In this document: piece by piece, positions 1 to 64,000 of the stretch
Layout: the number at the start of each line of letters is the position of its first letter
Position numbering within the stretch: the stretch's first letter is position 1
DNA from: Faecalibacterium hattorii
GTDB lineage: Bacteria; Bacillota; Clostridia; Oscillospirales; Ruminococcaceae
Length of the DNA stretch: 64,000 nucleotides
Assembly: GCF_003287455.1 (NCBI RefSeq)
Contig: NZ_PRLC01000001.1
Span: 186,001 to 250,000, forward strand
Direction: 5' to 3'
Made by a program: the position numbers and the translations under genes
Notes under the pieces: generated by a model
The model's input: the letters and a program-made list of their open reading frames with translations, nothing else
Told to the model about the DNA's origin: nothing
Databases searched by the model: none

Positions 1-689
1 TTCGGCTGATCGATTTCACGGATTCGGAAGCCCGTTCCATGGTCGTGCGTCTTTCCATTTGCATACTGCCCAATCCGCAGGTCAATATAGATTCTGCCTT
101 GTTCCAGCAGCTCGATCATCGCATCATAATCAAATCCGCTTACCTCGTAAGCTTCTTCAAAATAAAACTCCTCATCCGCACCCGTCCCGCGGGACTGCGC
201 CTTTGCATAAACAAATTTGTTCTTGTATTTCTTTTCAAACGCTTTGCGGAGTTTTTCCCGCTCCCAGTATACATTTTCTGTTCCGAGTTCCGATGCGATC
301 GAAATTTTCTGAGCATCGCACACGATCTTCAGCTGATGCCCGGTATCTGCAATAGGAACAAAATGCGCTGCCGTCAGAGTGGAGTGCAAAACCTTTTCCT
401 CATTGTCATAGACACTGCTGGAATAGCCGTATTTCAGCCGGAGATATGTATTTGCTTTCGGAGGCTGCGGTGTTTTGGTGAACATCGTCAACATGCTCTG
501 TGAATTCACCCGGCAGGATTTCAGCTCATATTCCCCGAAGTCCGGCGCATCATGATTGTTTTCTTCAATGCCCAGCAGGTCTTCCAGTGTCTTGCCAACG
601 CCTGTCGGCCCGGCGCGATGTGTCCGGATCCAGCCCATTTCCTTGATTTTTCGGTACTCTCGGATAAAGTCTTCCAGCGTGTAGATCAT
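1..689 (-). CDS. MvaI/BcnI-family type II restriction endonuclease (partial, runs off left edge)
   Basis: The frame opens at ATG 689-687 behind an AAGGAAAAC ribosome-binding site and stays open to base 1, giving about 229 residues of an unfinished protein. The N-terminal half has features I recognise from the MvaI/BcnI endonuclease family: a KTLEDLLGIEENN stretch near residues 33-45, PD at 49-50 followed by ELK at 55-57 (a PD-(D/E)xK catalytic centre), and a SQSMLTMFTK segment at 63-72. Known members cut short sequences as monomers and are paired with a DNA methyltransferase; a partner would have to lie left of the window or elsewhere. The gene follows rnr in the same direction but is separated from it by a terminator, so it is probably expressed independently. 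It lies outside the guaA element. The family call is firm; specificity cannot be read. Confidence 0.85.
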   Translation of the reverse strand, partial: MIYTLEDFIREYRKIKEMGWIRTHRAGPTGVGKTLEDLLGIEENNHDAPDFGEYELKSCRVNSQSMLTMFTKTPQPPKANTYLRLKYGYSSSVYDNEEKVLHSTLTAAHFVPIADTGHQLKIVCDAQKISIASELGTENVYWEREKLRKAFEKKYKNKFVYAKAQSRGTGADEEFYFEEAYEVSGFDYDAMIELLEQGRIYIDLRIGQYANGKTHDHGTGFRIREIDQP

Positions 690-710
690 ATGTTTTCCTT
701 TCGTTTTTTC

Positions 711-745
711 TATAAAAAATGGCCCGCATTTCGCGAGCCATTTAA
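711..745 (-). terminator. rnr intrinsic terminator
   Basis: The arms 733-743 and 717-727 pair over 11 bp with one G-U and a 5-nt loop. On the minus strand the hairpin is followed by TTTTTATAG, ten bases after the rnr stop codon. Confidence 0.85.
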
Positions 746-754
746 TAAAATCTA

Positions 755-2875
755 TTACTGCTTATTCTCCGGGGCGACCTCAAAATCGACCTTGCCGAGG
801 TTGACGTCGGCGCGGACGATGGTGATCATCATGCTGTCGCCGAGGTTCCAGTTCTTGCCGGAAACGGGGTCGGACAGGCGGATGCCCTCGGTGAGGGTGG
901 TGCCGGTAGCCGTCAGGCTGGAAGCGGGCACGAAGCCCTCCACGCCGTTCTCCAGCTCGACGAAGAGGCCGCGCTGGGTGACGCCGGAGATGATGCCCTC
1001 GTAGCACTCGCCTAGATGGCGGCGGGCGTACTCCGCCTTATAGCAGTCCTCGGCCTTGCGCTCAATCTGCACGGCGATGACTTCCCGCTCGCTGGACTGC
1101 TTGGCTGCCTGTGCCGCAAAGTCGGTGTAGCGGATGGCCATGGTTTCCTTGTCGGTGCCACTGAGCAGGTCGGTCATGATGCGGTGGATGGCAAGGTCCG
1201 GGTAACGGCGGATAGGGCTGGTGAAGTGAGCATAGTCTTTCAGCACCAGACCGTAGTGGCCCTTGGGTTTCTCCTCATAACACGCCTTGGACATGCAGCG
1301 GAGCATACCGGTGTTGATGATCTCCTCAAAGGAGGTGCCGCGCACACCTTCCAGAATCCCGCTCAGCTCCTTGGGGGTGGGCACATCCTTGGCGAAGTGG
1401 TCGTTGATGCCGCATGCCTGAAGCAGAGCGTGGAGACGCTCCAGCTTCTCGCCGTTGGGTTCCTCGTGGACACGGTAGACGAAGGGGATCTGCTTAACAC
1501 GGGCGAAGTGGGCCGCGCACTGGTTGGCCAGCAGCATGAACTCCTCGATCATGGCCTCGCTCTCGCCGGAGGTGCGCTTCTTGACGTCGATGCAGTGGCC
1601 GTCCTCATCGAGGATCAGCTTTACTTCCCCGCTCTCGAAGTCGATGCAGCCGCGCTCGGTGCGCAGACGGGCACGGTGGCCGTACAGCTCCTTCATGGCG
1701 GGCAATTGATCCAGCACTTCGGCGTACTTTGCCTGAATCTCGGCATCCGCCGTCCCGGCCAGCAGGGCGTTGATCTCAGAATACACACCCTTGACCCGGC
1801 TGCAGATGACCGACTTGACGAAGCGGTAATCGGTCAGGTTGCCGTCCTTGTCCAGACGCATCAGGCAGGAGAATGCAAGGCGCAGCTCCTTCTCGTTCAG
1901 CGAGCAGATGCCGTTGGACAGGCTCTTGGGCAGCATGGGCACCACCTGATCCGCGTAGTACACAGAGGTGGCGCGGTTGAAGGCTTCCTCATTCAACTCC
2001 GAACCGGGCTTGACGTAATTGGAAACGTCCGCAATGTGGACACCCAGCTCAAAGCCGCCCTCCGGGGTGCGGGTCAGGCTGATGGCATCGTCGATGTCCT
2101 TGGTCTCGGCGCTGTCGATGGTGAAGATGGGCAGGGCACGCAGGTCCATGCGGCCCTCGCAGTCCTTCTCAGAAACCGTCATATCCTCGAACTTCTTTGC
2201 TTCTTCGCGGACCTTGTCCGGGAAGCGGGTATGGATATCGCGGGCGTAGAGCAGCGCCTTGGCGCAGCGCTTGGCCTCGTCACTGCTGCCGAACCGCATG
2301 GCCACGCCGACGCGGTGGTCTTCCTGCCGGTTGCCGCGCATCAGGATCTCGACGGCTACCTTGTCGCCGTCCTTGGCACCGCCTTCGCAGTCCCGCATGA
2401 GCTGCATGGAGATGGCCGGGCAGTCGTCCGGCACGAACTTCAGGCGGCCCTCGATCCGGCGGACCGTACCCACGAGGTCGTTCTTCTCGGTGAGGACGGC
2501 GAGGATCGCGCCCTCGTCGCTGCCCTCCACACGGGGATGCTCAAATTTCTCGACAAGGACCTCGTCGCCGGGCATTGCGCCGCGGGTGAAACGGCCGGGG
2601 ATGAAGATATCGCTGGTCTCATCCTCCAGCATGACGAAGGCAAAGTTCTTGCCCAGCTTGACCACCTTGCACAGCAGTGCCTTTTCGGCACGGCCGGAGC
2701 GCACGGTAAAGAACACGCCCGAACGCTGGCAGATGACGGCGTCGTGCACCAGAGAATCCAGTGCCTCCATCACCTTGCGGTCGGCCCCGCGGTCGCCGCC
2801 GAAGCGGGCCTTCAGGTCCTTGACGGTGCAGGGCTGATTTTGGATGGCATGTTCCACTTTATCGCGTAATGACAT
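755..2875 (-). CDS. rnr: Ribonuclease R (RNB/VacB family 3'-5' exoribonuclease)
   Basis: The 706-residue protein is a processive 3'-5' hydrolytic exoribonuclease that degrades structured RNA and takes part in rRNA and tmRNA-linked quality control. An N-terminal winged-helix-like segment is followed by cold-shock/OB regions (about 60-200) and the RNB catalytic domain. The metal-binding cluster is visible as D254, D260, D262 and D263 in IDSAETKDIDDAI. A C-terminal S1 domain (about 620-700) contains the EGIISGVTQRGLFVELENGVEG pattern. Length matches the family. The start at 2875 has a GGAG site eight bases upstream. It lies downstream of secG, an arrangement common in Firmicutes, but smpB does not follow here; a restriction gene does. 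Identification is secure. Confidence 0.96.
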   Translation of the reverse strand: MSLRDKVEHAIQNQPCTVKDLKARFGGDRGADRKVMEALDSLVHDAVICQRSGVFFTVRSGRAEKALLCKVVKLGKNFAFVMLEDETSDIFIPGRFTRGAMPGDEVLVEKFEHPRVEGSDEGAILAVLTEKNDLVGTVRRIEGRLKFVPDDCPAISMQLMRDCEGGAKDGDKVAVEILMRGNRQEDHRVGVAMRFGSSDEAKRCAKALLYARDIHTRFPDKVREEAKKFEDMTVSEKDCEGRMDLRALPIFTIDSAETKDIDDAISLTRTPEGGFELGVHIADVSNYVKPGSELNEEAFNRATSVYYADQVVPMLPKSLSNGICSLNEKELRLAFSCLMRLDKDGNLTDYRFVKSVICSRVKGVYSEINALLAGTADAEIQAKYAEVLDQLPAMKELYGHRARLRTERGCIDFESGEVKLILDEDGHCIDVKKRTSGESEAMIEEFMLLANQCAAHFARVKQIPFVYRVHEEPNGEKLERLHALLQACGINDHFAKDVPTPKELSGILEGVRGTSFEEIINTGMLRCMSKACYEEKPKGHYGLVLKDYAHFTSPIRRYPDLAIHRIMTDLLSGTDKETMAIRYTDFAAQAAKQSSEREVIAVQIERKAEDCYKAEYARRHLGECYEGIISGVTQRGLFVELENGVEGFVPASSLTATGTTLTEGIRLSDPVSGKNWNLGDSMMITIVRADVNLGKVDFEVAPENKQ

Positions 2876-2954
2876 AAATTTTACTCCTTAACTTCCACAG
2901 CCGACCCACCTCCACCGGGCGGCGGCTCTTCCCTCTCATCAGAAAAAATAGGCA

Positions 2955-2984
2955 GAAAAACAGCCCCGCCTTACACGGGGCTGT
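2955..2984 (-). terminator. secG terminator
   Basis: CAGCCCCG (2961-2968) pairs perfectly with CGGGGCTG (2976-2983), and on the minus strand the stem is followed by TTTTTC. It lies just after secG and before rnr, so the two genes are at least partly uncoupled. Confidence 0.85.
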
Positions 2985-2994
2985 GCATGAGTGC

Positions 2995-3243
2995 TCAGGC
3001 CAGACGGCTGGCGAACACACAGGCCAGAATGGCCACCACAAAGAACACGACGCCGGCAACGCGGGTCACCTTGGCCAGCATCTGATCGGCAGGGGTCAGG
3101 CGTGCATTGTTTGCGCCGTATGCGCCGCCGTTGATCGCACCGGACAGCCCCTGACCGTGGGTGTGCTGCATCAGGGTGAGGACGATGATAACGACCGAGA
3201 CGGCAAGCAGGACGACACCGCCGACGATTTCAATAGCAGACAT
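2995..3243 (-). CDS. secG: Preprotein translocase subunit SecG
   Basis: This 82-residue protein has the SecG layout: a first membrane helix at about 4-24, the conserved short cytoplasmic loop LMQHTHGQGLSGAINGGAYG, and a second helix at about 58-79. SecG joins SecY and SecE in the inner membrane and aids the SecA-driven cycle of protein export. A typical promoter lies upstream (TTGCTT at 3324-3329 and TATTAT at 3301-3306, 17 bp apart, both on the minus strand), and a ribosome-binding site AAAGGAG precedes the ATG. The gene lies between the penicillin-binding protein gene and rnr on the same strand and has its own terminator. Length and loop sequence make the call firm. Confidence 0.95.
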   Translation of the reverse strand: MSAIEIVGGVVLLAVSVVIIVLTLMQHTHGQGLSGAINGGAYGANNARLTPADQMLAKVTRVAGVVFFVVAILACVFASRLA

Positions 3244-3300
3244 GGATGGAACGCTCCTTTTATTATTAGTTTCATTGAGACTACATACAAATACAAGGAT

Positions 3301-3329
3301 ATAATAGCATACAACGGCGCAAAAAGCAA
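3301..3329 (-). promoter_or_regulatory. secG promoter
   Basis: Minus strand TTGCTT (3329-3324), 17-bp spacer, TATTAT (3306-3301), about 60 bp before secG. It lies in the gap after the penicillin-binding protein gene. Confidence 0.6.
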
Positions 3330-3342
3330 GAACAACTGCGCT

Positions 3343-4932
3343 TCACGCGCCGAAATTTTCCAGCATCTCTGCCAATGCGGCAAAAATGGCAGCGCTGGAA
3401 TGGGCCGGGACGGTCTGCGCGTCCTGCAATACCACGATGGTATACTGCGGTTTTTCTGCCGGGAACACCCCGGCAAACCAGTTGTTTTTCAGCTCCACGC
3501 CGTCCCGGAACTGCCCGGTCTGGGCGGTGCCGGTCTTGCCCGCAGCCGTCGTTTCCGGCAACGCCGCCTCGTGCCCTGTGCCGTTCTCCACCACCCCCGC
3601 CAGCAGCATCCGCAGGGCCGACGCGGTTCCCTCCGAGACCACCCGCTCCGCCCTCCTGTGGGCCAACGGCGTCAACGGTTCGCCGGTCGTTTCGTCCAGC
3701 GTGTTCCTTAGAAAGAGAGGTTCCCGATACATCCCGGTCACAAGGGCGTTCAGCATCCCGGCGATCTGTACCGGCGTCGCCAGCAGCTCGCCCTGCCCGA
3801 AGCAGAAATTTGCGTAGGCCCCGCTGGACGTCAGGGCAGCCAGCTCCGGCAGCTTCCCCGCCGCGGTGCGGAAGCTATCGGTCAGCTCCACAGCCTGCCC
3901 AAAGCCAAGCTGCTCCGCCAGCGTGCGCACCCGCTCTGCCCCTAGTGTCTGCCCCAAGCGGATGAAATATCCATTGCAGCTTTTTTCCAGCGCAGCCGCC
4001 AGATCCACCTCGCCGTGGGCGACCCCGCCCGCGCAGCGGAAGATCTGGCCATCCACCTCGCACCAGCCGGGGCAGTGATACACAAGGCCCGTCTCCCCCG
4101 CTTCCAGCGCGGCAGCGGCCAGCACCGGCTTGAACACCGACCCCACCGCGTAGCTCTGAAATGCCCGATTGAGCATGGGGCTGTCCGGCGCGTTCAGGCT
4201 GGCCGCCGGGTCTGCCGGGTCATACCCCGGCACGCTGACGCACGCCCGTACTTCGGCACCGGCCGTTTCCAGCACCACAATGCTCCCCGTCGTCATCATC
4301 CGGGCCGCGACGGCTTCCGCCGCCCGCTGGACATCCCGCGAAAGGGTCAACTGCACCCCCACAGCCCCGCTGTCGGCGTGGGTCTGCTCCGGCGTTTCCC
4401 GCAGCTTCCCCTGCGCGTTGACAAGACAGGTCAGCGTGTCGCCCTCCCCGGTGCCGGAAAGGGCCGCATCGAAAGCCGCTTCCAGCCCCGCCGCTCCTTT
4501 GCCGTCTCCATCCACATACCCGATCAGATGCTCCGCCAGCGGTGCCGCCGAGAAACGAACGGACACCGGCCAGCAAGAAATTCCAAGCGCTGAAACATCC
4601 TGCTCCACCTCAAGAAAAAACGGAGCAAGCGCGTTTCGTTTCTGGTAGAGCAGGGCCTGTCCGGCCGCATCGGTACAGGAAAACAGCCTCGTATAATTTC
4701 CCTCGCCGGGAACGCAGAGTGCTTCCCATTTTGTGCCAAGACCTGTCAGAAGATGGCCTTCACAGTCGTAGAAATTCCCTCGCCGCGCCGGGAGACGGAG
4801 CGTGACCACGCTCTGCGCCGCCGCACGGGCCGCATAAGCCGGATTCGAGCAGAGCCAGTACAACCGGCAGACCACCGCCGCAAAGCACCCCACCAACAGT
4901 GCATACAGTGCCACCACCCGCCGCCCGGACAT
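3343..4932 (-). CDS. Class B penicillin-binding protein (transpeptidase, SpoVD/PBP2-like)
   Basis: This 529-residue membrane-anchored D,D-transpeptidase cross-links peptidoglycan on the outer face of the membrane. An N-terminal signal-anchor helix lies at about 6-26, followed by a PBP-dimer-like region beginning with the RLPARRGNFYD segment near 46-56. The transpeptidase domain carries the three catalytic motifs: SVFK (S265-K268, nucleophile Ser265), SCN (318-320) and KTGTA (466-470). At 529 residues it is short for a class B enzyme and lacks any C-terminal PASTA domain. The start at 4932 follows a GGGGGCG site. Before the mobile element arrived it would have been the gene next downstream of guaA. 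Whether it serves septation, elongation or sporulation cannot be decided from the sequence. Confidence 0.9.
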   Translation of the reverse strand: MSGRRVVALYALLVGCFAAVVCRLYWLCSNPAYAARAAAQSVVTLRLPARRGNFYDCEGHLLTGLGTKWEALCVPGEGNYTRLFSCTDAAGQALLYQKRNALAPFFLEVEQDVSALGISCWPVSVRFSAAPLAEHLIGYVDGDGKGAAGLEAAFDAALSGTGEGDTLTCLVNAQGKLRETPEQTHADSGAVGVQLTLSRDVQRAAEAVAARMMTTGSIVVLETAGAEVRACVSVPGYDPADPAASLNAPDSPMLNRAFQSYAVGSVFKPVLAAAALEAGETGLVYHCPGWCEVDGQIFRCAGGVAHGEVDLAAALEKSCNGYFIRLGQTLGAERVRTLAEQLGFGQAVELTDSFRTAAGKLPELAALTSSGAYANFCFGQGELLATPVQIAGMLNALVTGMYREPLFLRNTLDETTGEPLTPLAHRRAERVVSEGTASALRMLLAGVVENGTGHEAALPETTAAGKTGTAQTGQFRDGVELKNNWFAGVFPAEKPQYTIVVLQDAQTVPAHSSAAIFAALAEMLENFGA

Positions 4933-4983
4933 CGAACCGCCCCCTTTGAAAAATAGGATGGGCTGGGTAGGCCGTGGGTAAAC

Positions 4984-5027
4984 AAAAAGGAGACGGAGCC
5001 TTCCGAATGGGAAGTCCCGTCTCCTGC
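4984..5027 (-). terminator. Intrinsic terminator, probably the original guaA terminator
   Basis: AGGAGACGG (4990-4998) pairs with its complement at about 5018-5026, with a second inner stem (CTTCC/GGAAG). On the minus strand it is followed by TTTTTGTTT. It lies about 60 bp beyond the left core site, where the guaA transcript would have ended before insertion. Confidence 0.75.
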
Positions 5028-5084
5028 GGCGTGATGAGTTGGATTTGCGAATTATTTTCTGAGGTTTGACTGTAATGACCTTTT

Positions 5085-5098
5085 ATTATTCGAGCTCG
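5085..5098. other. Left attachment core (attL) of the guaA-integrated element
   Basis: The 14 bases ATTATTCGAGCTCG match 13 of 14 bases at 22985-22998 in the same orientation. Read on the minus strand this site gives GAG CTC GAA TAA (Glu-Leu-Glu-stop), the same C-terminus as guaA, so it is the displaced 3' end of the original guaA gene. Confidence 0.85.
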
Positions 5099-5114
5099 GT
5101 AAGTTTATTTCTTT

Positions 5115-5134
5115 ACTAAACAAATTTGTTTAGT
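5115..5134. promoter_or_regulatory. 20-bp perfect palindrome inside the left end of the element
   Basis: The sequence has perfect dyad symmetry with half-site ACTAAACA. The same half-site occurs at 22192-22199 inside the int/xis promoter. It may be a binding site for the element's repressor or excisionase; this is inference. Confidence 0.5.
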
Positions 5135-5200
5135 GTGTCTATTCTTGGATGTTCACTTTTCCATGAGATTGCTGTGCTAGATGTGGCTTGATGATTTTTT

Positions 5201-5219
5201 AGTATCAGGATAGTATCAC
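5201..5219. repeat. Arm-type integrase site, left end (AGTATCA-N4-AGTATCAC)
   Basis: Two direct AGTATCA copies are spaced by four bases, about 100 bp inside the left core. The same arrangement in the same orientation lies at 22910-22928 near the right core. Paired short direct repeats flanking the cores are typical arm sites of tyrosine integrases. Confidence 0.65.
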
Positions 5220-5243
5220 GCAACCAGCGGAATCTCTGTGAGT

Positions 5244-5272
5244 ATTATACCGAACTCTCCCTCATAAAGCAA
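5244..5272 (-). promoter_or_regulatory. Outward-facing promoter at the left end of the element
   Basis: On the minus strand TTGCTT (5272-5267) and TATAAT (5249-5244) are separated by 17 bp, just after the stop of the CD-NTase gene. No reading frame of note follows before the core site at 5098. A transcript would run about 210-250 nt across the arm and core sites to the hairpin at 4984-5027. Confidence 0.5.
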
Positions 5273-5284
5273 GTCTGTTCTCTA

Positions 5285-6601
5285 CTACCGAATGTTTACA
5301 ATAAATTCCTTACTTTTCGCTACACAAATTCCATTTTTTATAATAAAGCATTGCACTGAATGTGTTCCTTTATACAAAGTGCTTTCCCTCTTCCCATCAA
5401 ATCCCTCATTGGATGGTTCAAAATTTCCTCGTAAGCAATTTGCCATTGTAGCTTCTTGCCCAGTATTCACAACTTGCCATATAACGCTATATGGTCGCTT
5501 TACTCCAGTTAATGCCCGAAAATGCAATGTGCATCTTTTTTCAAGTGGGATATCGTTGCTTATATACTCAACATCGCTTCCATCTGCTGCAGTCACTCTT
5601 AATGTTATAAAAGCAGCTCCACCACGCTGCATAGGCCATCTTGGCTTTTCCTTATAAGGTGCGAATATACAGCTGTATACATTATTAACGCTTGAGCATG
5701 CAATAGCCTTGCAGCCTTCTTTGGGGAATTCATCTCCTAATATTTTTCTCCATGTATCATTTTCTGTTCCTTCATCGTTTAACATTGAAACATGCTCACT
5801 AAGTTTATCTATAAAATTAGAAAAATCTGTTGTACTATACCCGGCCAGCAGATCATTGCCCTCAATTTTTTCTGATGGGTCACTTATAGTTGGATTCACT
5901 CCGGCATCTGCATAATCTTCTTTATATGCAGCTACTATATTTTGCATTGTTGCAATAAGAAAATCTTCTGTTCCAAGAGATGAATCTCCCAAATTATCTG
6001 CTATGATTTTTTCTAGTGTAATTCCTTTGGGATATTTAATATCCTCTGGACAATTTGTCTGACGCCACCACTTAAATATTTTTACAAGTGGTTTATATTT
6101 TTTATTATGTTCTTTGTTGACTGTAGTAGACCACACTTTATGACCTTTAGGATCAGTTTTTGTCCATTCTCCTGTATTAGAATCCCCAATATAATACACT
6201 TCCTCATCATCTTGATCAGAGATAACTGGAACAACATCTATTGACAGTCCGCCCATCTCAATTCCAACAGAATGCGATTGAATTGTTGCTGAATTATAAT
6301 TCGCATTTTGAATCAAGACATCTTTTAACTCACTTATTACTTTCTTGGAATCATCTGTCATCTCATAAGATGTCACAACTATAATGTCCACATCTCTCTT
6401 TTTCCCTTTAGATGTGGGTCTAATAGATGTATGTTTTGCGTATGAACCGGACAAAAATGTATCTACATGTATTTTTTTATAAGTATCATGATTCTTCAGA
6501 TAATCCCTCAATGTACTTTGCAAACTGCTAATATATGCCACTGTTGTACTACTCGGTTCGATTTCCGACAAGAAATTATTGAAATCCCGCTGTTTCGCCA
6601 T
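5285..6601 (-). CDS. CD-NTase: SMODS nucleotidyltransferase with C-terminal AGS-C sensor domain
   Basis: This 438-residue protein of the cGAS/DncV-like nucleotidyltransferase superfamily would make a cyclic or linear oligonucleotide signal, as in CBASS anti-phage systems. The fold's signature is present: GS at 52-53, DVD with metal-binding Asp70 and Asp72, and the third acidic residue Asp122 in LSIDVVPV. The C-terminal part (about 300-438) matches the AGS-C sensor domain I know from Burroughs-type conflict systems, with the pattern LHFRALTGVKRPYSVIWQVVNTG. The start has an AAGGAAAG site. It is the last gene of the operon, 13 bp after the DUF6602-like gene, which is the candidate effector. It looks clearly AT-richer than the core genes. 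Product nucleotide and trigger are unknown. Confidence 0.85.
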   Translation of the reverse strand: MAKQRDFNNFLSEIEPSSTTVAYISSLQSTLRDYLKNHDTYKKIHVDTFLSGSYAKHTSIRPTSKGKKRDVDIIVVTSYEMTDDSKKVISELKDVLIQNANYNSATIQSHSVGIEMGGLSIDVVPVISDQDDEEVYYIGDSNTGEWTKTDPKGHKVWSTTVNKEHNKKYKPLVKIFKWWRQTNCPEDIKYPKGITLEKIIADNLGDSSLGTEDFLIATMQNIVAAYKEDYADAGVNPTISDPSEKIEGNDLLAGYSTTDFSNFIDKLSEHVSMLNDEGTENDTWRKILGDEFPKEGCKAIACSSVNNVYSCIFAPYKEKPRWPMQRGGAAFITLRVTAADGSDVEYISNDIPLEKRCTLHFRALTGVKRPYSVIWQVVNTGQEATMANCLRGNFEPSNEGFDGKRESTLYKGTHSVQCFIIKNGICVAKSKEFIVNIR

Positions 6602-6614
6602 AGTCTTTCCTTTC

Positions 6615-7352
6615 TTATGGATGTTGATGAACTTCTATCTTTTGCGCATACGCATTATAATCAATTGCTGGTACGGTTCCTATTTCCTGCAATTTTCCCA
6701 AAACTTTCAAAAGAAAATATACAAGTGATTTTGACTTGTCGCAGTAACTTATTGTCTTATCCCCTCGATCACATACAAAAGTTCCTGCTGCCACACAGCA
6801 TATCATATCAAGCCTTTTCAACTCGTTTTCAGATAGGTTGTTTGCAATGTTATCTATAGTACTCGATTCTGCCCAGTCAGATGTTGTTGTTAATAGTCCT
6901 GCAACAATTTTGTGTAGTGGTTTAGGGTCATATTTTCCTCCTGCGTGCTTTATTGCCACTGATGTCCGTTTTAATTTTCTTACACTTTCTGTCTTATGTT
7001 GGGCATATTCCATATAGCCTTTGTTTAGGCTTTGCTTTACTTCAAAAACTGCATATACGCTTTCCGCTGGAATCAAAAATGTTTCATTGTGTTTAAGCAC
7101 CAGATATGAGTACTGTCTATCGTAAATGATTACATCTATTTGTTCGCTTTCGTTCCCATCTGCATCAATTACAACTCCTTTGGCAACAGCATATCTATTC
7201 GGAAGATATGCCATTAGCCACTCTCTCCAATTATCTTCTGTGTCGTCCCCTTTCATTCCAGGATGCATCAATACTGATGCGCCAGTCTTTAGCCCTGCTT
7301 CCATTTCTTGTTGCATTCCATCATACAGTTTTCCAAGATCAACACTCGGCAT
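6615..7352 (-). CDS. DUF6602-like protein with PD-(D/E)xK nuclease-like core; candidate effector of the CD-NTase
   Basis: The 245-residue protein is soluble, with no signal peptide or membrane segment. The N-terminal half has a W-R-E-W-L helix (42-46), the segment LPNRYAVAKGVVIDADG, then QIDVIIYD with Asp73 and VYAVFEVK with Glu104 and Lys106. D...ExK on consecutive strands is the usual reading of a PD-(D/E)xK nuclease core, and the overall pattern is what I recall for the DUF6602 family. The C-terminal half is unassigned. It sits 24 bp after hsdR and 13 bp before the CD-NTase, so it is co-transcribed with both. Its role could be effector of the CD-NTase signal or an accessory to the type I system; the sequence does not settle which. 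Confidence 0.6.
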   Translation of the reverse strand: MPSVDLGKLYDGMQQEMEAGLKTGASVLMHPGMKGDDTEDNWREWLMAYLPNRYAVAKGVVIDADGNESEQIDVIIYDRQYSYLVLKHNETFLIPAESVYAVFEVKQSLNKGYMEYAQHKTESVRKLKRTSVAIKHAGGKYDPKPLHKIVAGLLTTTSDWAESSTIDNIANNLSENELKRLDMICCVAAGTFVCDRGDKTISYCDKSKSLVYFLLKVLGKLQEIGTVPAIDYNAYAQKIEVHQHP

Positions 7353-7376
7353 TTTCGCATTCCTCCACTCTTAATT

Positions 7377-10300
7377 TCAAAGCATCTTGGTTCCAATCCC
7401 AAAGAACTTGTCAAAGAAGCTCTTCAGCTTATCGATTACACCCTGCTTCTTCTGTGCACGGCCACCGCCGCCGAAACGGGAAACAGGCGGCATCAGCTTG
7501 TCAATATCAGTGCCAACAGTCTTGATCTCACCATCCCGGAACGCATTGGCCAGATACTTGCGCGTTTCCGGCTCCTTCAGCTTTTCCTCTTGGATGATCT
7601 TTGTAAGCTCTTTCTCCCGCTGTTCGGACACATAAGTGTTCCACTCTGCCATCACGTCATCCACATCGTTGACACCTGCAATAAAGGTTTCAATCAGCTG
7701 CTTTTTGCTGCGCAGTTCCGGGCTGGCATCAATCGCCTTGCGAATCGTGATGAGCACCTCTTTGTCATCGCAATGGGTGTCATGGTACTTTTTGACCAGC
7801 ATCAGGATGTAGTCAATGTTGATTTCGACCTGCCGAATCAGCTCCACCTCAAACACCACATCATCGGTGATGTCCTCTTTGGTTTCATCATGCTTCTTGT
7901 TGCGCCATTCATCCCGCAAATCCTGATAGCGGCCCAAATAGTCCTGTAGATCCCGTTCAGAGATCAGTTCGTTGCCCTTGAAATCATCAAAGGAGGACAG
8001 CAGGTTCCGCATCCGCAGCAGTGCGCCAAACAGCACGATAAAGTCCTTCTGGTTCTGCTCTCCGACGATCTGCGGCTCTGTCAGCGGGAACTTCTGTGTC
8101 AGGTCATCGATCATGTCGGTGTAACCCTGATGGTATTTTCCCTGCTCATCCGTATAGCCGTGGTAATAGTCTGCATATTTGCGCAGCAGAACGATGCCGC
8201 CCGCATTTTTATCTCCAAACAGCGAAATTGCCGCATCCACCCGCTTTTGCAGGTTGCGGAAGCAGACGATATTGCCAAAGGTCTTGATGCTGTTCAAGAT
8301 ACGGTTCGTCCGGCTGAACGCCTGAATCAGGCCGTGCATCTTCAGGTTCTTGTCCACCCAAAGGGTATTCAGGGTCGTGGCATCGAAGCCCGTCAGGAAC
8401 ATATTGACCACGATCAGCAGGTCAAGCTCTTTATTTTTCATGCGGAGCGATACATCTTTGTAGTAGTTCTGGAACCGTTCGCCATCGGTCGAGTAGTTCG
8501 TATGGAACATCTCGTTGTAATCCTGAATGGCGGCATCCAGAAAATCCCGGCTGCTCTGGTCAAGGTTGGAGGTATCTTCCGGGTTTTCCTCGTCCAGAAT
8601 GCCATCCGTTTCCGCTTCGTTGGCTCCATAGCTGTAAATGGTAGCAATGCGCAGCCGCTTGGTTGGGTCTGCCGCCATCTGCTTTTTGAACTCCTGATAA
8701 TACAGCTTTGCCATTGGCACAGATGCTACGCAAAAAATCGAATTAAAACCGCTGACGCGCTGTTTTTGCTTGATTTCCTCCACCGCACCACGCTGGGCAG
8801 AGGCCACCTCTGCCACATTCGTCAGCAGATTAAACTCATACGATTTGTCTCCCCGATAGGTTTTCTGGTCGAAGTGGTCAAGGATGTACTTTGTCACCAG
8901 AGAAATACGCTTGGGAGCCATGAATGCCTTTTCCCGGTCAATGTCCCAAACCTGTTTATCGTCCATGTCCGGCTCTGCATCCATCGTCTTGATGTAATCC
9001 ACACGGAACGGCAGCACATTCTTGTCGTTGATGGCATCCACAATGGTGTAGGTATGCAGTGGTAGAACCTTTTCGCCTTTTTCATTTGGTTCACCGCCAA
9101 ACAACTGAGGCGTTGTCCTCATACCGGGTTTTCCGCTCGTACCCGCATTTGCTGCGTAAATCGGTGTTCCGGTAAAACCGAACAGGTAGTACTTTTTGAA
9201 GTTGTGAACGATAGCACCGTGCATATCACCGAACTGGCTGCGGTGGCACTCGTCAAAGATGATCACAACGTGCTTCTGGTAGACCTCATGCCCCGGATTT
9301 TTCTTGATGAAGGTCGCCAGCTTCTGGATGGTGGTAATGATGATATGTGCTTCCGGGTTTTCCAACTGGCGTTTCAGAATCGTGGTGCTGGTGTTGGAGT
9401 TTGCCGCGCCCTTCTCGAAGCGGTCATACTCTTTCATAGTCTGGTAGTCCAAATCCTTGCGGTCTACCACAAACAACACCTTGTCGATGTAGGGCAACTG
9501 CGATGCCAGCCGTGCCGTTTTGAAGGAGGTCAGCGTCTTGCCGGAGCCAGTGGTGTGCCAGATGTAGCCGCCGCCCTCGATGCTTCCATACTTTTTGTAG
9601 TTGTTGGCGATCTCGATGCGGTTCAATATCCTCTCGGTTGCCGTGATTTGATATGGGCGCATCACCATCAGCATCTTTTCTGAGGTAAAAATGCAGTACC
9701 GGGTCAGCACGCTCAGGATCGTGTGCTTTGCAAAGAATGTCCGGGTAAAGTCGATCAGATCCGTCAGCACGCGGTTGTTCGCATCGGCCCAGTAGGAGGT
9801 AAATTCAAAGCTATTGCTGGTCTTTTCCTTTTTCGTCTTGCCGTGTTTGGCATCCTTGATGGCATTGTAGCGGGTGCTGTTGGAGTAGTACTTGGTATTT
9901 GTGCCGTTGGAGATCACAAAAATCTGTACATACTCATACAAGCCGCAGCCCGCCCAGAACGAATCCCGCTGGTAGCGGTTGATTTGGTTGAACGCCTCTC
10001 GGATGGCCACCCCGCGCCGCTTCAGTTCCACATGAACCAGCGGAAAGCCGTTGACCAGAATCGTCACATCGTAGCGATTATCATGCCGTGCGCCGTCTGC
10101 TTGTTTTACCTCATACTGGTTGATGACCTGCAGGCGGTTGTTATGGATGTTCTTCTTGTCGATCAGCGTGATATTTTTGGAACTTCCATCATCCCGGTGC
10201 AATACCTGCACATTGTCTTCCTGAATCTTCCGGGTCTTTTCGGGAATATGCTCGTTGGGGTTGGCAATTACATCACTGAAAAACTGCCGCCACTCCGTAT

Positions 10301-10535
10301 CGGAAAACTGGTAGTGGTTCAACTCTTCCAGTTGGCTGCGGAGGTTAGCAATCAGTTCATCCTCGGTATGCAGCGGCAGATAGGTGTAGCCCTGCTCGCA
10401 CAACAGCCGGATAAACTCTTTCTCCAGTTCTGCCTCGCTCTGGTAGCTGTCAGAGCGCACCTTGGAGGGTTCATAGGCAGCAACAACGGTATCCTCATTG
10501 GTAGCCGCAACGATATTGAAAAAGGACATTTTCAC
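7377..10535 (-). CDS. hsdR: Type I restriction enzyme, R subunit (HsdR)
   Basis: The motor and nuclease subunit of a type I restriction-modification complex has 1052 residues, near the EcoR124I HsdR length. The PD-(D/E)xK nuclease is visible as Asp156 with ELK at 170-172, followed by a QxxxY-like QINRY. The SF2 helicase follows, with Walker A GSGKT (330-334), DECH (428-431) and a VNMFLTGFD segment in the second RecA lobe. A C-terminal helical region should bind HsdM. Translation may begin at GTG 10535 or at ATG 10529; the AAAAGG site fits either. It lies nine bases after the GIY-YIG gene, which separates it from hsdS. With HsdM and HsdS it cuts unmethylated foreign DNA after ATP-driven translocation. 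Confidence 0.96.
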   Translation of the reverse strand: MKMSFFNIVAATNEDTVVAAYEPSKVRSDSYQSEAELEKEFIRLLCEQGYTYLPLHTEDELIANLRSQLEELNHYQFSDTEWRQFFSDVIANPNEHIPEKTRKIQEDNVQVLHRDDGSSKNITLIDKKNIHNNRLQVINQYEVKQADGARHDNRYDVTILVNGFPLVHVELKRRGVAIREAFNQINRYQRDSFWAGCGLYEYVQIFVISNGTNTKYYSNSTRYNAIKDAKHGKTKKEKTSNSFEFTSYWADANNRVLTDLIDFTRTFFAKHTILSVLTRYCIFTSEKMLMVMRPYQITATERILNRIEIANNYKKYGSIEGGGYIWHTTGSGKTLTSFKTARLASQLPYIDKVLFVVDRKDLDYQTMKEYDRFEKGAANSNTSTTILKRQLENPEAHIIITTIQKLATFIKKNPGHEVYQKHVVIIFDECHRSQFGDMHGAIVHNFKKYYLFGFTGTPIYAANAGTSGKPGMRTTPQLFGGEPNEKGEKVLPLHTYTIVDAINDKNVLPFRVDYIKTMDAEPDMDDKQVWDIDREKAFMAPKRISLVTKYILDHFDQKTYRGDKSYEFNLLTNVAEVASAQRGAVEEIKQKQRVSGFNSIFCVASVPMAKLYYQEFKKQMAADPTKRLRIATIYSYGANEAETDGILDEENPEDTSNLDQSSRDFLDAAIQDYNEMFHTNYSTDGERFQNYYKDVSLRMKNKELDLLIVVNMFLTGFDATTLNTLWVDKNLKMHGLIQAFSRTNRILNSIKTFGNIVCFRNLQKRVDAAISLFGDKNAGGIVLLRKYADYYHGYTDEQGKYHQGYTDMIDDLTQKFPLTEPQIVGEQNQKDFIVLFGALLRMRNLLSSFDDFKGNELISERDLQDYLGRYQDLRDEWRNKKHDETKEDITDDVVFEVELIRQVEINIDYILMLVKKYHDTHCDDKEVLITIRKAIDASPELRSKKQLIETFIAGVNDVDDVMAEWNTYVSEQREKELTKIIQEEKLKEPETRKYLANAFRDGEIKTVGTDIDKLMPPVSRFGGGGRAQKKQGVIDKLKSFFDKFFGIGTKML

Positions 10536-10544
10536 ACCCGCCTT

Positions 10545-11225
10545 TTACTCATACAAACCTGCTTCTTCTCGTTCCACTCGAATATCTCGCAGTTTTCTTC
10601 CCTGATAAAGCCAATGCACCGGCCCTTGTAGCGGATAGGTCGTCTGCATGATTTTTTGAGCCAACGCAGAAAGCGAGTAGGTTTTACCCTGATACTCAAT
10701 TTGCCGATCATCTTTTACAACGGCTACAACCTCAGGATGATTTTGCAGCACGATCTCTGCCCCCATCGGAATACCGCATTTAATAAATGAGAACGGGGCT
10801 TTGCGTTCTTTTGCTTCTTCCTGAATTTCAGCCGCAACTTCTTCGTCTGCAATCTCATGGCCTTCCGGGGTAAGGCGCTGCAGTTTGTCCATTGTGCCGC
10901 TTAATTTTGCAATGCTCTCCAAAAGCGCATAAGCATCCTCTTTTGTCATTGCATAAAACTCTTTTGTTCTTGTCTTGCCATCGAACGTATCAATAGCGCG
11001 CAAATCAGGATTCAAACGGTCGATCAGGCTATGCAGTTCTTTATCTTGTAGCGGAGTTGAAACATCGTAAGTAGCATATACCCGAAACGCAAATGGGATG
11101 CACTCGCTTCGATTTAACTGTTTCAGTCGATTCTCGATATTGGTCGCATAGCCAATTTTTACATAATCCGGGAAAGAGGGATTTGTCAGGATATAAATTA
11201 CACCAGCTTTTTTTGCTGCACTCAC
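10545..11225 (-). CDS. GIY-YIG domain protein with a possible RAMA/DUF4357-type C-terminal domain
   Basis: The 226-residue protein opens with a GIY-YIG-type module: GVIYILTN at 8-15 and VKIGYATNIENRLKQLN at about 22-38, the T5orf172/MUG113-like version. The last 80 residues read IPMGAEIVL...YQGKTYSLSALAQ...GPVHWLYQGRKLRDIR, a pattern like the RAMA or DUF4357 modules found in modification-linked proteins; this assignment is tentative. Its GTG start overlaps the stop of the HsdS half gene by four bases (GTGA), and hsdR begins nine bases after it, so it is translationally coupled into the type I operon. A nuclease or sensor of modified bases is plausible, but nothing in the sequence proves it. 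Confidence 0.7.
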   Translation of the reverse strand: MSAAKKAGVIYILTNPSFPDYVKIGYATNIENRLKQLNRSECIPFAFRVYATYDVSTPLQDKELHSLIDRLNPDLRAIDTFDGKTRTKEFYAMTKEDAYALLESIAKLSGTMDKLQRLTPEGHEIADEEVAAEIQEEAKERKAPFSFIKCGIPMGAEIVLQNHPEVVAVVKDDRQIEYQGKTYSLSALAQKIMQTTYPLQGPVHWLYQGRKLRDIRVEREEAGLYE

Positions 11226-11818
11226 GTTGCAGCCACCTCCTTAAACGTCAACAATTTATCTCGATAATATTCATACTGCTTTTGTCTTGCTTCAATCTCT
11301 GCGGGCAGGCCACTTGTCAAGTCATTACAGATTGCATCAAAGCGGTCAAGAATAGAAACAATTCGCTTCTGTTCCTCAATAGACGGTACTGCAATTACAG
11401 CCTTTGCTATATTGTCGTTGTACAATCTCGGAATCGTTCCGCCCTCAGATGCTTTCCACGGTTTCAGTTCATAGCAGTAGCGAAGATAGCTATTCAAAAC
11501 AATACTTTCATCATTATCAATCCAAACGATGTTAGAATCTTGGAAGTATGCAGGCTTCCCATCATAAACAACTGTTCTGCCAATCGTTCCCGCCGCAGAA
11601 ATCAGCACATCGCCTTTTTTCGGAAAATTATACTTCGACCGATATTCGTCAAATGTTTCCTGTGAAATATAGGCATCAGCTTCTTTTCCAAAGGTTCCAA
11701 TTTTATAGAACGGAACACCGCTCACCGTATTTGTCTGGCTCTTCAAAATACGCTTACACATACAGATAGAGCCAATATCACCTAAAGAGATTCTCACATA
11801 GCCAAACACATACTGCAA
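11222..11818 (-). CDS. Half HsdS: third target-recognition domain plus conserved region, out of frame with hsdS
   Basis: This frame encodes one target-recognition domain (TRD) followed by a conserved HsdS coiled-coil ending [19 protein letters not shown]. It closely resembles the second half of the neighbouring hsdS protein but has a different TRD. The frame is open through the short gap to the repeat tract (Leu-Ile-Lys-Leu-Leu before residue 1), and its only start near the 5' end is a TTG at 11818 without a good ribosome-binding site. It therefore looks like the detached third part of hsdS, not a normal gene. With 17 or 14 repeat units in the tract at 11831-11910 it would be fused in frame to hsdS (626 or 621 residues). 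In the present state it is expressed poorly, by reinitiation, or not at all. Confidence 0.8.
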
Positions 11819-11822
11819 GAGC

Positions 11823-13097
11823 TTAATCAGTGCTCTGCTCTGCTCTGCTCTGCTCTGCTCTGCTCTGCTCTGCTCTGCTCTGCTCTGCTCTGCTCTGCTC
11901 TGCTCTGCTCAAAATTGTGTTACCAGTTTCTGCAAATGTCAAGAGCTTATCTCGGTAATACTCGTACTGCTTCTGCCGGGCTTCAATCTCAGCAGGCAGG
12001 CCAATATTGAGGTCGGAGCAAATCTTCTCAAAGTTGTCCAGTACATTCACAATGCGTTTTTGGACATCAAGGGGCGGAACGGGCACAGGGAAAGCATTCA
12101 GCATAGGTCTACGAATAGACGCAACCGAACCTTGGAACATCGTTTTCTGGATATACGGCAGGAATTTTGCTTTCATGTAATGGAAATAATATTTAGACAT
12201 AACTTCTGGCGTATTGATGTGAATGCGGTATGCCCGCTGATGCAGCGCATATTTTCCTTCAATATAATGATATACCTTTCCGACGCCCACACCATCACCC
12301 GCCGTTATAATGGCTGTTTCATCATACTCATAATCATTCTTTCGCAACGGCTCCTGAGAGCGAACAAAAAACGGATATTTGCCATCTTCCACCGCCTCGT
12401 TTGTATTACTACTTCCCGTCCCAATGTCCGCTATATCTGCCAGTTGCACAATTTTTGTGTTAGCGTGAAATGTCAACAGCTTATTTCTATAGTAACTATA
12501 CTGTATGCCTCTAGCAGTAAGTTCCGATGTAAGTTCCGATGTAAGATTTGTGAAATTGTCCAAAATGCGAACAATTTCACGCTGAATTTCTAGTGGTGGA
12601 ATTGGTATCATTAGCCTTGAAAAAAGTGTTTGTGTTAAGTGACTAATTGTCGAACCTGTTTTCTGTTGCTCAACAACACTTTGAAAATGATTAGACAACA
12701 GATAGTGCAGAATGAACCGATTCTCTAACGAACCATCTTTACAGCGAACAACAAAGACTCCACCATTTAATGTAGCTGGCATTTCAAGCCCCTTTACTTG
12801 CGCTACTTTACCAAGAGTTCCATCTTTGGTTATTAGGATATCTCCATTTTTCAATTGAATTTTCAGGTCTTGCTTGTATCGTTCTTCCGTCACATATACA
12901 CAGGTACTATAATCAATTTCATGTGTTTCAGTAAAGTCAGTTCCTGTTATAAGCAAGTAGTCGCCTTTGCTCATATACTCTGCTTTCGTTAGCCGTTGCC
13001 AGCCAATTCGAGCATTTAATGTGCAAACTTCATCGAATCTTTTATACTCAACGCCATCCGGACAAAGCTCCCGGAGCAGTTCATCTAGCTTACTCAT
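11823..13097 (-). CDS. hsdS: Type I restriction enzyme specificity subunit HsdS (two TRDs, repeat-encoded tail)
   Basis: The specificity subunit selects the bipartite DNA target of the HsdM2S and HsdR complexes. The chosen start is ATG 13097, whose frame overlaps the upstream stop (ATGAGTAA); this gives 424 residues. TRD1 (about 10-175) is followed by a central conserved region with the duplicated TSEL TSEL segment and [12 protein letters not shown]2 (about 210-355) is followed by the second conserved region ending [13 protein letters not shown]. Residues 397-424 are SRAEQ repeated five times plus STD, wholly encoded by 16 copies of a 5-bp unit. Since five is not a multiple of three, repeat slippage changes the C-terminal reading frame. 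The TSEL pair occupies the place of the TAEL repeats in EcoR124-type HsdS, which set the spacer length of the target. Confidence 0.93.
11831..11910 (-). repeat. Perfect pentanucleotide tract, 16 x TGCTC (GAGCA on the coding strand)
   Basis: Eighty bases consist of 16 uninterrupted 5-bp units at the 3' end of hsdS. With 16 units hsdS ends in Ser-Thr-Asp-stop (424 residues). With 15 or 18 units it ends at TGA 11829-11827 (about 421 or 426 residues). With 17 or 14 units it reads through into the third HsdS half. Long perfect tracts of this kind slip during replication, so the locus is a contingency switch. Confidence 0.93.
12519..12542 (-). repeat. 12-bp tandem duplication encoding TSEL TSEL in hsdS
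   Basis: AAGTTCCGATGT occurs twice head to tail and encodes a four-residue repeat in the central coiled-coil. In EcoR124-type enzymes the copy number of the equivalent TAEL unit sets the length of the nonspecific spacer in the recognition sequence. Confidence 0.8.
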
Positions 13098-13956
13098 CCG
13101 CACCCTCTTCTTTCTTTGCAATATAGGTACTGTACAGTGCCATCACCGCATAATAATACATATCTTCCTGTGTTTCGATCAAATCTTCATCGAAAATAAT
13201 ATCTTCTTCTGATTTAGCAAATACCCGGCAACAGTCAATAACGATTCGCATCGTCCAGTATGTCATTATTTCTTCTGGGCATCCAGCTAAATCACATTGC
13301 AACCAAACCATATCAATTGGTGGCTGCAGTAGCCATTTGGATTTTCCCAAATCTGCGGAGTGAAGGTAATCATACATATATCCGTATAGCGTTCCGTTAT
13401 AGCTCGTGTCTTTTAATAATTGGAGTGAATCACCTTGATAAAAGTGTGTTCGCCTTATGTCCTCAAATATGTACGGGTTTACGGTTTCAATTTTTTCATC
13501 CGAATAACGCTCCATCGCTCGATAAAAGTATTTAGCCCCATCATATAAAGTATCTTGTCCAAAACCGCACGCCTTAATATCATCTTTTAGTCGTTTTAAT
13601 GCAGCACTCACCTGTTCTTTAGAAACCTCTATTGGCTGAAAATTGGCTTGCTTCAGAATTTCCTTTTGGACTTCCTCACTACATCTTAAAAACTTAGTCG
13701 TTATCACTCTATGATGCTTTCTTTTGAGATTCAGGCTTTTTGCAATCGCTGACAACGGCAAGTATTCTATTTCATCTTCATTATCAATCAGAAAAACTCT
13801 TGCCGCTTCAGCAACAGCTTTTTTCTGCGCCTCCACTTCCATTTGCTCACGTTCTTTTTCATGTGAGCGCTGTAGCCAATAGATTGCAACTGTCAATACA
13901 ACTGTTGCAATCTATGAGAGCACATCCACTACGAAACTCCAAATCTCAAGGCTCAT
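13090..13956 (-). pseudogene. Membrane-anchored hypothetical protein, interrupted by an in-frame TAG
   Basis: An ATG at 13956, two bases after the RhuM-family stop and behind AGAGTAAAG, opens a frame reading MSLEIWSFVVDVLS, then TAG (13914-13912), then IATVVLTVAIYWLQRS and a further 260 residues. Joined, the two parts make a natural N-terminal transmembrane helix followed by a basic stop-transfer, a coiled-coil (about 30-50) and a soluble domain of unknown function. The stop therefore looks like a recent nonsense change. A TTG at 13896 could restart translation without the first half of the helix (268 residues). The stop codon lies in one arm of a perfect 12-bp inverted repeat (13879-13890 and 13904-13915). 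The gene sits in the type I operon between the RhuM-family gene and hsdS. I do not recognise the soluble domain. Confidence 0.7.
13879..13915. repeat. 12-bp perfect inverted repeat spanning the in-frame TAG
   Basis: ATAGATTGCAAC (13879-13890) and GTTGCAATCTAT (13904-13915) are perfect complements around a 13-nt loop. The TAG of the interrupted gene is part of one arm. Confidence 0.75.
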
Positions 13957-13958
13957 CT

Positions 13959-14987
13959 TTACTCTAGGTTTTCCTCCAAATACCTGTCAAAATCGCTCTG
14001 GTACAGCCGATCCTGCACCACACGGTACTTTTCAAACTCCGTTTCGGCGTGCATTTTTGCAAGCTGCGCCGAGATTTTGCCTGCATCCCTCAACACTTCC
14101 AGATCATCTGCCTGCAAATAGATGTCCAGCCGCTTGGCCCAGTCCTCCATGGTCATGGGGATATGACGGCGGGCACGGTTCTCGGCAAGGTCAAGGTATG
14201 CCGAAACAATCAGCTCCATGGACTTCATTTCATCTTCGGTCAGATAGTTTTTCGCCACCGAAACATCGCTCTTTTTAATTTTGCCGTTGGGAGCGTCCTT
14301 CCATGTGTGAAGCCCCATGTGCGGCTTTTCGGCATCGGCACGCTCATAGATCAGCTCTGCCGCCGTATGGCGATGCACGGCATAGTGCATCTTATTCTGC
14401 ACCTTTGCAAAGAACTCTTTTGTGGTCAGCGCGTTGCGGTCATAATCCAGCGAAGTAGCGTAAATATCAGTGAGTTTCTGGTAGAAGTTGCGCTCCGAAA
14501 TGCGAATTTCCCGGATACGCTCCAACTGCTCTTCAAAGTATTTCTTGGTCAGGACTGTGCCACCGTTTTTCAGGCGTTCCTCATCCATAGCCCAACCCTT
14601 GATGGTATACTGCTCCACGATCTGGTTCGCCCAGACACGGAACCGCACCGCCCGCTGGTTGTTCACCTTGAAGCCGACCGCAATAATTGCCTGTAAGTTA
14701 TAGTGGTTCGTGTTGTACTTTTTTCCGTCCGTGGCAGTTATTAAGTATTTCTTAATAACTGCTTCTTCCTGCAATTCCCCATCCTCAAAAATCTTTTTCA
14801 GGTGCTGGTTTATCGCTGCGACAGACACATCGTAAAGGGTCGCCATCATCTTTTGCGTCAGCCAGATGTTTTCATCCTCGTAGCGCATCTCGATGCTGTC
14901 CTTATCCTCCCCCGTGGAGGCAACAAAGGTCAAATATTCCGCCGCAGAAGAACGTACCAACGCAGAATCATTCTTTTTGTTTTCCAT
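13959..14987 (-). CDS. RhuM-family protein (type I restriction operon accessory)
   Basis: The chosen start, ATG 14987, lies one base after the hsdM stop with GAGGG upstream, and gives 342 residues. The N-terminal part (about 30-140) has IWLTQKMMATLYDVSVAAINQHL, a predicted helix-turn-helix, then the NLQAIIAVGFKVNNQRAVRFRVWA motif that defines the RhuM (virulence-associated) family, also seen in Fic/DOC-linked and KilA-N-like proteins. The C-terminal half is helical, without a motif I can name. RhuM genes commonly lie between hsdM and hsdS or hsdR in type I loci; their biochemical role is not established. Here it is translationally coupled to hsdM, so it belongs to the restriction cassette. 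Confidence 0.88.
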   Translation of the reverse strand: MENKKNDSALVRSSAAEYLTFVASTGEDKDSIEMRYEDENIWLTQKMMATLYDVSVAAINQHLKKIFEDGELQEEAVIKKYLITATDGKKYNTNHYNLQAIIAVGFKVNNQRAVRFRVWANQIVEQYTIKGWAMDEERLKNGGTVLTKKYFEEQLERIREIRISERNFYQKLTDIYATSLDYDRNALTTKEFFAKVQNKMHYAVHRHTAAELIYERADAEKPHMGLHTWKDAPNGKIKKSDVSVAKNYLTEDEMKSMELIVSAYLDLAENRARRHIPMTMEDWAKRLDIYLQADDLEVLRDAGKISAQLAKMHAETEFEKYRVVQDRLYQSDFDRYLEENLE

Positions 14988-14988
14988 C

Positions 14989-16551
14989 TCAGCCCTCGAT
15001 TTCTGCCACGATCTGGTCAATAGCAGCCCGCAGTTCGTTTTCTCGTGCTGCGATTTGCGCAATTTCAGCGTTCAGCTTCACAATGTCGATCTTCTCGCGG
15101 GTGTCCTTGGCTTCCACATAAGTGGAAACGGACAGATTGTAGTCATTTTCCTGCACCTCGGAATACTCCGCCAGATGGGAGAAGTGCGCTTCTTCTGCCC
15201 GCTGTGCAAAGGTGTCCACGATCTTATTGATGTTTTCCGGCGTGAGCTTGTTGTTGTTCGTCACCTTGACACACTCGGAAGAAGCGTCAATGAACAGCAC
15301 TTTATTATCCGTTTTACCCTTTTTCAGCACCATGATGCAGGTGGCAATACTGGTGCCGAAGAACAGATTGCTCGGCAACTGGATGATGCAGTCAATGAAG
15401 TTGTTGTCCACCAGATACTTGCGGATCTTCTGCTCTGCGCCGCCACGGTACATGATGCCGGGAAAGCAGACGATTGCAGCCGTACCGTTGGAAGCCAGCC
15501 ATGCCAGCGAGTGCATGATAAACGCTAAGTCCGCTTTGCTCTTCGGAGCCAGCACACCAGCCGGAGCAAAACGCGGGTCATTGATGAGCAGCGGATTCTC
15601 GTCACCGGCCCACTTGATGGAGTACGGCGGATTCGATACGATCAGCTCAAAGGGTTCATCATCCCAGTGCTGCGGATTTGTCAGCGTATCCTCACAGACA
15701 ATGTCGAATTTGTCAAACTCAATGTCGTGCAGGAACATATTGATACGGCACAGGTTATACGTTGTGATGTTGATTTCTTGCCCAAAGAAGCCATTGCGCA
15801 CAGCGTCCCGTCCCAGCACCTTTTCTGCCTTCAGTAGCAACGAACCAGAGCCGCAGGCCGGGTCATATACCTTGTTGATTTCCTTCTTGCCTACCGTACC
15901 CAGCCGGGTCAGCAACTCCGAAACATCGGCAGGCGTAAAGAACTCGCCGCCGGACTTGCCCGCATTGCTGGCGTACATGGTCATCAGGTATTCGTAGGCA
16001 TCGCCAAAAGCATCAATGTCATGCTCTTTCACATCTCCAAGGTTCATATCTGCTACGCCGTTCAGCAGCTTCACGAGCTTTTCATTGCGTTTGGCAACGG
16101 TCGCGCCCAGCTTGTTGCTGTTCACATCGTAATCATCAAACAGCCCTGCAAACTGTCCCTCAGAGGAGCTGCCCTTTGCGGATTCCTCAATGTGCCGGAA
16201 CACCGTTTCCAACGTTTCATTGAGGTTTTCATCGCTGGCCGCTTTTGCCCGTACATTGCAGAACAACTCACTGGGCAGGATGAAGAACCCTTTTTCCTGT
16301 ACCAGCCCTTCCCGTGCCTGCTCTGCCTCTGCATCAGGCATATCCTCATAGCGGAAGTCCGGGTTGCCTGCATCAATTTCGCCCTGATTGATGTAGCTGG
16401 CAATGTTCTCCGAAATATAACGGTAGAACATCGTACCGAGAACGTAGCTCTTGAAATCCCATCCGTCCACTGCGCCGCGCAGATCATCCGCTATCGCCCA
16501 GATTGCACGGTGCAGTTCTTCGCGTTCCTGTTCTTTTTTGGTGTCTACCAT
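14989..16551 (-). CDS. hsdM: Type I restriction enzyme, M subunit (HsdM, adenine-N6 methyltransferase)
   Basis: The methyltransferase subunit, 520 residues from ATG 16551, was chosen over the upstream ATGs because GGAGG lies eight bases before it. An N-terminal helical HsdM_N domain (about 10-135) is followed by a Rossmann-fold N6-adenine methyltransferase with SAM-binding motif DPACGSG (230-236) and catalytic NPPY (307-310). It also shows the family's GEFFTP and YGGAEQ-like ([10 protein letters not shown]) segments. It transfers methyl groups to adenines within the target selected by HsdS and is required for restriction as well. It is the first gene of the defense operon, read from a promoter in the divergent region at 16552-16836. 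All motifs are intact. Confidence 0.97.
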
Positions 16552-16612
16552 TTTTATTTCCTCCATCAAATGCGAATTTCCGCATTGTTTTCTTTCATTT
16601 TAACATAGTAAA

Positions 16613-16630
16613 TGTACCACTATTGGTACA
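16613..16630. promoter_or_regulatory. Palindromic operator-like site before hsdM
   Basis: TGTACCA-CTAT-TGGTACA has perfect 7-bp arms, about 60 bp upstream of the hsdM start and downstream of its likely promoter. A third GTACCA-like half (GTACCA, 16687-16692) overlaps the promoter. No dedicated C-protein gene is adjacent, so the binding protein is unknown. Confidence 0.55.
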
Positions 16631-16683
16631 CCATGGTGTTTTTCCCAAAAAGGATATACTTTCCCTTTATACTATCCTAGTAA

Positions 16684-16712
16684 AGCGTACCACAGCTTTT
16701 CCGTGATTGCAA
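16684..16712 (-). promoter_or_regulatory. Probable hsdM operon promoter
   Basis: Minus strand TTGCAA (16712-16707), 17 bp, TACGCT (16689-16684). It would drive the run from hsdM to the CD-NTase. Confidence 0.5.
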
Positions 16713-16729
16713 GCCGATAAAAATTTCTA

Positions 16730-16758
16730 TTGCATTTTTCGGCGAGATAGTGTACACT
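16730..16758 (+). promoter_or_regulatory. Promoter of the HYT-motif gene
   Basis: TTGCAT (16730-16735), 17-bp spacer, TACACT (16753-16758). It is back to back with the hsdM promoter about 20 bp away. Confidence 0.6.
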
Positions 16759-16836
16759 TTTTTCAATCTTGTCCACTGTCTGTATCTCGGACGGAGTTTC
16801 GTATCGTCAAACACCTGTGAACTGAGAGGAAAGCCA

Positions 16837-17379
16837 ATGAAAGCGAAAAAGACCAAACTGCCCGAAAATCTGTATCATTACACCAGCCTCATCAAGTATC
16901 GGATGATTCTTGCAACTGGGAAACTGCTTCTGACACCTTCCAATCTGAAATATGACAACGCCACGCTCCATGACGAACCACTCTTTTTTAATGGGCAGAA
17001 AATTGGTTATAAATCCGTTGACAAATATGAAAACTATCATCCTGTCGTCTGGCTGACTGCCAATGACCATGCCGGTGCAAAAAACACCGGTCTGTCCAAC
17101 GACAAAATCATGTGCCGCATTACCATCAAGACCAATGGTAAAATCTGGCGATATCTGCCTTGGCGCACTTTCTGCGACAAGTACAACGCTGACCGCAGCG
17201 TTGCCTCAACCCTCAAACAAACTGCTAATGACTACCTGAACTGGTATGTCTGTGAATCTGAGATTCCAGTTGCGGACTTTGCAAAGGTCGAGTTTCTGGC
17301 TGAAGATGGCACCTACAAAGACGAGAAGGACATTCCCGGATTTGCTCTGACGGATATTGCCCCGGAGCTTTTTGAGTAA
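16837..17379 (+). CDS. Hypothetical protein with HYT motif, possibly ADP-ribosyltransferase-like
   Basis: ATG 16837 with AGAGG upstream gives 180 residues. The protein begins LPENLYHYTSLIKYRMILATGKLLLTPSN (His14-Tyr15-Thr16). An HYT or HxT followed by an IL..G.L segment is the usual first motif of DarT/DUF2971-like ADP-ribosyltransferase folds. A later VWLT strand and a CESEIPV (ExE) segment could supply the other active-site positions. This is pattern reading only; the family is not certain. It is a lone plus-strand gene facing away from the type I operon, with its own promoter, inside the mobile element. A toxin, antiphage effector or modification enzyme are all possible. Confidence 0.5.
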   Translation: MKAKKTKLPENLYHYTSLIKYRMILATGKLLLTPSNLKYDNATLHDEPLFFNGQKIGYKSVDKYENYHPVVWLTANDHAGAKNTGLSNDKIMCRITIKTNGKIWRYLPWRTFCDKYNADRSVASTLKQTANDYLNWYVCESEIPVADFAKVEFLAEDGTYKDEKDIPGFALTDIAPELFE

Positions 17380-17396
17380 AATATCACTTATATGTA

Positions 17397-17430
17397 CAGA
17401 CCCCCGCCAACATCCGCTGGCGGGGGTCTG
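17397..17430. terminator. GC-rich hairpin between convergent genes
   Basis: CAGACCCCCGCCA pairs with TGGCGGGGGTCTG around an 8-nt loop, between the convergent HYT-motif gene and the relaxase gene. There is no clear T-run on either side, so it is a weaker or bidirectional terminator. Confidence 0.55.
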
Positions 17431-17436
17431 CTATGC

Positions 17437-18711
17437 TTACAGCTCTATGCTGTTCTGCCTGTTCTTCTTCTGGCTCCTATCTGTGGTCTGCTCCTGCTCC
17501 CTCATAAACCCAATGACCTGCTGCATCTTTTCGGCACCGAAATAGTTCCATACTCGCCTGAAATCACGTTTCATCGCATAGAGCTGCGAATTCTCAGCTT
17601 TTACCTGTTCCAGCTGCTGGCTCAAATGGCGGGTAGCCTTCTTCTCGTCCTGATAGAAGTGCAGATACTTATCCCTCTCGTTCTTAACCTCCCAGTACTT
17701 CCGATGGAGGGCAAAAAGTACCTTCACCAACTTCTGGATCAGCGGCATGGCCTTTTTCTCCCGGTAACTCTTGGCGGTCTCAAACGTGGCTGCTTCTGGC
17801 ACCCATTCCTCCGGCCGCTGGGAGTACTGCGCTGACAGGTTTTCCAGCCCCTCCATGATGGGAGCCAGCTTGTTCAGCTTCTGGCTCTGCTTCTGGTAGG
17901 TCAACTCTGCTTTCTGTACCCGCTGTTCAGCGGCTTCTACGGCTGTCTGCGCTGTTTCCAGCTGTTCCTGCATCTCGGTCAGGTCGGTCTGGCACTCCTG
18001 CTTGGCAGCTTCCAGAGCCACCACCTCTTTACTACGCTCCCGCTTCTTGAAGTCCAGCACAGACAGGTGCTCTTCGTGGGTGCCTTTCTGTTCCCACTCG
18101 ATGCCGTGCCGCTCCATCACGGCAGCAAGCTGCTCTTTCTCGGCGTTGATCCACTGGTTCAGCTCGGATTCTCTCTTGGAGCCGCCTGCAAAGCCCAAGG
18201 CCTTCAGAGCCTGCTTCAGGGAGACCTTGGTGTCCAGTCCTTTGCCTTTCCAACCGGACACATACGGCACGAAGTCGATGTGCAGATGGGGCGTGGCTTC
18301 GTCCATGTGGAGGAAAGCCCCGAACACCCGCAGTGTCGGGTTCCGCTCTTGGAAGCCCTGCATATACTCGTCCAGCAGTTCCTTTGCCAGTGCGCCATTC
18401 TCGGTCAAGACACCCATATCATCTTTGTTGCCGATCTGGACGATCAGCTCATGGAAAAGCTTTTCCTGCTTGCCTGTCCGCAGGTGCTCATAGTAGTCGG
18501 TGATACAGCGGTCCTTGCGCTTCTGCTTGGCATTGTAACGCTTCACTGCCTCGTCAAACAGTTCGTGGTACACCTTCTGAATCGGCTCATCCCGGTACAC
18601 GACATTCAGGCTGCTGCGCTTCGGGTCTACGTTTTCAGCGGTGAAACTTCTCCGGTTATGGTTGAGGGAGCCGGGACCCCGCATTGCGGAAATGGTTCTT
18701 TTCAATCGCAC
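17437..18711 (-). CDS. MobV-family relaxase (Mob/Pre)
   Basis: This 424-residue DNA relaxase would nick oriT and pilot the single strand during conjugative mobilization. The N-terminus (MRGPGSLNHNRR) and the metal-binding motif HMDEATPHLHIDF, an HxDExxPHxH, define the MobV/Pre family. The second half is a long coiled-coil (about 225-290 and 340-385). The start is GTG 18711 or TTG 18705; a GAGAAAGGA site lies just upstream and favours the second by spacing. The element carries no type IV secretion genes, so transfer would depend on a helper. The gene lies directly downstream of the oriT-like hairpin at 18759-18779. Confidence 0.9.
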   Translation of the reverse strand: MRLKRTISAMRGPGSLNHNRRSFTAENVDPKRSSLNVVYRDEPIQKVYHELFDEAVKRYNAKQKRKDRCITDYYEHLRTGKQEKLFHELIVQIGNKDDMGVLTENGALAKELLDEYMQGFQERNPTLRVFGAFLHMDEATPHLHIDFVPYVSGWKGKGLDTKVSLKQALKALGFAGGSKRESELNQWINAEKEQLAAVMERHGIEWEQKGTHEEHLSVLDFKKRERSKEVVALEAAKQECQTDLTEMQEQLETAQTAVEAAEQRVQKAELTYQKQSQKLNKLAPIMEGLENLSAQYSQRPEEWVPEAATFETAKSYREKKAMPLIQKLVKVLFALHRKYWEVKNERDKYLHFYQDEKKATRHLSQQLEQVKAENSQLYAMKRDFRRVWNYFGAEKMQQVIGFMREQEQTTDRSQKKNRQNSIEL

Positions 18712-18754
18712 GTCCTTTCTCTGTGGAAGTAACTGGTGCCGGACACGGCAATGG

Positions 18755-18800
18755 CTTTGTTACTTTCGTCGAAAGTAACGCAAAAGCACTTTTGACAGAC
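18755..18800 (-). other. Probable origin of transfer (oriT) of the element
   Basis: GTTACTTTCG-T-CGAAAGTAAC (18759-18779) is a perfect 10-bp inverted repeat with a single-base loop, followed by GCAAAAGC. It lies about 50 bp upstream of the MobV relaxase gene in a 247-bp stretch with no convincing gene, the usual place for a MobV oriT. The nick site itself cannot be fixed. Confidence 0.6.
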
Positions 18801-18958
18801 GTTCCGTCCATCAAAAGATGCCTTTGCGCCCTGCCGGGGGCTTCCGTCTGCGGACTGGGTTTCGCTGTACCTCGCCGCTGCCCGGTCCAACACCACCTTC
18901 CTGCGTGATTGCATTCACAGGAGCGTGACACGCTCCTGTCCTCTACCAATAGAGGGAC

Positions 18959-19204
18959 TCACCAGCGGAAGCTTTCTGGCACGCCTCGTCTGTCCAGATA
19001 CTCCTGCCGAGCCTGCTCCCGTTGTTCCTCGGTGGGCGCCGTCTTGTACTGGGCATACAGCTCATGCCGCAGCATCGCATCCAGTTTTTGCTCCAAACCC
19101 TGTTCAATAACTTCTTCGTACTCATTTTCGCCGCTCAAATGATAATGCAGCAAGGCGACGAAAAGTTCCTGCGAAATTTGCACATTTTTCATCATTATCA
19201 CCAT
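18959..19204 (-). CDS. Small conserved protein of mobilizable elements, function unknown
   Basis: This frame of up to 81 residues ends in the segment TAPTEEQREQARQEYLDRRGVPESFRW. I recognise it from Clostridial conjugative and mobilizable elements, where it is often labelled complexin-2-like without functional support. It is acidic and helical with no membrane segment. Start codons at 19204, 19195 and 19192 are possible; the MKNVQIS start (19192) matches relatives as I remember them. It lies between the RepA-like ATPase gene and the oriT region on the same strand, so it belongs to the mobilization module. Role unknown. Confidence 0.7.
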   Translation of the reverse strand: MVIMMKNVQISQELFVALLHYHLSGENEYEEVIEQGLEQKLDAMLRHELYAQYKTAPTEEQREQARQEYLDRRGVPESFRW

Positions 19205-19277
19205 CCCGTGTCGGTTGTGTCGATTGTGACGATATTTTATATAGTAGCAAAAATACCGTCACAACCGTCACGAATCG

Positions 19278-20408
19278 TCACGCCCCAGAATTTTCCAGCG
19301 TCAATTTGACCTCTCTGCCCTCATGGGTGCGCCTGCTTTCGTACCGAATTCCATAATCGTTGTAGAGCCTGTCGGCACTCACGTTCAGCTTCCGGGTCAG
19401 GATGTTTGCCTGTATGCTCACACCCGGCAGACGTTCCAGCAGCTCCGTGGGCGTACCGCTCCACTCTGGCTGTTCCGGGCTGAGCATCTTTGCCACCGCT
19501 TCCAGAAGCGGGTCGGGCGGCAGCTTCCAGAGTTCCGTTTCGGCTCCTTGGAACTCCCACACGCAGCGTTCCCGGTTGAACTCCAACGTCAGCTCCTGAT
19601 CTGGCTGATCACGCCCCACGATGTCCAGCAGGGCGGTATTGTCCGTGCGCCGCTTCTTCTGCATGATGAATGCTCCATCCGCTGCACCCAGCAGGCCATT
19701 GGTGCCGGAGATCATGTCGAAGCTATCCTCGGCTTCCATCTTCCGGGTGTGGTGAACCACCAGCAGGCAGATGCCATACCTGTCGCTGAAGGCTTTCAGT
19801 TTGGTCACGATCTCGTAGTCGCTGGCGTAGCTGTATCGGTCACCGCCGATCTCCCGCACCTTCTGCAGGGTGTCGATGATGATGAGCCGTACATCCGGGT
19901 GCTCCCGGATGAATCCTTCCAACTGCTGGTCAAGTCCCTCGCTCACGGACTTAGCTTGCGTTGCGAAGTAGAGATTGCTGGTCTCCTCTACCCCGAACAT
20001 CCGGGAGAGCCGCCGCTGCAGCCGGGCGTAATCATCCTCCAACGCCAGATAGAGGACGGTGCCTTGATGCACCTCGTACTCCCACAACGGAAGCCCCATC
20101 GCCACATGGTAGGCGAGCTGCCCCATGAAGAAGGACTTGCCCACCTTGGGCGCACCTACGAAGAGGTAGGTGCCACTGTACAGCAAGTCGTTCACGATGG
20201 GCTTCCGGGGTGGATACACCGTGTCGTACAGTTCGGTCATTGATACCGTGTTCAGCCCGAAATTGTTTGACTTTTTCGCGGCTTGCAGATTGATTTGCTT
20301 GCCCGAATTTGTTATAATATTGGTGTTGATTTTTGAGGACGACTGTACCGCATCTGCGCCAACAGATGCACCCGGTACGGTCGTTTTTCTATTGTCCGTC
20401 ATTCGCAT
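19278..20408 (-). CDS. RepA-like AAA/RecA-fold ATPase (replicative helicase type)
   Basis: The 376-residue protein has a RecA-fold ATPase core: Walker A GAPKVGKS near residue 86, Walker B LIIIDTL near 178, and VVHHTRK as a sensor-like segment. This pattern matches RSF1010 RepA-type hexameric helicases and the AAA_25 proteins carried by mobilizable elements. The C-terminal 90 residues look like a winged-helix domain. It overlaps the MobC-like gene upstream by ten bases and so is co-expressed with it. It may support autonomous replication of the excised circle, but no initiator or primase gene is visible, so this is an inference. Confidence 0.8.
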   Translation of the reverse strand: MRMTDNRKTTVPGASVGADAVQSSSKINTNIITNSGKQINLQAAKKSNNFGLNTVSMTELYDTVYPPRKPIVNDLLYSGTYLFVGAPKVGKSFFMGQLAYHVAMGLPLWEYEVHQGTVLYLALEDDYARLQRRLSRMFGVEETSNLYFATQAKSVSEGLDQQLEGFIREHPDVRLIIIDTLQKVREIGGDRYSYASDYEIVTKLKAFSDRYGICLLVVHHTRKMEAEDSFDMISGTNGLLGAADGAFIMQKKRRTDNTALLDIVGRDQPDQELTLEFNRERCVWEFQGAETELWKLPPDPLLEAVAKMLSPEQPEWSGTPTELLERLPGVSIQANILTRKLNVSADRLYNDYGIRYESRRTHEGREVKLTLENSGA

Positions 20409-20728
20409 TCCTCCTTAAGTCCGTTCAACGTCAGAGCCACCATTTGCAAGGTCTCCAGCAAGTCCGGTGGGACTTCTTCATCCACGGCCAGCCGCTGCAA
20501 TTCCTGATAGATCAGCTTCATCTGGTCTCGCAGGGCTTTGTAGACCCTTGGGTTGCCTACCACGGTGATCTCCCGGTCGGTCAAGCGGCGGATGATATAC
20601 TCCTGTTTGGTCAGCCCGGAGAGCTTTACTTTGGCTTCCAGAACCTCGTCCTCTTCCGGGGACATTCGGAAGGCTACCACCTTGTTCCGCCAGCGTCCTT
20701 GCTGGTCGAGCACTCGTTCCATTTTCAT
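20399..20728 (-). CDS. MobC-like relaxosome accessory protein
   Basis: This 109-residue protein contains a ribbon-helix-helix-like start (NKVVAFRMSPEEDEVLEAKVKLSGLTKQEYIIRRL), the usual N-terminus of MobC-type proteins that bind oriT and help the relaxase open the strands. The rest is helical. Its ATG overlaps the integrase stop by four bases (ATGA), and its 3' end overlaps the RepA-like gene, giving a tightly coupled int-mobC-repA block. The family call rests on pattern and context. Confidence 0.75.
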   Translation of the reverse strand: MKMERVLDQQGRWRNKVVAFRMSPEEDEVLEAKVKLSGLTKQEYIIRRLTDREITVVGNPRVYKALRDQMKLIYQELQRLAVDEEVPPDLLETLQMVALTLNGLKEECE

Positions 20729-21801
20729 CCCTCCTTTCGTTCCATGTTCAGCTTCTGCGCCATCTCCTGCTGCTTTGAGGGGAAGAGATGGGCGTACTTA
20801 TAGGTGATGTCCACGCTCTCATGCCCCACCCGGTCTGCGATTGCCAGCGCCGAGAAGCCCATCTCGATCAGCAGCGATACATGGGAGTGCCGCAGGTCGT
20901 GGATTCGGATGCGCTTCACCCCGGCTTCCTTGGCTCCCCTGTCCATCTCGTGGTGCAGGTAGCTCTTGGTCACCTCAAAGATCCGCTGGTCTGGCTGGAC
21001 TTTGTAGAGGGATTTCAGATAGTCTCTGATCTCGTCCGTCAGAAACTGCGGCATCTGGATGACCCGGACGCTCTTGGGTGTTTTCGGGTCGGTGATCACA
21101 TCCCGGCCTTTCAGCCTTTGATAGGATTTGGTGATGGAGAGCAGCCCCTTGTCCAAGTCGAAGTCTGCCGGGGTCAGAGCCAGCAATTCGCCCTCCCGGA
21201 TGCCACACCAGTAGAGGACCTCAAAAGCGTAATAGGATTGCGGCTTGTCCATCATGACTTCTGCGAATTTGAGGTACTCCTCCTTCGTCCAGAAGAGCAT
21301 CTCCTTGTGCTTTTCTGACCCCATGCACCCGGCTGTGGCTGCTGCATTTGATTTCAGCCCATAGAACCGGACGGCGTGGTTCAGAATGGCACTGAGCTGT
21401 CCATGGAGCGTCTTGAGGTAGGTCGGCGAGTAGGCCTTGCCGTTTTTGTCCCGGTAGTTCAGCATCTCGTTCTGCCATGCGATCACATCCCGTGGCTTTA
21501 TCTCGCTGAGCCGTTTTTCTTTGAAATACGGTAAGATTTTCGTTCGGATGATGTGCTCTTTGGTAGACCAGGTGTTTTCCCGGAGTCGCTTTTTCTTGTC
21601 CGTGATATAAATTTCCACAAAGGCTTCAAAGGTCATAGTCAGGTCTGCTGCCTGCTGAAGAAGGAACTCCCGCTCCCACGCCAGAGCGTCCTTCTTGGTG
21701 GCAAACCCCCGTTTCAGCTTCTTCTGCTTCACACCTTGCCAGTTTTCGAAGTAGAAGGAAGCGTACCATGTGCCCTGCCTGCTGTCCTTGTAGGCTGGCA
21801 T
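20725..21801 (-). CDS. int: Tyrosine recombinase / integrase of the guaA element
   Basis: This 358-residue Tn916/ICE-type tyrosine integrase has an N-terminal arm-binding domain (about 1-55), a SAM-like core-binding domain (about 57-150) and a catalytic domain. The active-site residues are all present: Arg202 in CGIREGE, a candidate Lys in the beta-hairpin (K240/K243), HDLRH (His301, Arg304), GHESV (His327) and the nucleophile Tyr336 in YKYAH. It would catalyse insertion at the 3' end of guaA and excision with the small excisionase four bases upstream. The core sites at 5085-5098 and 22985-22998 and the arm repeats at both ends fit this enzyme. Expression is from the strong promoter at 22187-22215. 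Confidence 0.96.
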   Translation of the reverse strand: MPAYKDSRQGTWYASFYFENWQGVKQKKLKRGFATKKDALAWEREFLLQQAADLTMTFEAFVEIYITDKKKRLRENTWSTKEHIIRTKILPYFKEKRLSEIKPRDVIAWQNEMLNYRDKNGKAYSPTYLKTLHGQLSAILNHAVRFYGLKSNAAATAGCMGSEKHKEMLFWTKEEYLKFAEVMMDKPQSYYAFEVLYWCGIREGELLALTPADFDLDKGLLSITKSYQRLKGRDVITDPKTPKSVRVIQMPQFLTDEIRDYLKSLYKVQPDQRIFEVTKSYLHHEMDRGAKEAGVKRIRIHDLRHSHVSLLIEMGFSALAIADRVGHESVDITYKYAHLFPSKQQEMAQKLNMERKEG

Positions 21802-21805
21802 CCCA

Positions 21806-21991
21806 TCACTCCTCTCCTGCCCCGTAGATCTTCTCCTGATAGTACCTCCTGCTCACCCGACCTCCTACGGTCGTATAGCCTTTGGCCTTCAGTTCCTCGT
21901 TCCACTGGGCGATCATCTTGTACGCCAGCCCCTGGGAGATGTCCAGTTCCTTTGCCAGCTCGTCTGCCTTGATAAAAATGCTGTTTGCCAT
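21806..21991 (-). CDS. xis: Excisionase-like helix-turn-helix protein
   Basis: The 61-residue basic protein has a helix-turn-helix at ADELAKELDISQGLAYKMIAQWN (about 9-31) and a wing-like GGRVSRRYY, as in small excisionases and regulatory proteins next to Tn916-like integrases. It ends four bases before int on the same strand. It would bend the attachment sites and steer the integrase to excision. The assignment rests on size, fold pattern and position. Confidence 0.75.
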   Translation of the reverse strand: MANSIFIKADELAKELDISQGLAYKMIAQWNEELKAKGYTTVGGRVSRRYYQEKIYGAGEE

Positions 21992-22186
21992 TTTTTGTCC
22001 TTTCCTTGTCGGTTTCGTTTCGGTGCCGCTTCATCCTCGCTGACTTCCGGCAGGCATATCCCCTTTGCGGTGCTGTGCCGTCCCCTTACGGAGCGCTCGC
22101 TTCCTTTCGGAAGGTCTTGGCGGTTTGGGTCAGTTTGGCGGTCATTCAATTTTACTAAGCATTTTTGCTTATCTTTTTGTGTTCTC

Positions 22187-22215
22187 ATTATACTAAACAC
22201 ATTCCGTTAAGTCAA
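22187..22215 (-). promoter_or_regulatory. xis-int promoter
   Basis: Minus strand TTGACT (22215-22210), 17 bp, TATAAT (22192-22187): near-consensus. The ACTAAACA half-site, shared with the palindrome at 5115-5134, overlaps the edge of the -10 box, so repression of integrase there is plausible. Confidence 0.8.
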
Positions 22216-22258
22216 GAGGTTTTCGGGTAAAATCTTAAACTTTTTTGTTTATTTTCTA

Positions 22259-22287
22259 TTGCACCTCCTGTTTTTCTGTGCTATACT
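22259..22287 (+). promoter_or_regulatory. Repressor gene promoter
   Basis: TTGCAC (22259-22264), 17 bp, TATACT (22282-22287), followed by AGGAGG (22312-22317) and the ATG at 22325. Confidence 0.75.
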
Positions 22288-22324
22288 GGGTTCAACAAAT
22301 ATGTTTAAGTCAGGAGGCAATCGC

Positions 22325-22828
22325 ATGGCAGTCGGTGACCGCATCAAACGTGCCCGCAACCTCCGAGGTATGACCCAGAAAGAACTGGGCATTGCCATCG
22401 GGTTTGAGGAGAAAAGCGCAGACATCCGCATCGCACAATACGAAAGCAACACCCGCACTCCTAAAGAAGAGTTGCTCCGCAAGATTGCGGAGGTGCTGGA
22501 CGTGAACTACCGTTCCCTCTATGAGCCGACCCTGTACGCCGCAGAGGATGTGATGTACACTCTGTTCGAGCTGGACGAGCACTATCCCGGCACCCGGCTC
22601 TACGAGGTCACAGACACCACCGACCCGGATCTCCCGGAAAAGCACATGGCGGTCAGCTTCCGGTATCGCCTGCTGGATGATTTCCTGAAGGAGTGGCAGC
22701 TCCGCAAGAAGCAGCTCCGGGAGGGTGAGATCACCAAGGAAGAGTATCTGGAATGGAAGCTCAACTGGCCTCAGACCGCCGACGGCTGCGGCCGGTACGA
22801 GCCGAAGAAAAAGTGGCGTAAAGAATAA
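22325..22828 (+). CDS. XRE-family transcriptional repressor of the element
   Basis: Starting at ATG 22325, chosen because AGGAGG lies eight bases upstream, the product has 167 residues. The N-terminal helix-turn-helix (about 7-62: RIKRARNLRGMTQKELGIAIGF...RIAQYESNTRTPKEELLRKIAEVL) is a clear XRE/Cro-CI domain. The C-terminal 100 residues have no peptidase motif, so it is not a LexA/CI-type self-cleaving repressor. It is transcribed away from xis-int across the shared control region and most likely sets the balance between integration and excision. It is followed by a hairpin terminator. Confidence 0.88.
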   Translation: MAVGDRIKRARNLRGMTQKELGIAIGFEEKSADIRIAQYESNTRTPKEELLRKIAEVLDVNYRSLYEPTLYAAEDVMYTLFELDEHYPGTRLYEVTDTTDPDLPEKHMAVSFRYRLLDDFLKEWQLRKKQLREGEITKEEYLEWKLNWPQTADGCGRYEPKKKWRKE

Positions 22829-22839
22829 AAGACACAAAA

Positions 22840-22876
22840 ATGCCCTCTGAAAAACTTACCGTTTCTCAGAGGGCAT
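22840..22876 (+). terminator. Terminator after the repressor gene
   Basis: ATGCCCTCTGA (22840-22850) pairs perfectly with TCAGAGGGCAT (22866-22876), followed by a pyrimidine-rich TCTCATGTCTCTCTTT tail. Confidence 0.7.
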
Positions 22877-22909
22877 TCTCATGTCTCTCTTTATGAATAA
22901 TCGCCTGAT

Positions 22910-22928
22910 AGTATCAAAGCAGTATCAC
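22910..22928. repeat. Arm-type integrase site, right end (AGTATCA-N4-AGTATCAC)
   Basis: Same spacing and orientation as 5201-5219; it lies about 57 bp inside the right core. Confidence 0.65.
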
Positions 22929-22984
22929 AGAGCCTTTTGACTCTCGAAATATTGCATTGCATCAACACTTTTCAGGTTTTGAAG

Positions 22985-22998
22985 ATTACTCGAGCTCG
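22985..22998. other. Right attachment core (attR) at the 3' end of guaA
   Basis: ATTACTCGAGCTCG overlaps the last three codons and the stop of guaA. It matches 5085-5098 in 13 of 14 bases; the one difference is synonymous (GAG versus GAA), so integration leaves the GuaA protein unchanged. Confidence 0.85.
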
Positions 22999-24533
22999 AT
23001 CGTGGCCGGCGGTTTACCGGTGCAATCATAGAAGACGCGGTTGACGTGCTTGACCTCATTGACGATGCGGCTGGTGACGGTGCCGAGGACATCCCACGGC
23101 ATATTGTAGCTTTCGGCCGTCATGAAGTCAGTGGTGGTCACGGCGCGCAGAGCCACCGCATAGTCGTAGGTGCGCTCGTCGCCCATGACGCCGACGCTGC
23201 GCATATTGGTCAGCGCGGCATAATACTGGTTGATTTCCTTATCGAGGCCCGCCTTGGCGATCTCCTCGCGCCAGATGGCGTCTGCATCCTGCACGATGGC
23301 AACCTTTTCAGGGGTCACTTCGCCGATGATGCGGATGCCCAGACCGGGGCCGGGGAACGGCTGGCGGCTGACCAGATACTCCGGCAGACCCAGCTCACGG
23401 CCGACCTGACGGACTTCGTCCTTGAACAGGTTGCGCAGCGGCTCCACCAGCTCCTTGAAGTCCACGGTATCGGGCAGACCGCCGACGTTGTGGTGGCTCT
23501 TGATGACGGTGGATTCGCCGCCCAGACCGCTCTCAACGACGTCCGGGTAGATGGTGCCCTGCGCAAGGAAATCCACCTTGCCGATCTTCTTGGCCTCTTC
23601 CTCGAAGACGCGGATAAACTCCTCACCGATGATCTTGCGCTTGCGCTCCGGCTCGGTGACACCGGCCAGCTTGCTGAAATAGCGCTCGCGGGCGTCCACG
23701 CAGACAAAATTGATGTCAAAGTTCGGGTTGCCGGGGCCAAAGACCGCGCAGACCTCTTCCTTCTCGTTCTTGCGGAGCAGACCGTGATCCACGAACACAC
23801 AGGTCAGCTGCTTGCCGACCGCCTTGGCCAGCATAGCCGCCAGAACCGAGGAATCCACGCCGCCGGACAGGGCGCACAGTACCTTGCCGTCGCCGATCTC
23901 CTCACGTAGCGCCTTGACGTTGTTCTCCACGAAGGAGTCCATCTTCCAGTCGCCGGTGCAGCCGCAGACGTTGTACACGAAATTGTGCAGCATTTTCTTG
24001 CCCTCGGCAGTGTGCAGGACTTCCGGGTGGAACTGGACGGCATACAGGCCCTTTTCAGCGTTCTCGGCAGCGGCCACCGGGCAGTTGACCGTGTGGGCCG
24101 TGATCTTGAAGCCGGGCGCCGCCTGTTCGATATAATCGTTGTGGCTCATCCAGCAGATCGTGGAGGGCTGAACATCCGCAAACATCTTGCTGGAATTGTC
24201 CACGAAGACCTCCGTCTTGCCGTACTCGCGCTCCGGTGCGCGGCAGACGTGACCACCCAGTAGGTGCATCATCAACTGGCTGCCATAGCAGATGCCCAGA
24301 ACAGGCACGCCCCAGTTGAAGATCTCCGGGTCGATCGTGGGGGAATCCTCCAGATAAACGCTGTTGGGGCCACCGGTAAAGATGATGCCCTTGGGGTTCT
24401 TCGCCTTGATGAGCGCCAGATCCGTCTTGTAGGAATAGATTTCACAGTAGACATTGTTTTCGCGGACGCGGCGGGCAATCAGCTGGTTGTACTGGCCGCC
24501 GAAATCCAGAACGATCACGGTTTCGTGCTGCAT
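22986..24533 (-). CDS. guaA: GMP synthase (glutamine-hydrolysing)
   Basis: The 515-residue enzyme converts XMP, ATP and glutamine to GMP in purine synthesis. The class I glutamine amidotransferase domain comes first: catalytic Cys82 in GICYGSQ and HPE near 167. The ATP pyrophosphatase domain follows, with P-loop SGGVDSS near 224, and then the C-terminal dimerization domain ending PPATIELE. The last 14 bases form the core site of the mobile element, which has replaced the native 3' end with a synonymous copy and moved the original terminator about 18 kb away. Upstream is an extended -10 promoter (TGC-TATACT). Length and motifs are complete. Confidence 0.97.
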
Positions 24534-24577
24534 GATATTCTCCTCCCTGTTGCATGTGTGCTTTTACAGATGACTTT

Positions 24578-24586
24578 AGTATAGCA
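24578..24586 (-). promoter_or_regulatory. Extended -10 promoter before guaA
   Basis: Minus strand TGC-TATACT, with the -10 box at 24583-24578, about 45 bp before the guaA start. There is no good -35 hexamer at 17 bp. Confidence 0.5.
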
Positions 24587-24630
24587 CATTTCACAACCAA
24601 AAGCGACATCTTTTGTGGATTTGACCGGAA

Positions 24631-24822
24631 TTATTTTTTTCGAATCGGATGACGCAGCACCGTCTTGCACTTTTCCGGGGCTGCCTTGTATTCGCCATTC
24701 GGTTCATTGGGGTCACCCCTCCCCTGCACTGCTGCAAAATTCATGGGTGGGATCGTAATCAGCTGCGGCTTTTTCGGCGGGAGATAAAATTTCCTGTACT
24801 CTTTCTTATAATCAAATGCCAT
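24631..24822 (-). pseudogene. Remnant of a GyrI-like small-molecule-binding protein
   Basis: ATG 24822 behind GGAGGG opens a frame of 63 residues: MAFDYKKEYRKFYLPPKKP...TIPPMNFAAVQGRGDPNEPNGEYKAA. This is the conserved N-terminus of GyrI-like domain proteins, which are normally about 200 residues. The frame then leaves the family pattern and stops at 24631; no continuation is visible in the neighbouring frames before guaA. It therefore looks like a truncated gene remnant between tuf and guaA. A genuine short protein is less likely because the family fold needs the missing part. Confidence 0.7.
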
Positions 24823-24917
24823 CGCTTGCGCCCTCCAGCATCTTTTTATTTTCTCATCTGTCTTCAGTATAGCAGAACAACCTTTTTTGTAAAGAGTCTT
24901 CTGTACAGAACACAAAA

Positions 24918-24946
24918 GGCTCCCCTGCCGCATCAGCAGAGGAGCC
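24918..24946 (-). terminator. Second hairpin after tuf
   Basis: GGCTCC...CTGC (24918-24928) pairs with GCAG...GGAGCC (24936-24946), followed on the minus strand by TTTTGTG. It forms a tandem with the terminator at 24958-24995. Confidence 0.65.
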
Positions 24947-24952
24947 AAAGAT

Positions 24953-24995
24953 GCCAAAAAGAGCGTTCCCACTCTCCGGAATGGGAACGCTCTTT
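24953..24995 (-). terminator. tuf terminator
   Basis: AAAGAGCGTTCCCA (24958-24971) pairs with TGGGAACGCTCTTT (24982-24995) over 14 bp, and the minus strand continues TTTTTGG. It lies about 45 bp after the tuf stop. Confidence 0.9.
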
Positions 24996-25039
24996 GAAAG
25001 TTTAACCTTTAGCCTTAGGACAGGCGCGAAGGGTCAAGA

Positions 25040-26245
25040 TCACTCAATGATCTTGCCGACAACGCCAGAGCCAACGGTACGGCCACCCTCACGGATAGCG
25101 AAACGCAGACCCTCTTCCATAGCAACCGGGGTCAGCAGCTCAACGTGCATCATGACGTTATCGCCGGGCATGCACATCTCGGTGCCTTCGGGCAGGGTGA
25201 TGATGCCGGTCACGTCAGTGGTACGGAAGTAGAACTGAGGACGATAGTTGGAGAAGAACGGGGTGTGACGGCCGCCTTCGTCCTTGGTCAGAACGTAGAC
25301 CTGAGCCTCGAAGACCTTGTGGGGATGGACAGTGCCGGGCTTAGCCAGAACCTGACCACGCTCGATCTGGGTACGATCAACACCACGCAGCAGGGCGCCG
25401 ATGTTATCGCCAGCCTCAGCGAAGTCCAGAGACTTACGGAACATCTCCAGGCCGGTGATGGTGGTGCTCAGGCGATCGGGCTTGATGCCGACGATCTCCA
25501 TAGCATCGCCAACCTTGGCAACACCACGCTCAACACGGCCGGTAGCAACGGTACCACGGCCAGAAATGGTCATGACATCCTCGATGGGCATCAGGAAGGG
25601 CTTATCCTCCTCACGATCCGGGTTGGGGATGTAGGAGTCAACAGCGTCCATCAGCTCCTTGATGCAAGCATACTCGGGTGCATCAGGATCCTTGGAGGTG
25701 GACTCCAGAGCCTTCAGAGCGGAGCCACGAATGATCGGGGTGTCGTCGCCGGGGAAGTCGTACTCGTTCAGCAGCTCGCGGATCTCCATCTCGACCAGAT
25801 CCAGCAGCTCCTCGTCGTCGACCATATCGCACTTGTTCATGAAGACAACGATATAAGGCACGCCGACCTGACGAGCCAGCAGGATGTGCTCACGGGTCTG
25901 GGGCATGGGACCATCGGTAGCAGCAACGACCAGAATAGCGCCGTCCATCTGAGCAGCACCAGTGATCATGTTCTTAACGTAGTCAGCATGGCCCGGGCAG
26001 TCAACGTGAGCATAGTGACGAGCGTCAGTCTGATACTCAACGTGAGCGGAGTTGATCGTGATACCACGAGCGCGCTCCTCGGGAGCCTTATCGATGTTGG
26101 CATAATCCATGAAGTCTGCGTCGCCCTTCAGTGCCAGATACTTGGTGATAGCGGCGGTCAGAGTGGTCTTGCCGTGGTCAACGTGACCGATGGTGCCGAT
26201 GTTAACATGCGGCTTAGAACGGTCAAATTTTGCCTTTTCAGCCAT
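25040..26245 (-). CDS. tuf: Elongation factor Tu
   Basis: The 401-residue translational GTPase delivers aminoacyl-tRNA to the ribosome. G-motifs are intact: GHVDHGKTT (P-loop, about 19-27), the RGITI switch I, DCPGHADY (G3) and NKCD (G4). Domains 2 and 3 complete the usual length. It is the last gene of the rpsL-rpsG-fusA-tuf cluster but has its own promoter (TTGATT/TAGAAT) and a tandem terminator, so it can be expressed separately from fusA. Only one tuf gene is seen in this window. Confidence 0.98.
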
Positions 26246-26321
26246 TGGAATATCCTCCCTTTATAATCGGATTGAATTTGGTTACAACAGTCCTGCAAAC
26301 ACAGAATTGCATTGCAAAACT

Positions 26322-26350
26322 ATTCTACTAGATTCAGCCTGTAAAATCAA
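26322..26350 (-). promoter_or_regulatory. tuf promoter
   Basis: Minus strand TTGATT (26350-26345), 17 bp, TAGAAT (26327-26322), about 75 bp before tuf. Confidence 0.7.
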
Positions 26351-26363
26351 GTGTTTTTACAGG

Positions 26364-26399
26364 AAATTTTGCCGGAGCTACACCACCCCGGCAAAATTC
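26364..26399 (-). terminator. Hairpin between fusA and tuf
   Basis: AATTTTGCCGG and CCGGCAAAATT form an 11-bp stem downstream of fusA. The following bases on the minus strand are TCCTGTAAAAAC, so termination may be partial and some fusA transcripts may read on into tuf. Confidence 0.55.
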
Positions 26400-26417
26400 T
26401 CTTTTAATTTAAGGCAA

Positions 26418-28544
26418 TCAAGCCTTGGTACGGCCTGCAATGATCTGGTCGGCAATGTTCTTGGGCACCGGCTCGTAGTGAGACGGCTCCATGACATACT
26501 GACCACGGCCCTGCGTCTTGGAACGCAGGTCGGTTGCGTAGCCGAACATCTGAGCCAGAGGAACAAAAGCGTTGACACGCTGGGTGCCAGCCATAGCTTC
26601 CATACCCTGAATCTGGCCGCGGCGAGCATTCAGGTCGCCGATGACATCGCCCAGATACTCATCGGGAACGATAACAGCAACCTTCATGATAGGCTCGGTG
26701 ATGATAGGATCAGCCTTGCGCATAGCATCCTTGAACGCCATAGAACCAGCGATGGAGAAGGCCATTTCAGAGGAGTCGACCTCGTGATAAGAACCATCCC
26801 ACAGGGTGACCTTGACGTCAACGACAGGATAGCCAGCCAGAACGCCGGACTTCATAGCACCCTGAATACCGTTGTCGATAGCAGGGATGTATTCCTTCGG
26901 GATCGCGCCGCCAACGATGGCGTTGACGAACTCGTAACCCTTACCGGGCTCATTGGGCTCGATCTTGATCTTAACGTGACCATACTGGCCCTTACCACCG
27001 GACTGACGAGCGTACTTGGTCTCCTGATTGGCCTCCTTGCGGATGGTCTCACGGTAAGCGACCTGAGGTGCGCCGACATTTGCCTCGACCTTGAACTCAC
27101 GCAGCAGACGGTCAACGATGATCTCCAGATGGAGCTCGCCCATACCTGCGATGATGGTCTGGCCAGTCTCTTCGTCGGTGTAGGTCTTGAAGGTCGGATC
27201 CTCTTCGGCCAGCTTTGCCAGCGCGATGCCCATCTTCTCGTTGCCAGCCTTGGTCTTCGGCTCGATGGCGACGCGGATAACGGGCTCAGGGAACTTCATG
27301 GACTCCAGAATGATGGGATGATTCTCATCACACAGAGTATCACCAGTGGTGGTGTTCTTCAGACCGACAACGGCAGCGATATCACCTGCGTAGCAGCAGT
27401 CGATATCCTTGCGGTGGTTGGAGTGCATCTGCAGGATGCGGCCCATACGCTCCTTGGTGTCCTTCACGGAGTTGTAGACAGTGGTACCTGCCTCAACCTT
27501 ACCGGAGTAAACACGGAAGTATGCCAGCTTACCAACGAACGGGTCGGTAGCGATCTTGAAGGCCAGAGCGGCGAAGGGAGCGTCGTCGGAAGACGGACGG
27601 GTCTCCTGCTCTTCGGTCTCCGGATTCACGCCCTTGATGTCCTCGACGTCGGTCGGGGCGGGCATATAGTCAACGATCGCATCCAGCAGCTTCTGAACGC
27701 CGCGGTTCTTGTAGGAAGAACCACAGGTAACGGGAACCAGAGTATTTGCAATGGTCTCCTTGCGGATAGCAGCCTTCAGTTCCTCACGAGTGATCTCCTC
27801 ACCCTCGAGGTACTTTTCCATCAGGACTTCGTCGTTCTCGGCAACAGCCTCAACGAGGATGTTGCGATACTCCTCAGCCTGCTCCTTCATGTCCTCGGGG
27901 ATGGGCTCGCAGCGCATGTCGTTGCCCATATCGTCGTAGTAGACCTCAGCGTTCATGTCAACGAGGTCAACGATACCGCGGAAGGTATCCTCCTGACCGA
28001 TCGGCAGCTGGATGGCCACGCCGTTGGCGTGCAGACGATCATGCAGCATCTTGATGCAGCGGAAGAAGTCAGCACCCATGGTGTCCATCTTGTTGACGTA
28101 CACCATACGGGGGACTTTGTATTCATCAGCCTGACGCCAAACGGTCTCAGACTGAGGCTCGACACCACCCTTTGCAGCCAGAACGGTTACAGAACCGTCC
28201 AGAACACGCAGAGAACGCTGAACCTCAACAGTGAAGTCAACGTGGCCCGGAGTGTCGATAATGTTGATGCGGTGACGATTCTTCTTGAACGCGACCGGAT
28301 CCTTCTGGGTCTCGGAGTGAGACCAGTAGCAGGTGGTAGCAGCGGAAGTGATGGTGATACCACGCTCCTGCTCCTGAACCATCCAGTCCATCGTGGCGCC
28401 GCCATCGTGGACCTCACCGATCTTATGGTTGATACCGGTGTAGTACAGGATACGCTCGGTAGTGGTCGTCTTGCCGGCATCGATATGAGCCATAATGCCG
28501 ATATTTCTCGTCATCTGAAGAGAAACTTCTCTGGGAGTAGCCAT
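26418..28544 (-). CDS. fusA: Elongation factor G
   Basis: The 708-residue translational GTPase drives tRNA-mRNA translocation and, with RRF, ribosome recycling. The G domain has AHIDAGKTT (P-loop, about 17-25), [12 protein letters not shown] and NKMD. Domains II-V follow, with the domain IV segment [11 protein letters not shown]. Length is usual for EF-G. It follows rpsG by 24 bp and is transcribed with it. No paralog is present in the window. Confidence 0.98.
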
Positions 28545-28568
28545 GAAATTAACCTCCTACAGAACAGA

Positions 28569-29039
28569 TCAATAACGGAAATGAGCGAAAGCCTTGTTGG
28601 CCTCGGCCATCTTGTGGGTATCCTCGCGCTTCTTCACGGCGTTACCAGTGTTGTTGGCAGCATCCATGATCTCGGCAGCCAGACGCTGAGCCATGGTCTT
28701 CTCACCACGGCTGCGGCTGTAAGCGGTCAACCAACGCAGACCCAGAGTCTCGCGGCGGGCGGGGCTGACTTCCAGAGGAACCTGATAGTTTGCACCACCG
28801 ACACGGCGGGTCTTGCACTCGAGGCTGGGCATGATGTTCTCCATCGCCTTCTCGAAAGTTTCCAGAGGATCGTTGCCGGTCTTCTCCTGAATCATGGAGA
28901 AAGCCTCGTAAACGATCTTCTGAGCGACGCCCTTCTTGCCATCCAGCATCACGCTGTTGACCAGACGGGTGACCATCTTGGAATTGTAAATAGGATCAGC
29001 TAAGACATCGCGCTTAGCAATGTTACCTCTTCTAGGCAT
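28569..29039 (-). CDS. rpsG: 30S ribosomal protein S7
   Basis: This 156-residue primary 16S rRNA-binding protein organises the 30S head and contacts the E-site. The [10 protein letters not shown] start at 29039 is the conserved one and has GGAGGG upstream. The LNSVM-like ([12 protein letters not shown]), VGGANYQVP and RRxxxLGLRWL patterns are all present. It lies between rpsL and fusA as in the str operon of most bacteria, with a 160-bp gap to rpsL in which only a weak stem (GCCG...CGGC) is visible. The family length of 156 residues also supports the chosen start. Confidence 0.97.
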
Positions 29040-29199
29040 CTTTCTTCCCTCCTTCACAGAATGATATCATCGGTACTCGAAAGTAATAAAACTCCCGTTG
29101 TGTCACAAAGAGCTGACCTTACATAAACCGTTACCCTCCGCACAAGGCGGACTTGTTATTTATATAATGGAAAGCCGTTTATGGCGGTTCGTTCCTTAA

Positions 29200-29628
29200 T
29201 TACTTCTTCGCAGCACCGGCCTTAGGACGCTTCGCGCCGTACTTGGAGCGGGCCTGATTACGGCCTGCCACACCCTGAGTATCCAGGGTACCACGGATGA
29301 TGTGGTAACGCACACCGGGCAGGTCCTTAACACGGCCGCCACGGATCAGCACGACGGAGTGCTCCTGCAGGTTATGGCCGATACCGGGAATGTAAGAGGT
29401 GACCTCAATACCATTCGTGAGGCGGACACGAGCAACCTTACGCAGAGCAGAGTTAGGCTTCTTCGGGGTCATGGTACGAACAGCGGTGCAGACACCACGC
29501 TTCTGGGGGCTGTTCAGATCAGAATACTGTTTCTTCTGAGAATTGTAGCTCTTCAGCAGTGCGGGAGCGGTGCTCTTGGTAGCCAGAACCTGACGGCCTT
29601 TGCGTACAAGCTGGTTAAAAGTAGGCAT
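29200..29628 (-). CDS. rpsL: 30S ribosomal protein S12
   Basis: This 142-residue protein of the decoding centre begins [12 protein letters not shown] and contains the conserved [35 protein letters not shown] and GVRYHIIRG segments. The lysine of the KPNS loop, where streptomycin-resistance changes occur, is unaltered. It is the first gene of the str cluster and has a near-consensus promoter about 85-110 bp upstream. The protein is intact and typical. Confidence 0.98.
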
Positions 29629-29713
29629 TTTGTTTCTCCTTTCTTAATGATGAACATCGGATTCTTTCCGACTTTTTTGCCACACTTCCCCTACAGGGAC
29701 GCGCAACAGTTAT

Positions 29714-29742
29714 ATAATACTCGTTCTGATTCGGAATGTCAA
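29714..29742 (-). promoter_or_regulatory. str operon promoter (rpsL)
   Basis: Minus strand TTGACA (29742-29737), 17 bp, TATTAT (29719-29714). Confidence 0.8.
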
Positions 29743-29772
29743 CAGTTTTTCCAGAAAAAATTGCAATTATTC

Positions 29773-29810
29773 AAAAAACCGCCCCGCGGGAGCATTCTCC
29801 CGCGGGGCGG
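29773..29810 (-). terminator. rpoBC terminator
   Basis: The 14-bp perfect stem CCGCCCCGCGGGAG/CTCCCGCGGGGCGG with a 4-nt loop is followed on the minus strand by TTTTTTG, about 35 bp after the rpoC stop. Confidence 0.93.
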
Positions 29811-29844
29811 CATTGCGTTTATGGAATTTTTAGCCCGTCAGCGC

Positions 29845-33420
<3,576 letters not shown>

Positions 33421-33544
33421 GAAACGAACCCTTTCTTAATCTCTCGTTGTTTCGATGCTCGCTGACGTAAAAACCCACTGCTCTCCCCCGCCCTATGCGG
33501 CGGCAGCACGCGCGCCGCAGCGGGGTGGGCAGCTTGTCCGGGGT

Positions 33545-37375
<3,831 letters not shown>

Positions 37376-37419
37376 AAAATCAACCACTCCTTACTTTTAT
37401 ACTCTACGGATGTTGCGTT

Positions 37420-37462
37420 ATACGGGTCAAATTTGAGCAGACACACATAAATCAACCCGTAT
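37420..37462 (-). promoter_or_regulatory. Stem in the rpoB leader
   Basis: ATACGGGT (37420-37427) and ACCCGTAT (37455-37462) are perfect complements 27 nt apart, in the 5' leader of rpoB. It may be a leader structure for control of rpoBC; no known class is recognised. Confidence 0.4.
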
Positions 37463-37570
37463 CCTCGAAGGAAGTTCGGCGTTTTTCACAAACTTTTCCT
37501 CCCGTGCCTTTCGGCCGGTCGAATACAAACTCCCTTTTTGGCGCACTAGGCCATTATGTGATACTAACGC

Positions 37571-37599
37571 AGTATACACCCATAAAGCCTTGTTGTCAA
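37571..37599 (-). promoter_or_regulatory. rpoBC promoter
   Basis: Minus strand TTGACA (37599-37594), 17 bp, TATACT (37576-37571): near consensus, giving a leader of about 190 nt. The remaining stretch to the rpoD terminator (37600-37767) shows no gene or clear signal. Confidence 0.85.
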
Positions 37600-37764
37600 G
37601 TCATTTTTCGCATTTCAGGCCAATTTTTTTGTCAAGCGCCTTCTTTCTCCGCACACACGGAAGCGTGTATGCTTTGCTTGTTTTGGGCCTTGATTTTTTG
37701 TTTTTGCACGTTCTCACCTAAAACACCCTTGTGCATTTTGTACAGGTTGACTCTTGTTTTCCGC

Positions 37765-37802
37765 AAAGCAAAAGCACCCCGGCCGGCAGGGTGCTTTTGC
37801 AT
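37765..37802 (-). terminator. rpoD terminator
   Basis: GCAAAAGCACC (37768-37778) pairs with GGTGCTTTTGC (37790-37800) just after the sigma factor stop; on the minus strand the second arm itself supplies the TTTTGCTTTG tail. Confidence 0.75.
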
Positions 37803-37807
37803 CGTTC

Positions 37808-38884
37808 TTATTCCAGATAATCCTTCAGCCGTTTGGCGCGGCTGGGGTGGCGGAGCTTGCGCAGGGCCTTGGCTTCGATCTGGCGGATGCGCTCCCGTGT
37901 GACGTTGAACTCCCGCCCCAGCTCTTCCAAGGTGCGGGGCTGGCCGTCGTCCAGACCGAACCGCAGGGTCAGTACCCGCTCCTCGCGGGGCGTCAGGCTC
38001 TTGAGGACGTTCATCAACTCCTGCCGCAGCAGCTGGTGGCCCGCTTCGTCCACGGGGACCCCGGCCTCCTCATCCTGAATGAAATCCTCCAGATGGGCGT
38101 CTTCCTCCTCCCCCACCGGCGTTTCCAAGCTGATGGGTTCCTGCGACAACTGCAAAAGCTCCCGCACCCGGTCAGGCTCCATCTCCAAACGGACGGCGAT
38201 CTCTTCCGCCGTCGGTTCCCGGCCGTTTTTCCGAAGCAGCTCCCCCGCCGTCTTTTTGACCCGGTTGATGTGCTCCACCAAATGCACCGGGATGCGGATG
38301 GTCCGGCCTTGGTCGGCGATGGCGCGGGTGACGGACTGGCGGATCCACCACGTTGCATAGGTGGAGAACTTGAATCCTTTGTCCGGCTCAAATTTTTCCG
38401 CCGCCTTCATCAGGCCGAGGTTGCCCTCTTGGATGAGGTCAAGGAAGGGCAGCCCCCGGCCCGCATAGCGCTTGGCCACCGAGACCACCAGCCGCAGGTT
38501 CGCTTCGCTGAGCTTCTGCCGGGCTTCCATGTCCCCTGCCTTGGCGGCACGGGCCAGTGCCCGCTCTTCTTCGGCGGAAAGCAGCGGCACCCGGCCGATC
38601 TCTTTCAGGTAGGCTTTCACCGGGTCATCCAGCGCAACGCCCTCCGCTGAGAGCTCATGCTCCAACCGCCCGATCTGCGCTTCGTCCAGCAGCGGGACAT
38701 CCGGTTCCTCCTCGGCCACGCGGATGCCGCGGGCTTCCAGCTCCGCATACAGCGCATCCAGCCCGGCAACGTCATAATCCTGCTCGTCCATCGCACGGCT
38801 GACCTGTTCCGGCGTCAGGGTGTGCCGCCGGGCACGAGCCGCCAAGATCTTTGCCAATTCCTCTGTTTGCGACATTTTCCGCAT
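37808..38884 (-). CDS. rpoD: Primary RNA polymerase sigma factor (RpoD/SigA)
   Basis: The 358-residue housekeeping sigma factor has region 1.2 ([16 protein letters not shown]), region 2 ([32 protein letters not shown] and [15 protein letters not shown]), region 3 and region 4.2 ([30 protein letters not shown]). The N-terminal segment is the short acidic region 1.1 of Firmicutes sigma-A. The start, ATG 38884, follows GGAGAAGGAATT. It is preceded by dnaG and dgt on the same strand, an arrangement like the macromolecular synthesis operon but without rpsU here. The promoters noted in this window have -35/-10 boxes that fit this sigma factor. Confidence 0.97.
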
Positions 38885-38928
38885 AATTCCTTCTCCTTCC
38901 GACTCCAGCCGGGAGGAAAGGGAGCAGT

Positions 38929-40707
38929 TCAGTCTTCCGCAGGGGCGCTGCCCTGTTTCTTTTCTCGCATCGACTGGAGATATCGTTCTAGATCTTCATT
39001 CGACATCTGGGCCGCCTTGTTCGCCATGGGGGTCCCGCGGGCGATACGGTCCAGATAAAACCCGATGTCTTCCGGGGTACAGTTGACATCACTGTATTGT
39101 GCCGCAAGACGGCTCAGTTCATTCAGTGCTTCTTCGCTCTGCACAAAGCCGTGGAGGGTGGAAAGGCTGACCTCCACCCCTTGCTGCTGGCAGTCCAGCA
39201 TGGCCTGATACAGCTCTTTCTGCTGGGGCAGCAGGAACTTGTCCGGTGAGAGCTGGGCCCGCACCTGCGGGATGTAGCTCGGCTCCCGCAGCAGAGCTGC
39301 CAAGAGCCGCTGCTCCGCCGAGGCCACGCCCAGCGCCTGTGAGCCACCCGCGCTGTAGGGGACGCTGATCTGGTTCATCTCACCGGAGTGCAGCCGGGCG
39401 CGGTTCTGGTCCCTGCGGCGCTTGTTGCCCGCCTTTTTCACGGCGGAAGCCAACTGGGTCATGATGGCCGTTTTGGAGATGTTCGTCTCCTCGGCCAGCC
39501 GCCCGGCGTAGACCTCCTGCTCCGTGGGGTTGGAGCGTTCGGCCAACATGTCCACGGCCTCGCGGACGTATTCGAGCCGCTGGGCATCCTGTTTCAGGTC
39601 ATATTGATCCCGCAGCCGCTTGAGCCGGAAATCCAGCGCGTTGCCCACGCCGTCCAGCAGGGCTTGGAACCGCTCGGCCCCGTATTTTTTGATGTACTCG
39701 TCCGGGTCCTTTGCGCCGGGGATCTGGAGCACCCCCACCCGCACCGGGCTGTTCCGGAACAGTTCCAGCGAGCGGAGGGTCGCCTTCTGGCCCGCTTCAT
39801 CCGAGTCGTAGCTGAGGATGACCTCCTCCGCGTACTCGCTGATGAGCCGCACCTGCTCCGGCGTCAGAGCCGTGCCGCAGGCGCAGACGGCGGTATCGAT
39901 GCCCGCCTGCTGCATACTGATGACGTCCATGTAGCCCTCACAGAGGACGAACCGCCGGGACGCGCTCTTTTTCGCGATCTGGAGCGCGAACACCGTCTCC
40001 GATTTATGATAGACCAGCGTTTCTGGGCTGTTGACGTATTTCGGTTTGGAGTCGTCCAGCACGCGCCCGCCAAAGGCGATGATGTTGCCGCGCAGATCGA
40101 AGATGGGCGTCATGACCCGCTTCCAGAACAGGCAGTAGATGCGGCCCGATTGGCTGCGCTTGAACAGGCCGCTGGCGTCCAGCTCCTGCTGGTTGTAGCC
40201 CTTATCCCGCAGGAACTGATACAGAGCTTGTCCGTCGTTGGGGGCATAGCCGAGGCCGAACCGAACGATGGTCTTATCGTCCAAGCCGCGGCGGCGCCAG
40301 TAGGCGCGGGCCTGACGGGCCTCCTCCACCGTGGAGTTCAGGCAGGCATGGAAGAACCGCGCGGCCTCCTTGTTCATCGAGAGGATACGGCTGCGCATCC
40401 GCCCGGTCTTGTCGTCCTCCTGCGGTTCCGGCATCCCGGCGCGGCCAGCCAGCAGCTTGACGGCCTCGCCATAGCTGATGCTGTTGATCTTTTTCGCAAA
40501 GGTGATGGCGTCGCCGCCCGCCCCGCAGCCAAAGCAGTAAAAGCTCTGGGTGTCCGGGTAAACATAGAACGAGGGGGTCTTCTCACTGTGGAAGGGGCAC
40601 AGCCCGCCGTACAGGCGGCCCTTCCGTTTCAGTTGGACATAGCTGCCCACCAGATCCACGATGTCCGTCCGGCGGGTCAGCTCTTCAATATATTCGTGTG
40701 GGATCAT
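38929..40707 (-). CDS. dnaG: DNA primase
   Basis: The 592-residue primase makes RNA primers for replication. An N-terminal CHC2 zinc finger is visible ([11 protein letters not shown]...[11 protein letters not shown], about 38-66). The TOPRIM catalytic domain follows, with EGYMD near 257 and the acidic SYDSDEAG near 300. A C-terminal helicase-binding region completes the protein. It begins 21 bp after dgt and ends 44 bp before rpoD. Length and motifs are typical. Confidence 0.97.
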
Positions 40708-40728
40708 TTTGTCTTTTCCCTGCTCCTT

Positions 40729-41727
40729 TTATAATACGTGCCACTTGCGGGGCACGAACACATCCTCAAAGGTTCGGATGGCGAACTCGTCGCTCATGCC
40801 GCTGATGTAGTCGGTCACGGCCCGGTCCCTGCCCTCCTGATAGGCCAGCTGCAAGTAGAAGTTGGACATCTGGTCGATGTGGGTCAGGTAATACTCGTAC
40901 AACTCCGTGAGGACCTTTTCCACTTTTTGCTCTTCCCGCTTGGCGGTGCGGTCGGTGTAGACGTTGGCGTACATGAAATCCTTCAGGGCGAGGAAGGCTT
41001 CTTCCTCCTCGCTGCCCACGGCCACATCGCCGTCGCTGTGGAGCAGGATGCTGTTGATCATGGTCGTGATGCGCTGGGATTTCGTCTCGCCCAGCACCGC
41101 CGTGCACTCCTTGGGGAGGGTGGCCGGGTCCAGCACCCCGGCGCGGACCGCATCCTCGATATCGTGGTTGACGAAGGCGATCTGGTCCGCCATCCGAACG
41201 ATGCGCCCTTCCGGCGTGGCCGCCCATGTGCCCTTGGTGTGGGTGATGATGCCGTTGCGCACCTCCCACGTCAGGTTCAGGCCCTTGCCGTCCTTTTCCA
41301 GCTTATCCACGACCCGCAGACTCTGGCGGTAGTGCTTGAAGCCGTCCGGGCAGAGCTTGTCCAGCGCGCTTTCGCCCGCGTGGCCGAAGGGAGTGTGCCC
41401 AAGGTCGTGGGCCAGACTGATGGCTTCGGTCAGGTCCTCGTTCAGCCGCAGGGCGCGGGCAATGGTGCGGGCGATCTGCGAAACTTCCAGCGTATGCGTC
41501 AGCCGGGTGCGGTAGAGGTCGCCTTCCGGCGAGAGGAAGACCTGCGTCTTCTGCTTGAGCCGCCGGAACGCCTTGCAGTGGAGCACGCGGTCCCGGTCCC
41601 GCTGGAACACGGGGCGGATGGGGTCCTGCGGCTCCGGCCTTGCCCGGCCCCGGCTGGCATCGCTGAAGGTCGCCCATGGGGCAAAGGTCAGCCGCTCGAT
41701 CTCTTCGGTACGCTGGCGTACATCCAT
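40729..41727 (-). CDS. dgt: Deoxyguanosinetriphosphate triphosphohydrolase-like protein
   Basis: The 332-residue HD-domain protein belongs to the dGTPase family, which cleaves dNTPs to deoxynucleoside and tripolyphosphate. The metal-binding HD signature is present as RLTHTLEV and SLAHDLGHTPFGHAGE (about 75-130), with the later NHDIED. At 332 residues it belongs to the shorter type-2/3 group common in Firmicutes. It is the first of dgt-dnaG-rpoD on one strand. Its substrate range cannot be read from sequence. Confidence 0.93.
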   Translation of the reverse strand: MDVRQRTEEIERLTFAPWATFSDASRGRARPEPQDPIRPVFQRDRDRVLHCKAFRRLKQKTQVFLSPEGDLYRTRLTHTLEVSQIARTIARALRLNEDLTEAISLAHDLGHTPFGHAGESALDKLCPDGFKHYRQSLRVVDKLEKDGKGLNLTWEVRNGIITHTKGTWAATPEGRIVRMADQIAFVNHDIEDAVRAGVLDPATLPKECTAVLGETKSQRITTMINSILLHSDGDVAVGSEEEEAFLALKDFMYANVYTDRTAKREEQKVEKVLTELYEYYLTHIDQMSNFYLQLAYQEGRDRAVTDYISGMSDEFAIRTFEDVFVPRKWHVL

Positions 41728-41817
41728 CCGAAATCCCTCGCTTTCGTTTCTGCGCCCCCTTCCCCGCCGCTATTTTAGCAAAACGGCCCTGTCGAAGGGG
41801 GAAAATCGCTGTCACTC

Positions 41818-41905
41818 CAAAAAATAAACCTCTCCGTCACGCTTCGCGTGCCAGCTCCCCTAATAGGGGAGCCCTTGGCATTGCGGTCAAGCTGCTGGCT
41901 TCCAC
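41818..41905. repeat. Intergenic palindromic repeat-like element
   Basis: In the gap between dgt and the YigZ gene, GTCACGCTTCGCGTGCC is followed by GCTCCCCTAATAGGGGAGC and CCTTGG. Such CACG/CGTG plus CTCCCC/GGGGAG dyads are, as I recall, frequent intergenic repeats in Faecalibacterium-like genomes. Only one copy is in this window, so the repeat nature is not shown here. Confidence 0.4.
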
Positions 41906-41908
41906 CTC

Positions 41909-42529
41909 TTAAAAGGGTGCGTAAAACGGCTTCGAAACGCGCACCTGCGCTGCGCCCCGCGTCAGCTCCCGGAGCTGTTCCAGCAAAGGCGGCTCTGTGC
42001 CTTCGGGCATCTGCCAGCACAGGGTCACGCGGTCGGTGAACTGGGGGTCTGCAAGCTTCGCCCCCGCCCCGTTGATGAGCAGAGCCGCCCGCTCATAAAG
42101 CGAGTAGTCCACCGTGACTTCCAGCTCCACCACGCTGCGCACCGTGACGACCTCGGCGGCTTCCAGCGCACGGGCCGTGGCGGTGGTGTAGGCACGGACA
42201 AGGCCGCCCGTGCCCAGCAGCACGCCGCCGAAGTACCGGGTGACCACCACGATCAGGTCGGTCAGGCCGCTGTGCTGCAGCACCTCCAGCGCAGGGGTGC
42301 CGGCCGTCTTGGCGGGCTCGCCGTCGTCGGAATAGCGCTCCCGGTTGCCCTCCCGCAGACGGTAAGCGTACACGTTGTGCCGCGCCGTGCGGTTGGCCGC
42401 CCGCACCTGCTCCAGAAAGGCCACGGCCTTTTCCTCACTGTCTGCAAACGAGAGCTGCGCAATGAAGCGGCTCTTCTTCTCTTCGTATTCGCCGATGGCT
42501 GTGCCCCGGACGGTGCGGTAATCCTCCAC
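41909..42529 (-). CDS. YigZ/IMPACT family protein
   Basis: Starting at GTG 42529, chosen because AGGAGG lies seven bases upstream, the product has 206 residues. The N-terminal UPF0029/IMPACT domain (about 1-115) has the family pattern KKSRFIAQL, ARHNVYAYRL, SDDGEPAKTAGTPALEVL and VVTRYFGG. The C-terminal DUF1949 ferredoxin-like domain covers the rest. Bacterial YigZ proteins are linked by structure to RNA or nucleotide binding; the cellular task is not established. It is a single gene between dgt and the CAP-domain gene. Confidence 0.92.
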   Translation of the reverse strand: MEDYRTVRGTAIGEYEEKKSRFIAQLSFADSEEKAVAFLEQVRAANRTARHNVYAYRLREGNRERYSDDGEPAKTAGTPALEVLQHSGLTDLIVVVTRYFGGVLLGTGGLVRAYTTATARALEAAEVVTVRSVVELEVTVDYSLYERAALLINGAGAKLADPQFTDRVTLCWQMPEGTEPPLLEQLRELTRGAAQVRVSKPFYAPF

Positions 42530-42591
42530 GCTGGTTCCTCCTGTTTTCTGCAATTGCTCAAGTTTAGTATAGCATAAATCCGCACAAAGAA

Positions 42592-42624
42592 AAAGCCCGG
42601 CACGAGCGGATGCTCGTGCCGGAC
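42592..42624 (-). terminator. CAP-gene terminator
   Basis: CCGGCACGAGC (42597-42607) pairs with GCTCGTGCCGG (42612-42622), followed on the minus strand by GCTTTTTC, about 55 bp after the CAP gene. Confidence 0.88.
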
Positions 42625-42676
42625 CTTCCCCCGGATTTATTTGAAGCACGGAGATATCATTTTGAAGAAGCTCTTA

Positions 42677-43552
42677 TCAGACGAAGAGCTGCACCCACTG
42701 GTGGCCCCAAGCGGAAGTGGCATCGAAGTAGTAGCCAACGCCCATCTCGGTAGCGGAGGGGTTCAGAATGTTTGCGCGGTGGCTGTCGGAAGCCATCCAA
42801 GAGTCGAACACTTCCTGAGCAGAAGCTTCGCCCCAGCCGATGTTCTCGCCTTCGCCCTCGCCGGTCTGCTTGACGCCATACTCACCCAGAACGGTGAAGC
42901 AGTTGGTGCCATCGGGGCGGGTGTGGGAAGCGGTCTTTGCAACCTCCTGTGCGCGCTTCTCAGCGGCTGCGTTCAGGTTTGCATCGCCCAGAGCCAGAGC
43001 GGAGAGGCCGTTCTTGGTGCGCTCGTTGTTCACCAGAGTCAGGAGCTCCTGTGCGAACTGGTTGTTGCTGGTGTTGGGAGCGTAGGTGAAGATCATGACC
43101 CAGTAGTTGCCGTACTCGCCGCCTTCGTAGTAGCCGATGCCAACGTGGGTGGCGTCCTTGCTCATCATGCGGGTACGGAAGAAATCGTAACGGTTCCAAG
43201 TTTCGAAGACATCTTCAGCGGAATCGGAAGCTGCCCAGTAGTTCTCGCCAACTTCGATCTCATTGACGCCGTACTCAGCGAGGACGGTGAACTCGCGGCT
43301 ACCATTGGGGCGGTTGTAGGAGTAGTTGGTTGCCAGCTCTTCGGCACGGGCCTGAGCGGCTGCGTTCAGTTCGGTGCTACCGATGGTCAGAGGAGCGATG
43401 CCATTGGCTGCGCGCTCGTTGTTGATGAGGCTCAGCAGCTCGGCGCCATTGGAAGTTGCAGCGTGTGCGGGCATTGCCATGACCATCATCAGGCAGAACA
43501 TTGCAGCGCACAGGAGCAGGTTCTTCAGGACGTTTTTCGTAGTGTTACGCAT
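42677..43552 (-). CDS. Secreted protein with two CAP (SCP/PR1-like) domains
   Basis: The 291-residue protein has a signal peptide (about 1-32: basic start, hydrophobic core, AHAA cleavage region) and two CAP domains of about 125 residues each. Each has the family opening LLxLxNNERxxNGxxxL and the later GENxW/GENIGWGEAS. The second copy has the DSWMASDSHRANILNPSATEMGVGYY segment typical of bacterial CAP proteins; the first copy has the variant TWNRYDFFRTRMMSKDATHVGIGYY, so the domains have diverged. No cell-wall anchor is seen, so it is probably released or wall-associated. Expression is controlled by the two c-di-GMP riboswitches upstream. The biochemical role of bacterial CAP proteins is unclear. 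Confidence 0.92.
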   Translation of the reverse strand: MRNTTKNVLKNLLLCAAMFCLMMVMAMPAHAATSNGAELLSLINNERAANGIAPLTIGSTELNAAAQARAEELATNYSYNRPNGSREFTVLAEYGVNEIEVGENYWAASDSAEDVFETWNRYDFFRTRMMSKDATHVGIGYYEGGEYGNYWVMIFTYAPNTSNNQFAQELLTLVNNERTKNGLSALALGDANLNAAAEKRAQEVAKTASHTRPDGTNCFTVLGEYGVKQTGEGEGENIGWGEASAQEVFDSWMASDSHRANILNPSATEMGVGYYFDATSAWGHQWVQLFV

Positions 43553-43580
43553 CGTATTACCCTCTTTTGAGTGACCCTAC

Positions 43581-43627
43581 GAAAAAAGGTGTCGATCTGC
43601 AAAAACACACTCGGCAAATCGACACCT
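43581..43627 (-). terminator. Terminator of the proximal c-di-GMP riboswitch
   Basis: GGTGTCGAT (43588-43596) pairs with ATCGACACC (43618-43626) and is followed on the minus strand by TTTTTTCG, about 30 bp before the CAP gene start. It lies between aptamer and gene, as an expression platform should. Confidence 0.88.
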
Positions 43628-43675
43628 AGTATTCCTAGATGGAGGTCGCTCAAAGGGCGGGCACCGCGTGTCCGT

Positions 43676-43750
43676 TTTGAGAAGCAACTGGCTGCCATTT
43701 TACAGGCCCTATAGCTTTGCGTCACAGCCTTTCGACTGCTTTGCCGAGAA
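43676..43750 (-). ncRNA. c-di-GMP-I (GEMM) riboswitch aptamer, proximal copy
   Basis: On the minus strand the sequence reads GGCAAAGC, a stem closed by the CGAAAG tetraloop, GACGCAAAGC, GGGCCU and AUGGCAGCC...UUGC. These are the conserved blocks of the GEMM-I class, including the GACGCAAAGC joint and tetraloop/receptor parts. It is nearly identical to the distal copy 209 bp upstream. Confidence 0.92.
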
Positions 43751-43792
43751 TATTCAGTTTTGACGTCCTTCTTCCGTAAGAGAAGAATTACA

Positions 43793-43838
43793 ATAAAAAA
43801 GGTGCTGATCTGCTGATACACTCGACAAATCAACACCT
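43793..43838 (-). terminator. Terminator of the distal c-di-GMP riboswitch
   Basis: GGTGCTGAT (43801-43809) pairs with ATCAACACC (43829-43837) with one G-U, followed on the minus strand by TTTTTT. Confidence 0.83.
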
Positions 43839-43885
43839 GAAATTCAGATGAGGGTCACTCGACATTCCACATGGTTGTGTTCTGT

Positions 43886-43960
43886 TCGAGAAGCAACTGG
43901 CTGCCATTTTACAGGCCCTATAGCTTTGCGTCACAGTCTTTCGACTGCTTTGCCGAGGAT
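43886..43960 (-). ncRNA. c-di-GMP-I (GEMM) riboswitch aptamer, distal copy
   Basis: It has the same conserved blocks as the proximal copy, with only a few differences over about 75 nt. With its own terminator it forms a complete first unit of a tandem switch. Confidence 0.92.
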
Positions 43961-44027
43961 ATTCAATTCAGAAAACCTTTCCTGCAGTCCGTAGGCTTTC
44001 TCTCGTCCGCCTCCATTCTGCGGCTCT

Positions 44028-44056
44028 ATACTACCACATCCCACCTCCCCTGTCAA
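44028..44056 (-). promoter_or_regulatory. Promoter of the riboswitch-CAP transcript
   Basis: Minus strand TTGACA (44056-44051), 17 bp, TAGTAT (44033-44028). The transcript would carry a leader of about 470 nt holding both riboswitches. Confidence 0.8.
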
Positions 44057-44147
44057 CACTCTGCGACAGCTTTTTTCAAAATTTTTCCGCTTTCTGTTTT
44101 CGGTAGCCGTTTTTCCGGTTTTATACCTATTATAATGGCCAAATTCC

Positions 44148-44176
44148 TTGCCAAGGCCCTGCCGCAGTGGTAAAAT
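44148..44176 (+). promoter_or_regulatory. Probable promoter of the hybrid kinase gene
   Basis: TTGCCA (44148-44153), 17 bp, TAAAAT (44171-44176), about 50 bp before the start codon. Confidence 0.6.
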
Positions 44177-44230
44177 GAAAATGAAGTATCAAGCGTATGA
44201 TTTTCGACATTTTTCGAAGGAGATTTACAT

Positions 44231-47200
44231 ATGGAGTGTACCACTCTGCAGGAGGATGTCCTCTACTCCCAGAACGCCTCCAAGCTGACCCCCGAAAGCA
44301 TCGCCGCCATCCAGAACACCGTCCAGCGCAGCCAGCCGGTCGGCGTAGTGGCAGGCCTGTATGATGAAGCGCTCACCATCACGGATGTGAGCGGTTTCTT
44401 TTTAAAGAACCTCGGTTACGAATACGAAGATTTCTGCCGTGTCACCGGCTGTTCGCTCCGGGCGCTGTTCTACGGCGAGAACCAGAGCTTTCTGGCGCCG
44501 GAGCGCTGGCCCCTCATCACCGCAGACGGCGACGGCCAGCTGCTGACGAAGGACGGCGTGCCCATTTTTGCACGGCTGTACAAAATGGACTCCACCAACA
44601 GCGACGGCGCCCCCATTTGGATCCTTTCCGCCCAGATGGACTGGGTCCGCCAGAACCTCCACCTCGTCAACAGCGTCATGCGGTCCGGCATATGGTACAT
44701 CGACTGCGACCCCGCCGGTTCCCCCACCGGCGTGGTCTACAGCCACGAGTTCCGCCGGATGCTGGGCTACCACGACGTTCTGGATTTTCCCAACACGCTG
44801 GACGCTTGGTCTGCCCTCATCCACCCGGATGACCGGGACCCGGTGCTGGCCGCACTGGATCGCTCCCTCTCTGACCGGACCGGTGCCAGCCCCTACGATG
44901 TCGAGTACCGGATGCGTCTGCCCGACGGCCATTATGAGTGGTTCCGGGACAGCGCCGAGGCCAGCCGCCGCCTGAACGGCACCATCCGCCGCTTCGTGGG
45001 CGTTTTCGTCAATGTGGACAAGGAGAAAAAGGCGGAACTTCTCGTCAAAAAGAGCGAGGCCTTCCACCGCGCCTACACGGAATCCAACCTCTGCGAATAT
45101 TACGTTGATCTCCAGACCGATCATTTCGACCCCCTCAAGGAGGCTCCCTCCTTTCTGAGCGCCTTCGAGCAGCCCTCGTGGGATGCGCTGGTCTGCTCCT
45201 ACCGCGACCGCTTCATTGCGCCCGCAGACCGGGACGCCGTGGCCATGATCTTTGACCGCAGCTACATCATCGAGCGCTTCCGGCAGAACCGCCCGGAGTT
45301 GAGCTTTGAGTGCCGCCTCCGGCTGAACGGCGAGGAACGCTGGGTGCGGAACGTCGTCATGCCCGGCGAGACCGCCGGAGACCCCCGCTATGCCATCGTC
45401 TTCATCCGCGACATCACCGACTCCAAAAAGGAGGCCGCCCAGATCGCCGCGCTGACCCAGCAGAACAAGGCCATGGACATGCTGCTGCAAAGCACGGTCA
45501 AGCTCGTGGATCGGTACTTCCTGTGCAACCTTTCCACGGATGAATACACTTTCTACAACATGATCTCCGCCGCCAGCCGCCCTTCCAGCGGCTGCTACCA
45601 CGACCTTGTGGCCTACTTCCTCGCGCAGTTCCAGCCCATCGGCGGCGAGCGGACGTTAGAAGAGAGCCTCTCCCCCGCTCACCTGCGCCAGCAGCTCCGC
45701 ACCCCGGACGACATCTACCGCTTCGAGTACAGCACCAAAGATGAGACCCAGTTCAAGACCATGGCCATTCTGCCCGTCTCGTGGAAGGACGGCGTGGTGG
45801 AACAGGCCCTCTTCGTCGCACAGGATGTCACGCAGGAAAAGAAGACGGAGATCGCCTCCCGCAAGGCCCTCAAGGATGCTTACGACGCGGCCAACCGCGC
45901 CAATCGCGCCAAGACCGAGTTCCTTTCCAACATGAGCCACGACATCCGCACCCCCATGAACGCCATCGTCGGCATGACAGCCATCGCCGGGGCCAACATC
46001 AACAACCCGGAGCGGGTGGCCGATTGTCTGGGGAAGATCACCCAGTCCAGCCACCATCTGCTCGGCCTGATCAACGAAGTGCTGGATATGTCCCGCATTG
46101 AGAGCGGCAAGGTCGTGCTCAACGAGGAAGCGTTCAATCTGGCCGAACTGGTGGACGACCTCATCGGCATCAACAAGGGCAACATCGCCGCCCACGGCCA
46201 CAGCCTCGATGTCCACCTGCACAAGCTGGAACATGAGGACGTCTACGGCGACAGTCTGCGCATCCAGCAAGTCATCACCAACATCCTCAGCAACGCCATC
46301 AAGTACACCCCGGACGGCGGCCACATCGTCTTTTCCATCGCTGAGCAGCCGACCCGCTCCCCCGGCGTAGGCTGCTACCAGTTCACCGTGAAAGACAACG
46401 GCATCGGCATGACACCGGAGTTCCAGAAGATCCTGTTCGAGCCTTTCACCCGCGCGGACGACAAGCGCACCACCAAAATTCAGGGCACCGGCCTCGGCAT
46501 GGCCATCGCCCAGAACGCCGTGAACATGATGAACGGCACCATCGACGTAGAAAGCGAGCTGGGCAAGGGCAGCAAGTTCACCGTGACCATCTTCCTGAAG
46601 CTGCAAAACCGTTCCACCGAGCAGATCGACGAGCTGGTCCATCTGCCGGTCCTCGTGGTGGATGACGATGTGCTGTGCTGCGAGAGCACGGTCGAGATGC
46701 TGCAGGAAGTGGGCATCGACGGCGAGTGGACCACCTCCGGCGAGGAAGCCGTCGCCCGCGCCGCGGCCCACCACGAGGCACACAACGATTACTTCGCCGT
46801 CCTCGTGGACTGGAAGATGCCGGGCATGAACGGCGTCGAGTTGACCCGGCGCATCCGGCAGAAACTCGGCAAGGCACTGCCCATCGTCGTGCTGACGGCC
46901 TATGACTACACGGATATCGAGAACGAGGCCCGCACCGCCGGGGTCAACGACTTCATTACAAAGCCGCTCTTCCGCTCCCGCCTGACCGCCGCGCTGAAAA
47001 ATCTCGTGGCGGGCAAACCGAACGCCGCCGACCGGAACGAACTGGACGAGCTGGCCCGCTGCGATTACACCGGCAAGCGCATCCTTCTGGTGGAGGACAA
47101 CGAGCTGAACCGCGAGATCGCCAAGGAGATCATCGGGATGACCGGCGTCTCCATCGAGTGTGCCGAAAACGGCCGGGAGGCCGTAGAAAAGTTCACAGCA

Positions 47201-47446
47201 GCCCCCGTCGGCTATTACGATCTGATCTTCATGGACATCCAGATGCCGCTGATGAACGGCTACGAAACCACCGCCGCCATCCGGGCCCAGACGCTCCACG
47301 GCGGGCAGACCATCCCCATCGTTGCCATGACGGCCAACGCCTTTGCCGAGGATGTCGTCCTCTCCCGCAATGCGGGCATGAACGATCACATCGCAAAACC
47401 CCTCGACCTGAACAAGCTGAACGACGTGTTGCGGCAATGGCTGTGA
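44231..47446 (+). CDS. Hybrid sensor histidine kinase with PAS domains and two receiver domains
   Basis: The 1071-residue signalling protein has no obvious membrane segment, so it is probably cytoplasmic. The N-terminal half carries PAS-like domains (one clear at about 150-275, with HPDDRDPV and YRMRLPDGHYEWFRD; others at about 20-140 and 280-400). HisKA follows with phospho-acceptor His570 in NMSHDIRTPMNAI, then HATPase_c with the N, G1 and G2 boxes (about 680-795). Receiver 1 has acceptor Asp860 in LVDWKMPG, and receiver 2 has Asp1002 in FMDIQMPLMNG. No DNA-binding, GGDEF or HPt output domain is present. The start at ATG 44231 follows AAGGAG. It is a single gene between the CAP and cobalamin transcription units; its output partner is not visible. 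Confidence 0.93.
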   Translation: MECTTLQEDVLYSQNASKLTPESIAAIQNTVQRSQPVGVVAGLYDEALTITDVSGFFLKNLGYEYEDFCRVTGCSLRALFYGENQSFLAPERWPLITADGDGQLLTKDGVPIFARLYKMDSTNSDGAPIWILSAQMDWVRQNLHLVNSVMRSGIWYIDCDPAGSPTGVVYSHEFRRMLGYHDVLDFPNTLDAWSALIHPDDRDPVLAALDRSLSDRTGASPYDVEYRMRLPDGHYEWFRDSAEASRRLNGTIRRFVGVFVNVDKEKKAELLVKKSEAFHRAYTESNLCEYYVDLQTDHFDPLKEAPSFLSAFEQPSWDALVCSYRDRFIAPADRDAVAMIFDRSYIIERFRQNRPELSFECRLRLNGEERWVRNVVMPGETAGDPRYAIVFIRDITDSKKEAAQIAALTQQNKAMDMLLQSTVKLVDRYFLCNLSTDEYTFYNMISAASRPSSGCYHDLVAYFLAQFQPIGGERTLEESLSPAHLRQQLRTPDDIYRFEYSTKDETQFKTMAILPVSWKDGVVEQALFVAQDVTQEKKTEIASRKALKDAYDAANRANRAKTEFLSNMSHDIRTPMNAIVGMTAIAGANINNPERVADCLGKITQSSHHLLGLINEVLDMSRIESGKVVLNEEAFNLAELVDDLIGINKGNIAAHGHSLDVHLHKLEHEDVYGDSLRIQQVITNILSNAIKYTPDGGHIVFSIAEQPTRSPGVGCYQFTVKDNGIGMTPEFQKILFEPFTRADDKRTTKIQGTGLGMAIAQNAVNMMNGTIDVESELGKGSKFTVTIFLKLQNRSTEQIDELVHLPVLVVDDDVLCCESTVEMLQEVGIDGEWTTSGEEAVARAAAHHEAHNDYFAVLVDWKMPGMNGVELTRRIRQKLGKALPIVVLTAYDYTDIENEARTAGVNDFITKPLFRSRLTAALKNLVAGKPNAADRNELDELARCDYTGKRILLVEDNELNREIAKEIIGMTGVSIECAENGREAVEKFTAAPVGYYDLIFMDIQMPLMNGYETTAAIRAQTLHGGQTIPIVAMTANAFAEDVVLSRNAGMNDHIAKPLDLNKLNDVLRQWL

Positions 47447-47450
47447 TCGC

Positions 47451-47479
47451 TTGCGTTTTTCTCGTGTGTGTGCTATACT
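47451..47479 (+). promoter_or_regulatory. Promoter of the cobalamin operon
   Basis: TTGCGT (47451-47456), 17 bp, TATACT (47474-47479), immediately after the kinase stop and about 25 bp before the riboswitch. Confidence 0.75.
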
Positions 47480-47502
47480 TTCTAGCGAACTGAATAGAAA
47501 AC

Positions 47503-47710
47503 AGTCGGTGCGTTTCGTCATTTTGCTGATAAGCGGAGGGCAGAAACGTTAAAAGGGAAGCGGGTGCACAATCCCGCACGATCTCGTCACTGTGATAAGG
47601 GAGTCCCCCGTCCGGGTGCTTTGGGCACCGGTCACTGGAGCATCTGCTCCGGGAAGGCGGCGGAGGGCGGTGATCTTTCAGTCAGGAAACCTGCCGGTTG
47701 TTGGTACGGG
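47503..47710 (+). ncRNA. Cobalamin (AdoCbl-type) riboswitch
   Basis: The conserved parts are in order: GGTGC near 47507, TTAAAAGGGAAGCGGGTGCA with AATCCCGCAC, GTCACTGTGA, a GGGAAGG core, and the B12 box CAGTCAGGAAACCTGCC (47679-47695), followed by a possible kissing-loop hairpin (GGAGCGTATGCTCC). With the terminator that follows it would lower expression of the cobalamin operon when cobalamin is plentiful. Confidence 0.95.
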
Positions 47711-47767
47711 AGCGTATGCTCCAAATCACGAGGAATTGGTTGTACCCAAAAAGCCTGAATCACTGGA

Positions 47768-47818
47768 AAGGGTCCTTTTTGTTTTGCCATCCCGCAAACA
47801 AAAGGGGCCTTTTTGTTT
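47768..47818 (+). terminator. Regulatory terminator of the cobalamin riboswitch
   Basis: GGTCCTTTTTGTTTTG (from 47771) pairs with CAAACAAAAGGGGCC (to 47809), followed by TTTTTGTTT. It lies between the aptamer and the first gene. Confidence 0.8.
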
Positions 47819-47892
47819 GGTCAGGTTCTCTTTCCTGTACCCTTCTGTCCGGTTCGAACGAATGTATCCAAAACAGGAAAGGAACACAGAAC

Positions 47893-49131
47893 ATGAGAAA
47901 ACGTACGATCCACAAGGCGGCGGCCGCTCTGACCGCCCTCACCCTCTGCGCCGGTGTGCTCACCGGCTGCGGCGGGTCTGCATCCAGCACCGCTGCTTCC
48001 AGCGTGGCAAGCTCTGCCGCCGCATCCAGCGAAGTTTCCAGTGAGGAGGCAGATGAATTGGCTGCAAAGAACGTTGCCGATCTGATCGACGCCATCTATG
48101 TGCAGGAGCGCAACGACAACACCGACGAGCAGTGCGCTGCCGCCAAGGCCGCTTGGGACGCTCTGACCGACGCACAGAAGGAGCTGGTCGAGGGCGAAGA
48201 GGCCGACCCCGATTACTTTGGCCGCGACACCGGCGATGCCTCCAAGGACGACAGCCGCAACGAGGATAACATCGGCGACAATGAGCTGCTGGTGGTCTCC
48301 TTCGGCACCTCCTTCAACGACAGCCGCGTGGCCGACATCAAGGGCATCGAGGATGCTCTGCAGGAAGCTTACCCGGATTGGTCGGTCCGCCGTGCCTTCA
48401 CCGCCCAGATCATCATCAACCATGTGCAGGCCCGTGACGGCGAGAAGATCGACAACATGCAGCAGGCCATGGACCGCGCTGTGGCCAACGGTGTGAAGAA
48501 CCTCGTGGTCCAGCCCACCCACCTGATGCACGGCGCCGAGTACGACGAGATGATGGAGATGATCGACTCCTACCGCGACAAGTTCGAATCCGTCGCCGTG
48601 GCAGAGCCCCTGCTGGGCGAGGTCGGTTCCGACGCTGCCGTCATCAACGCTGATAAGGAAGCCGTTGCCAAGGCTGTGACCGCCGCTGCCGTGAAGGAAG
48701 CCGGTTACGACAGCCTCGACGCCGCTGCTGCCGACGGTGTGGCCTTCGTCTTCATGGGCCACGGCACCTCTCACACCGCAAAGGTCAGCTACAGCCAGAT
48801 GCAGACCACCATGGACACCCTTGGCTACAGCAACATCTTCATCGGCACCGTCGAAGGCGAGCCGGAGGAGACCGCTTGTGAGAACGTGATCGAAGCCGTC
48901 AAGGCTGCCGGTTATACCAAGGTCGTCCTGCGCCCGCTGATGGTCGTTGCCGGTGACCACGCCAACAACGATATGGCCGGTGAGGACGCCGATTCTTGGC
49001 TGAGCCAGTTCAAGGCCGCCGGTGCCTTCGACTCCATCGACTGCCAGATCAATGGTCTGGGTGAGATCGACGACATCCAGCAGCTCTACGTTGCCCACAC
49101 CAAAGCCGCCATTGATTCCCTGAACGGCTAA
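47893..49131 (+). CDS. cbiK: Lipoprotein sirohydrochlorin cobaltochelatase (CbiK type)
   Basis: Starting at ATG 47893, the product has 412 residues. It begins with a lipoprotein signal (LTGCGG lipobox) and an Ala/Ser-rich linker. A small helical segment of about 45 residues follows (ADLIDAIYVQ...AWDALTDAQKELV), a type often seen in surface proteins. The CbiK chelatase domain then covers about 135-412, with the LLVVSFGTSFNDSR opening, QPTHLMHGAEYDEM and VFMGHGTSH segments carrying the metal-binding histidines. CbiK inserts Co2+ into sirohydrochlorin, but an exported lipoprotein cannot meet cytoplasmic substrate. It may instead bind or deliver cobalt or tetrapyrrole at the surface; exported CbiK forms are known in Desulfovibrio. 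It is the first gene behind the riboswitch. Confidence 0.9.
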   Translation: MRKRTIHKAAAALTALTLCAGVLTGCGGSASSTAASSVASSAAASSEVSSEEADELAAKNVADLIDAIYVQERNDNTDEQCAAAKAAWDALTDAQKELVEGEEADPDYFGRDTGDASKDDSRNEDNIGDNELLVVSFGTSFNDSRVADIKGIEDALQEAYPDWSVRRAFTAQIIINHVQARDGEKIDNMQQAMDRAVANGVKNLVVQPTHLMHGAEYDEMMEMIDSYRDKFESVAVAEPLLGEVGSDAAVINADKEAVAKAVTAAAVKEAGYDSLDAAAADGVAFVFMGHGTSHTAKVSYSQMQTTMDTLGYSNIFIGTVEGEPEETACENVIEAVKAAGYTKVVLRPLMVVAGDHANNDMAGEDADSWLSQFKAAGAFDSIDCQINGLGEIDDIQQLYVAHTKAAIDSLNG

Positions 49132-49144
49132 TATCCCGCATTTC

Positions 49145-49181
49145 ATTGCCCGAAGGGAGAAATCTTTTCGGGCAATTTTTA
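49145..49181 (+). terminator. Terminator-like hairpin after cbiK
   Basis: ATTGCCCGAA (49145-49154) pairs with TTCGGGCAAT (49167-49176), followed by TTTTTA. A second hairpin (GGGAGCC...GGCTCCC, 49184-49216) follows. Read-through must occur for the downstream genes unless another promoter exists. Confidence 0.75.
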
Positions 49182-49252
49182 TGGGAGCCGCCCCCGCATG
49201 AGGAGGAGGCTCCCACCCATCTGAAATTTTGATTTTTTGAGGTATTTGATCG

Positions 49253-50119
49253 ATGCGCTGCAAACAGTTTCTTACGCTTTCCGCCGCAACCCTGATTTTG
49301 GCCGCCGCCCTCACCGGCTGCGGTGCTTCTTCCTCCACCGCAAGCTCCGCCGCGGCCTCGGAGGCTGCGTCTTCGGCTGCTTCTTCCGTGGCCGCGACCT
49401 CGGAGGCTGCTTCGGAGGCCGCTGCCACCCTGCCGGACGGCATCTACACCGCCGACTTCGAGACCGACAGCAGCATGGTCCACACCAACGAAGCCTGTGA
49501 TGGCAAGGGCACCCTGACCGTGAAAGACGGCCAGATGACCTTCCACGTCAGCCTTGCTTCCAAGAAGATCGTCAACCTGTATCTGGGCAGCGCGGCCGAT
49601 GCCGACGCCAACAAGGCCGACTGGCTGCTCCCCACCACCGACACCGTGACCTACTCCGACGGCACCACCGAAGAGGTGTACGGCTACGATATCCCCCTGA
49701 CCGCCGTAGACGAGGACTTTGCCCTCGCCATCCTCGGCACCAAGGGCAAGTGGTACGACCACACCGTCAGTGTCCGCAACGCAGAGCCCAAGGCCGAAGA
49801 GGCCGCGGAGACCCCTGCGGACGGCGAGTACAGCGTCAATGTCGTGCTGGAGGGCGGTTCCGGCCGCGCCAGCGTGGACAGCCCCGCTGCCCTGACCGTC
49901 GCGGACGGCAGGATGACCGCTGGGATCGTCTGGAGCAGCCCCAACTACGATTATATGATCGTGGACGGCGAGAAGTATCTGCCCACCAACACCGAGGGCA
50001 ACTCCACCTTTGAGATCCCCGTGGCTGCGCTGGGCACTCCCCTCTCCGTCGTGGCGGATACCGTTGCCATGAGCACCCCCCACGAGATCGAGTACACCCT
50101 GACCTTTACCCTGAACTGA
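49253..50119 (+). CDS. Lipoprotein with two repeated beta-rich (NEAT-like) domains
   Basis: The 288-residue lipoprotein has an LTGCG lipobox at about residues 20-24, a Ser/Ala linker and two related domains of about 105 residues each. Each domain starts with (L/A)xDGxY and contains a central V(K/A)DGxMT strand pair and a Y(D/G)Y.../W segment before a closing strand. The pattern resembles NEAT or iron-transport-associated domains that bind haem, but I cannot confirm the class. Position between cbiK and the periplasmic-type binding protein suggests a surface receptor for a corrinoid, haem-like tetrapyrrole or cobalt. It is followed by the binding-protein gene after one base. Confidence 0.6.
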   Translation: MRCKQFLTLSAATLILAAALTGCGASSSTASSAAASEAASSAASSVAATSEAASEAAATLPDGIYTADFETDSSMVHTNEACDGKGTLTVKDGQMTFHVSLASKKIVNLYLGSAADADANKADWLLPTTDTVTYSDGTTEEVYGYDIPLTAVDEDFALAILGTKGKWYDHTVSVRNAEPKAEEAAETPADGEYSVNVVLEGGSGRASVDSPAALTVADGRMTAGIVWSSPNYDYMIVDGEKYLPTNTEGNSTFEIPVAALGTPLSVVADTVAMSTPHEIEYTLTFTLN

Positions 50120-50120
50120 T

Positions 50121-51251
50121 ATGATCTCACGTCGCAATTTTCTGAAAGTCCTTCCCGTCTCTGCCCTTCTGCTCAGCGGCTGCGCAGCGCAGTCCGCCCC
50201 CGCCAATACGGACAAGTTGGTGTTCAGCCACAGCTACCCTCTGGACTACGCGGCCCAGTTCACAGCCGACTGCTACGAGGGGGGTTATACCCTGCTCTCC
50301 CTCCCCGATTCGGATCAGAAGTTCCTTGTCGTTCCGGAGGATGCCGCCGAAGTGGACGCCCTCCCCGACGGCGTGACTGTCCTGCGCCAGCCGGTGCAGA
50401 ACATTTACCTCGTCTCTACATCGGTCATGGATCTGTTTATCCACCTCGACGCGCTGGACACCATCACTCTTTCCGGCACCAAAGCCGAGGGCTGGTACCT
50501 CGACGACGCCAAAACCGCCATGGAAGCCGGACGCATCGCCTACGCGGGCAAGTACAGCGCCCCGGACTACGAGCAGATTTTAGCCGCCAATTGCAGCCTC
50601 GCCATTGAGAACACCATGATCTTCCACACCCCGGAGGTCAAGGAGCAGTTGGAACGGTTCGGCATTCCGGCGCTGGTGGAACGCTCCAGCTACGAGAGCG
50701 GCCCCCTCGCCCGGATGGAGTGGATCAAATTCTGGGGCATCCTGCTGGGCAAAGAGGAGCTGGCCGAGCAGTTGTTCGCCGCACAGGCCGAGCGCATCGC
50801 CGTGCTGGCCGACCAAGCGCCCACCGGCAAGACCTGCGCCTTTTTCTCCATCACGGCCAACGACCTCGCCAATGTCCGCAAGGGCGGCGACTATGTGTCC
50901 CAGATGATCGAACTGGCGGGCGGCGATTACGTCTTTTCCGACCTGACCGACAGCGGCAACAGCCTTTCCACCATGAACCTCCCGCTGGAAGATTTCTACG
51001 CTGGGGCCAAGGATGCCGACGTGCTGCTCTACAACAGCACCATTGAGGGCGTTGTCTCCACCATCGACGAGCTGGTGGCCAAGTGCCCCCTGCTGGCCGA
51101 GTTCAAGGCCGTGCAGAACGGCGATGTCTGGTGCACCACCCAGAGCTTTTTCCAGCAGAGCATGGAGCTGGCCGATTTCGTGGTGGACCTCCACCGCGTC
51201 CTGACCGAAGATGCCCCCGCCGACCTGCAATTCCTCACCCACGTGACCTGA
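50121..51251 (+). CDS. ABC transporter substrate-binding lipoprotein (BtuF/FepB type)
   Basis: The 376-residue protein has a twin-arginine-like start (MISRRNFLKVL) and a lipobox LLSGC at about 18-22. A class III binding-protein fold (Peripla_BP_2) follows, with LVFSHSYPLDYAAQF and the helical backbone typical of siderophore, haem and B12 binding proteins. It lies one base after the preceding lipoprotein gene and 15 bases before the permease gene. Given the riboswitch and the surrounding genes it most likely binds a corrinoid or a cobalt chelate, but iron-siderophore or haem binding is not excluded. Confidence 0.85.
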   Translation: MISRRNFLKVLPVSALLLSGCAAQSAPANTDKLVFSHSYPLDYAAQFTADCYEGGYTLLSLPDSDQKFLVVPEDAAEVDALPDGVTVLRQPVQNIYLVSTSVMDLFIHLDALDTITLSGTKAEGWYLDDAKTAMEAGRIAYAGKYSAPDYEQILAANCSLAIENTMIFHTPEVKEQLERFGIPALVERSSYESGPLARMEWIKFWGILLGKEELAEQLFAAQAERIAVLADQAPTGKTCAFFSITANDLANVRKGGDYVSQMIELAGGDYVFSDLTDSGNSLSTMNLPLEDFYAGAKDADVLLYNSTIEGVVSTIDELVAKCPLLAEFKAVQNGDVWCTTQSFFQQSMELADFVVDLHRVLTEDAPADLQFLTHVT

Positions 51252-51266
51252 CGAAAGGAGCCGCTC

Positions 51267-52283
51267 ATGACAAGCCAAAAACGCCTTGCCGCAGCCTATC
51301 TGCTTCTGGCGCTCCTGTTGGTGATCCTCTTCGCCGCGAACATCTTCTGGGGCAGCGTGGCGCTGACGCCGGGAGCCGTGGTCTCGGCACTGCTGGGCCG
51401 CGGGCAGGACGCCCTGTCCGTCGGCATCATCACCCAGCTCCGCCTTCCCCGCGCGGTCATGGTCGTGCTGCTGGGGGCGGCGCTTTCGGCGGCGGGCTAC
51501 CTGCTCCAGACCTTTTTCGCCAACCCCATCGCAGGCCCCTTCGTCATGGGCATCTCCAGCGGGGCCAAGCTGGCCGTGGCGCTGGTCATGGTGGTCTTCC
51601 TGAACCGGGGGCTGCTGACCAATTCCGTCACCCTCATCCTCGCCGCTTTTGCGGGGGCCATGGCCGCCATGGCCTTTGTGCTGGCCGTGGCACGCCGGGT
51701 GCAGCGGATGAGCATCCTCGTCATCTGCGGCATCATGATCGGTTACATCTGTTCCGCCATCACCGAATTCGTGGTGGCCTTTGCGCAGGATTCAAACATC
51801 GTCAACCTCCACAACTGGTCGCAGGGCAGCTTTTCCGGTATGACGTGGGGCAACGTCCGGGCCGCCGCCTTGGTGGTGCTGCCCGTGCTGGCGGCGGCGT
51901 TCTGCCTTTCGAAACCCATGTCCGCCTACCAGATGGGGGAAGCCTATGCCCAGAGCGTCGGGGTCAACGTCAAGCGGTTTTCCCGCGCGCTGGTTCTGCT
52001 TTCCAGCTTGCTGGCCGCCTGTGTCACCGCCTTTGCCGGGCCCATCTCCTTTGTGGGCATTGCGGTACCCCACCTCGTCAAGCAGCTGCTGGGCAGCGCA
52101 AAGCCCCTCTATGTCCTGCCGGGGTGCTGCCTCGGCGGCGCGGCGTTCTGTCTGCTCTGTGACCTCATCGCCCGCAGCCTGTTCGCCCCCACTGAGCTTT
52201 CCATCAGCGCGGTGACAGCGGTGTTCGGCGCGCCGGTGGTCATCGGGCTGCTCGTCCGCCGGGATCAGGAGGGCGCACGATGA
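51267..52283 (+). CDS. ABC transporter permease, FecCD/BtuC family
   Basis: The 338-residue protein has about ten membrane helices and FecCD/BtuC family marks: LRLPRAVMVVLLGAALSAAGYLLQTFFANP near residues 55-85 and the cytoplasmic coupling segment FVGIAVPHLVK near 265. It would form the translocation path as a homodimer for the substrate bound by the preceding lipoprotein. Its stop overlaps the start of the ATPase-CbiD gene by four bases (ATGA), indicating translational coupling. The start is preceded by AAAGGAG. Confidence 0.93.
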   Translation: MTSQKRLAAAYLLLALLLVILFAANIFWGSVALTPGAVVSALLGRGQDALSVGIITQLRLPRAVMVVLLGAALSAAGYLLQTFFANPIAGPFVMGISSGAKLAVALVMVVFLNRGLLTNSVTLILAAFAGAMAAMAFVLAVARRVQRMSILVICGIMIGYICSAITEFVVAFAQDSNIVNLHNWSQGSFSGMTWGNVRAAALVVLPVLAAAFCLSKPMSAYQMGEAYAQSVGVNVKRFSRALVLLSSLLAACVTAFAGPISFVGIAVPHLVKQLLGSAKPLYVLPGCCLGGAAFCLLCDLIARSLFAPTELSISAVTAVFGAPVVIGLLVRRDQEGAR

Positions 52284-54205
52284 ACGATTTTTTCTGCGAA
52301 ACGCAAAATTTAGCCATGGGCTACGGCAAAGCACCGCTGGCCGAGGCCATCGCCCTCGGCGTCCGGCGCGGGCAGATCCTGACCCTCATCGGCCCGAACG
52401 GCGCGGGCAAATCCACGCTGCTCAAAACGTTGGCCGGGCAGTTGGCCCCCCTCGGCGGCACCGTGCTGCTGGGCGGCCAAGACCTTGCCGCCTACACCGG
52501 CACTGCCCGCGCACAGCGGCTGGCCCTGATGCTCCCCCACACCCGCCGCACCGAGCTGACCACCTGCTTCGAGTTTGCGGCGGCGGGGCGCATCCCCTAC
52601 ACCGGGCGGCTGGGCATCCTTTCCGAAGCGGACAAACAGGCCGTGCGGGACGCCCTTGCGCTGGTGGGGGCTTCCCACCTTGCCGATCGGGACTTCAACT
52701 GCATCAGCGACGGCCAGCGCCAGCGCATCCTGCTGGCCCGCGCCATCTGCCAGCAGCCGGAGATCCTCCTGCTGGACGAGCCCACCTCGTTTCTGGACAT
52801 CAAGGGCAAGATCGAGCTGCTGACCATCCTGCAAAAGCTGGCCCACCAGCAGCACCTTGCCGTCATCGTCAGTCTGCACGAGCTGGACATGGCCCAGAAG
52901 ATCGCGGATGCAGTGGTCTGCGTCTCACCGCAGGGCGTTTCCGGCGTGCTGACGGCCAAAGAAGCCTTTGCGCCGGAGAACATCCAAGCCCTTTACGACC
53001 TGAGCCGGGAGCAGTACGAAGCCCTGTTCGGTCCCCCAAAGCCTCCGAAGCCCAAGTTTGAGCACTACGTCCGCAGCGGGCAGAAGCTGCTGCGCTGCGG
53101 CTACACCACCGGCACCTGCGCAGCGCTGGGGGCGGCGGGGGCAGCCCGGCTGCTGCTGACCGGGACCCCCCCGGAGACCGTCGCCCTCCGCACCCCGAAG
53201 GGCATCGTGGTGGAAGTGGCCCCCCTGTTCTGCCGCAAAACGGACGCCGGGGCCGAATGTGCCATCGAAAAGGACGGCGGCGACGATGTGGACGTGACCA
53301 CCGGGCTGCCGGTGATCGCCTCTGTCGCCCTGCTGCCCGACACCACGGACATCCGCATTTCCGGCGGCAAAGGAGTAGGCCGGGTGACAAAGCCCGGCCT
53401 CGACCAGCCGGTCGGAGAAGCCGCCATCAACCATGTCCCCCGTCAGATGATCGCCGAGGCGCTGAAACGAGAGGCCGAAAATGCCTGTTACACCGGCGGC
53501 TTTGCTGTGACACTCTCCATCAAGGGCGGCGAAGAGGTAGCCAAGCGCACCTTCAACCCCCACATCGGGGTCGAGGGCGGGCTGTCTGTGCTGGGCACCA
53601 GCGGCATCGTGGAGCCCATGAGCCAACAGGCCATTCTGGACACCATCCAGCTGGAAATGAACCAAGCCGCCCTGCGGGCCAAAGCAGCCCCCGGCCCCCG
53701 GCGGCTCATCCTTGCGCCCGGCAACTACGGGCTGGACTACCTCCACGGAACTTACCCGGAATTTGCCGTCCTCCCGGTGGTGAAGACCTCAAACTTCATC
53801 GGTGACACGCTGGATATGGCCGCTGCCGCCGGATTCGAGGAGGTGCTTTTGGTGGGCCATGTGGGCAAGCTCGTCAAGCTGGCGGGCGGCATCATGAACA
53901 CCCACTCCCACACCGCCGACTGCCGTACGGAGCTGTTCTGCACCCATGCGGCCCTCTGCGGCGCGCCCCGTGAAGTCTGCGCTTCTTTGATGGACGCCGC
54001 CACCACCGACGCCTGTCTGGAGATATTAGACGCTGCCGGGCTGCGAGAACCGGTGCTGAAAAGCTTGCTTTCCGCCATCCAGCTCCACCTTGACCGCCGC
54101 GCGGCAGGAGCGTTCCGGGTGGGGGCGATCCTGTTTTCAAACCAGAATGGCCCGCTGGGCCAGACCGAAGCCGCCGCACAGTTATTGCAGCACTGGAAGG
54201 AGTAA
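52280..54205 (+). CDS. cbiD: Fusion of FepC/BtuD-type ABC ATPase with CbiD (cobalt-precorrin-5B C1-methyltransferase)
   Basis: One uninterrupted 641-residue frame holds two proteins that are normally separate. Residues 1 to about 250 are an ABC ATPase: Walker A GPNGAGKST (38-46), signature SDGQRQR in place of LSGGQ, and Walker B ILLLDEPTS. After a short PPKPPKPK linker (about 252-260), residues 260-641 are CbiD, with the RCGYTTGTCAALGAAGAA opening, the GGKGVGRVTKPGL segment and the HVGKLVKLAGGIMNTHS segment. CbiD methylates cobalt-precorrin-5B at C1 with SAM. The fusion ties corrin synthesis to the importer encoded upstream. The reading frame and both motif sets are intact, so a sequencing frameshift is not needed to explain it. 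Confidence 0.93.
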   Translation: MNDFFCETQNLAMGYGKAPLAEAIALGVRRGQILTLIGPNGAGKSTLLKTLAGQLAPLGGTVLLGGQDLAAYTGTARAQRLALMLPHTRRTELTTCFEFAAAGRIPYTGRLGILSEADKQAVRDALALVGASHLADRDFNCISDGQRQRILLARAICQQPEILLLDEPTSFLDIKGKIELLTILQKLAHQQHLAVIVSLHELDMAQKIADAVVCVSPQGVSGVLTAKEAFAPENIQALYDLSREQYEALFGPPKPPKPKFEHYVRSGQKLLRCGYTTGTCAALGAAGAARLLLTGTPPETVALRTPKGIVVEVAPLFCRKTDAGAECAIEKDGGDDVDVTTGLPVIASVALLPDTTDIRISGGKGVGRVTKPGLDQPVGEAAINHVPRQMIAEALKREAENACYTGGFAVTLSIKGGEEVAKRTFNPHIGVEGGLSVLGTSGIVEPMSQQAILDTIQLEMNQAALRAKAAPGPRRLILAPGNYGLDYLHGTYPEFAVLPVVKTSNFIGDTLDMAAAAGFEEVLLVGHVGKLVKLAGGIMNTHSHTADCRTELFCTHAALCGAPREVCASLMDAATTDACLEILDAAGLREPVLKSLLSAIQLHLDRRAAGAFRVGAILFSNQNGPLGQTEAAAQLLQHWKE

Positions 54206-54211
54206 CGCATT

Positions 54212-54970
54212 ATGGTACATTTTGTCGGAGCCGGACCCGGTGCGCCGGACCTTATCACCCAGCGCGGAGCCGCCCTTCTGCAAGGAGCAGACTGCATCAT
54301 TTATGCAGGGAGCCTTGTGAACCCCGCCCTGCTGGGGCTGGCAAAGCCCGGCTGCGTCCTTTACAACAGCGCCGAGATGACGCTGGAACAGGTGCTCGAC
54401 GTCATGCGGCAGACGGAAGCGGCGGGCAAGACCACCGTGCGGCTCCACACCGGCGACCCCTGTCTTTACGGTGCCATCCGGGAGCAGATGGACGCCCTTG
54501 ACGCTGCCGGAATTTCCTACGATGATACCCCCGGCGTTTCCAGCTTCTGCGGGGCGGCGGCGGCCCTGAACGCCGAGTACACCCTGCCCACCGTCAGCCA
54601 GACCGTCATCATCACCCGGATGGAGGGCCGCACCCCCGTACCGGAAAAGGAAAAGCTGGCAAGCCTTGCTTCCCACGGGGCGACCATGGTGATCTTCCTC
54701 TCCATCGGCCTCATTGACAAGGTGCAGGAAGCGCTGCTGCAGGGCGCTTACACCTCCGCCACCCCTGCCGCCGTGGTCTATAAGGCAAGCTGGCCGGAGC
54801 AGAAAATCGTGCGCTGCACCGTCGGAACACTGGCCGAGAGCACCCGCCGGAACGGCATCACCAAAACCGCCCTCATCGTGGTGGGGGATTTTCTCGGCAC
54901 CCGGTACGAGCGCAGCAAGCTCTACGACCCCGCCTTTACCACCGCGTTCCGCAAAGGAGCCGACCGGTGA
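54212..54970 (+). CDS. cbiF: Cobalt-precorrin-4 C11-methyltransferase
   Basis: The 252-residue tetrapyrrole (SAM-dependent) methylase of the CbiF/CobM group has VHFVGAGPGAPDLIT at the start, YAGSLVNP near 32-39, HTGDPCLYG near 85-93 and the DTPGVSSFCGAAAAL segment. It methylates C11 of the ring in the anaerobic cobalamin pathway. It begins six bases after the CbiD stop and overlaps the GTG start of cbiG by four bases. Distinction from other methylases of this family rests on the VHFVGAG and YAGSLV patterns, which are characteristic. Confidence 0.93.
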   Translation: MVHFVGAGPGAPDLITQRGAALLQGADCIIYAGSLVNPALLGLAKPGCVLYNSAEMTLEQVLDVMRQTEAAGKTTVRLHTGDPCLYGAIREQMDALDAAGISYDDTPGVSSFCGAAAALNAEYTLPTVSQTVIITRMEGRTPVPEKEKLASLASHGATMVIFLSIGLIDKVQEALLQGAYTSATPAAVVYKASWPEQKIVRCTVGTLAESTRRNGITKTALIVVGDFLGTRYERSKLYDPAFTTAFRKGADR

Positions 54971-55965
54971 CCCCCGCCTACGCCGCCTTCACCGAAAGGG
55001 GACTGCGGCTGGCCGAAAAACTGGCCGCTTCCCTGCCCGGCAGCGTGACCCGCTGCGGCCATGGCGGGCCGACCTTAGCCCAGTGGACAGCGGCGGAGTT
55101 TGTCCGCTCGGATGCCTTGGTATTTGTGGGAGCCATCGGCATTGCGGTGCGGGCCATTGCGCCCCATTGCCAAAGCAAAGCCAGCGACCCCGCCGTGGTC
55201 GTGCTGGACGAATACGGACGCTTCGCGGTGCCAATCTTGTCCGGCCATTTGGGCGGGGCCAACGATCTGGCACGCCAGCTTTCTGCGCTCTGTGGGGCGG
55301 TGCCGGTCATCACCACGGCGACGGATGCCAACGGGATTTTCGCTGTGGACGAGTGGGCGAAGCATCAAAATTGTCAGGTGTTGGAACCGGCGCGGATCAA
55401 GGCCGTCAGTGGGAAACTGCTGGCCGGACAGACCGCTTCCGTCTGGTCGGAATTTCCCCTTCCCGGCGCGGCTCCTGCGGGGGTAATTCCGACCCAAACG
55501 CAGGACGCAGCAGACTTCGCCCTGACCCTTTTCCCTGCCGGGAATGCGCTGCACCTTGTCCCCCGCATCGGCGTGCTGGGCGTCGGCTGCAAGCGCGGCA
55601 CCACCATCGAACAGTTGGAAGCAGCTTTTGCCGCGTTCTGCGAAATCCACGGCCTTGCCCCTGCCTGCATCTGCGCCGCCGCCAGCATCGACCTGAAACA
55701 AAACGAAGCCGGGCTGCTGGCGTTCTGCCAAGCGCACCGGTGGAAGGTTTCCTTTTATTCCGCCGCGCAGCTCCAAGCCGCGCCCGGCACCTTTACGCCC
55801 TCGCACTTTGTTCAAAGCGTTACCGGCGTGGACAATGTGTGCGAGCGGGCGGCTGTGCTGGCGGCGGGCGGACCCCTCCGCATCCCGAAACAGGCGGGCG
55901 GCGGCGTGACCTTTGCGCTGGCGCTCCGCCCCTATGCCCCAGATTGGAGGTGGCAGCATGAATAA
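54967..55965 (+). CDS. cbiG: Cobalt-precorrin-5A hydrolase
   Basis: The 332-residue CbiG opens the delta-lactone ring of cobalt-precorrin-5A, releasing acetaldehyde. The N-terminal domain has FVGAIGIAVRAIAP and VVVLDEYGRFAVPILSGHLGGANDLAR; the C-terminal domain has LGVGCKRGTT and ASIDLKQNEAGLLAF, all CbiG signatures. It starts at GTG overlapping the cbiF stop and overlaps cbiH by eight bases. Length is typical, and no fusion with CbiH or CbiF is present. Confidence 0.94.
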   Translation: MTPAYAAFTERGLRLAEKLAASLPGSVTRCGHGGPTLAQWTAAEFVRSDALVFVGAIGIAVRAIAPHCQSKASDPAVVVLDEYGRFAVPILSGHLGGANDLARQLSALCGAVPVITTATDANGIFAVDEWAKHQNCQVLEPARIKAVSGKLLAGQTASVWSEFPLPGAAPAGVIPTQTQDAADFALTLFPAGNALHLVPRIGVLGVGCKRGTTIEQLEAAFAAFCEIHGLAPACICAAASIDLKQNEAGLLAFCQAHRWKVSFYSAAQLQAAPGTFTPSHFVQSVTGVDNVCERAAVLAAGGPLRIPKQAGGGVTFALALRPYAPDWRWQHE

Positions 55966-56692
55966 TACCGTGTTCGTGGTCGGCCTTGGCCCCGGCGACC
56001 CGCAGTTTCTGACCGCACAGGCGCAGAGTGCCTTGCAAAAAGCCGAGGTGCTGTGCGGCTATACGGTCTATCTGGATCTCGTGCGCCCCTATTACCCGGA
56101 AAAGGAATATTACGCCACCGGCATGACCAAGGAGCTGGACCGCTGCCGCTGGGCGCTGGAAACGGCGCAAAGCGGCAAGACCGTCGCCCTCATCTGCTCC
56201 GGCGATGCAGGCGTTTACGGGATGTCCAGCCCTCTGCTGGAACTGGCCGAGCGGTTTCCCGATGTCGCCGTGGAAGTGGTGCCGGGCCTGACCGCCGCCC
56301 TCAGCGGCGGGGCCGTTCTGGGGGCACCGCTGGCCCATGATTTCTGCGTGCTTTCCCTCTCCGACCGGCTCACCCCGTGGGCGGTCATCCAGCGGCGGCT
56401 GGCAGCGGCAGCCATGGGCGATTTCTGCATCGCGCTGTACAACCCCTCCTCCAAGGGGCGGCCGGACTACCTTGAAAAAGCGGTCCGCATCCTGCTGGAA
56501 CACGGCAAACCGCCCCAGACCGTCTGCGGCTTGGTGCGGAACATCGGGCGGGAGGGCCAGACCCACCGCGTCCTGACGCTGGCCCAGATGGAACATACCC
56601 CGGTGGATATGTTCACCACCGTCTTCATCGGCAACGCGGAGACAAAACAGCTCAGCGGCCGGATGGTTACACCGAGGGGGTATCGCGGATGA
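55958..56692 (+). CDS. cbiH: Cobalt-factor III / precorrin-3B C17-methyltransferase
   Basis: ATG 55958 with TTGGAGGTGGC upstream gives 244 residues. It is a tetrapyrrole methylase with VVGLGPGDPQFLT, SGDAGVYGM near 80-90 and the FCIALYNPSSKGRPDYL segment characteristic of CbiH/CobJ. The enzyme adds the C17 methyl group and promotes ring contraction. It overlaps cbiG upstream and cbiJ downstream by a few bases. Earlier in-frame codons exist but lie within cbiG and lack a ribosome-binding site. Confidence 0.93.
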   Translation: MNNTVFVVGLGPGDPQFLTAQAQSALQKAEVLCGYTVYLDLVRPYYPEKEYYATGMTKELDRCRWALETAQSGKTVALICSGDAGVYGMSSPLLELAERFPDVAVEVVPGLTAALSGGAVLGAPLAHDFCVLSLSDRLTPWAVIQRRLAAAAMGDFCIALYNPSSKGRPDYLEKAVRILLEHGKPPQTVCGLVRNIGREGQTHRVLTLAQMEHTPVDMFTTVFIGNAETKQLSGRMVTPRGYRG

Positions 56693-57435
56693 AAACAGTC
56701 GTCTTCAGCGGCACCACCGAGGGCCGCATTTTTTCCAAAGAGCTGGCCGCGCTGGGGGCGGACGTCCTTGTCAGCGTGGCGACCCCGCTGGGGGCCGAGG
56801 AGCAGGGCAGTTTGTCCGGCATCACAGTGCACTGCGGGCGGCTGACACCGGAGGAAATGGCCGACCTTTTGAAAGGGGCCGACCTCTGCGTGGACGCCAC
56901 CCATCCCTACGCAGTGGATGCCACCAAAAACATTGCGGCGGCGTGCAAAACGGCGCAGATCGAATACCACCGGCTGCTGCGGGCCGAAAGCCCCCTCCCA
57001 GCAGGAAGCATGGTGTTCCAGTCGGCCATGCACGCGGCGGAGTTTCTCGCCGGAACACAGGGCAATGTCCTGCTGGCCACCGGGGCCAAGGAGCTTGCCG
57101 CCTTTTCCCGCATCGACCCGGCGCGGCTGTTCCCCCGCGTTCTGCCCACGCTGGACAGCATCGCCGCCTGTGAAGCCGCTCACATTCCCCACAAAAACAT
57201 CCTTGCGATGCAGGGGCCCTTCTCCTACGCGCTGAACCGGGCACTGATGGAGCAGTTCCACATCCGTTTCCTCGTCACAAAGGACGGCGGCGCAGCGGGC
57301 GGCTTTGCCGAAAAGGCACAGGCCGCGCAGGACATGGGCGCACAGCTCGTGGTGCTCCGCCGCCCGGCCGAAAACGGAGAAACTGCCGCACAAATTCTGG
57401 CACGCTGCAAGGAGGCTTTGGGATGGTCACACTGA
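56689..57435 (+). CDS. cbiJ: Cobalt-precorrin-6A reductase
   Basis: The 248-residue CbiJ/CobK-type reductase uses NAD(P)H to reduce cobalt-precorrin-6A. The family opening VVFSGTTEGRIFSKEL is followed by the ATHPYAVDATKN segment near 70-80, LLATGAKELAAF near 128-140 and a C-terminal VTKDGGAAGGFAEKAQAA. Its start overlaps the cbiH stop (ATGA), and its end overlaps the start of cbiET by 13 bases. The protein is intact and typical in length. Confidence 0.92.
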   Translation: MKTVVFSGTTEGRIFSKELAALGADVLVSVATPLGAEEQGSLSGITVHCGRLTPEEMADLLKGADLCVDATHPYAVDATKNIAAACKTAQIEYHRLLRAESPLPAGSMVFQSAMHAAEFLAGTQGNVLLATGAKELAAFSRIDPARLFPRVLPTLDSIAACEAAHIPHKNILAMQGPFSYALNRALMEQFHIRFLVTKDGGAAGGFAEKAQAAQDMGAQLVVLRRPAENGETAAQILARCKEALGWSH

Positions 57436-58625
57436 TCGGGATGGGTTCCGGCACACCGGAACTGCTCACGGCGCAGGGGCTTGTTGCCCTGCAGAGCGCC
57501 GACCTCATCATCGGGGCAAAACGGCTGCTGGAGCATCTGCCCACCGGCTGCACCGAGAACCGGAAAGCCCTCTATAAACCGGAGGATATTTTGTCCTGCC
57601 TTTCCGAGTTTCCGGCAGCAAATGCGGCCCTTCTTTACAGCGGCGACACCGGGTTTTATTCCGGTGCTTCCAAGCTGCTGCCCATGCTGCGGGCCTTCGG
57701 CATTTCGGCGCGGGTGCTGCCCGGTATTTCCAGCGTGCAGCTTCTCTCTGCGGCCATTGGCCGCCCGTGGAAGGATTGGAAGCTCGTCTCGGCCCACGGC
57801 TGTGCCTGTGACCCGGCAGCCGAGTGCCTGACCGCCGAAGGCCGCCCGGTGTTCTTCTTGACCGGCGGCACCGAAACGCCCGCCACCCTCTGCGCCAAAC
57901 TGGCCGATGCGGGCCTTGGGGACGCCCATGCGATCATAGGTGAAAACCTCGGTACACCGCAGGAACATCTGGCATTCGGCACGGCGCAGGCCCTTGCCGC
58001 AAACGCCTGTGCCCCTCTGAGCGTTCTGCTCATCGAGCACACCGTTCTCCCTGCCCGGCGGGCCCCCGGCTTCCCGGATGATGCCTTCATCCGGGGAGAG
58101 GTCCCCATGACGAAGCAGGAAGTCCGCGCCGCCGCACTGGCGAAGCTGGCTGTCCGGCCTACAGATACCCTTTGGGATGTCGGGGCCGGGACCGGAAGCG
58201 TCAGCGTCGAACTGGCGCTGGCCGCACCGCGCGGGCATGTCTACGCGGTGGAATGTGCCCCCGACGCCTGTGCCCTCATCCGCCAGAACCGGGAGAAATT
58301 CCACGCCTATAATTTGTCCCTGATCGAGGGGACCGCCCCGCAGGTTCTGGCCGACCTGCCCGCACCGGACGCCGTCTTCATCGGCGGCACCAAAGGCAGC
58401 ATGGCCGAGGTGGTAAACGCCGCCCTTGCCAAGAACCCGAACGCCCGCCTGTGCATCTCCGCCATTGCGCTGGAGACCCTGAGTGCGGCCATTGCGGCGC
58501 TGGCGGCTCATGGACAAACCGCCGAAGTAACCCAGCTTGCCGTCAGCCGCACCAGACCGGCGGGCAAGCTCCATCTCCTGATGGCCAACAACCCCATTTT
58601 TCTGATCACGGGGGAACGAAAATGA
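57423..58625 (+). CDS. cbiET: CbiE-CbiT fusion (precorrin-6Y C5,15-methyltransferase, CobL type)
   Basis: The 400-residue bifunctional protein combines CbiE and CbiT. Residues 1 to about 205 are the CbiE tetrapyrrole methylase (VTLIGMGSGTPELLTAQGL, YSGDTGFYSGASKLLPML), and about 215-400 are CbiT, a Rossmann methyltransferase (LWDVGAGTGSVSVELALAAPRGHVYAVE) that methylates C15 and decarboxylates the C12 acetate. The same fusion exists in CobL of aerobic bacteria and many Firmicutes. It overlaps cbiJ and ends at the start of cbiA (ATGA). Confidence 0.94.
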   Translation: MVTLIGMGSGTPELLTAQGLVALQSADLIIGAKRLLEHLPTGCTENRKALYKPEDILSCLSEFPAANAALLYSGDTGFYSGASKLLPMLRAFGISARVLPGISSVQLLSAAIGRPWKDWKLVSAHGCACDPAAECLTAEGRPVFFLTGGTETPATLCAKLADAGLGDAHAIIGENLGTPQEHLAFGTAQALAANACAPLSVLLIEHTVLPARRAPGFPDDAFIRGEVPMTKQEVRAAALAKLAVRPTDTLWDVGAGTGSVSVELALAAPRGHVYAVECAPDACALIRQNREKFHAYNLSLIEGTAPQVLADLPAPDAVFIGGTKGSMAEVVNAALAKNPNARLCISAIALETLSAAIAALAAHGQTAEVTQLAVSRTRPAGKLHLLMANNPIFLITGERK

Positions 58626-59980
58626 TCCAGTTCGTCCTTGCAGCCCCCGCTTCCGGCAGCGGAAAGACCACCCTGACCTGTGCCCTGCTGGCGGCGCTGA
58701 AGAAGCGTGGGTTTTGGCCCTGCGCCTTCAAATCCGGGCCCGACTACATCGACCCGATGTTCCACCGCTCCGCTCTCCGGGTGGACAGCCACAACCTCGA
58801 CCTGTTCTTCTCTGCGCCAGACACGGTGCGGGCCCTGTACGCCCACTATGCCGCCGGGCATGGGGCCGCCCTCTGCGAGGGAGCCATGGGCTTTTATGAC
58901 GGGCTCAACTGTACCACCGCCGCAAGCGCGTGGGCGCTGGCGGATACCCTTGGCCTCCCCGTTCTGCTGGTGGTCCAGCCCAAAGGGGCCAGTGTGACGC
59001 TGGCGGCTCAGATCAACGGGCTGAAAAATTTCCGGACGCCGAGTCATCTGGCGGGCATCCTCCTCAACGACTGCTCCCCCCGTCTGCACCAACTGCTTGC
59101 CCCCCTGCTGGAGCGGGAGACTGGGCTGCCCGTGCTGGGCTATCTGCCCCATTTGCCCGACGCCGTTGTGGAGAGCCGCCATCTGGGGCTGAAAACGGCG
59201 GAGGAAGTTTCCGGTCTACAGGAAAAGATCGAGCGTCTCGCCGAAGCAGTTTCCGCCACGCTGGACTGGGAGCGGCTCCTCGCTTTGACGAGCCTTCCCG
59301 CCCCCGTTTCGCCCCTGCCCGATTTTCTGACCCCTGCCTCGCCGACGGTGCGCATCGCGGTGGCAAAGGACGAAGCGTTCTGCTTCACCTATGCCGAGAC
59401 GCTGGACGCGCTGCGGGCGGCGGGCGCTGAGCTTGTCTTTTTCAGCCCCCTGCACGATACCGCCCTGCCGGAGAGCATCGGCGGGGTTTACCTGCCGGGC
59501 GGCTACCCGGAACTGCACGCCAAGGCGCTGCGTGAGAACGAACCGCTGCGCTGCGTCCTCTGCGCCGCCATCCAGCGCGGTCTTCCCACCGTGGCCGAAT
59601 GCGGCGGCTTCCTCTATCTGGGGCAGTCGCTGGAAGATGCCGACGGCACCGCCTATCCCATGGCGGGCGTGCTGCCGGGGCAGGGCTTCCGGGTCGGCAA
59701 ACTCGTGCGGTTCGGCTACGCCGCCCTGACCGCACAGGCGGACAGTATGCTGTTCCGCCGCGGCGAAGCACTCCCCGTCCACGAGTTCCACCACTGGGAC
59801 ACCACCGCGAACGGCGACGCCTTCACCGCTCGGAAAGCCGATGGCCGGAGCTGGCCCTGCGGCTTTGCAAATGAGCATTTCTATGCGGGCTTCCCGCATT
59901 TGTATTGGGCGGGCACTTCCCTGCCCCGGCGGTTCGTGACCGCCGCCCGATCTTATCTTCAAAAGGAGCCGAACCCATGA
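58622..59980 (+). CDS. cbiA: Cobyrinate a,c-diamide synthase
   Basis: Starting at ATG 58622, the product has 452 residues. The N-terminal ATP-binding domain (P-loop APASGSGKTTLT, 8-19; KSGPDYIDPMFH) is DTBS/CobB-like; the C-terminal class I-type glutamine amidotransferase domain (about 245-445) has the YLPGGYPELHA and AECGGFLYLG segments, the Cys being the nucleophile. It amidates the a and c side chains of cobyrinate. It overlaps cbiET and cobT by a few bases. Length and motifs are complete. Confidence 0.95.
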   Translation: MIQFVLAAPASGSGKTTLTCALLAALKKRGFWPCAFKSGPDYIDPMFHRSALRVDSHNLDLFFSAPDTVRALYAHYAAGHGAALCEGAMGFYDGLNCTTAASAWALADTLGLPVLLVVQPKGASVTLAAQINGLKNFRTPSHLAGILLNDCSPRLHQLLAPLLERETGLPVLGYLPHLPDAVVESRHLGLKTAEEVSGLQEKIERLAEAVSATLDWERLLALTSLPAPVSPLPDFLTPASPTVRIAVAKDEAFCFTYAETLDALRAAGAELVFFSPLHDTALPESIGGVYLPGGYPELHAKALRENEPLRCVLCAAIQRGLPTVAECGGFLYLGQSLEDADGTAYPMAGVLPGQGFRVGKLVRFGYAALTAQADSMLFRRGEALPVHEFHHWDTTANGDAFTARKADGRSWPCGFANEHFYAGFPHLYWAGTSLPRRFVTAARSYLQKEPNP

Positions 59981-61041
59981 CAGAACCGGAACTGAACCAG
60001 CTTCTTTCCACCATCACCCCGCCCGACGAAGCGGCCCGTGCCGCCGCCCACGCCCACTGGGCCAGCCTCGCAAAACCCTTGGGCGGCCTCGGTGCGCTGG
60101 AAACGCTGCTGGAAGAAGCCGCCGCGCTGACCGGCACGGCCCAGCTTGATCTTTCCCGCCGGGCCGTGCTGGTGCTCTGCGCCGACAACGGCGTGGTGGC
60201 GCAGGGCGTGAGCCAGACCGACCAGAGCGTGACCCGCGCCGTGGCCGAAAACCTTGCTGCCCGGCGGACCAGTGTCTGCCAGATGGCCAAAACGGCCCGG
60301 TGCGAGGTCGTGCCCGTGGACATGGGCATGGCCGGGGACTCGGTGCCCGGTGTGGTCAACTGCCGCATCGCCGCCGGGACGCAGGACTTCACCCAAGGCC
60401 CTGCCATGACCCGCGCCGAAGCGATCGACGCCATCGCGGCGGGCATCGCCCTCGTCCGTGCCCAGAAGGCGCAGGGCGTGCAACTGCTGGCCACCGGCGA
60501 GATGGGCATCGGCAACACCACCACCTCCAGCGCGGTGGCGGCGGTGCTGCTGGGCCAGCCCATCGAAACCATGACCGGCCGGGGCGCGGGCCTCTCCGAT
60601 AAGGGGCTTGCCCGCAAAATGGACGCCATCCGCCGAGGCATCGCGGTCAACACGCCCGACGCCGCTGACCCCCTCGACGTCCTCGCGAAGCTTGGCGGGT
60701 TCGACCTTGCGGGCCTGTGCGGCGTTTTCCTCGGCGGGGCGCTGGAAGGGATCCCCGTCCTGATGGACGGCTTCATCAGCGGGGTCGCGGCGCTCTGTGC
60801 CGTGCGGCTCTGCCCCGCCGCTGCCAAGGCCGTTTTCGCCAGCCACTGTTCCTCCGAACCGGCGGCGCGGCTGGTGCTGGAGGCACTGGGCAAGGCCCCG
60901 CTCCTGACCGCTGGGCTCCACCTCGGCGAGGGCACCGGCGCGGTGGCTTCCATCCCGCTGTGGGATATGGCGCTAGCCGTTTATGACCACTGTTATTCCT
61001 TCGCGGAGGGCGGCATCACGCCGTATACTCCCCAATGCTGA
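59977..61041 (+). CDS. cobT: Nicotinate-nucleotide-dimethylbenzimidazole phosphoribosyltransferase
   Basis: ATG 59977 with AAAAGGAG upstream gives 354 residues. CobT activates the lower-ligand base as its alpha-ribotide. The family motifs are present: KPLGGLGALE near 28-37, ADNGVVAQGVSQTDQSVT near 68-85, TGEMGIGNTTTSSAV near 172-186 and the C-terminal HLGEGTGAV with the catalytic Glu. No bluB or anaerobic bza genes are seen in the window, so the base used is unknown. It overlaps cbiA and cobU by a few bases. Confidence 0.95.
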   Translation: MTEPELNQLLSTITPPDEAARAAAHAHWASLAKPLGGLGALETLLEEAAALTGTAQLDLSRRAVLVLCADNGVVAQGVSQTDQSVTRAVAENLAARRTSVCQMAKTARCEVVPVDMGMAGDSVPGVVNCRIAAGTQDFTQGPAMTRAEAIDAIAAGIALVRAQKAQGVQLLATGEMGIGNTTTSSAVAAVLLGQPIETMTGRGAGLSDKGLARKMDAIRRGIAVNTPDAADPLDVLAKLGGFDLAGLCGVFLGGALEGIPVLMDGFISGVAALCAVRLCPAAAKAVFASHCSSEPAARLVLEALGKAPLLTAGLHLGEGTGAVASIPLWDMALAVYDHCYSFAEGGITPYTPQC

Positions 61042-61556
61042 CGCTGGTGCTGGGCGGCGCGGCCAGCGGAAAAAGCGAATACGCCGAATCGCTGGTGCTG
61101 AAAACAGCTCTTCCCCGCTATTACCTCGCCACCATGCAGGTGTGGGACGCCGAGTGTGCCGCGCGGGTGGAAAAGCACCGCCAAATGCGGGCCAAAAAGC
61201 AGTTTGAGACCGTGGAGTGCCCGCTGCATCTTGACGCCGTCCGGCTCCCCGCGCGGGGCACCGCCCTGCTGGAAGACCTCGGCAACCTGACCGCCAACGA
61301 ACTGTATGACCCCGCCGGTGCGGGCGAAGCCGCCGCTTCGGCCATTCTGGATGGGCTTTCCCAATTGGCCGCGCAATGCGAACACCTCATCGTCGTCTCG
61401 AACGAGGTGTTCAGCGGCGGGGCCGGCTATGCGGGCGACACCGACCGCTACCTGAAAGCGCTGGCGCAGGTCAACAATGGGCTGGCGGCCCGCGCCGACG
61501 CTGTGGTGCGGGTGGTGTGCGGCATCCCGGTCTCTTATAAAGGAGCGAAATCATGA
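61035..61556 (+). CDS. cobU: Adenosylcobinamide kinase / guanylyltransferase
   Basis: The 173-residue CobU/CobP enzyme phosphorylates adenosylcobinamide and converts it to the GDP form. The P-loop is LVLGGAASGKSEYAE (4-18) and the catalytic histidine stretch is VEKHRQMRAKKQFETVE. The LLEDLGNLTANELY and VSNEVFSGGAGYAGDTDRY segments follow; the last is a variant of the usual NEVGxGxVP. The C-terminal CGIPVSYKG is the family's GxPxxxKG. It overlaps cobT by seven bases and cobS by four. Confidence 0.93.
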   Translation: MLTLVLGGAASGKSEYAESLVLKTALPRYYLATMQVWDAECAARVEKHRQMRAKKQFETVECPLHLDAVRLPARGTALLEDLGNLTANELYDPAGAGEAAASAILDGLSQLAAQCEHLIVVSNEVFSGGAGYAGDTDRYLKALAQVNNGLAARADAVVRVVCGIPVSYKGAKS

Positions 61557-62305
61557 TCTTTTTCCAGACCATTGCGGTGGCTTTTGCGATGTTTTCCGCT
61601 GTACCGGTGCCGCAGTTCCAGTGGAACGAAAAGAATATGCGGTACGCGATGTGCGCCTTCCCCCTCATCGGGCTGGTCATCGGCGGGCTGTGGTCCCTGT
61701 GCGGGGCCTTGCCGCTCCCGGCGCTGGTGAAAGCGGGCGGGTTCTGTCTGCTCCCGGTCTGGGTCACGGGCGGCATCCATCTGGACGGCTACGCCGACAC
61801 CTGCGACGCCCTTTCCAGCTACGGCGACCGGGAAAAGAAACTGGAAATCCTGAAGGACCCCCACTGCGGGGCCTTTGCCGTGATCCGACTGTGCAGTTAT
61901 TTCCTCGCTTATTTTGCGCTGTGCACCGCCGTGCAGTTTACCCCGCGCACAGGGTTCCTCTGGACGCTGGCGCTGGTGCTGGAGCGGGCACTTTCCGGCC
62001 TTGCCGTGGCCGCCTTCCCCATGGCGAAGAACACCGGCCTCGCCCACACCTTTGCTTCAGCGGCGGACCGCAAGACTGTCCGCAGCGTTCTGTTCGGGCT
62101 GGCCTTCGCCCTCTGCGCCGCGCTGACGGTACTGGGCGGCTGGGGGCTGGCGCTGGCGGCGGTTCTTGTCTTTGTTCGTTATTACGTTGTTTCTAAAAAG
62201 CAGTTTGGCGGCATCACCGGCGATCTGGCCGGGTGGTTTTTGCAGAAAGCCGAGCTGTGGATGCTGGCGGCACTGTGTGCGTGCCAATGGGGAGGGCTGT
62301 TATGA
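61553..62305 (+). CDS. cobS: Cobalamin-5'-phosphate synthase (adenosylcobinamide-GDP ribazoletransferase)
   Basis: The 250-residue integral membrane enzyme joins adenosylcobinamide-GDP with alpha-ribazole phosphate. The conserved GGIHLDGYADTCDALSSYGDREKKLEILKDPHCGAFAVI region (about 65-110) contains the metal-binding DGxxDxxD pattern. About six hydrophobic helices are visible. It lies between cobU and a short CobU-like gene, overlapping both, and would act at the cytoplasmic membrane with the CobU, CobT and CobC products of the same operon. Confidence 0.95.
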   Translation: MIFFQTIAVAFAMFSAVPVPQFQWNEKNMRYAMCAFPLIGLVIGGLWSLCGALPLPALVKAGGFCLLPVWVTGGIHLDGYADTCDALSSYGDREKKLEILKDPHCGAFAVIRLCSYFLAYFALCTAVQFTPRTGFLWTLALVLERALSGLAVAAFPMAKNTGLAHTFASAADRKTVRSVLFGLAFALCAALTVLGGWGLALAAVLVFVRYYVVSKKQFGGITGDLAGWFLQKAELWMLAALCACQWGGLL

Positions 62306-62619
62306 TCTTCATCACCGGGCCGCTGTACAGCGGCAAGCGCACCTTTGCAAACGCCCTGCCGGGCACCCGCATCGCCGAGGTGCAGAACCTTGCAAAGGAT
62401 GCGGACGATCTGGAGAAACTCGCGGACAAACTCGCCGCCTATGATATCGTGATCGCCACCGAGGTGGGCGGCGGCGTGGTCCCCGTGGACGCCGGGGAGC
62501 GGGCCGCGCGGGAAGCTGCCGGGCGGCTGGCCTGTCTGCTGGCCAGCCGGGCCCAATGCGTCGTACAGATGTTCTGCGGCATCCCCACCATTCTGAAAGG
62601 AGAACTGCCCCCATGCTGA
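62302..62619 (+). CDS. Short CobU-like protein
   Basis: ATG 62302 with GGAGGG upstream gives 105 residues. The start (MIFITGPLYSGKRTFA) is a P-loop of the CobU kind. The second half has IATEVGGGVVPVDAGERAAREAAGRLACLLA and MFCGIPTILKG, matching the NEVGxGxVP and GxPxxxKG ends of CobU. The middle of CobU, including the segment around the active-site histidine, is missing, so it cannot be a normal guanylyltransferase. It may be a kinase-only version or a partner of the full CobU encoded 0.75 kb upstream. It is translationally coupled to cobS and cobC. Confidence 0.75.
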   Translation: MIFITGPLYSGKRTFANALPGTRIAEVQNLAKDADDLEKLADKLAAYDIVIATEVGGGVVPVDAGERAAREAAGRLACLLASRAQCVVQMFCGIPTILKGELPPC

Positions 62620-63212
62620 TCTATCTGCTGCGCCACGGGCTGACCGCCTACAACGCTGAAAAGCGCTATCAGGGCCAGCGGGACATCCCGCTCTCGCCCG
62701 AAGGCCGGGCCCAGCTCTGCCGGGCCGACATCCAGCCGAAAACCGTCTACATCACGCCCCTCTGCCGCACCCGGCAGACCGCCGAAGTGCTCTTCCCGGA
62801 GGCCGACCTCGTGGAGGTGCGCGGCCTGCAGGAGATGTGCTTTGGCAGCTTCGAGGGCCGCAATTTCATCGAGATGGAGCACGACCCCGACTATCTGGCA
62901 TGGGTGGACGCCAACTGCGAAAGTCCCTGCCCCGACGGCGAGACGAAGGCACTCTTCTCCGCGCGGGTCTGCCGGGCATTTTCCGCGCTGGTGGACAAGG
63001 CGCTGGCCGACGGCGAAGAGACGCTGGTCATCCTCGCCCACGGCGGCACCCAAATGGCGGCGATGGAGCGCTACGCCCTGCCCCACGAGGACTATTACCA
63101 CTGGTGCGCCCCCAACGCGGGCGGCTATCTGCTGGACGCCCGCGACTGGGCCGCGCACCGCATCCTGCACCTTGTGAAAACGGTGCAGTACACAAAGGAG
63201 GCAGCCCGATGA
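62613..63212 (+). CDS. cobC: Alpha-ribazole phosphatase-like histidine phosphatase
   Basis: ATG 62613 with AAAGGAG upstream gives 199 residues. The histidine phosphatase fold has the catalytic LLRHGLTAYN (His8), the second-motif ITPLCRTRQTAEV, the catalytic acid region LQEMCFGSFEG and the second histidine in LAHGG. Operon position makes alpha-ribazole-5'-phosphate phosphatase (last steps of nucleotide-loop assembly) the likely role. It overlaps the short CobU-like gene and cbiB. Confidence 0.88.
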   Translation: MLIYLLRHGLTAYNAEKRYQGQRDIPLSPEGRAQLCRADIQPKTVYITPLCRTRQTAEVLFPEADLVEVRGLQEMCFGSFEGRNFIEMEHDPDYLAWVDANCESPCPDGETKALFSARVCRAFSALVDKALADGEETLVILAHGGTQMAAMERYALPHEDYYHWCAPNAGGYLLDARDWAAHRILHLVKTVQYTKEAAR

Positions 63213-64000
63213 TCGGCGAAGCAGTTCTGGGGGGCTTTGTGCTGGACACCCTTTTCGGCGACCCCCCATGGCTCCCCCACCCCGTCGTACTGATGGGCAA
63301 AGCCATCTCGGCGCTGGAAAAGCGGCTGCGGGCCCGCTTGCCCCAAACGCCGCAGGGGGAGCTGCTGGGCGGGGCGGTGGTGGCTTTCACCCTGCCCGTG
63401 GGCACCTTTCTGCTCACCAGCCTCGTCTGCCTCGGCGCGGCAAAGCTCAGCCCATGGCTGGGGCTGGCGGTGCAGATGTTCTGGTGCGGACAGGCGCTGG
63501 CCGCGAAGGGTCTGGCGCAGGAGAGCACCAACGTCTACCGCGCGCTCATCAAGCCCGACCTGCCCGCCGCCCGCAAGGCGGTCAGCCGCATCGTGGGGCG
63601 GGACACCCAGAACCTGACGCTGGAAGGGGTGACCAAAGCCGCCGTGGAGACTGTGGCCGAGAACGCCAGCGACGGCGTCATTGCGCCGCTGCTGTATATG
63701 CTCCTTGGCGGTGCCCCGCTGGCACTGACCTACAAGGCCATCAACACGATGGACAGTATGCTGGGCTACAAAAACGAGAAGTACCTTTACTTTGGCCGCG
63801 CCGCCGCAAAACTCGACGATGCGGCAAACTATCTGCCCAGCCGGTTGGCCGGGCTGCTCTGGTGCGCCGCTGCGGCCCTGACCGGGAACAGCCCGAAGGG
63901 CGCATGGCGCATCTGGCGGCGGGACCGGCGCTGCCACGCCAGCCCCAACAGCGCCCAGACCGAGAGCGCCTGTGCCGGGGCGCTGGGCGTCCAGTTGGCC
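63209..64000 (+). CDS. cbiB: Adenosylcobinamide-phosphate synthase (partial, runs off right edge)
   Basis: ATG 63209 behind AAAGGAGG opens a frame that continues to the end of the window (264 codons). The protein is a membrane enzyme of the CbiB/CobD family: GGFVLDTLFGDPPWLPHPVVLMGKAISALEKRL at the start, the AVETVAENASDGVIAPLLYMLLGG segment near 148-171 and KAINTMDSMLGYKNEKYLYFGRAAAKLDD near 178-206 are characteristic. It attaches the aminopropanol arm to adenosylcobyric acid. The missing C-terminus is about 50 residues by family length. Confidence 0.95.
   Translation, partial: MIGEAVLGGFVLDTLFGDPPWLPHPVVLMGKAISALEKRLRARLPQTPQGELLGGAVVAFTLPVGTFLLTSLVCLGAAKLSPWLGLAVQMFWCGQALAAKGLAQESTNVYRALIKPDLPAARKAVSRIVGRDTQNLTLEGVTKAAVETVAENASDGVIAPLLYMLLGGAPLALTYKAINTMDSMLGYKNEKYLYFGRAAAKLDDAANYLPSRLAGLLWCAAAALTGNSPKGAWRIWRRDRRCHASPNSAQTESACAGALGVQLA

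Follow-up and report, generated by a model that had tools for sequence, protein, structure and literature searches.

What becomes of a type I specificity gene that ends in a perfect tandem repeat, with the frame of a further target-recognition domain (TRD) lying behind it? This question is raised by an hsdS gene of Faecalibacterium hattorii, located in a 64,000-nucleotide stretch of DNA (hereafter the window), in which a run of GAGCA units closes the gene and a third TRD follows in another frame. We ask whether changes in the unit count could join this third domain (TRD3) to HsdS, whether the design recurs elsewhere, and what such a fusion might do.

A type IC operon whose specificity gene ends in a repeat

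The window encodes hsdM, hsdS and an EcoR124-type hsdR together (TIGR00497, Methylase_S and EcoR124_C, respectively; Table 1), and the presence of hsdM and an EcoR124-type hsdR in the same operon identifies a type IC system. The spacer agrees with the gene content in this assignment, as D1 of the window is of the TAEL type and TAEL-like motifs, one or more per row, occur in D1 of the 17 HsdS rows printed. In the HsdS alignment, the top PDB sequence match was the EcoR124 S subunit (7bst).

Table 1. Features of the type IC locus in the window (window coordinates)
Feature	Position	Strand	Remark
hsdR, EcoR124-type	7377..10535	minus	
T5orf172/PDC-S57 gene	10545..11225	minus	GTG start overlaps TRD3 stop (GTGA)
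Third-TRD frame, up to D2 helix	11222..11830	minus	part of hsdS only if n = 2 mod 3
CTGATTAA	11823..11830	minus	stop for each off-frame immediately 3' of array
hsdS, present 16-unit state, TRD1-D1-TRD2-D2'-repeat tail	11823..13097	minus	424 aa + stop; Methylase_S, two stretches
16 x GAGCA array (TGCTC on plus strand), peptide SRAEQ	11831..11910	minus	tandem-repeat search
Promoter-like TTGACA-17-CACAAT	11914..11942	minus	3 nt before array
TRD2 region (approximate), residues 215-372	11982..12455	minus	read from alignment
TRD1 region, residues 13-194	12516..13061	minus	best Pfam stretch
12-bp repeat x2.4 in D1	12517..12545	minus	TSEL-type spacer (EcoR124 TAEL-like)
hsdM, TIGR00497	14989..16569	minus	

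The hsdS frame opens with an ATG at 13097 and closes with a TAA at 11825-11823. The first-pass annotation had described 16 perfect 5-bp units that end the gene after 424 codons, and both the coordinates and the repeat search agreed with this exactly (16.0 copies, period 5, all units exact). When at least four consecutive exact GAGCA units are required, the hsdS array is the sole site in the 2.79-Mb genome.

Translation of hsdS in silico, with the unit count n varied from 0 to 23, gave three outcomes. For n = 1 mod 3 the protein ends in STD (424 aa at the present 16 units), for n = 0 mod 3 it ends in H (421 aa at 15 units, 426 aa at 18), and for n = 2 mod 3 translation continues as far as the stop at 11224-11222 (621 aa with 14 units, 626 aa with 17). 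This is what had been predicted from the letters of the sequence: 626 or 621 residues with 17 or 14 units, and an immediate stop with 15 or 18. Methylase_S is matched by hsdS and by the downstream frame alike, and three specificity domains share one ORF of the window solely when n = 2 mod 3, which is not the present state. The array is a coding simple sequence repeat (SSR) whose unit is not divisible by 3 and whose count changes the length of HsdS, as in an SSR-switched hsdS gene.

The downstream half had further been said to have no good start of its own and a frame open up to the repeat, and both points held. Its frame is free of stops through the whole array, and the window's first candidate start for TRD3 is a TTG situated 4 nt past the hsdS TAA. 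Among the 26 comparable rows assembled below, 20 have an in-frame ATG, GTG or TTG between the array end and +18 of the TRD3 motif and six (L129, L131, L133, L139, L141 and L142) have none there, so that a start of its own is not a conserved feature of TRD3.

Both frame states in Faecalibacterium

GAGCA arrays were present in three of 31 genomes of the genus, and the switch in five of 31 when G012 and G001 are counted. The unit count varies across these relatives, as the first-pass annotation would have it, with 16, 11 and 10 units; each species is represented by a single genome in the collections, and the differences are between these representatives. F. prausnitzii APC923/61-1 (G015; L104/L011/L046) has 11 units and a single fused ORF of 620 aa with three Methylase_S stretches, while F. 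prausnitzii APC923/51-1 (G008; L103, L057) has 10 units and is unfused. The array flanks are nearly those of the window in both (117/120 nt identical before and 30/30 nt after in G015/L104; 110/120 and 29/30 nt in G008/L103). HsdM is 99% identical to that of the window; the TRDs nevertheless differ.

Two other genomes of the genus carry the switch with different units. G012 has TRD1 and TRD3 as in the window and a different TRD2, and bears an AACGG array at the position of the window's GAGCA, with the assembly broken inside the array. G001 has a GACA version next to an HsdM of 77% identity; at another site it carries an ordinary two-TRD hsdS that lacks a repeat. Within the family, the GAGCA version is rare: it occurred in three of 396 genomes, and in one of these (L012) it is not hsdS; named contigs with GAGCA arrays proved to be hsdS in two of 46 cases.

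Eight repeat units at one junction

TRD3 begins with the motif IK-L-[LI]-QY-[VI]-FG or something near it. A degenerate DNA pattern of this motif, run on genomes of the order, the class and a second family as well as on IMG/VR and complemented by a genus search, matched hsdS in four of 394 order genomes (five pattern matches, one unrelated), in three of 393 class genomes (one being the window's own) and, for a second family within the class, in 13 of 396 genomes. Six of the 15 pattern matches in IMG/VR were hsdS and nine were not; a wider motif returned three matches there, all three unrelated to hsdS. With the genus included, the pattern gave 25 hsdS loci (24 distinct), and in all 25 an SSR directly preceded the motif: 18 GACA, three GAGCA, and one each of GAAC, AG, ACGAGCA and ACGAACA. 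The AACGG locus (G012) came by way of an HsdM search, outside the motif pattern. A plasmid search added a Fusobacterium vincentii record with AAGC x35 at the TRD2-TRD3 junction; among the 10 of 480 records listed, this was the one with the switch, and the other nine were Enterobacterales matching only query residues 42-229. The total is 26 distinct loci, from the same bacterial class, from viral-collection contigs and from one Fusobacterium (L118, the same sequence as L138 at 1138/1138 positions, is counted once). Outside the 26 stand L162 and L183, in each of which a GACA array at the end of the contig closes a two-TRD hsdS.

The eight units are 2, 4, 4, 4, 5, 5, 7 and 7 bp long; none is divisible by 3, eight being few for a claim about length. 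The seven units tested contain no start or stop codon in any frame, which alone is a weak sign because 81% of all 4-mers, 76% of 5-mers and 69% of 7-mers are stop-free when repeated. Past the array, both off-frames are stopped within eight codons in 26 of 26 rows and within four in 25, compared with a background for the latter of 8.3% of 9865 codon positions; these stops stem partly from shared sequence, and the 26 rows are not independent. With at least eight units serving one junction, the switch has the look of a design that is maintained and not of an accident.

The frame state was readable in 21 loci. Six are fused (L104, L111, L130, L134, L139 and L142) and 15 unfused (the window, L103, L108, L116, L119, L120, L123, L128, L131, L132, L135-L138 and L143), with L132 scored on 11 upstream codons; the count excludes L140 and L141, which have only the array upstream, and G012, L129 and L133. 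Six of 21 is near the third expected from random counts.

The third TRD as a probable working part

TRD3 is diverse and, in 24 of the 26 rows, intact at 151 aa or more; L134 is fused, yet its TRD3 stops after 21 codons. Methylase_S was found in all 23 TRD3s scanned (L118, L119, which is cut, L134 with its 21 codons, and L143 were left out). The five complete fused proteins (L104, L111, L130, L139 and L142) all have three Methylase_S stretches, and with them the three-TRD product that the first-pass annotation had deduced exists as a natural ORF, at 11 units in the 620-aa protein. The predicted fold of TRD3 (pLDDT 82.1) matches solved HsdS chains, including that of EcoR124.

Between the window and G012, 190 of 202 TRD3 residues are identical, with dN 0.038, dS 0.60 and dN/dS 0.063; for the same two genomes dN/dS is 0.161 in the TRD1 half and 0.013 in HsdM. 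Fifteen TRD3 pairs share at least 55% identity: besides window/G012, three are unsaturated (0.126, 0.127 and 0.235) and 11 are saturated in dS. TRD3 is under purifying selection, as measured in the one pair with a well-measured dS (window/G012).

TRD3 cores also resemble domains at other positions. Fifteen of 24 share 50% identity or more with a core from position 1 or 2 of a different locus, and the window TRD3 is 68.5% identical to the TRD2 of L111 (L123 TRD1, on a truncated contig, was left out of this comparison, and L103 TRD1 was shortened at a late ATG). Judged by sequence identity, TRD families are common to positions 1, 2 and 3.

A promoter-like sequence before the array

The TTGACA-17-CACAAT sequence in front of the array is the best promoter-like match in 10300-13300, a region whose eight such matches are close to the shuffled mean of 6.1 (sd 2.4). 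Among hsdS loci whose upstream gene can be read, TTGACA occupies this spot in 14 of 16 and TTGAC in 16 of 16, compared with TTGACA at the equivalent codons in 2/16 after TRD1 and 2/23 after TRD3. The promoter score is at least 9 of 12 in 14 of 20 hsdS rows and below 9 in six; L128 lacks TTGACA before its array (score 5 of 12), and the promoter-like part is absent from the AAGC hsdS arrays of L273, L281 and L307 (scores 4-6).

The association extends beyond hsdS. Scores of at least 9 precede 30 of 50 arrays of five or more units in the GAGCA-scan loci (two hsdS contigs left out, one array skipped for short upstream sequence). Outside hsdS, the same holds for 48 of 108 GACA arrays among the matches listed, whereas random positions reach that score in 1.8% of cases and the arrays' other side in 2%; the figures for AAGC and AACGG are 11 of 50 and 3 of 17. 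Among the loci retrieved, TTGACA starts 29-35 nt before the array in 84 of 202 distinct arrays (GACA 51/101, GAGCA 20/38, AAGC 7/46, AACGG 4/13), while in the same 202 arrays it occurs 11 times at other places within 100 nt upstream, and 12 times on the whole other side; many of these arrays are homologous, and the counts overstate their independence.

The promoter-like part is found in intergenic DNA and inside unrelated coding genes: hsdS, and PAPS-reductase-like and C5-methyltransferase phage genes, the latter two on viral-collection contigs, where they enclose some of the TTGACA arrays. It lies in different frames in hsdS and in the C5-methyltransferase gene, and would hence be selected as DNA. 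We tentatively suggest, as a minority possibility, that the hsdS repeat exemplifies a general element, a T-free array that begins where transcription from a sigma-70-like promoter (TTGACA-N16-18-nAnnnT plus a few nt) would be expected to start; initiation there may create the repeat, keep it mutable or express the downstream half.

A probable switch between two and three TRDs, and its alternatives

We consider it likely that hsdS is phase-variable here, a type IC specificity gene in which repeat slippage toggles between a two-TRD HsdS and a three-TRD fusion. The frame logic, the two states seen in related loci, the conserved design and the selection on TRD3 (in one pair) all point this way. 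From what is established for SSRs, replication slippage in a short tandem repeat would alter the unit count within a clone. Two thirds of the counts would yield a complete two-TRD HsdS (TRD1+TRD2), and the remaining third (here n = 2 mod 3) would add a half-subunit, TRD3 with its own dimerization helix. In the aligned HsdS rows, the helix after TRD1 is of the TAEL type and those after TRD2 and TRD3 are both of the C-terminal type. Because the TAEL-type helix is found only on TRD1, and the C-terminal type on TRD2 and TRD3, TRD3 in the fused state would pair most simply with TRD1, to which fusion would thereby offer a second possible partner. Type IC TRDs and helices are described as interchangeable, and halves expressed separately as able to reassemble (PMC3874165). 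If the fused protein is active, the enzyme would then gain or exchange a bipartite target site, and the methylome would change with it.

The rival explanations are not all mutually exclusive, nor do all of them exclude this one. Fusion could turn the enzyme off or dampen it, with the additional half-subunit misfolding or blocking HsdM/HsdR assembly, in which case the repeat would switch activity and not specificity. There is precedent in the SSR-switched hsdM of H. influenzae and in type III mod genes, which according to PMC7394358 turn ON and OFF. An AlphaFold2 model of the fused L104 HsdS (13-row alignment) is poor (pLDDT 57.6), TRD pairing is not readable from it, and it says little either way. 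A mere plug, however, would need neither purifying selection nor domain families common to positions 1 and 2, and a three-TRD HsdS is reported to be active in H. pylori (PMC3936762); on balance we regard an off state as unlikely.

Alternatively, TRD3 could be made separately, as a half-subunit, by re-initiation when unfused, so that the repeat would determine whether the third TRD is tethered or free. This is compatible with the functional half-subunits reported for type IC systems (PMC3874165), with the TTG just past the TAA in the window, with the promoter-like motif upstream of the array and with the start codons in 20 of 26 rows. The lack of a conserved start, with none in the other six rows, makes it unlikely.

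The main effect could instead be polar: in the unfused state some 600 nt would be untranslated after hsdS, lowering T5orf172 and hsdR expression, and fusion would restore it. The next start is indeed at -4, counted from where the TRD3 stop ends, in five loci (the window, L103, L104, L133 and L140), and in many loci the start of the next ORF resembles the window HsdR (judged by eye). Yet that ORF is 12-25 nt away in 13 of the 21 rows that have one, with an SD-like sequence in 11 of the 13, and polarity leaves the selection on TRD3 unexplained; we regard it as unlikely. Finally, the TRDs are shuffled among loci and the L134 TRD3 is truncated, as would be seen if TRD3 were a decaying remnant or a silent recombination cassette beside an incidental repeat, but this is very unlikely: TRD3 reaches 151 aa or more in 24 of 26 rows, none of the eight junction units is a multiple of 3 bp long, the 10500-17000 region is free of inverted repeats of 24 nt or longer, and the dN/dS of 0.063 rules out a decayed remnant.

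Relation to known systems

The proposed switch between a two-TRD and a three-TRD HsdS is closest to NgoAV, the type IC system of N. gonorrhoeae, in which polyG slippage within hsdS is described as yielding either a 208-aa truncated HsdS or a fused GCAN7STCA form (PMC9577141). There, as far as that account goes and as proposed here, a slippage tract inside hsdS toggles between a shorter and a fused HsdS. Whereas the short form of NgoAV is the truncated protein, here it is already a complete two-TRD HsdS, with two Methylase_S stretches rather than one TRD; fusion leads here to three TRDs, and the units are 2-7 bp long instead of a homopolymer.

L273, L281 and L307, which are not among the 26 loci, have a second design: an AAGC array follows the first TRD and its helix, and after the array comes a second TRD-like frame, which is in frame in L281 but not in the other two. 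The position is NgoAV-like, with a tetranucleotide.

Three-TRD proteins are likewise known. H. pylori JHP1422 (M.Hpy99XV) is reported to have three consecutive TRDs in one S subunit, as in the fused loci here, and to methylate two sites by way of TRD1+TRD3 and TRD2+TRD3 (PMC3936762). Two of its TRDs are identical, which is ascribed to duplication, whereas all three differ here, and the parts of PMC3936762 available to us describe no repeat switch for it. Further three-TRD HsdS proteins appear in PMC3077401. SSRs are present in 7.9% of hsdS genes according to a REBASE survey (Atack 2020, FASEB J; quoted in PMC7394358), and a 2025 paper (PMC12429846) credits that 2020 repeat survey with three-TRD HsdS proteins.

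Inverting hsdS loci of the SpnIII-like kind also switch type I specificity, but the window has no pair of inverted repeats of at least 24 nt at 10500-17000, which rules out inversion switching of that kind here.

The first-pass annotation had considered a pentanucleotide that adds a third TRD to be new. Slippage switching of hsdS, by the polyG of NgoAV, and three-TRD HsdS proteins are both already published; what stands is the junction repeat that would toggle a third TRD, of which the literature searched, with the Atack 2020 survey itself outside that search, holds no description. We therefore regard the repeat at the TRD2-TRD3 junction, toggling between a complete two-TRD and a three-TRD enzyme, as a new variant, of which a prior report in the 2020 survey is possible.

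If the proposed switch is real, gut commensals such as Faecalibacterium would have a reversible means of broadening or altering what a restriction enzyme targets. Phage resistance, DNA uptake and the methylome might all be altered in this way while the basic two-TRD enzyme is retained, and the role of a third TRD in type I enzymes could readily be tested on such a switch.

A promoter-like sequence ahead of many tandem arrays

Many of the short tandem arrays, among them arrays of GACA and GAGCA and some of AAGC and AACGG, begin a few nucleotides past a promoter-like TTGACA-N16-18-nAnnnT. TTGACA itself lies 29–35 nt upstream in 84 of the 202 arrays, and elsewhere within 100 nt in a further 11. 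Promoter-like sequences also directly precede GAGCA arrays at L016, L026, L028, L045, L052 and on termite-gut MAG contigs (e.g. L024, L029). These arrays, that of L016 running to 66 units, come from bacteria that include Lactococcus and Streptococcus, and are located close to the starts of other genes or right at the end of a contig.

Features in and around the hsd operon (positions in the window)
Feature	Position	Strand	Remark
CD-NTase (SMODS) gene and adjoining NucC-like nuclease gene	5285–7352		downstream of hsdR
hsdS–hsdR interval	10545–11225		T5orf172 gene
Promoter-like TTGACA-N16-18-nAnnnT	11914–11942	−	also at loci within L009–L334
hsdM–hsdS interval	13090–15062		RhuM-like gene and one gene without family match
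ORFs of putative mobilizable element	17437–21801		adjoining operon

Genomic surroundings of the operon

Gene content of both intervals varies between the window and the equivalent slots of its relatives (L103–L107), as if these were cargo slots of the operon. The CD-NTase gene and its NucC-like neighbour form a CBASS-like pair. Because ORFs that we take to be relaxase-like, replication-like and tyrosine-integrase-like adjoin the operon, and similar ORFs occur in Faecalibacterium prausnitzii APC923/51-1 and APC923/61-1 (L103, L104) and partly in L105, a mobilizable element is suggested.

Arrays inside other genes

Three other hsdS genes (L273, L281, L307) carry an AAGC array between their first and second target-recognition domains, in frame in one and out of frame in two; this would be a switch like that of NgoAV, but made from a tetranucleotide. 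Among IMG/VR viral contigs, GACA arrays also sit mid-gene in PAPS-reductase-like genes (L165, L174, L213) and C5-methyltransferase genes (L220, L244), with the frame kept across the array in all but L174 (four of five). These genes are apparently switchable.
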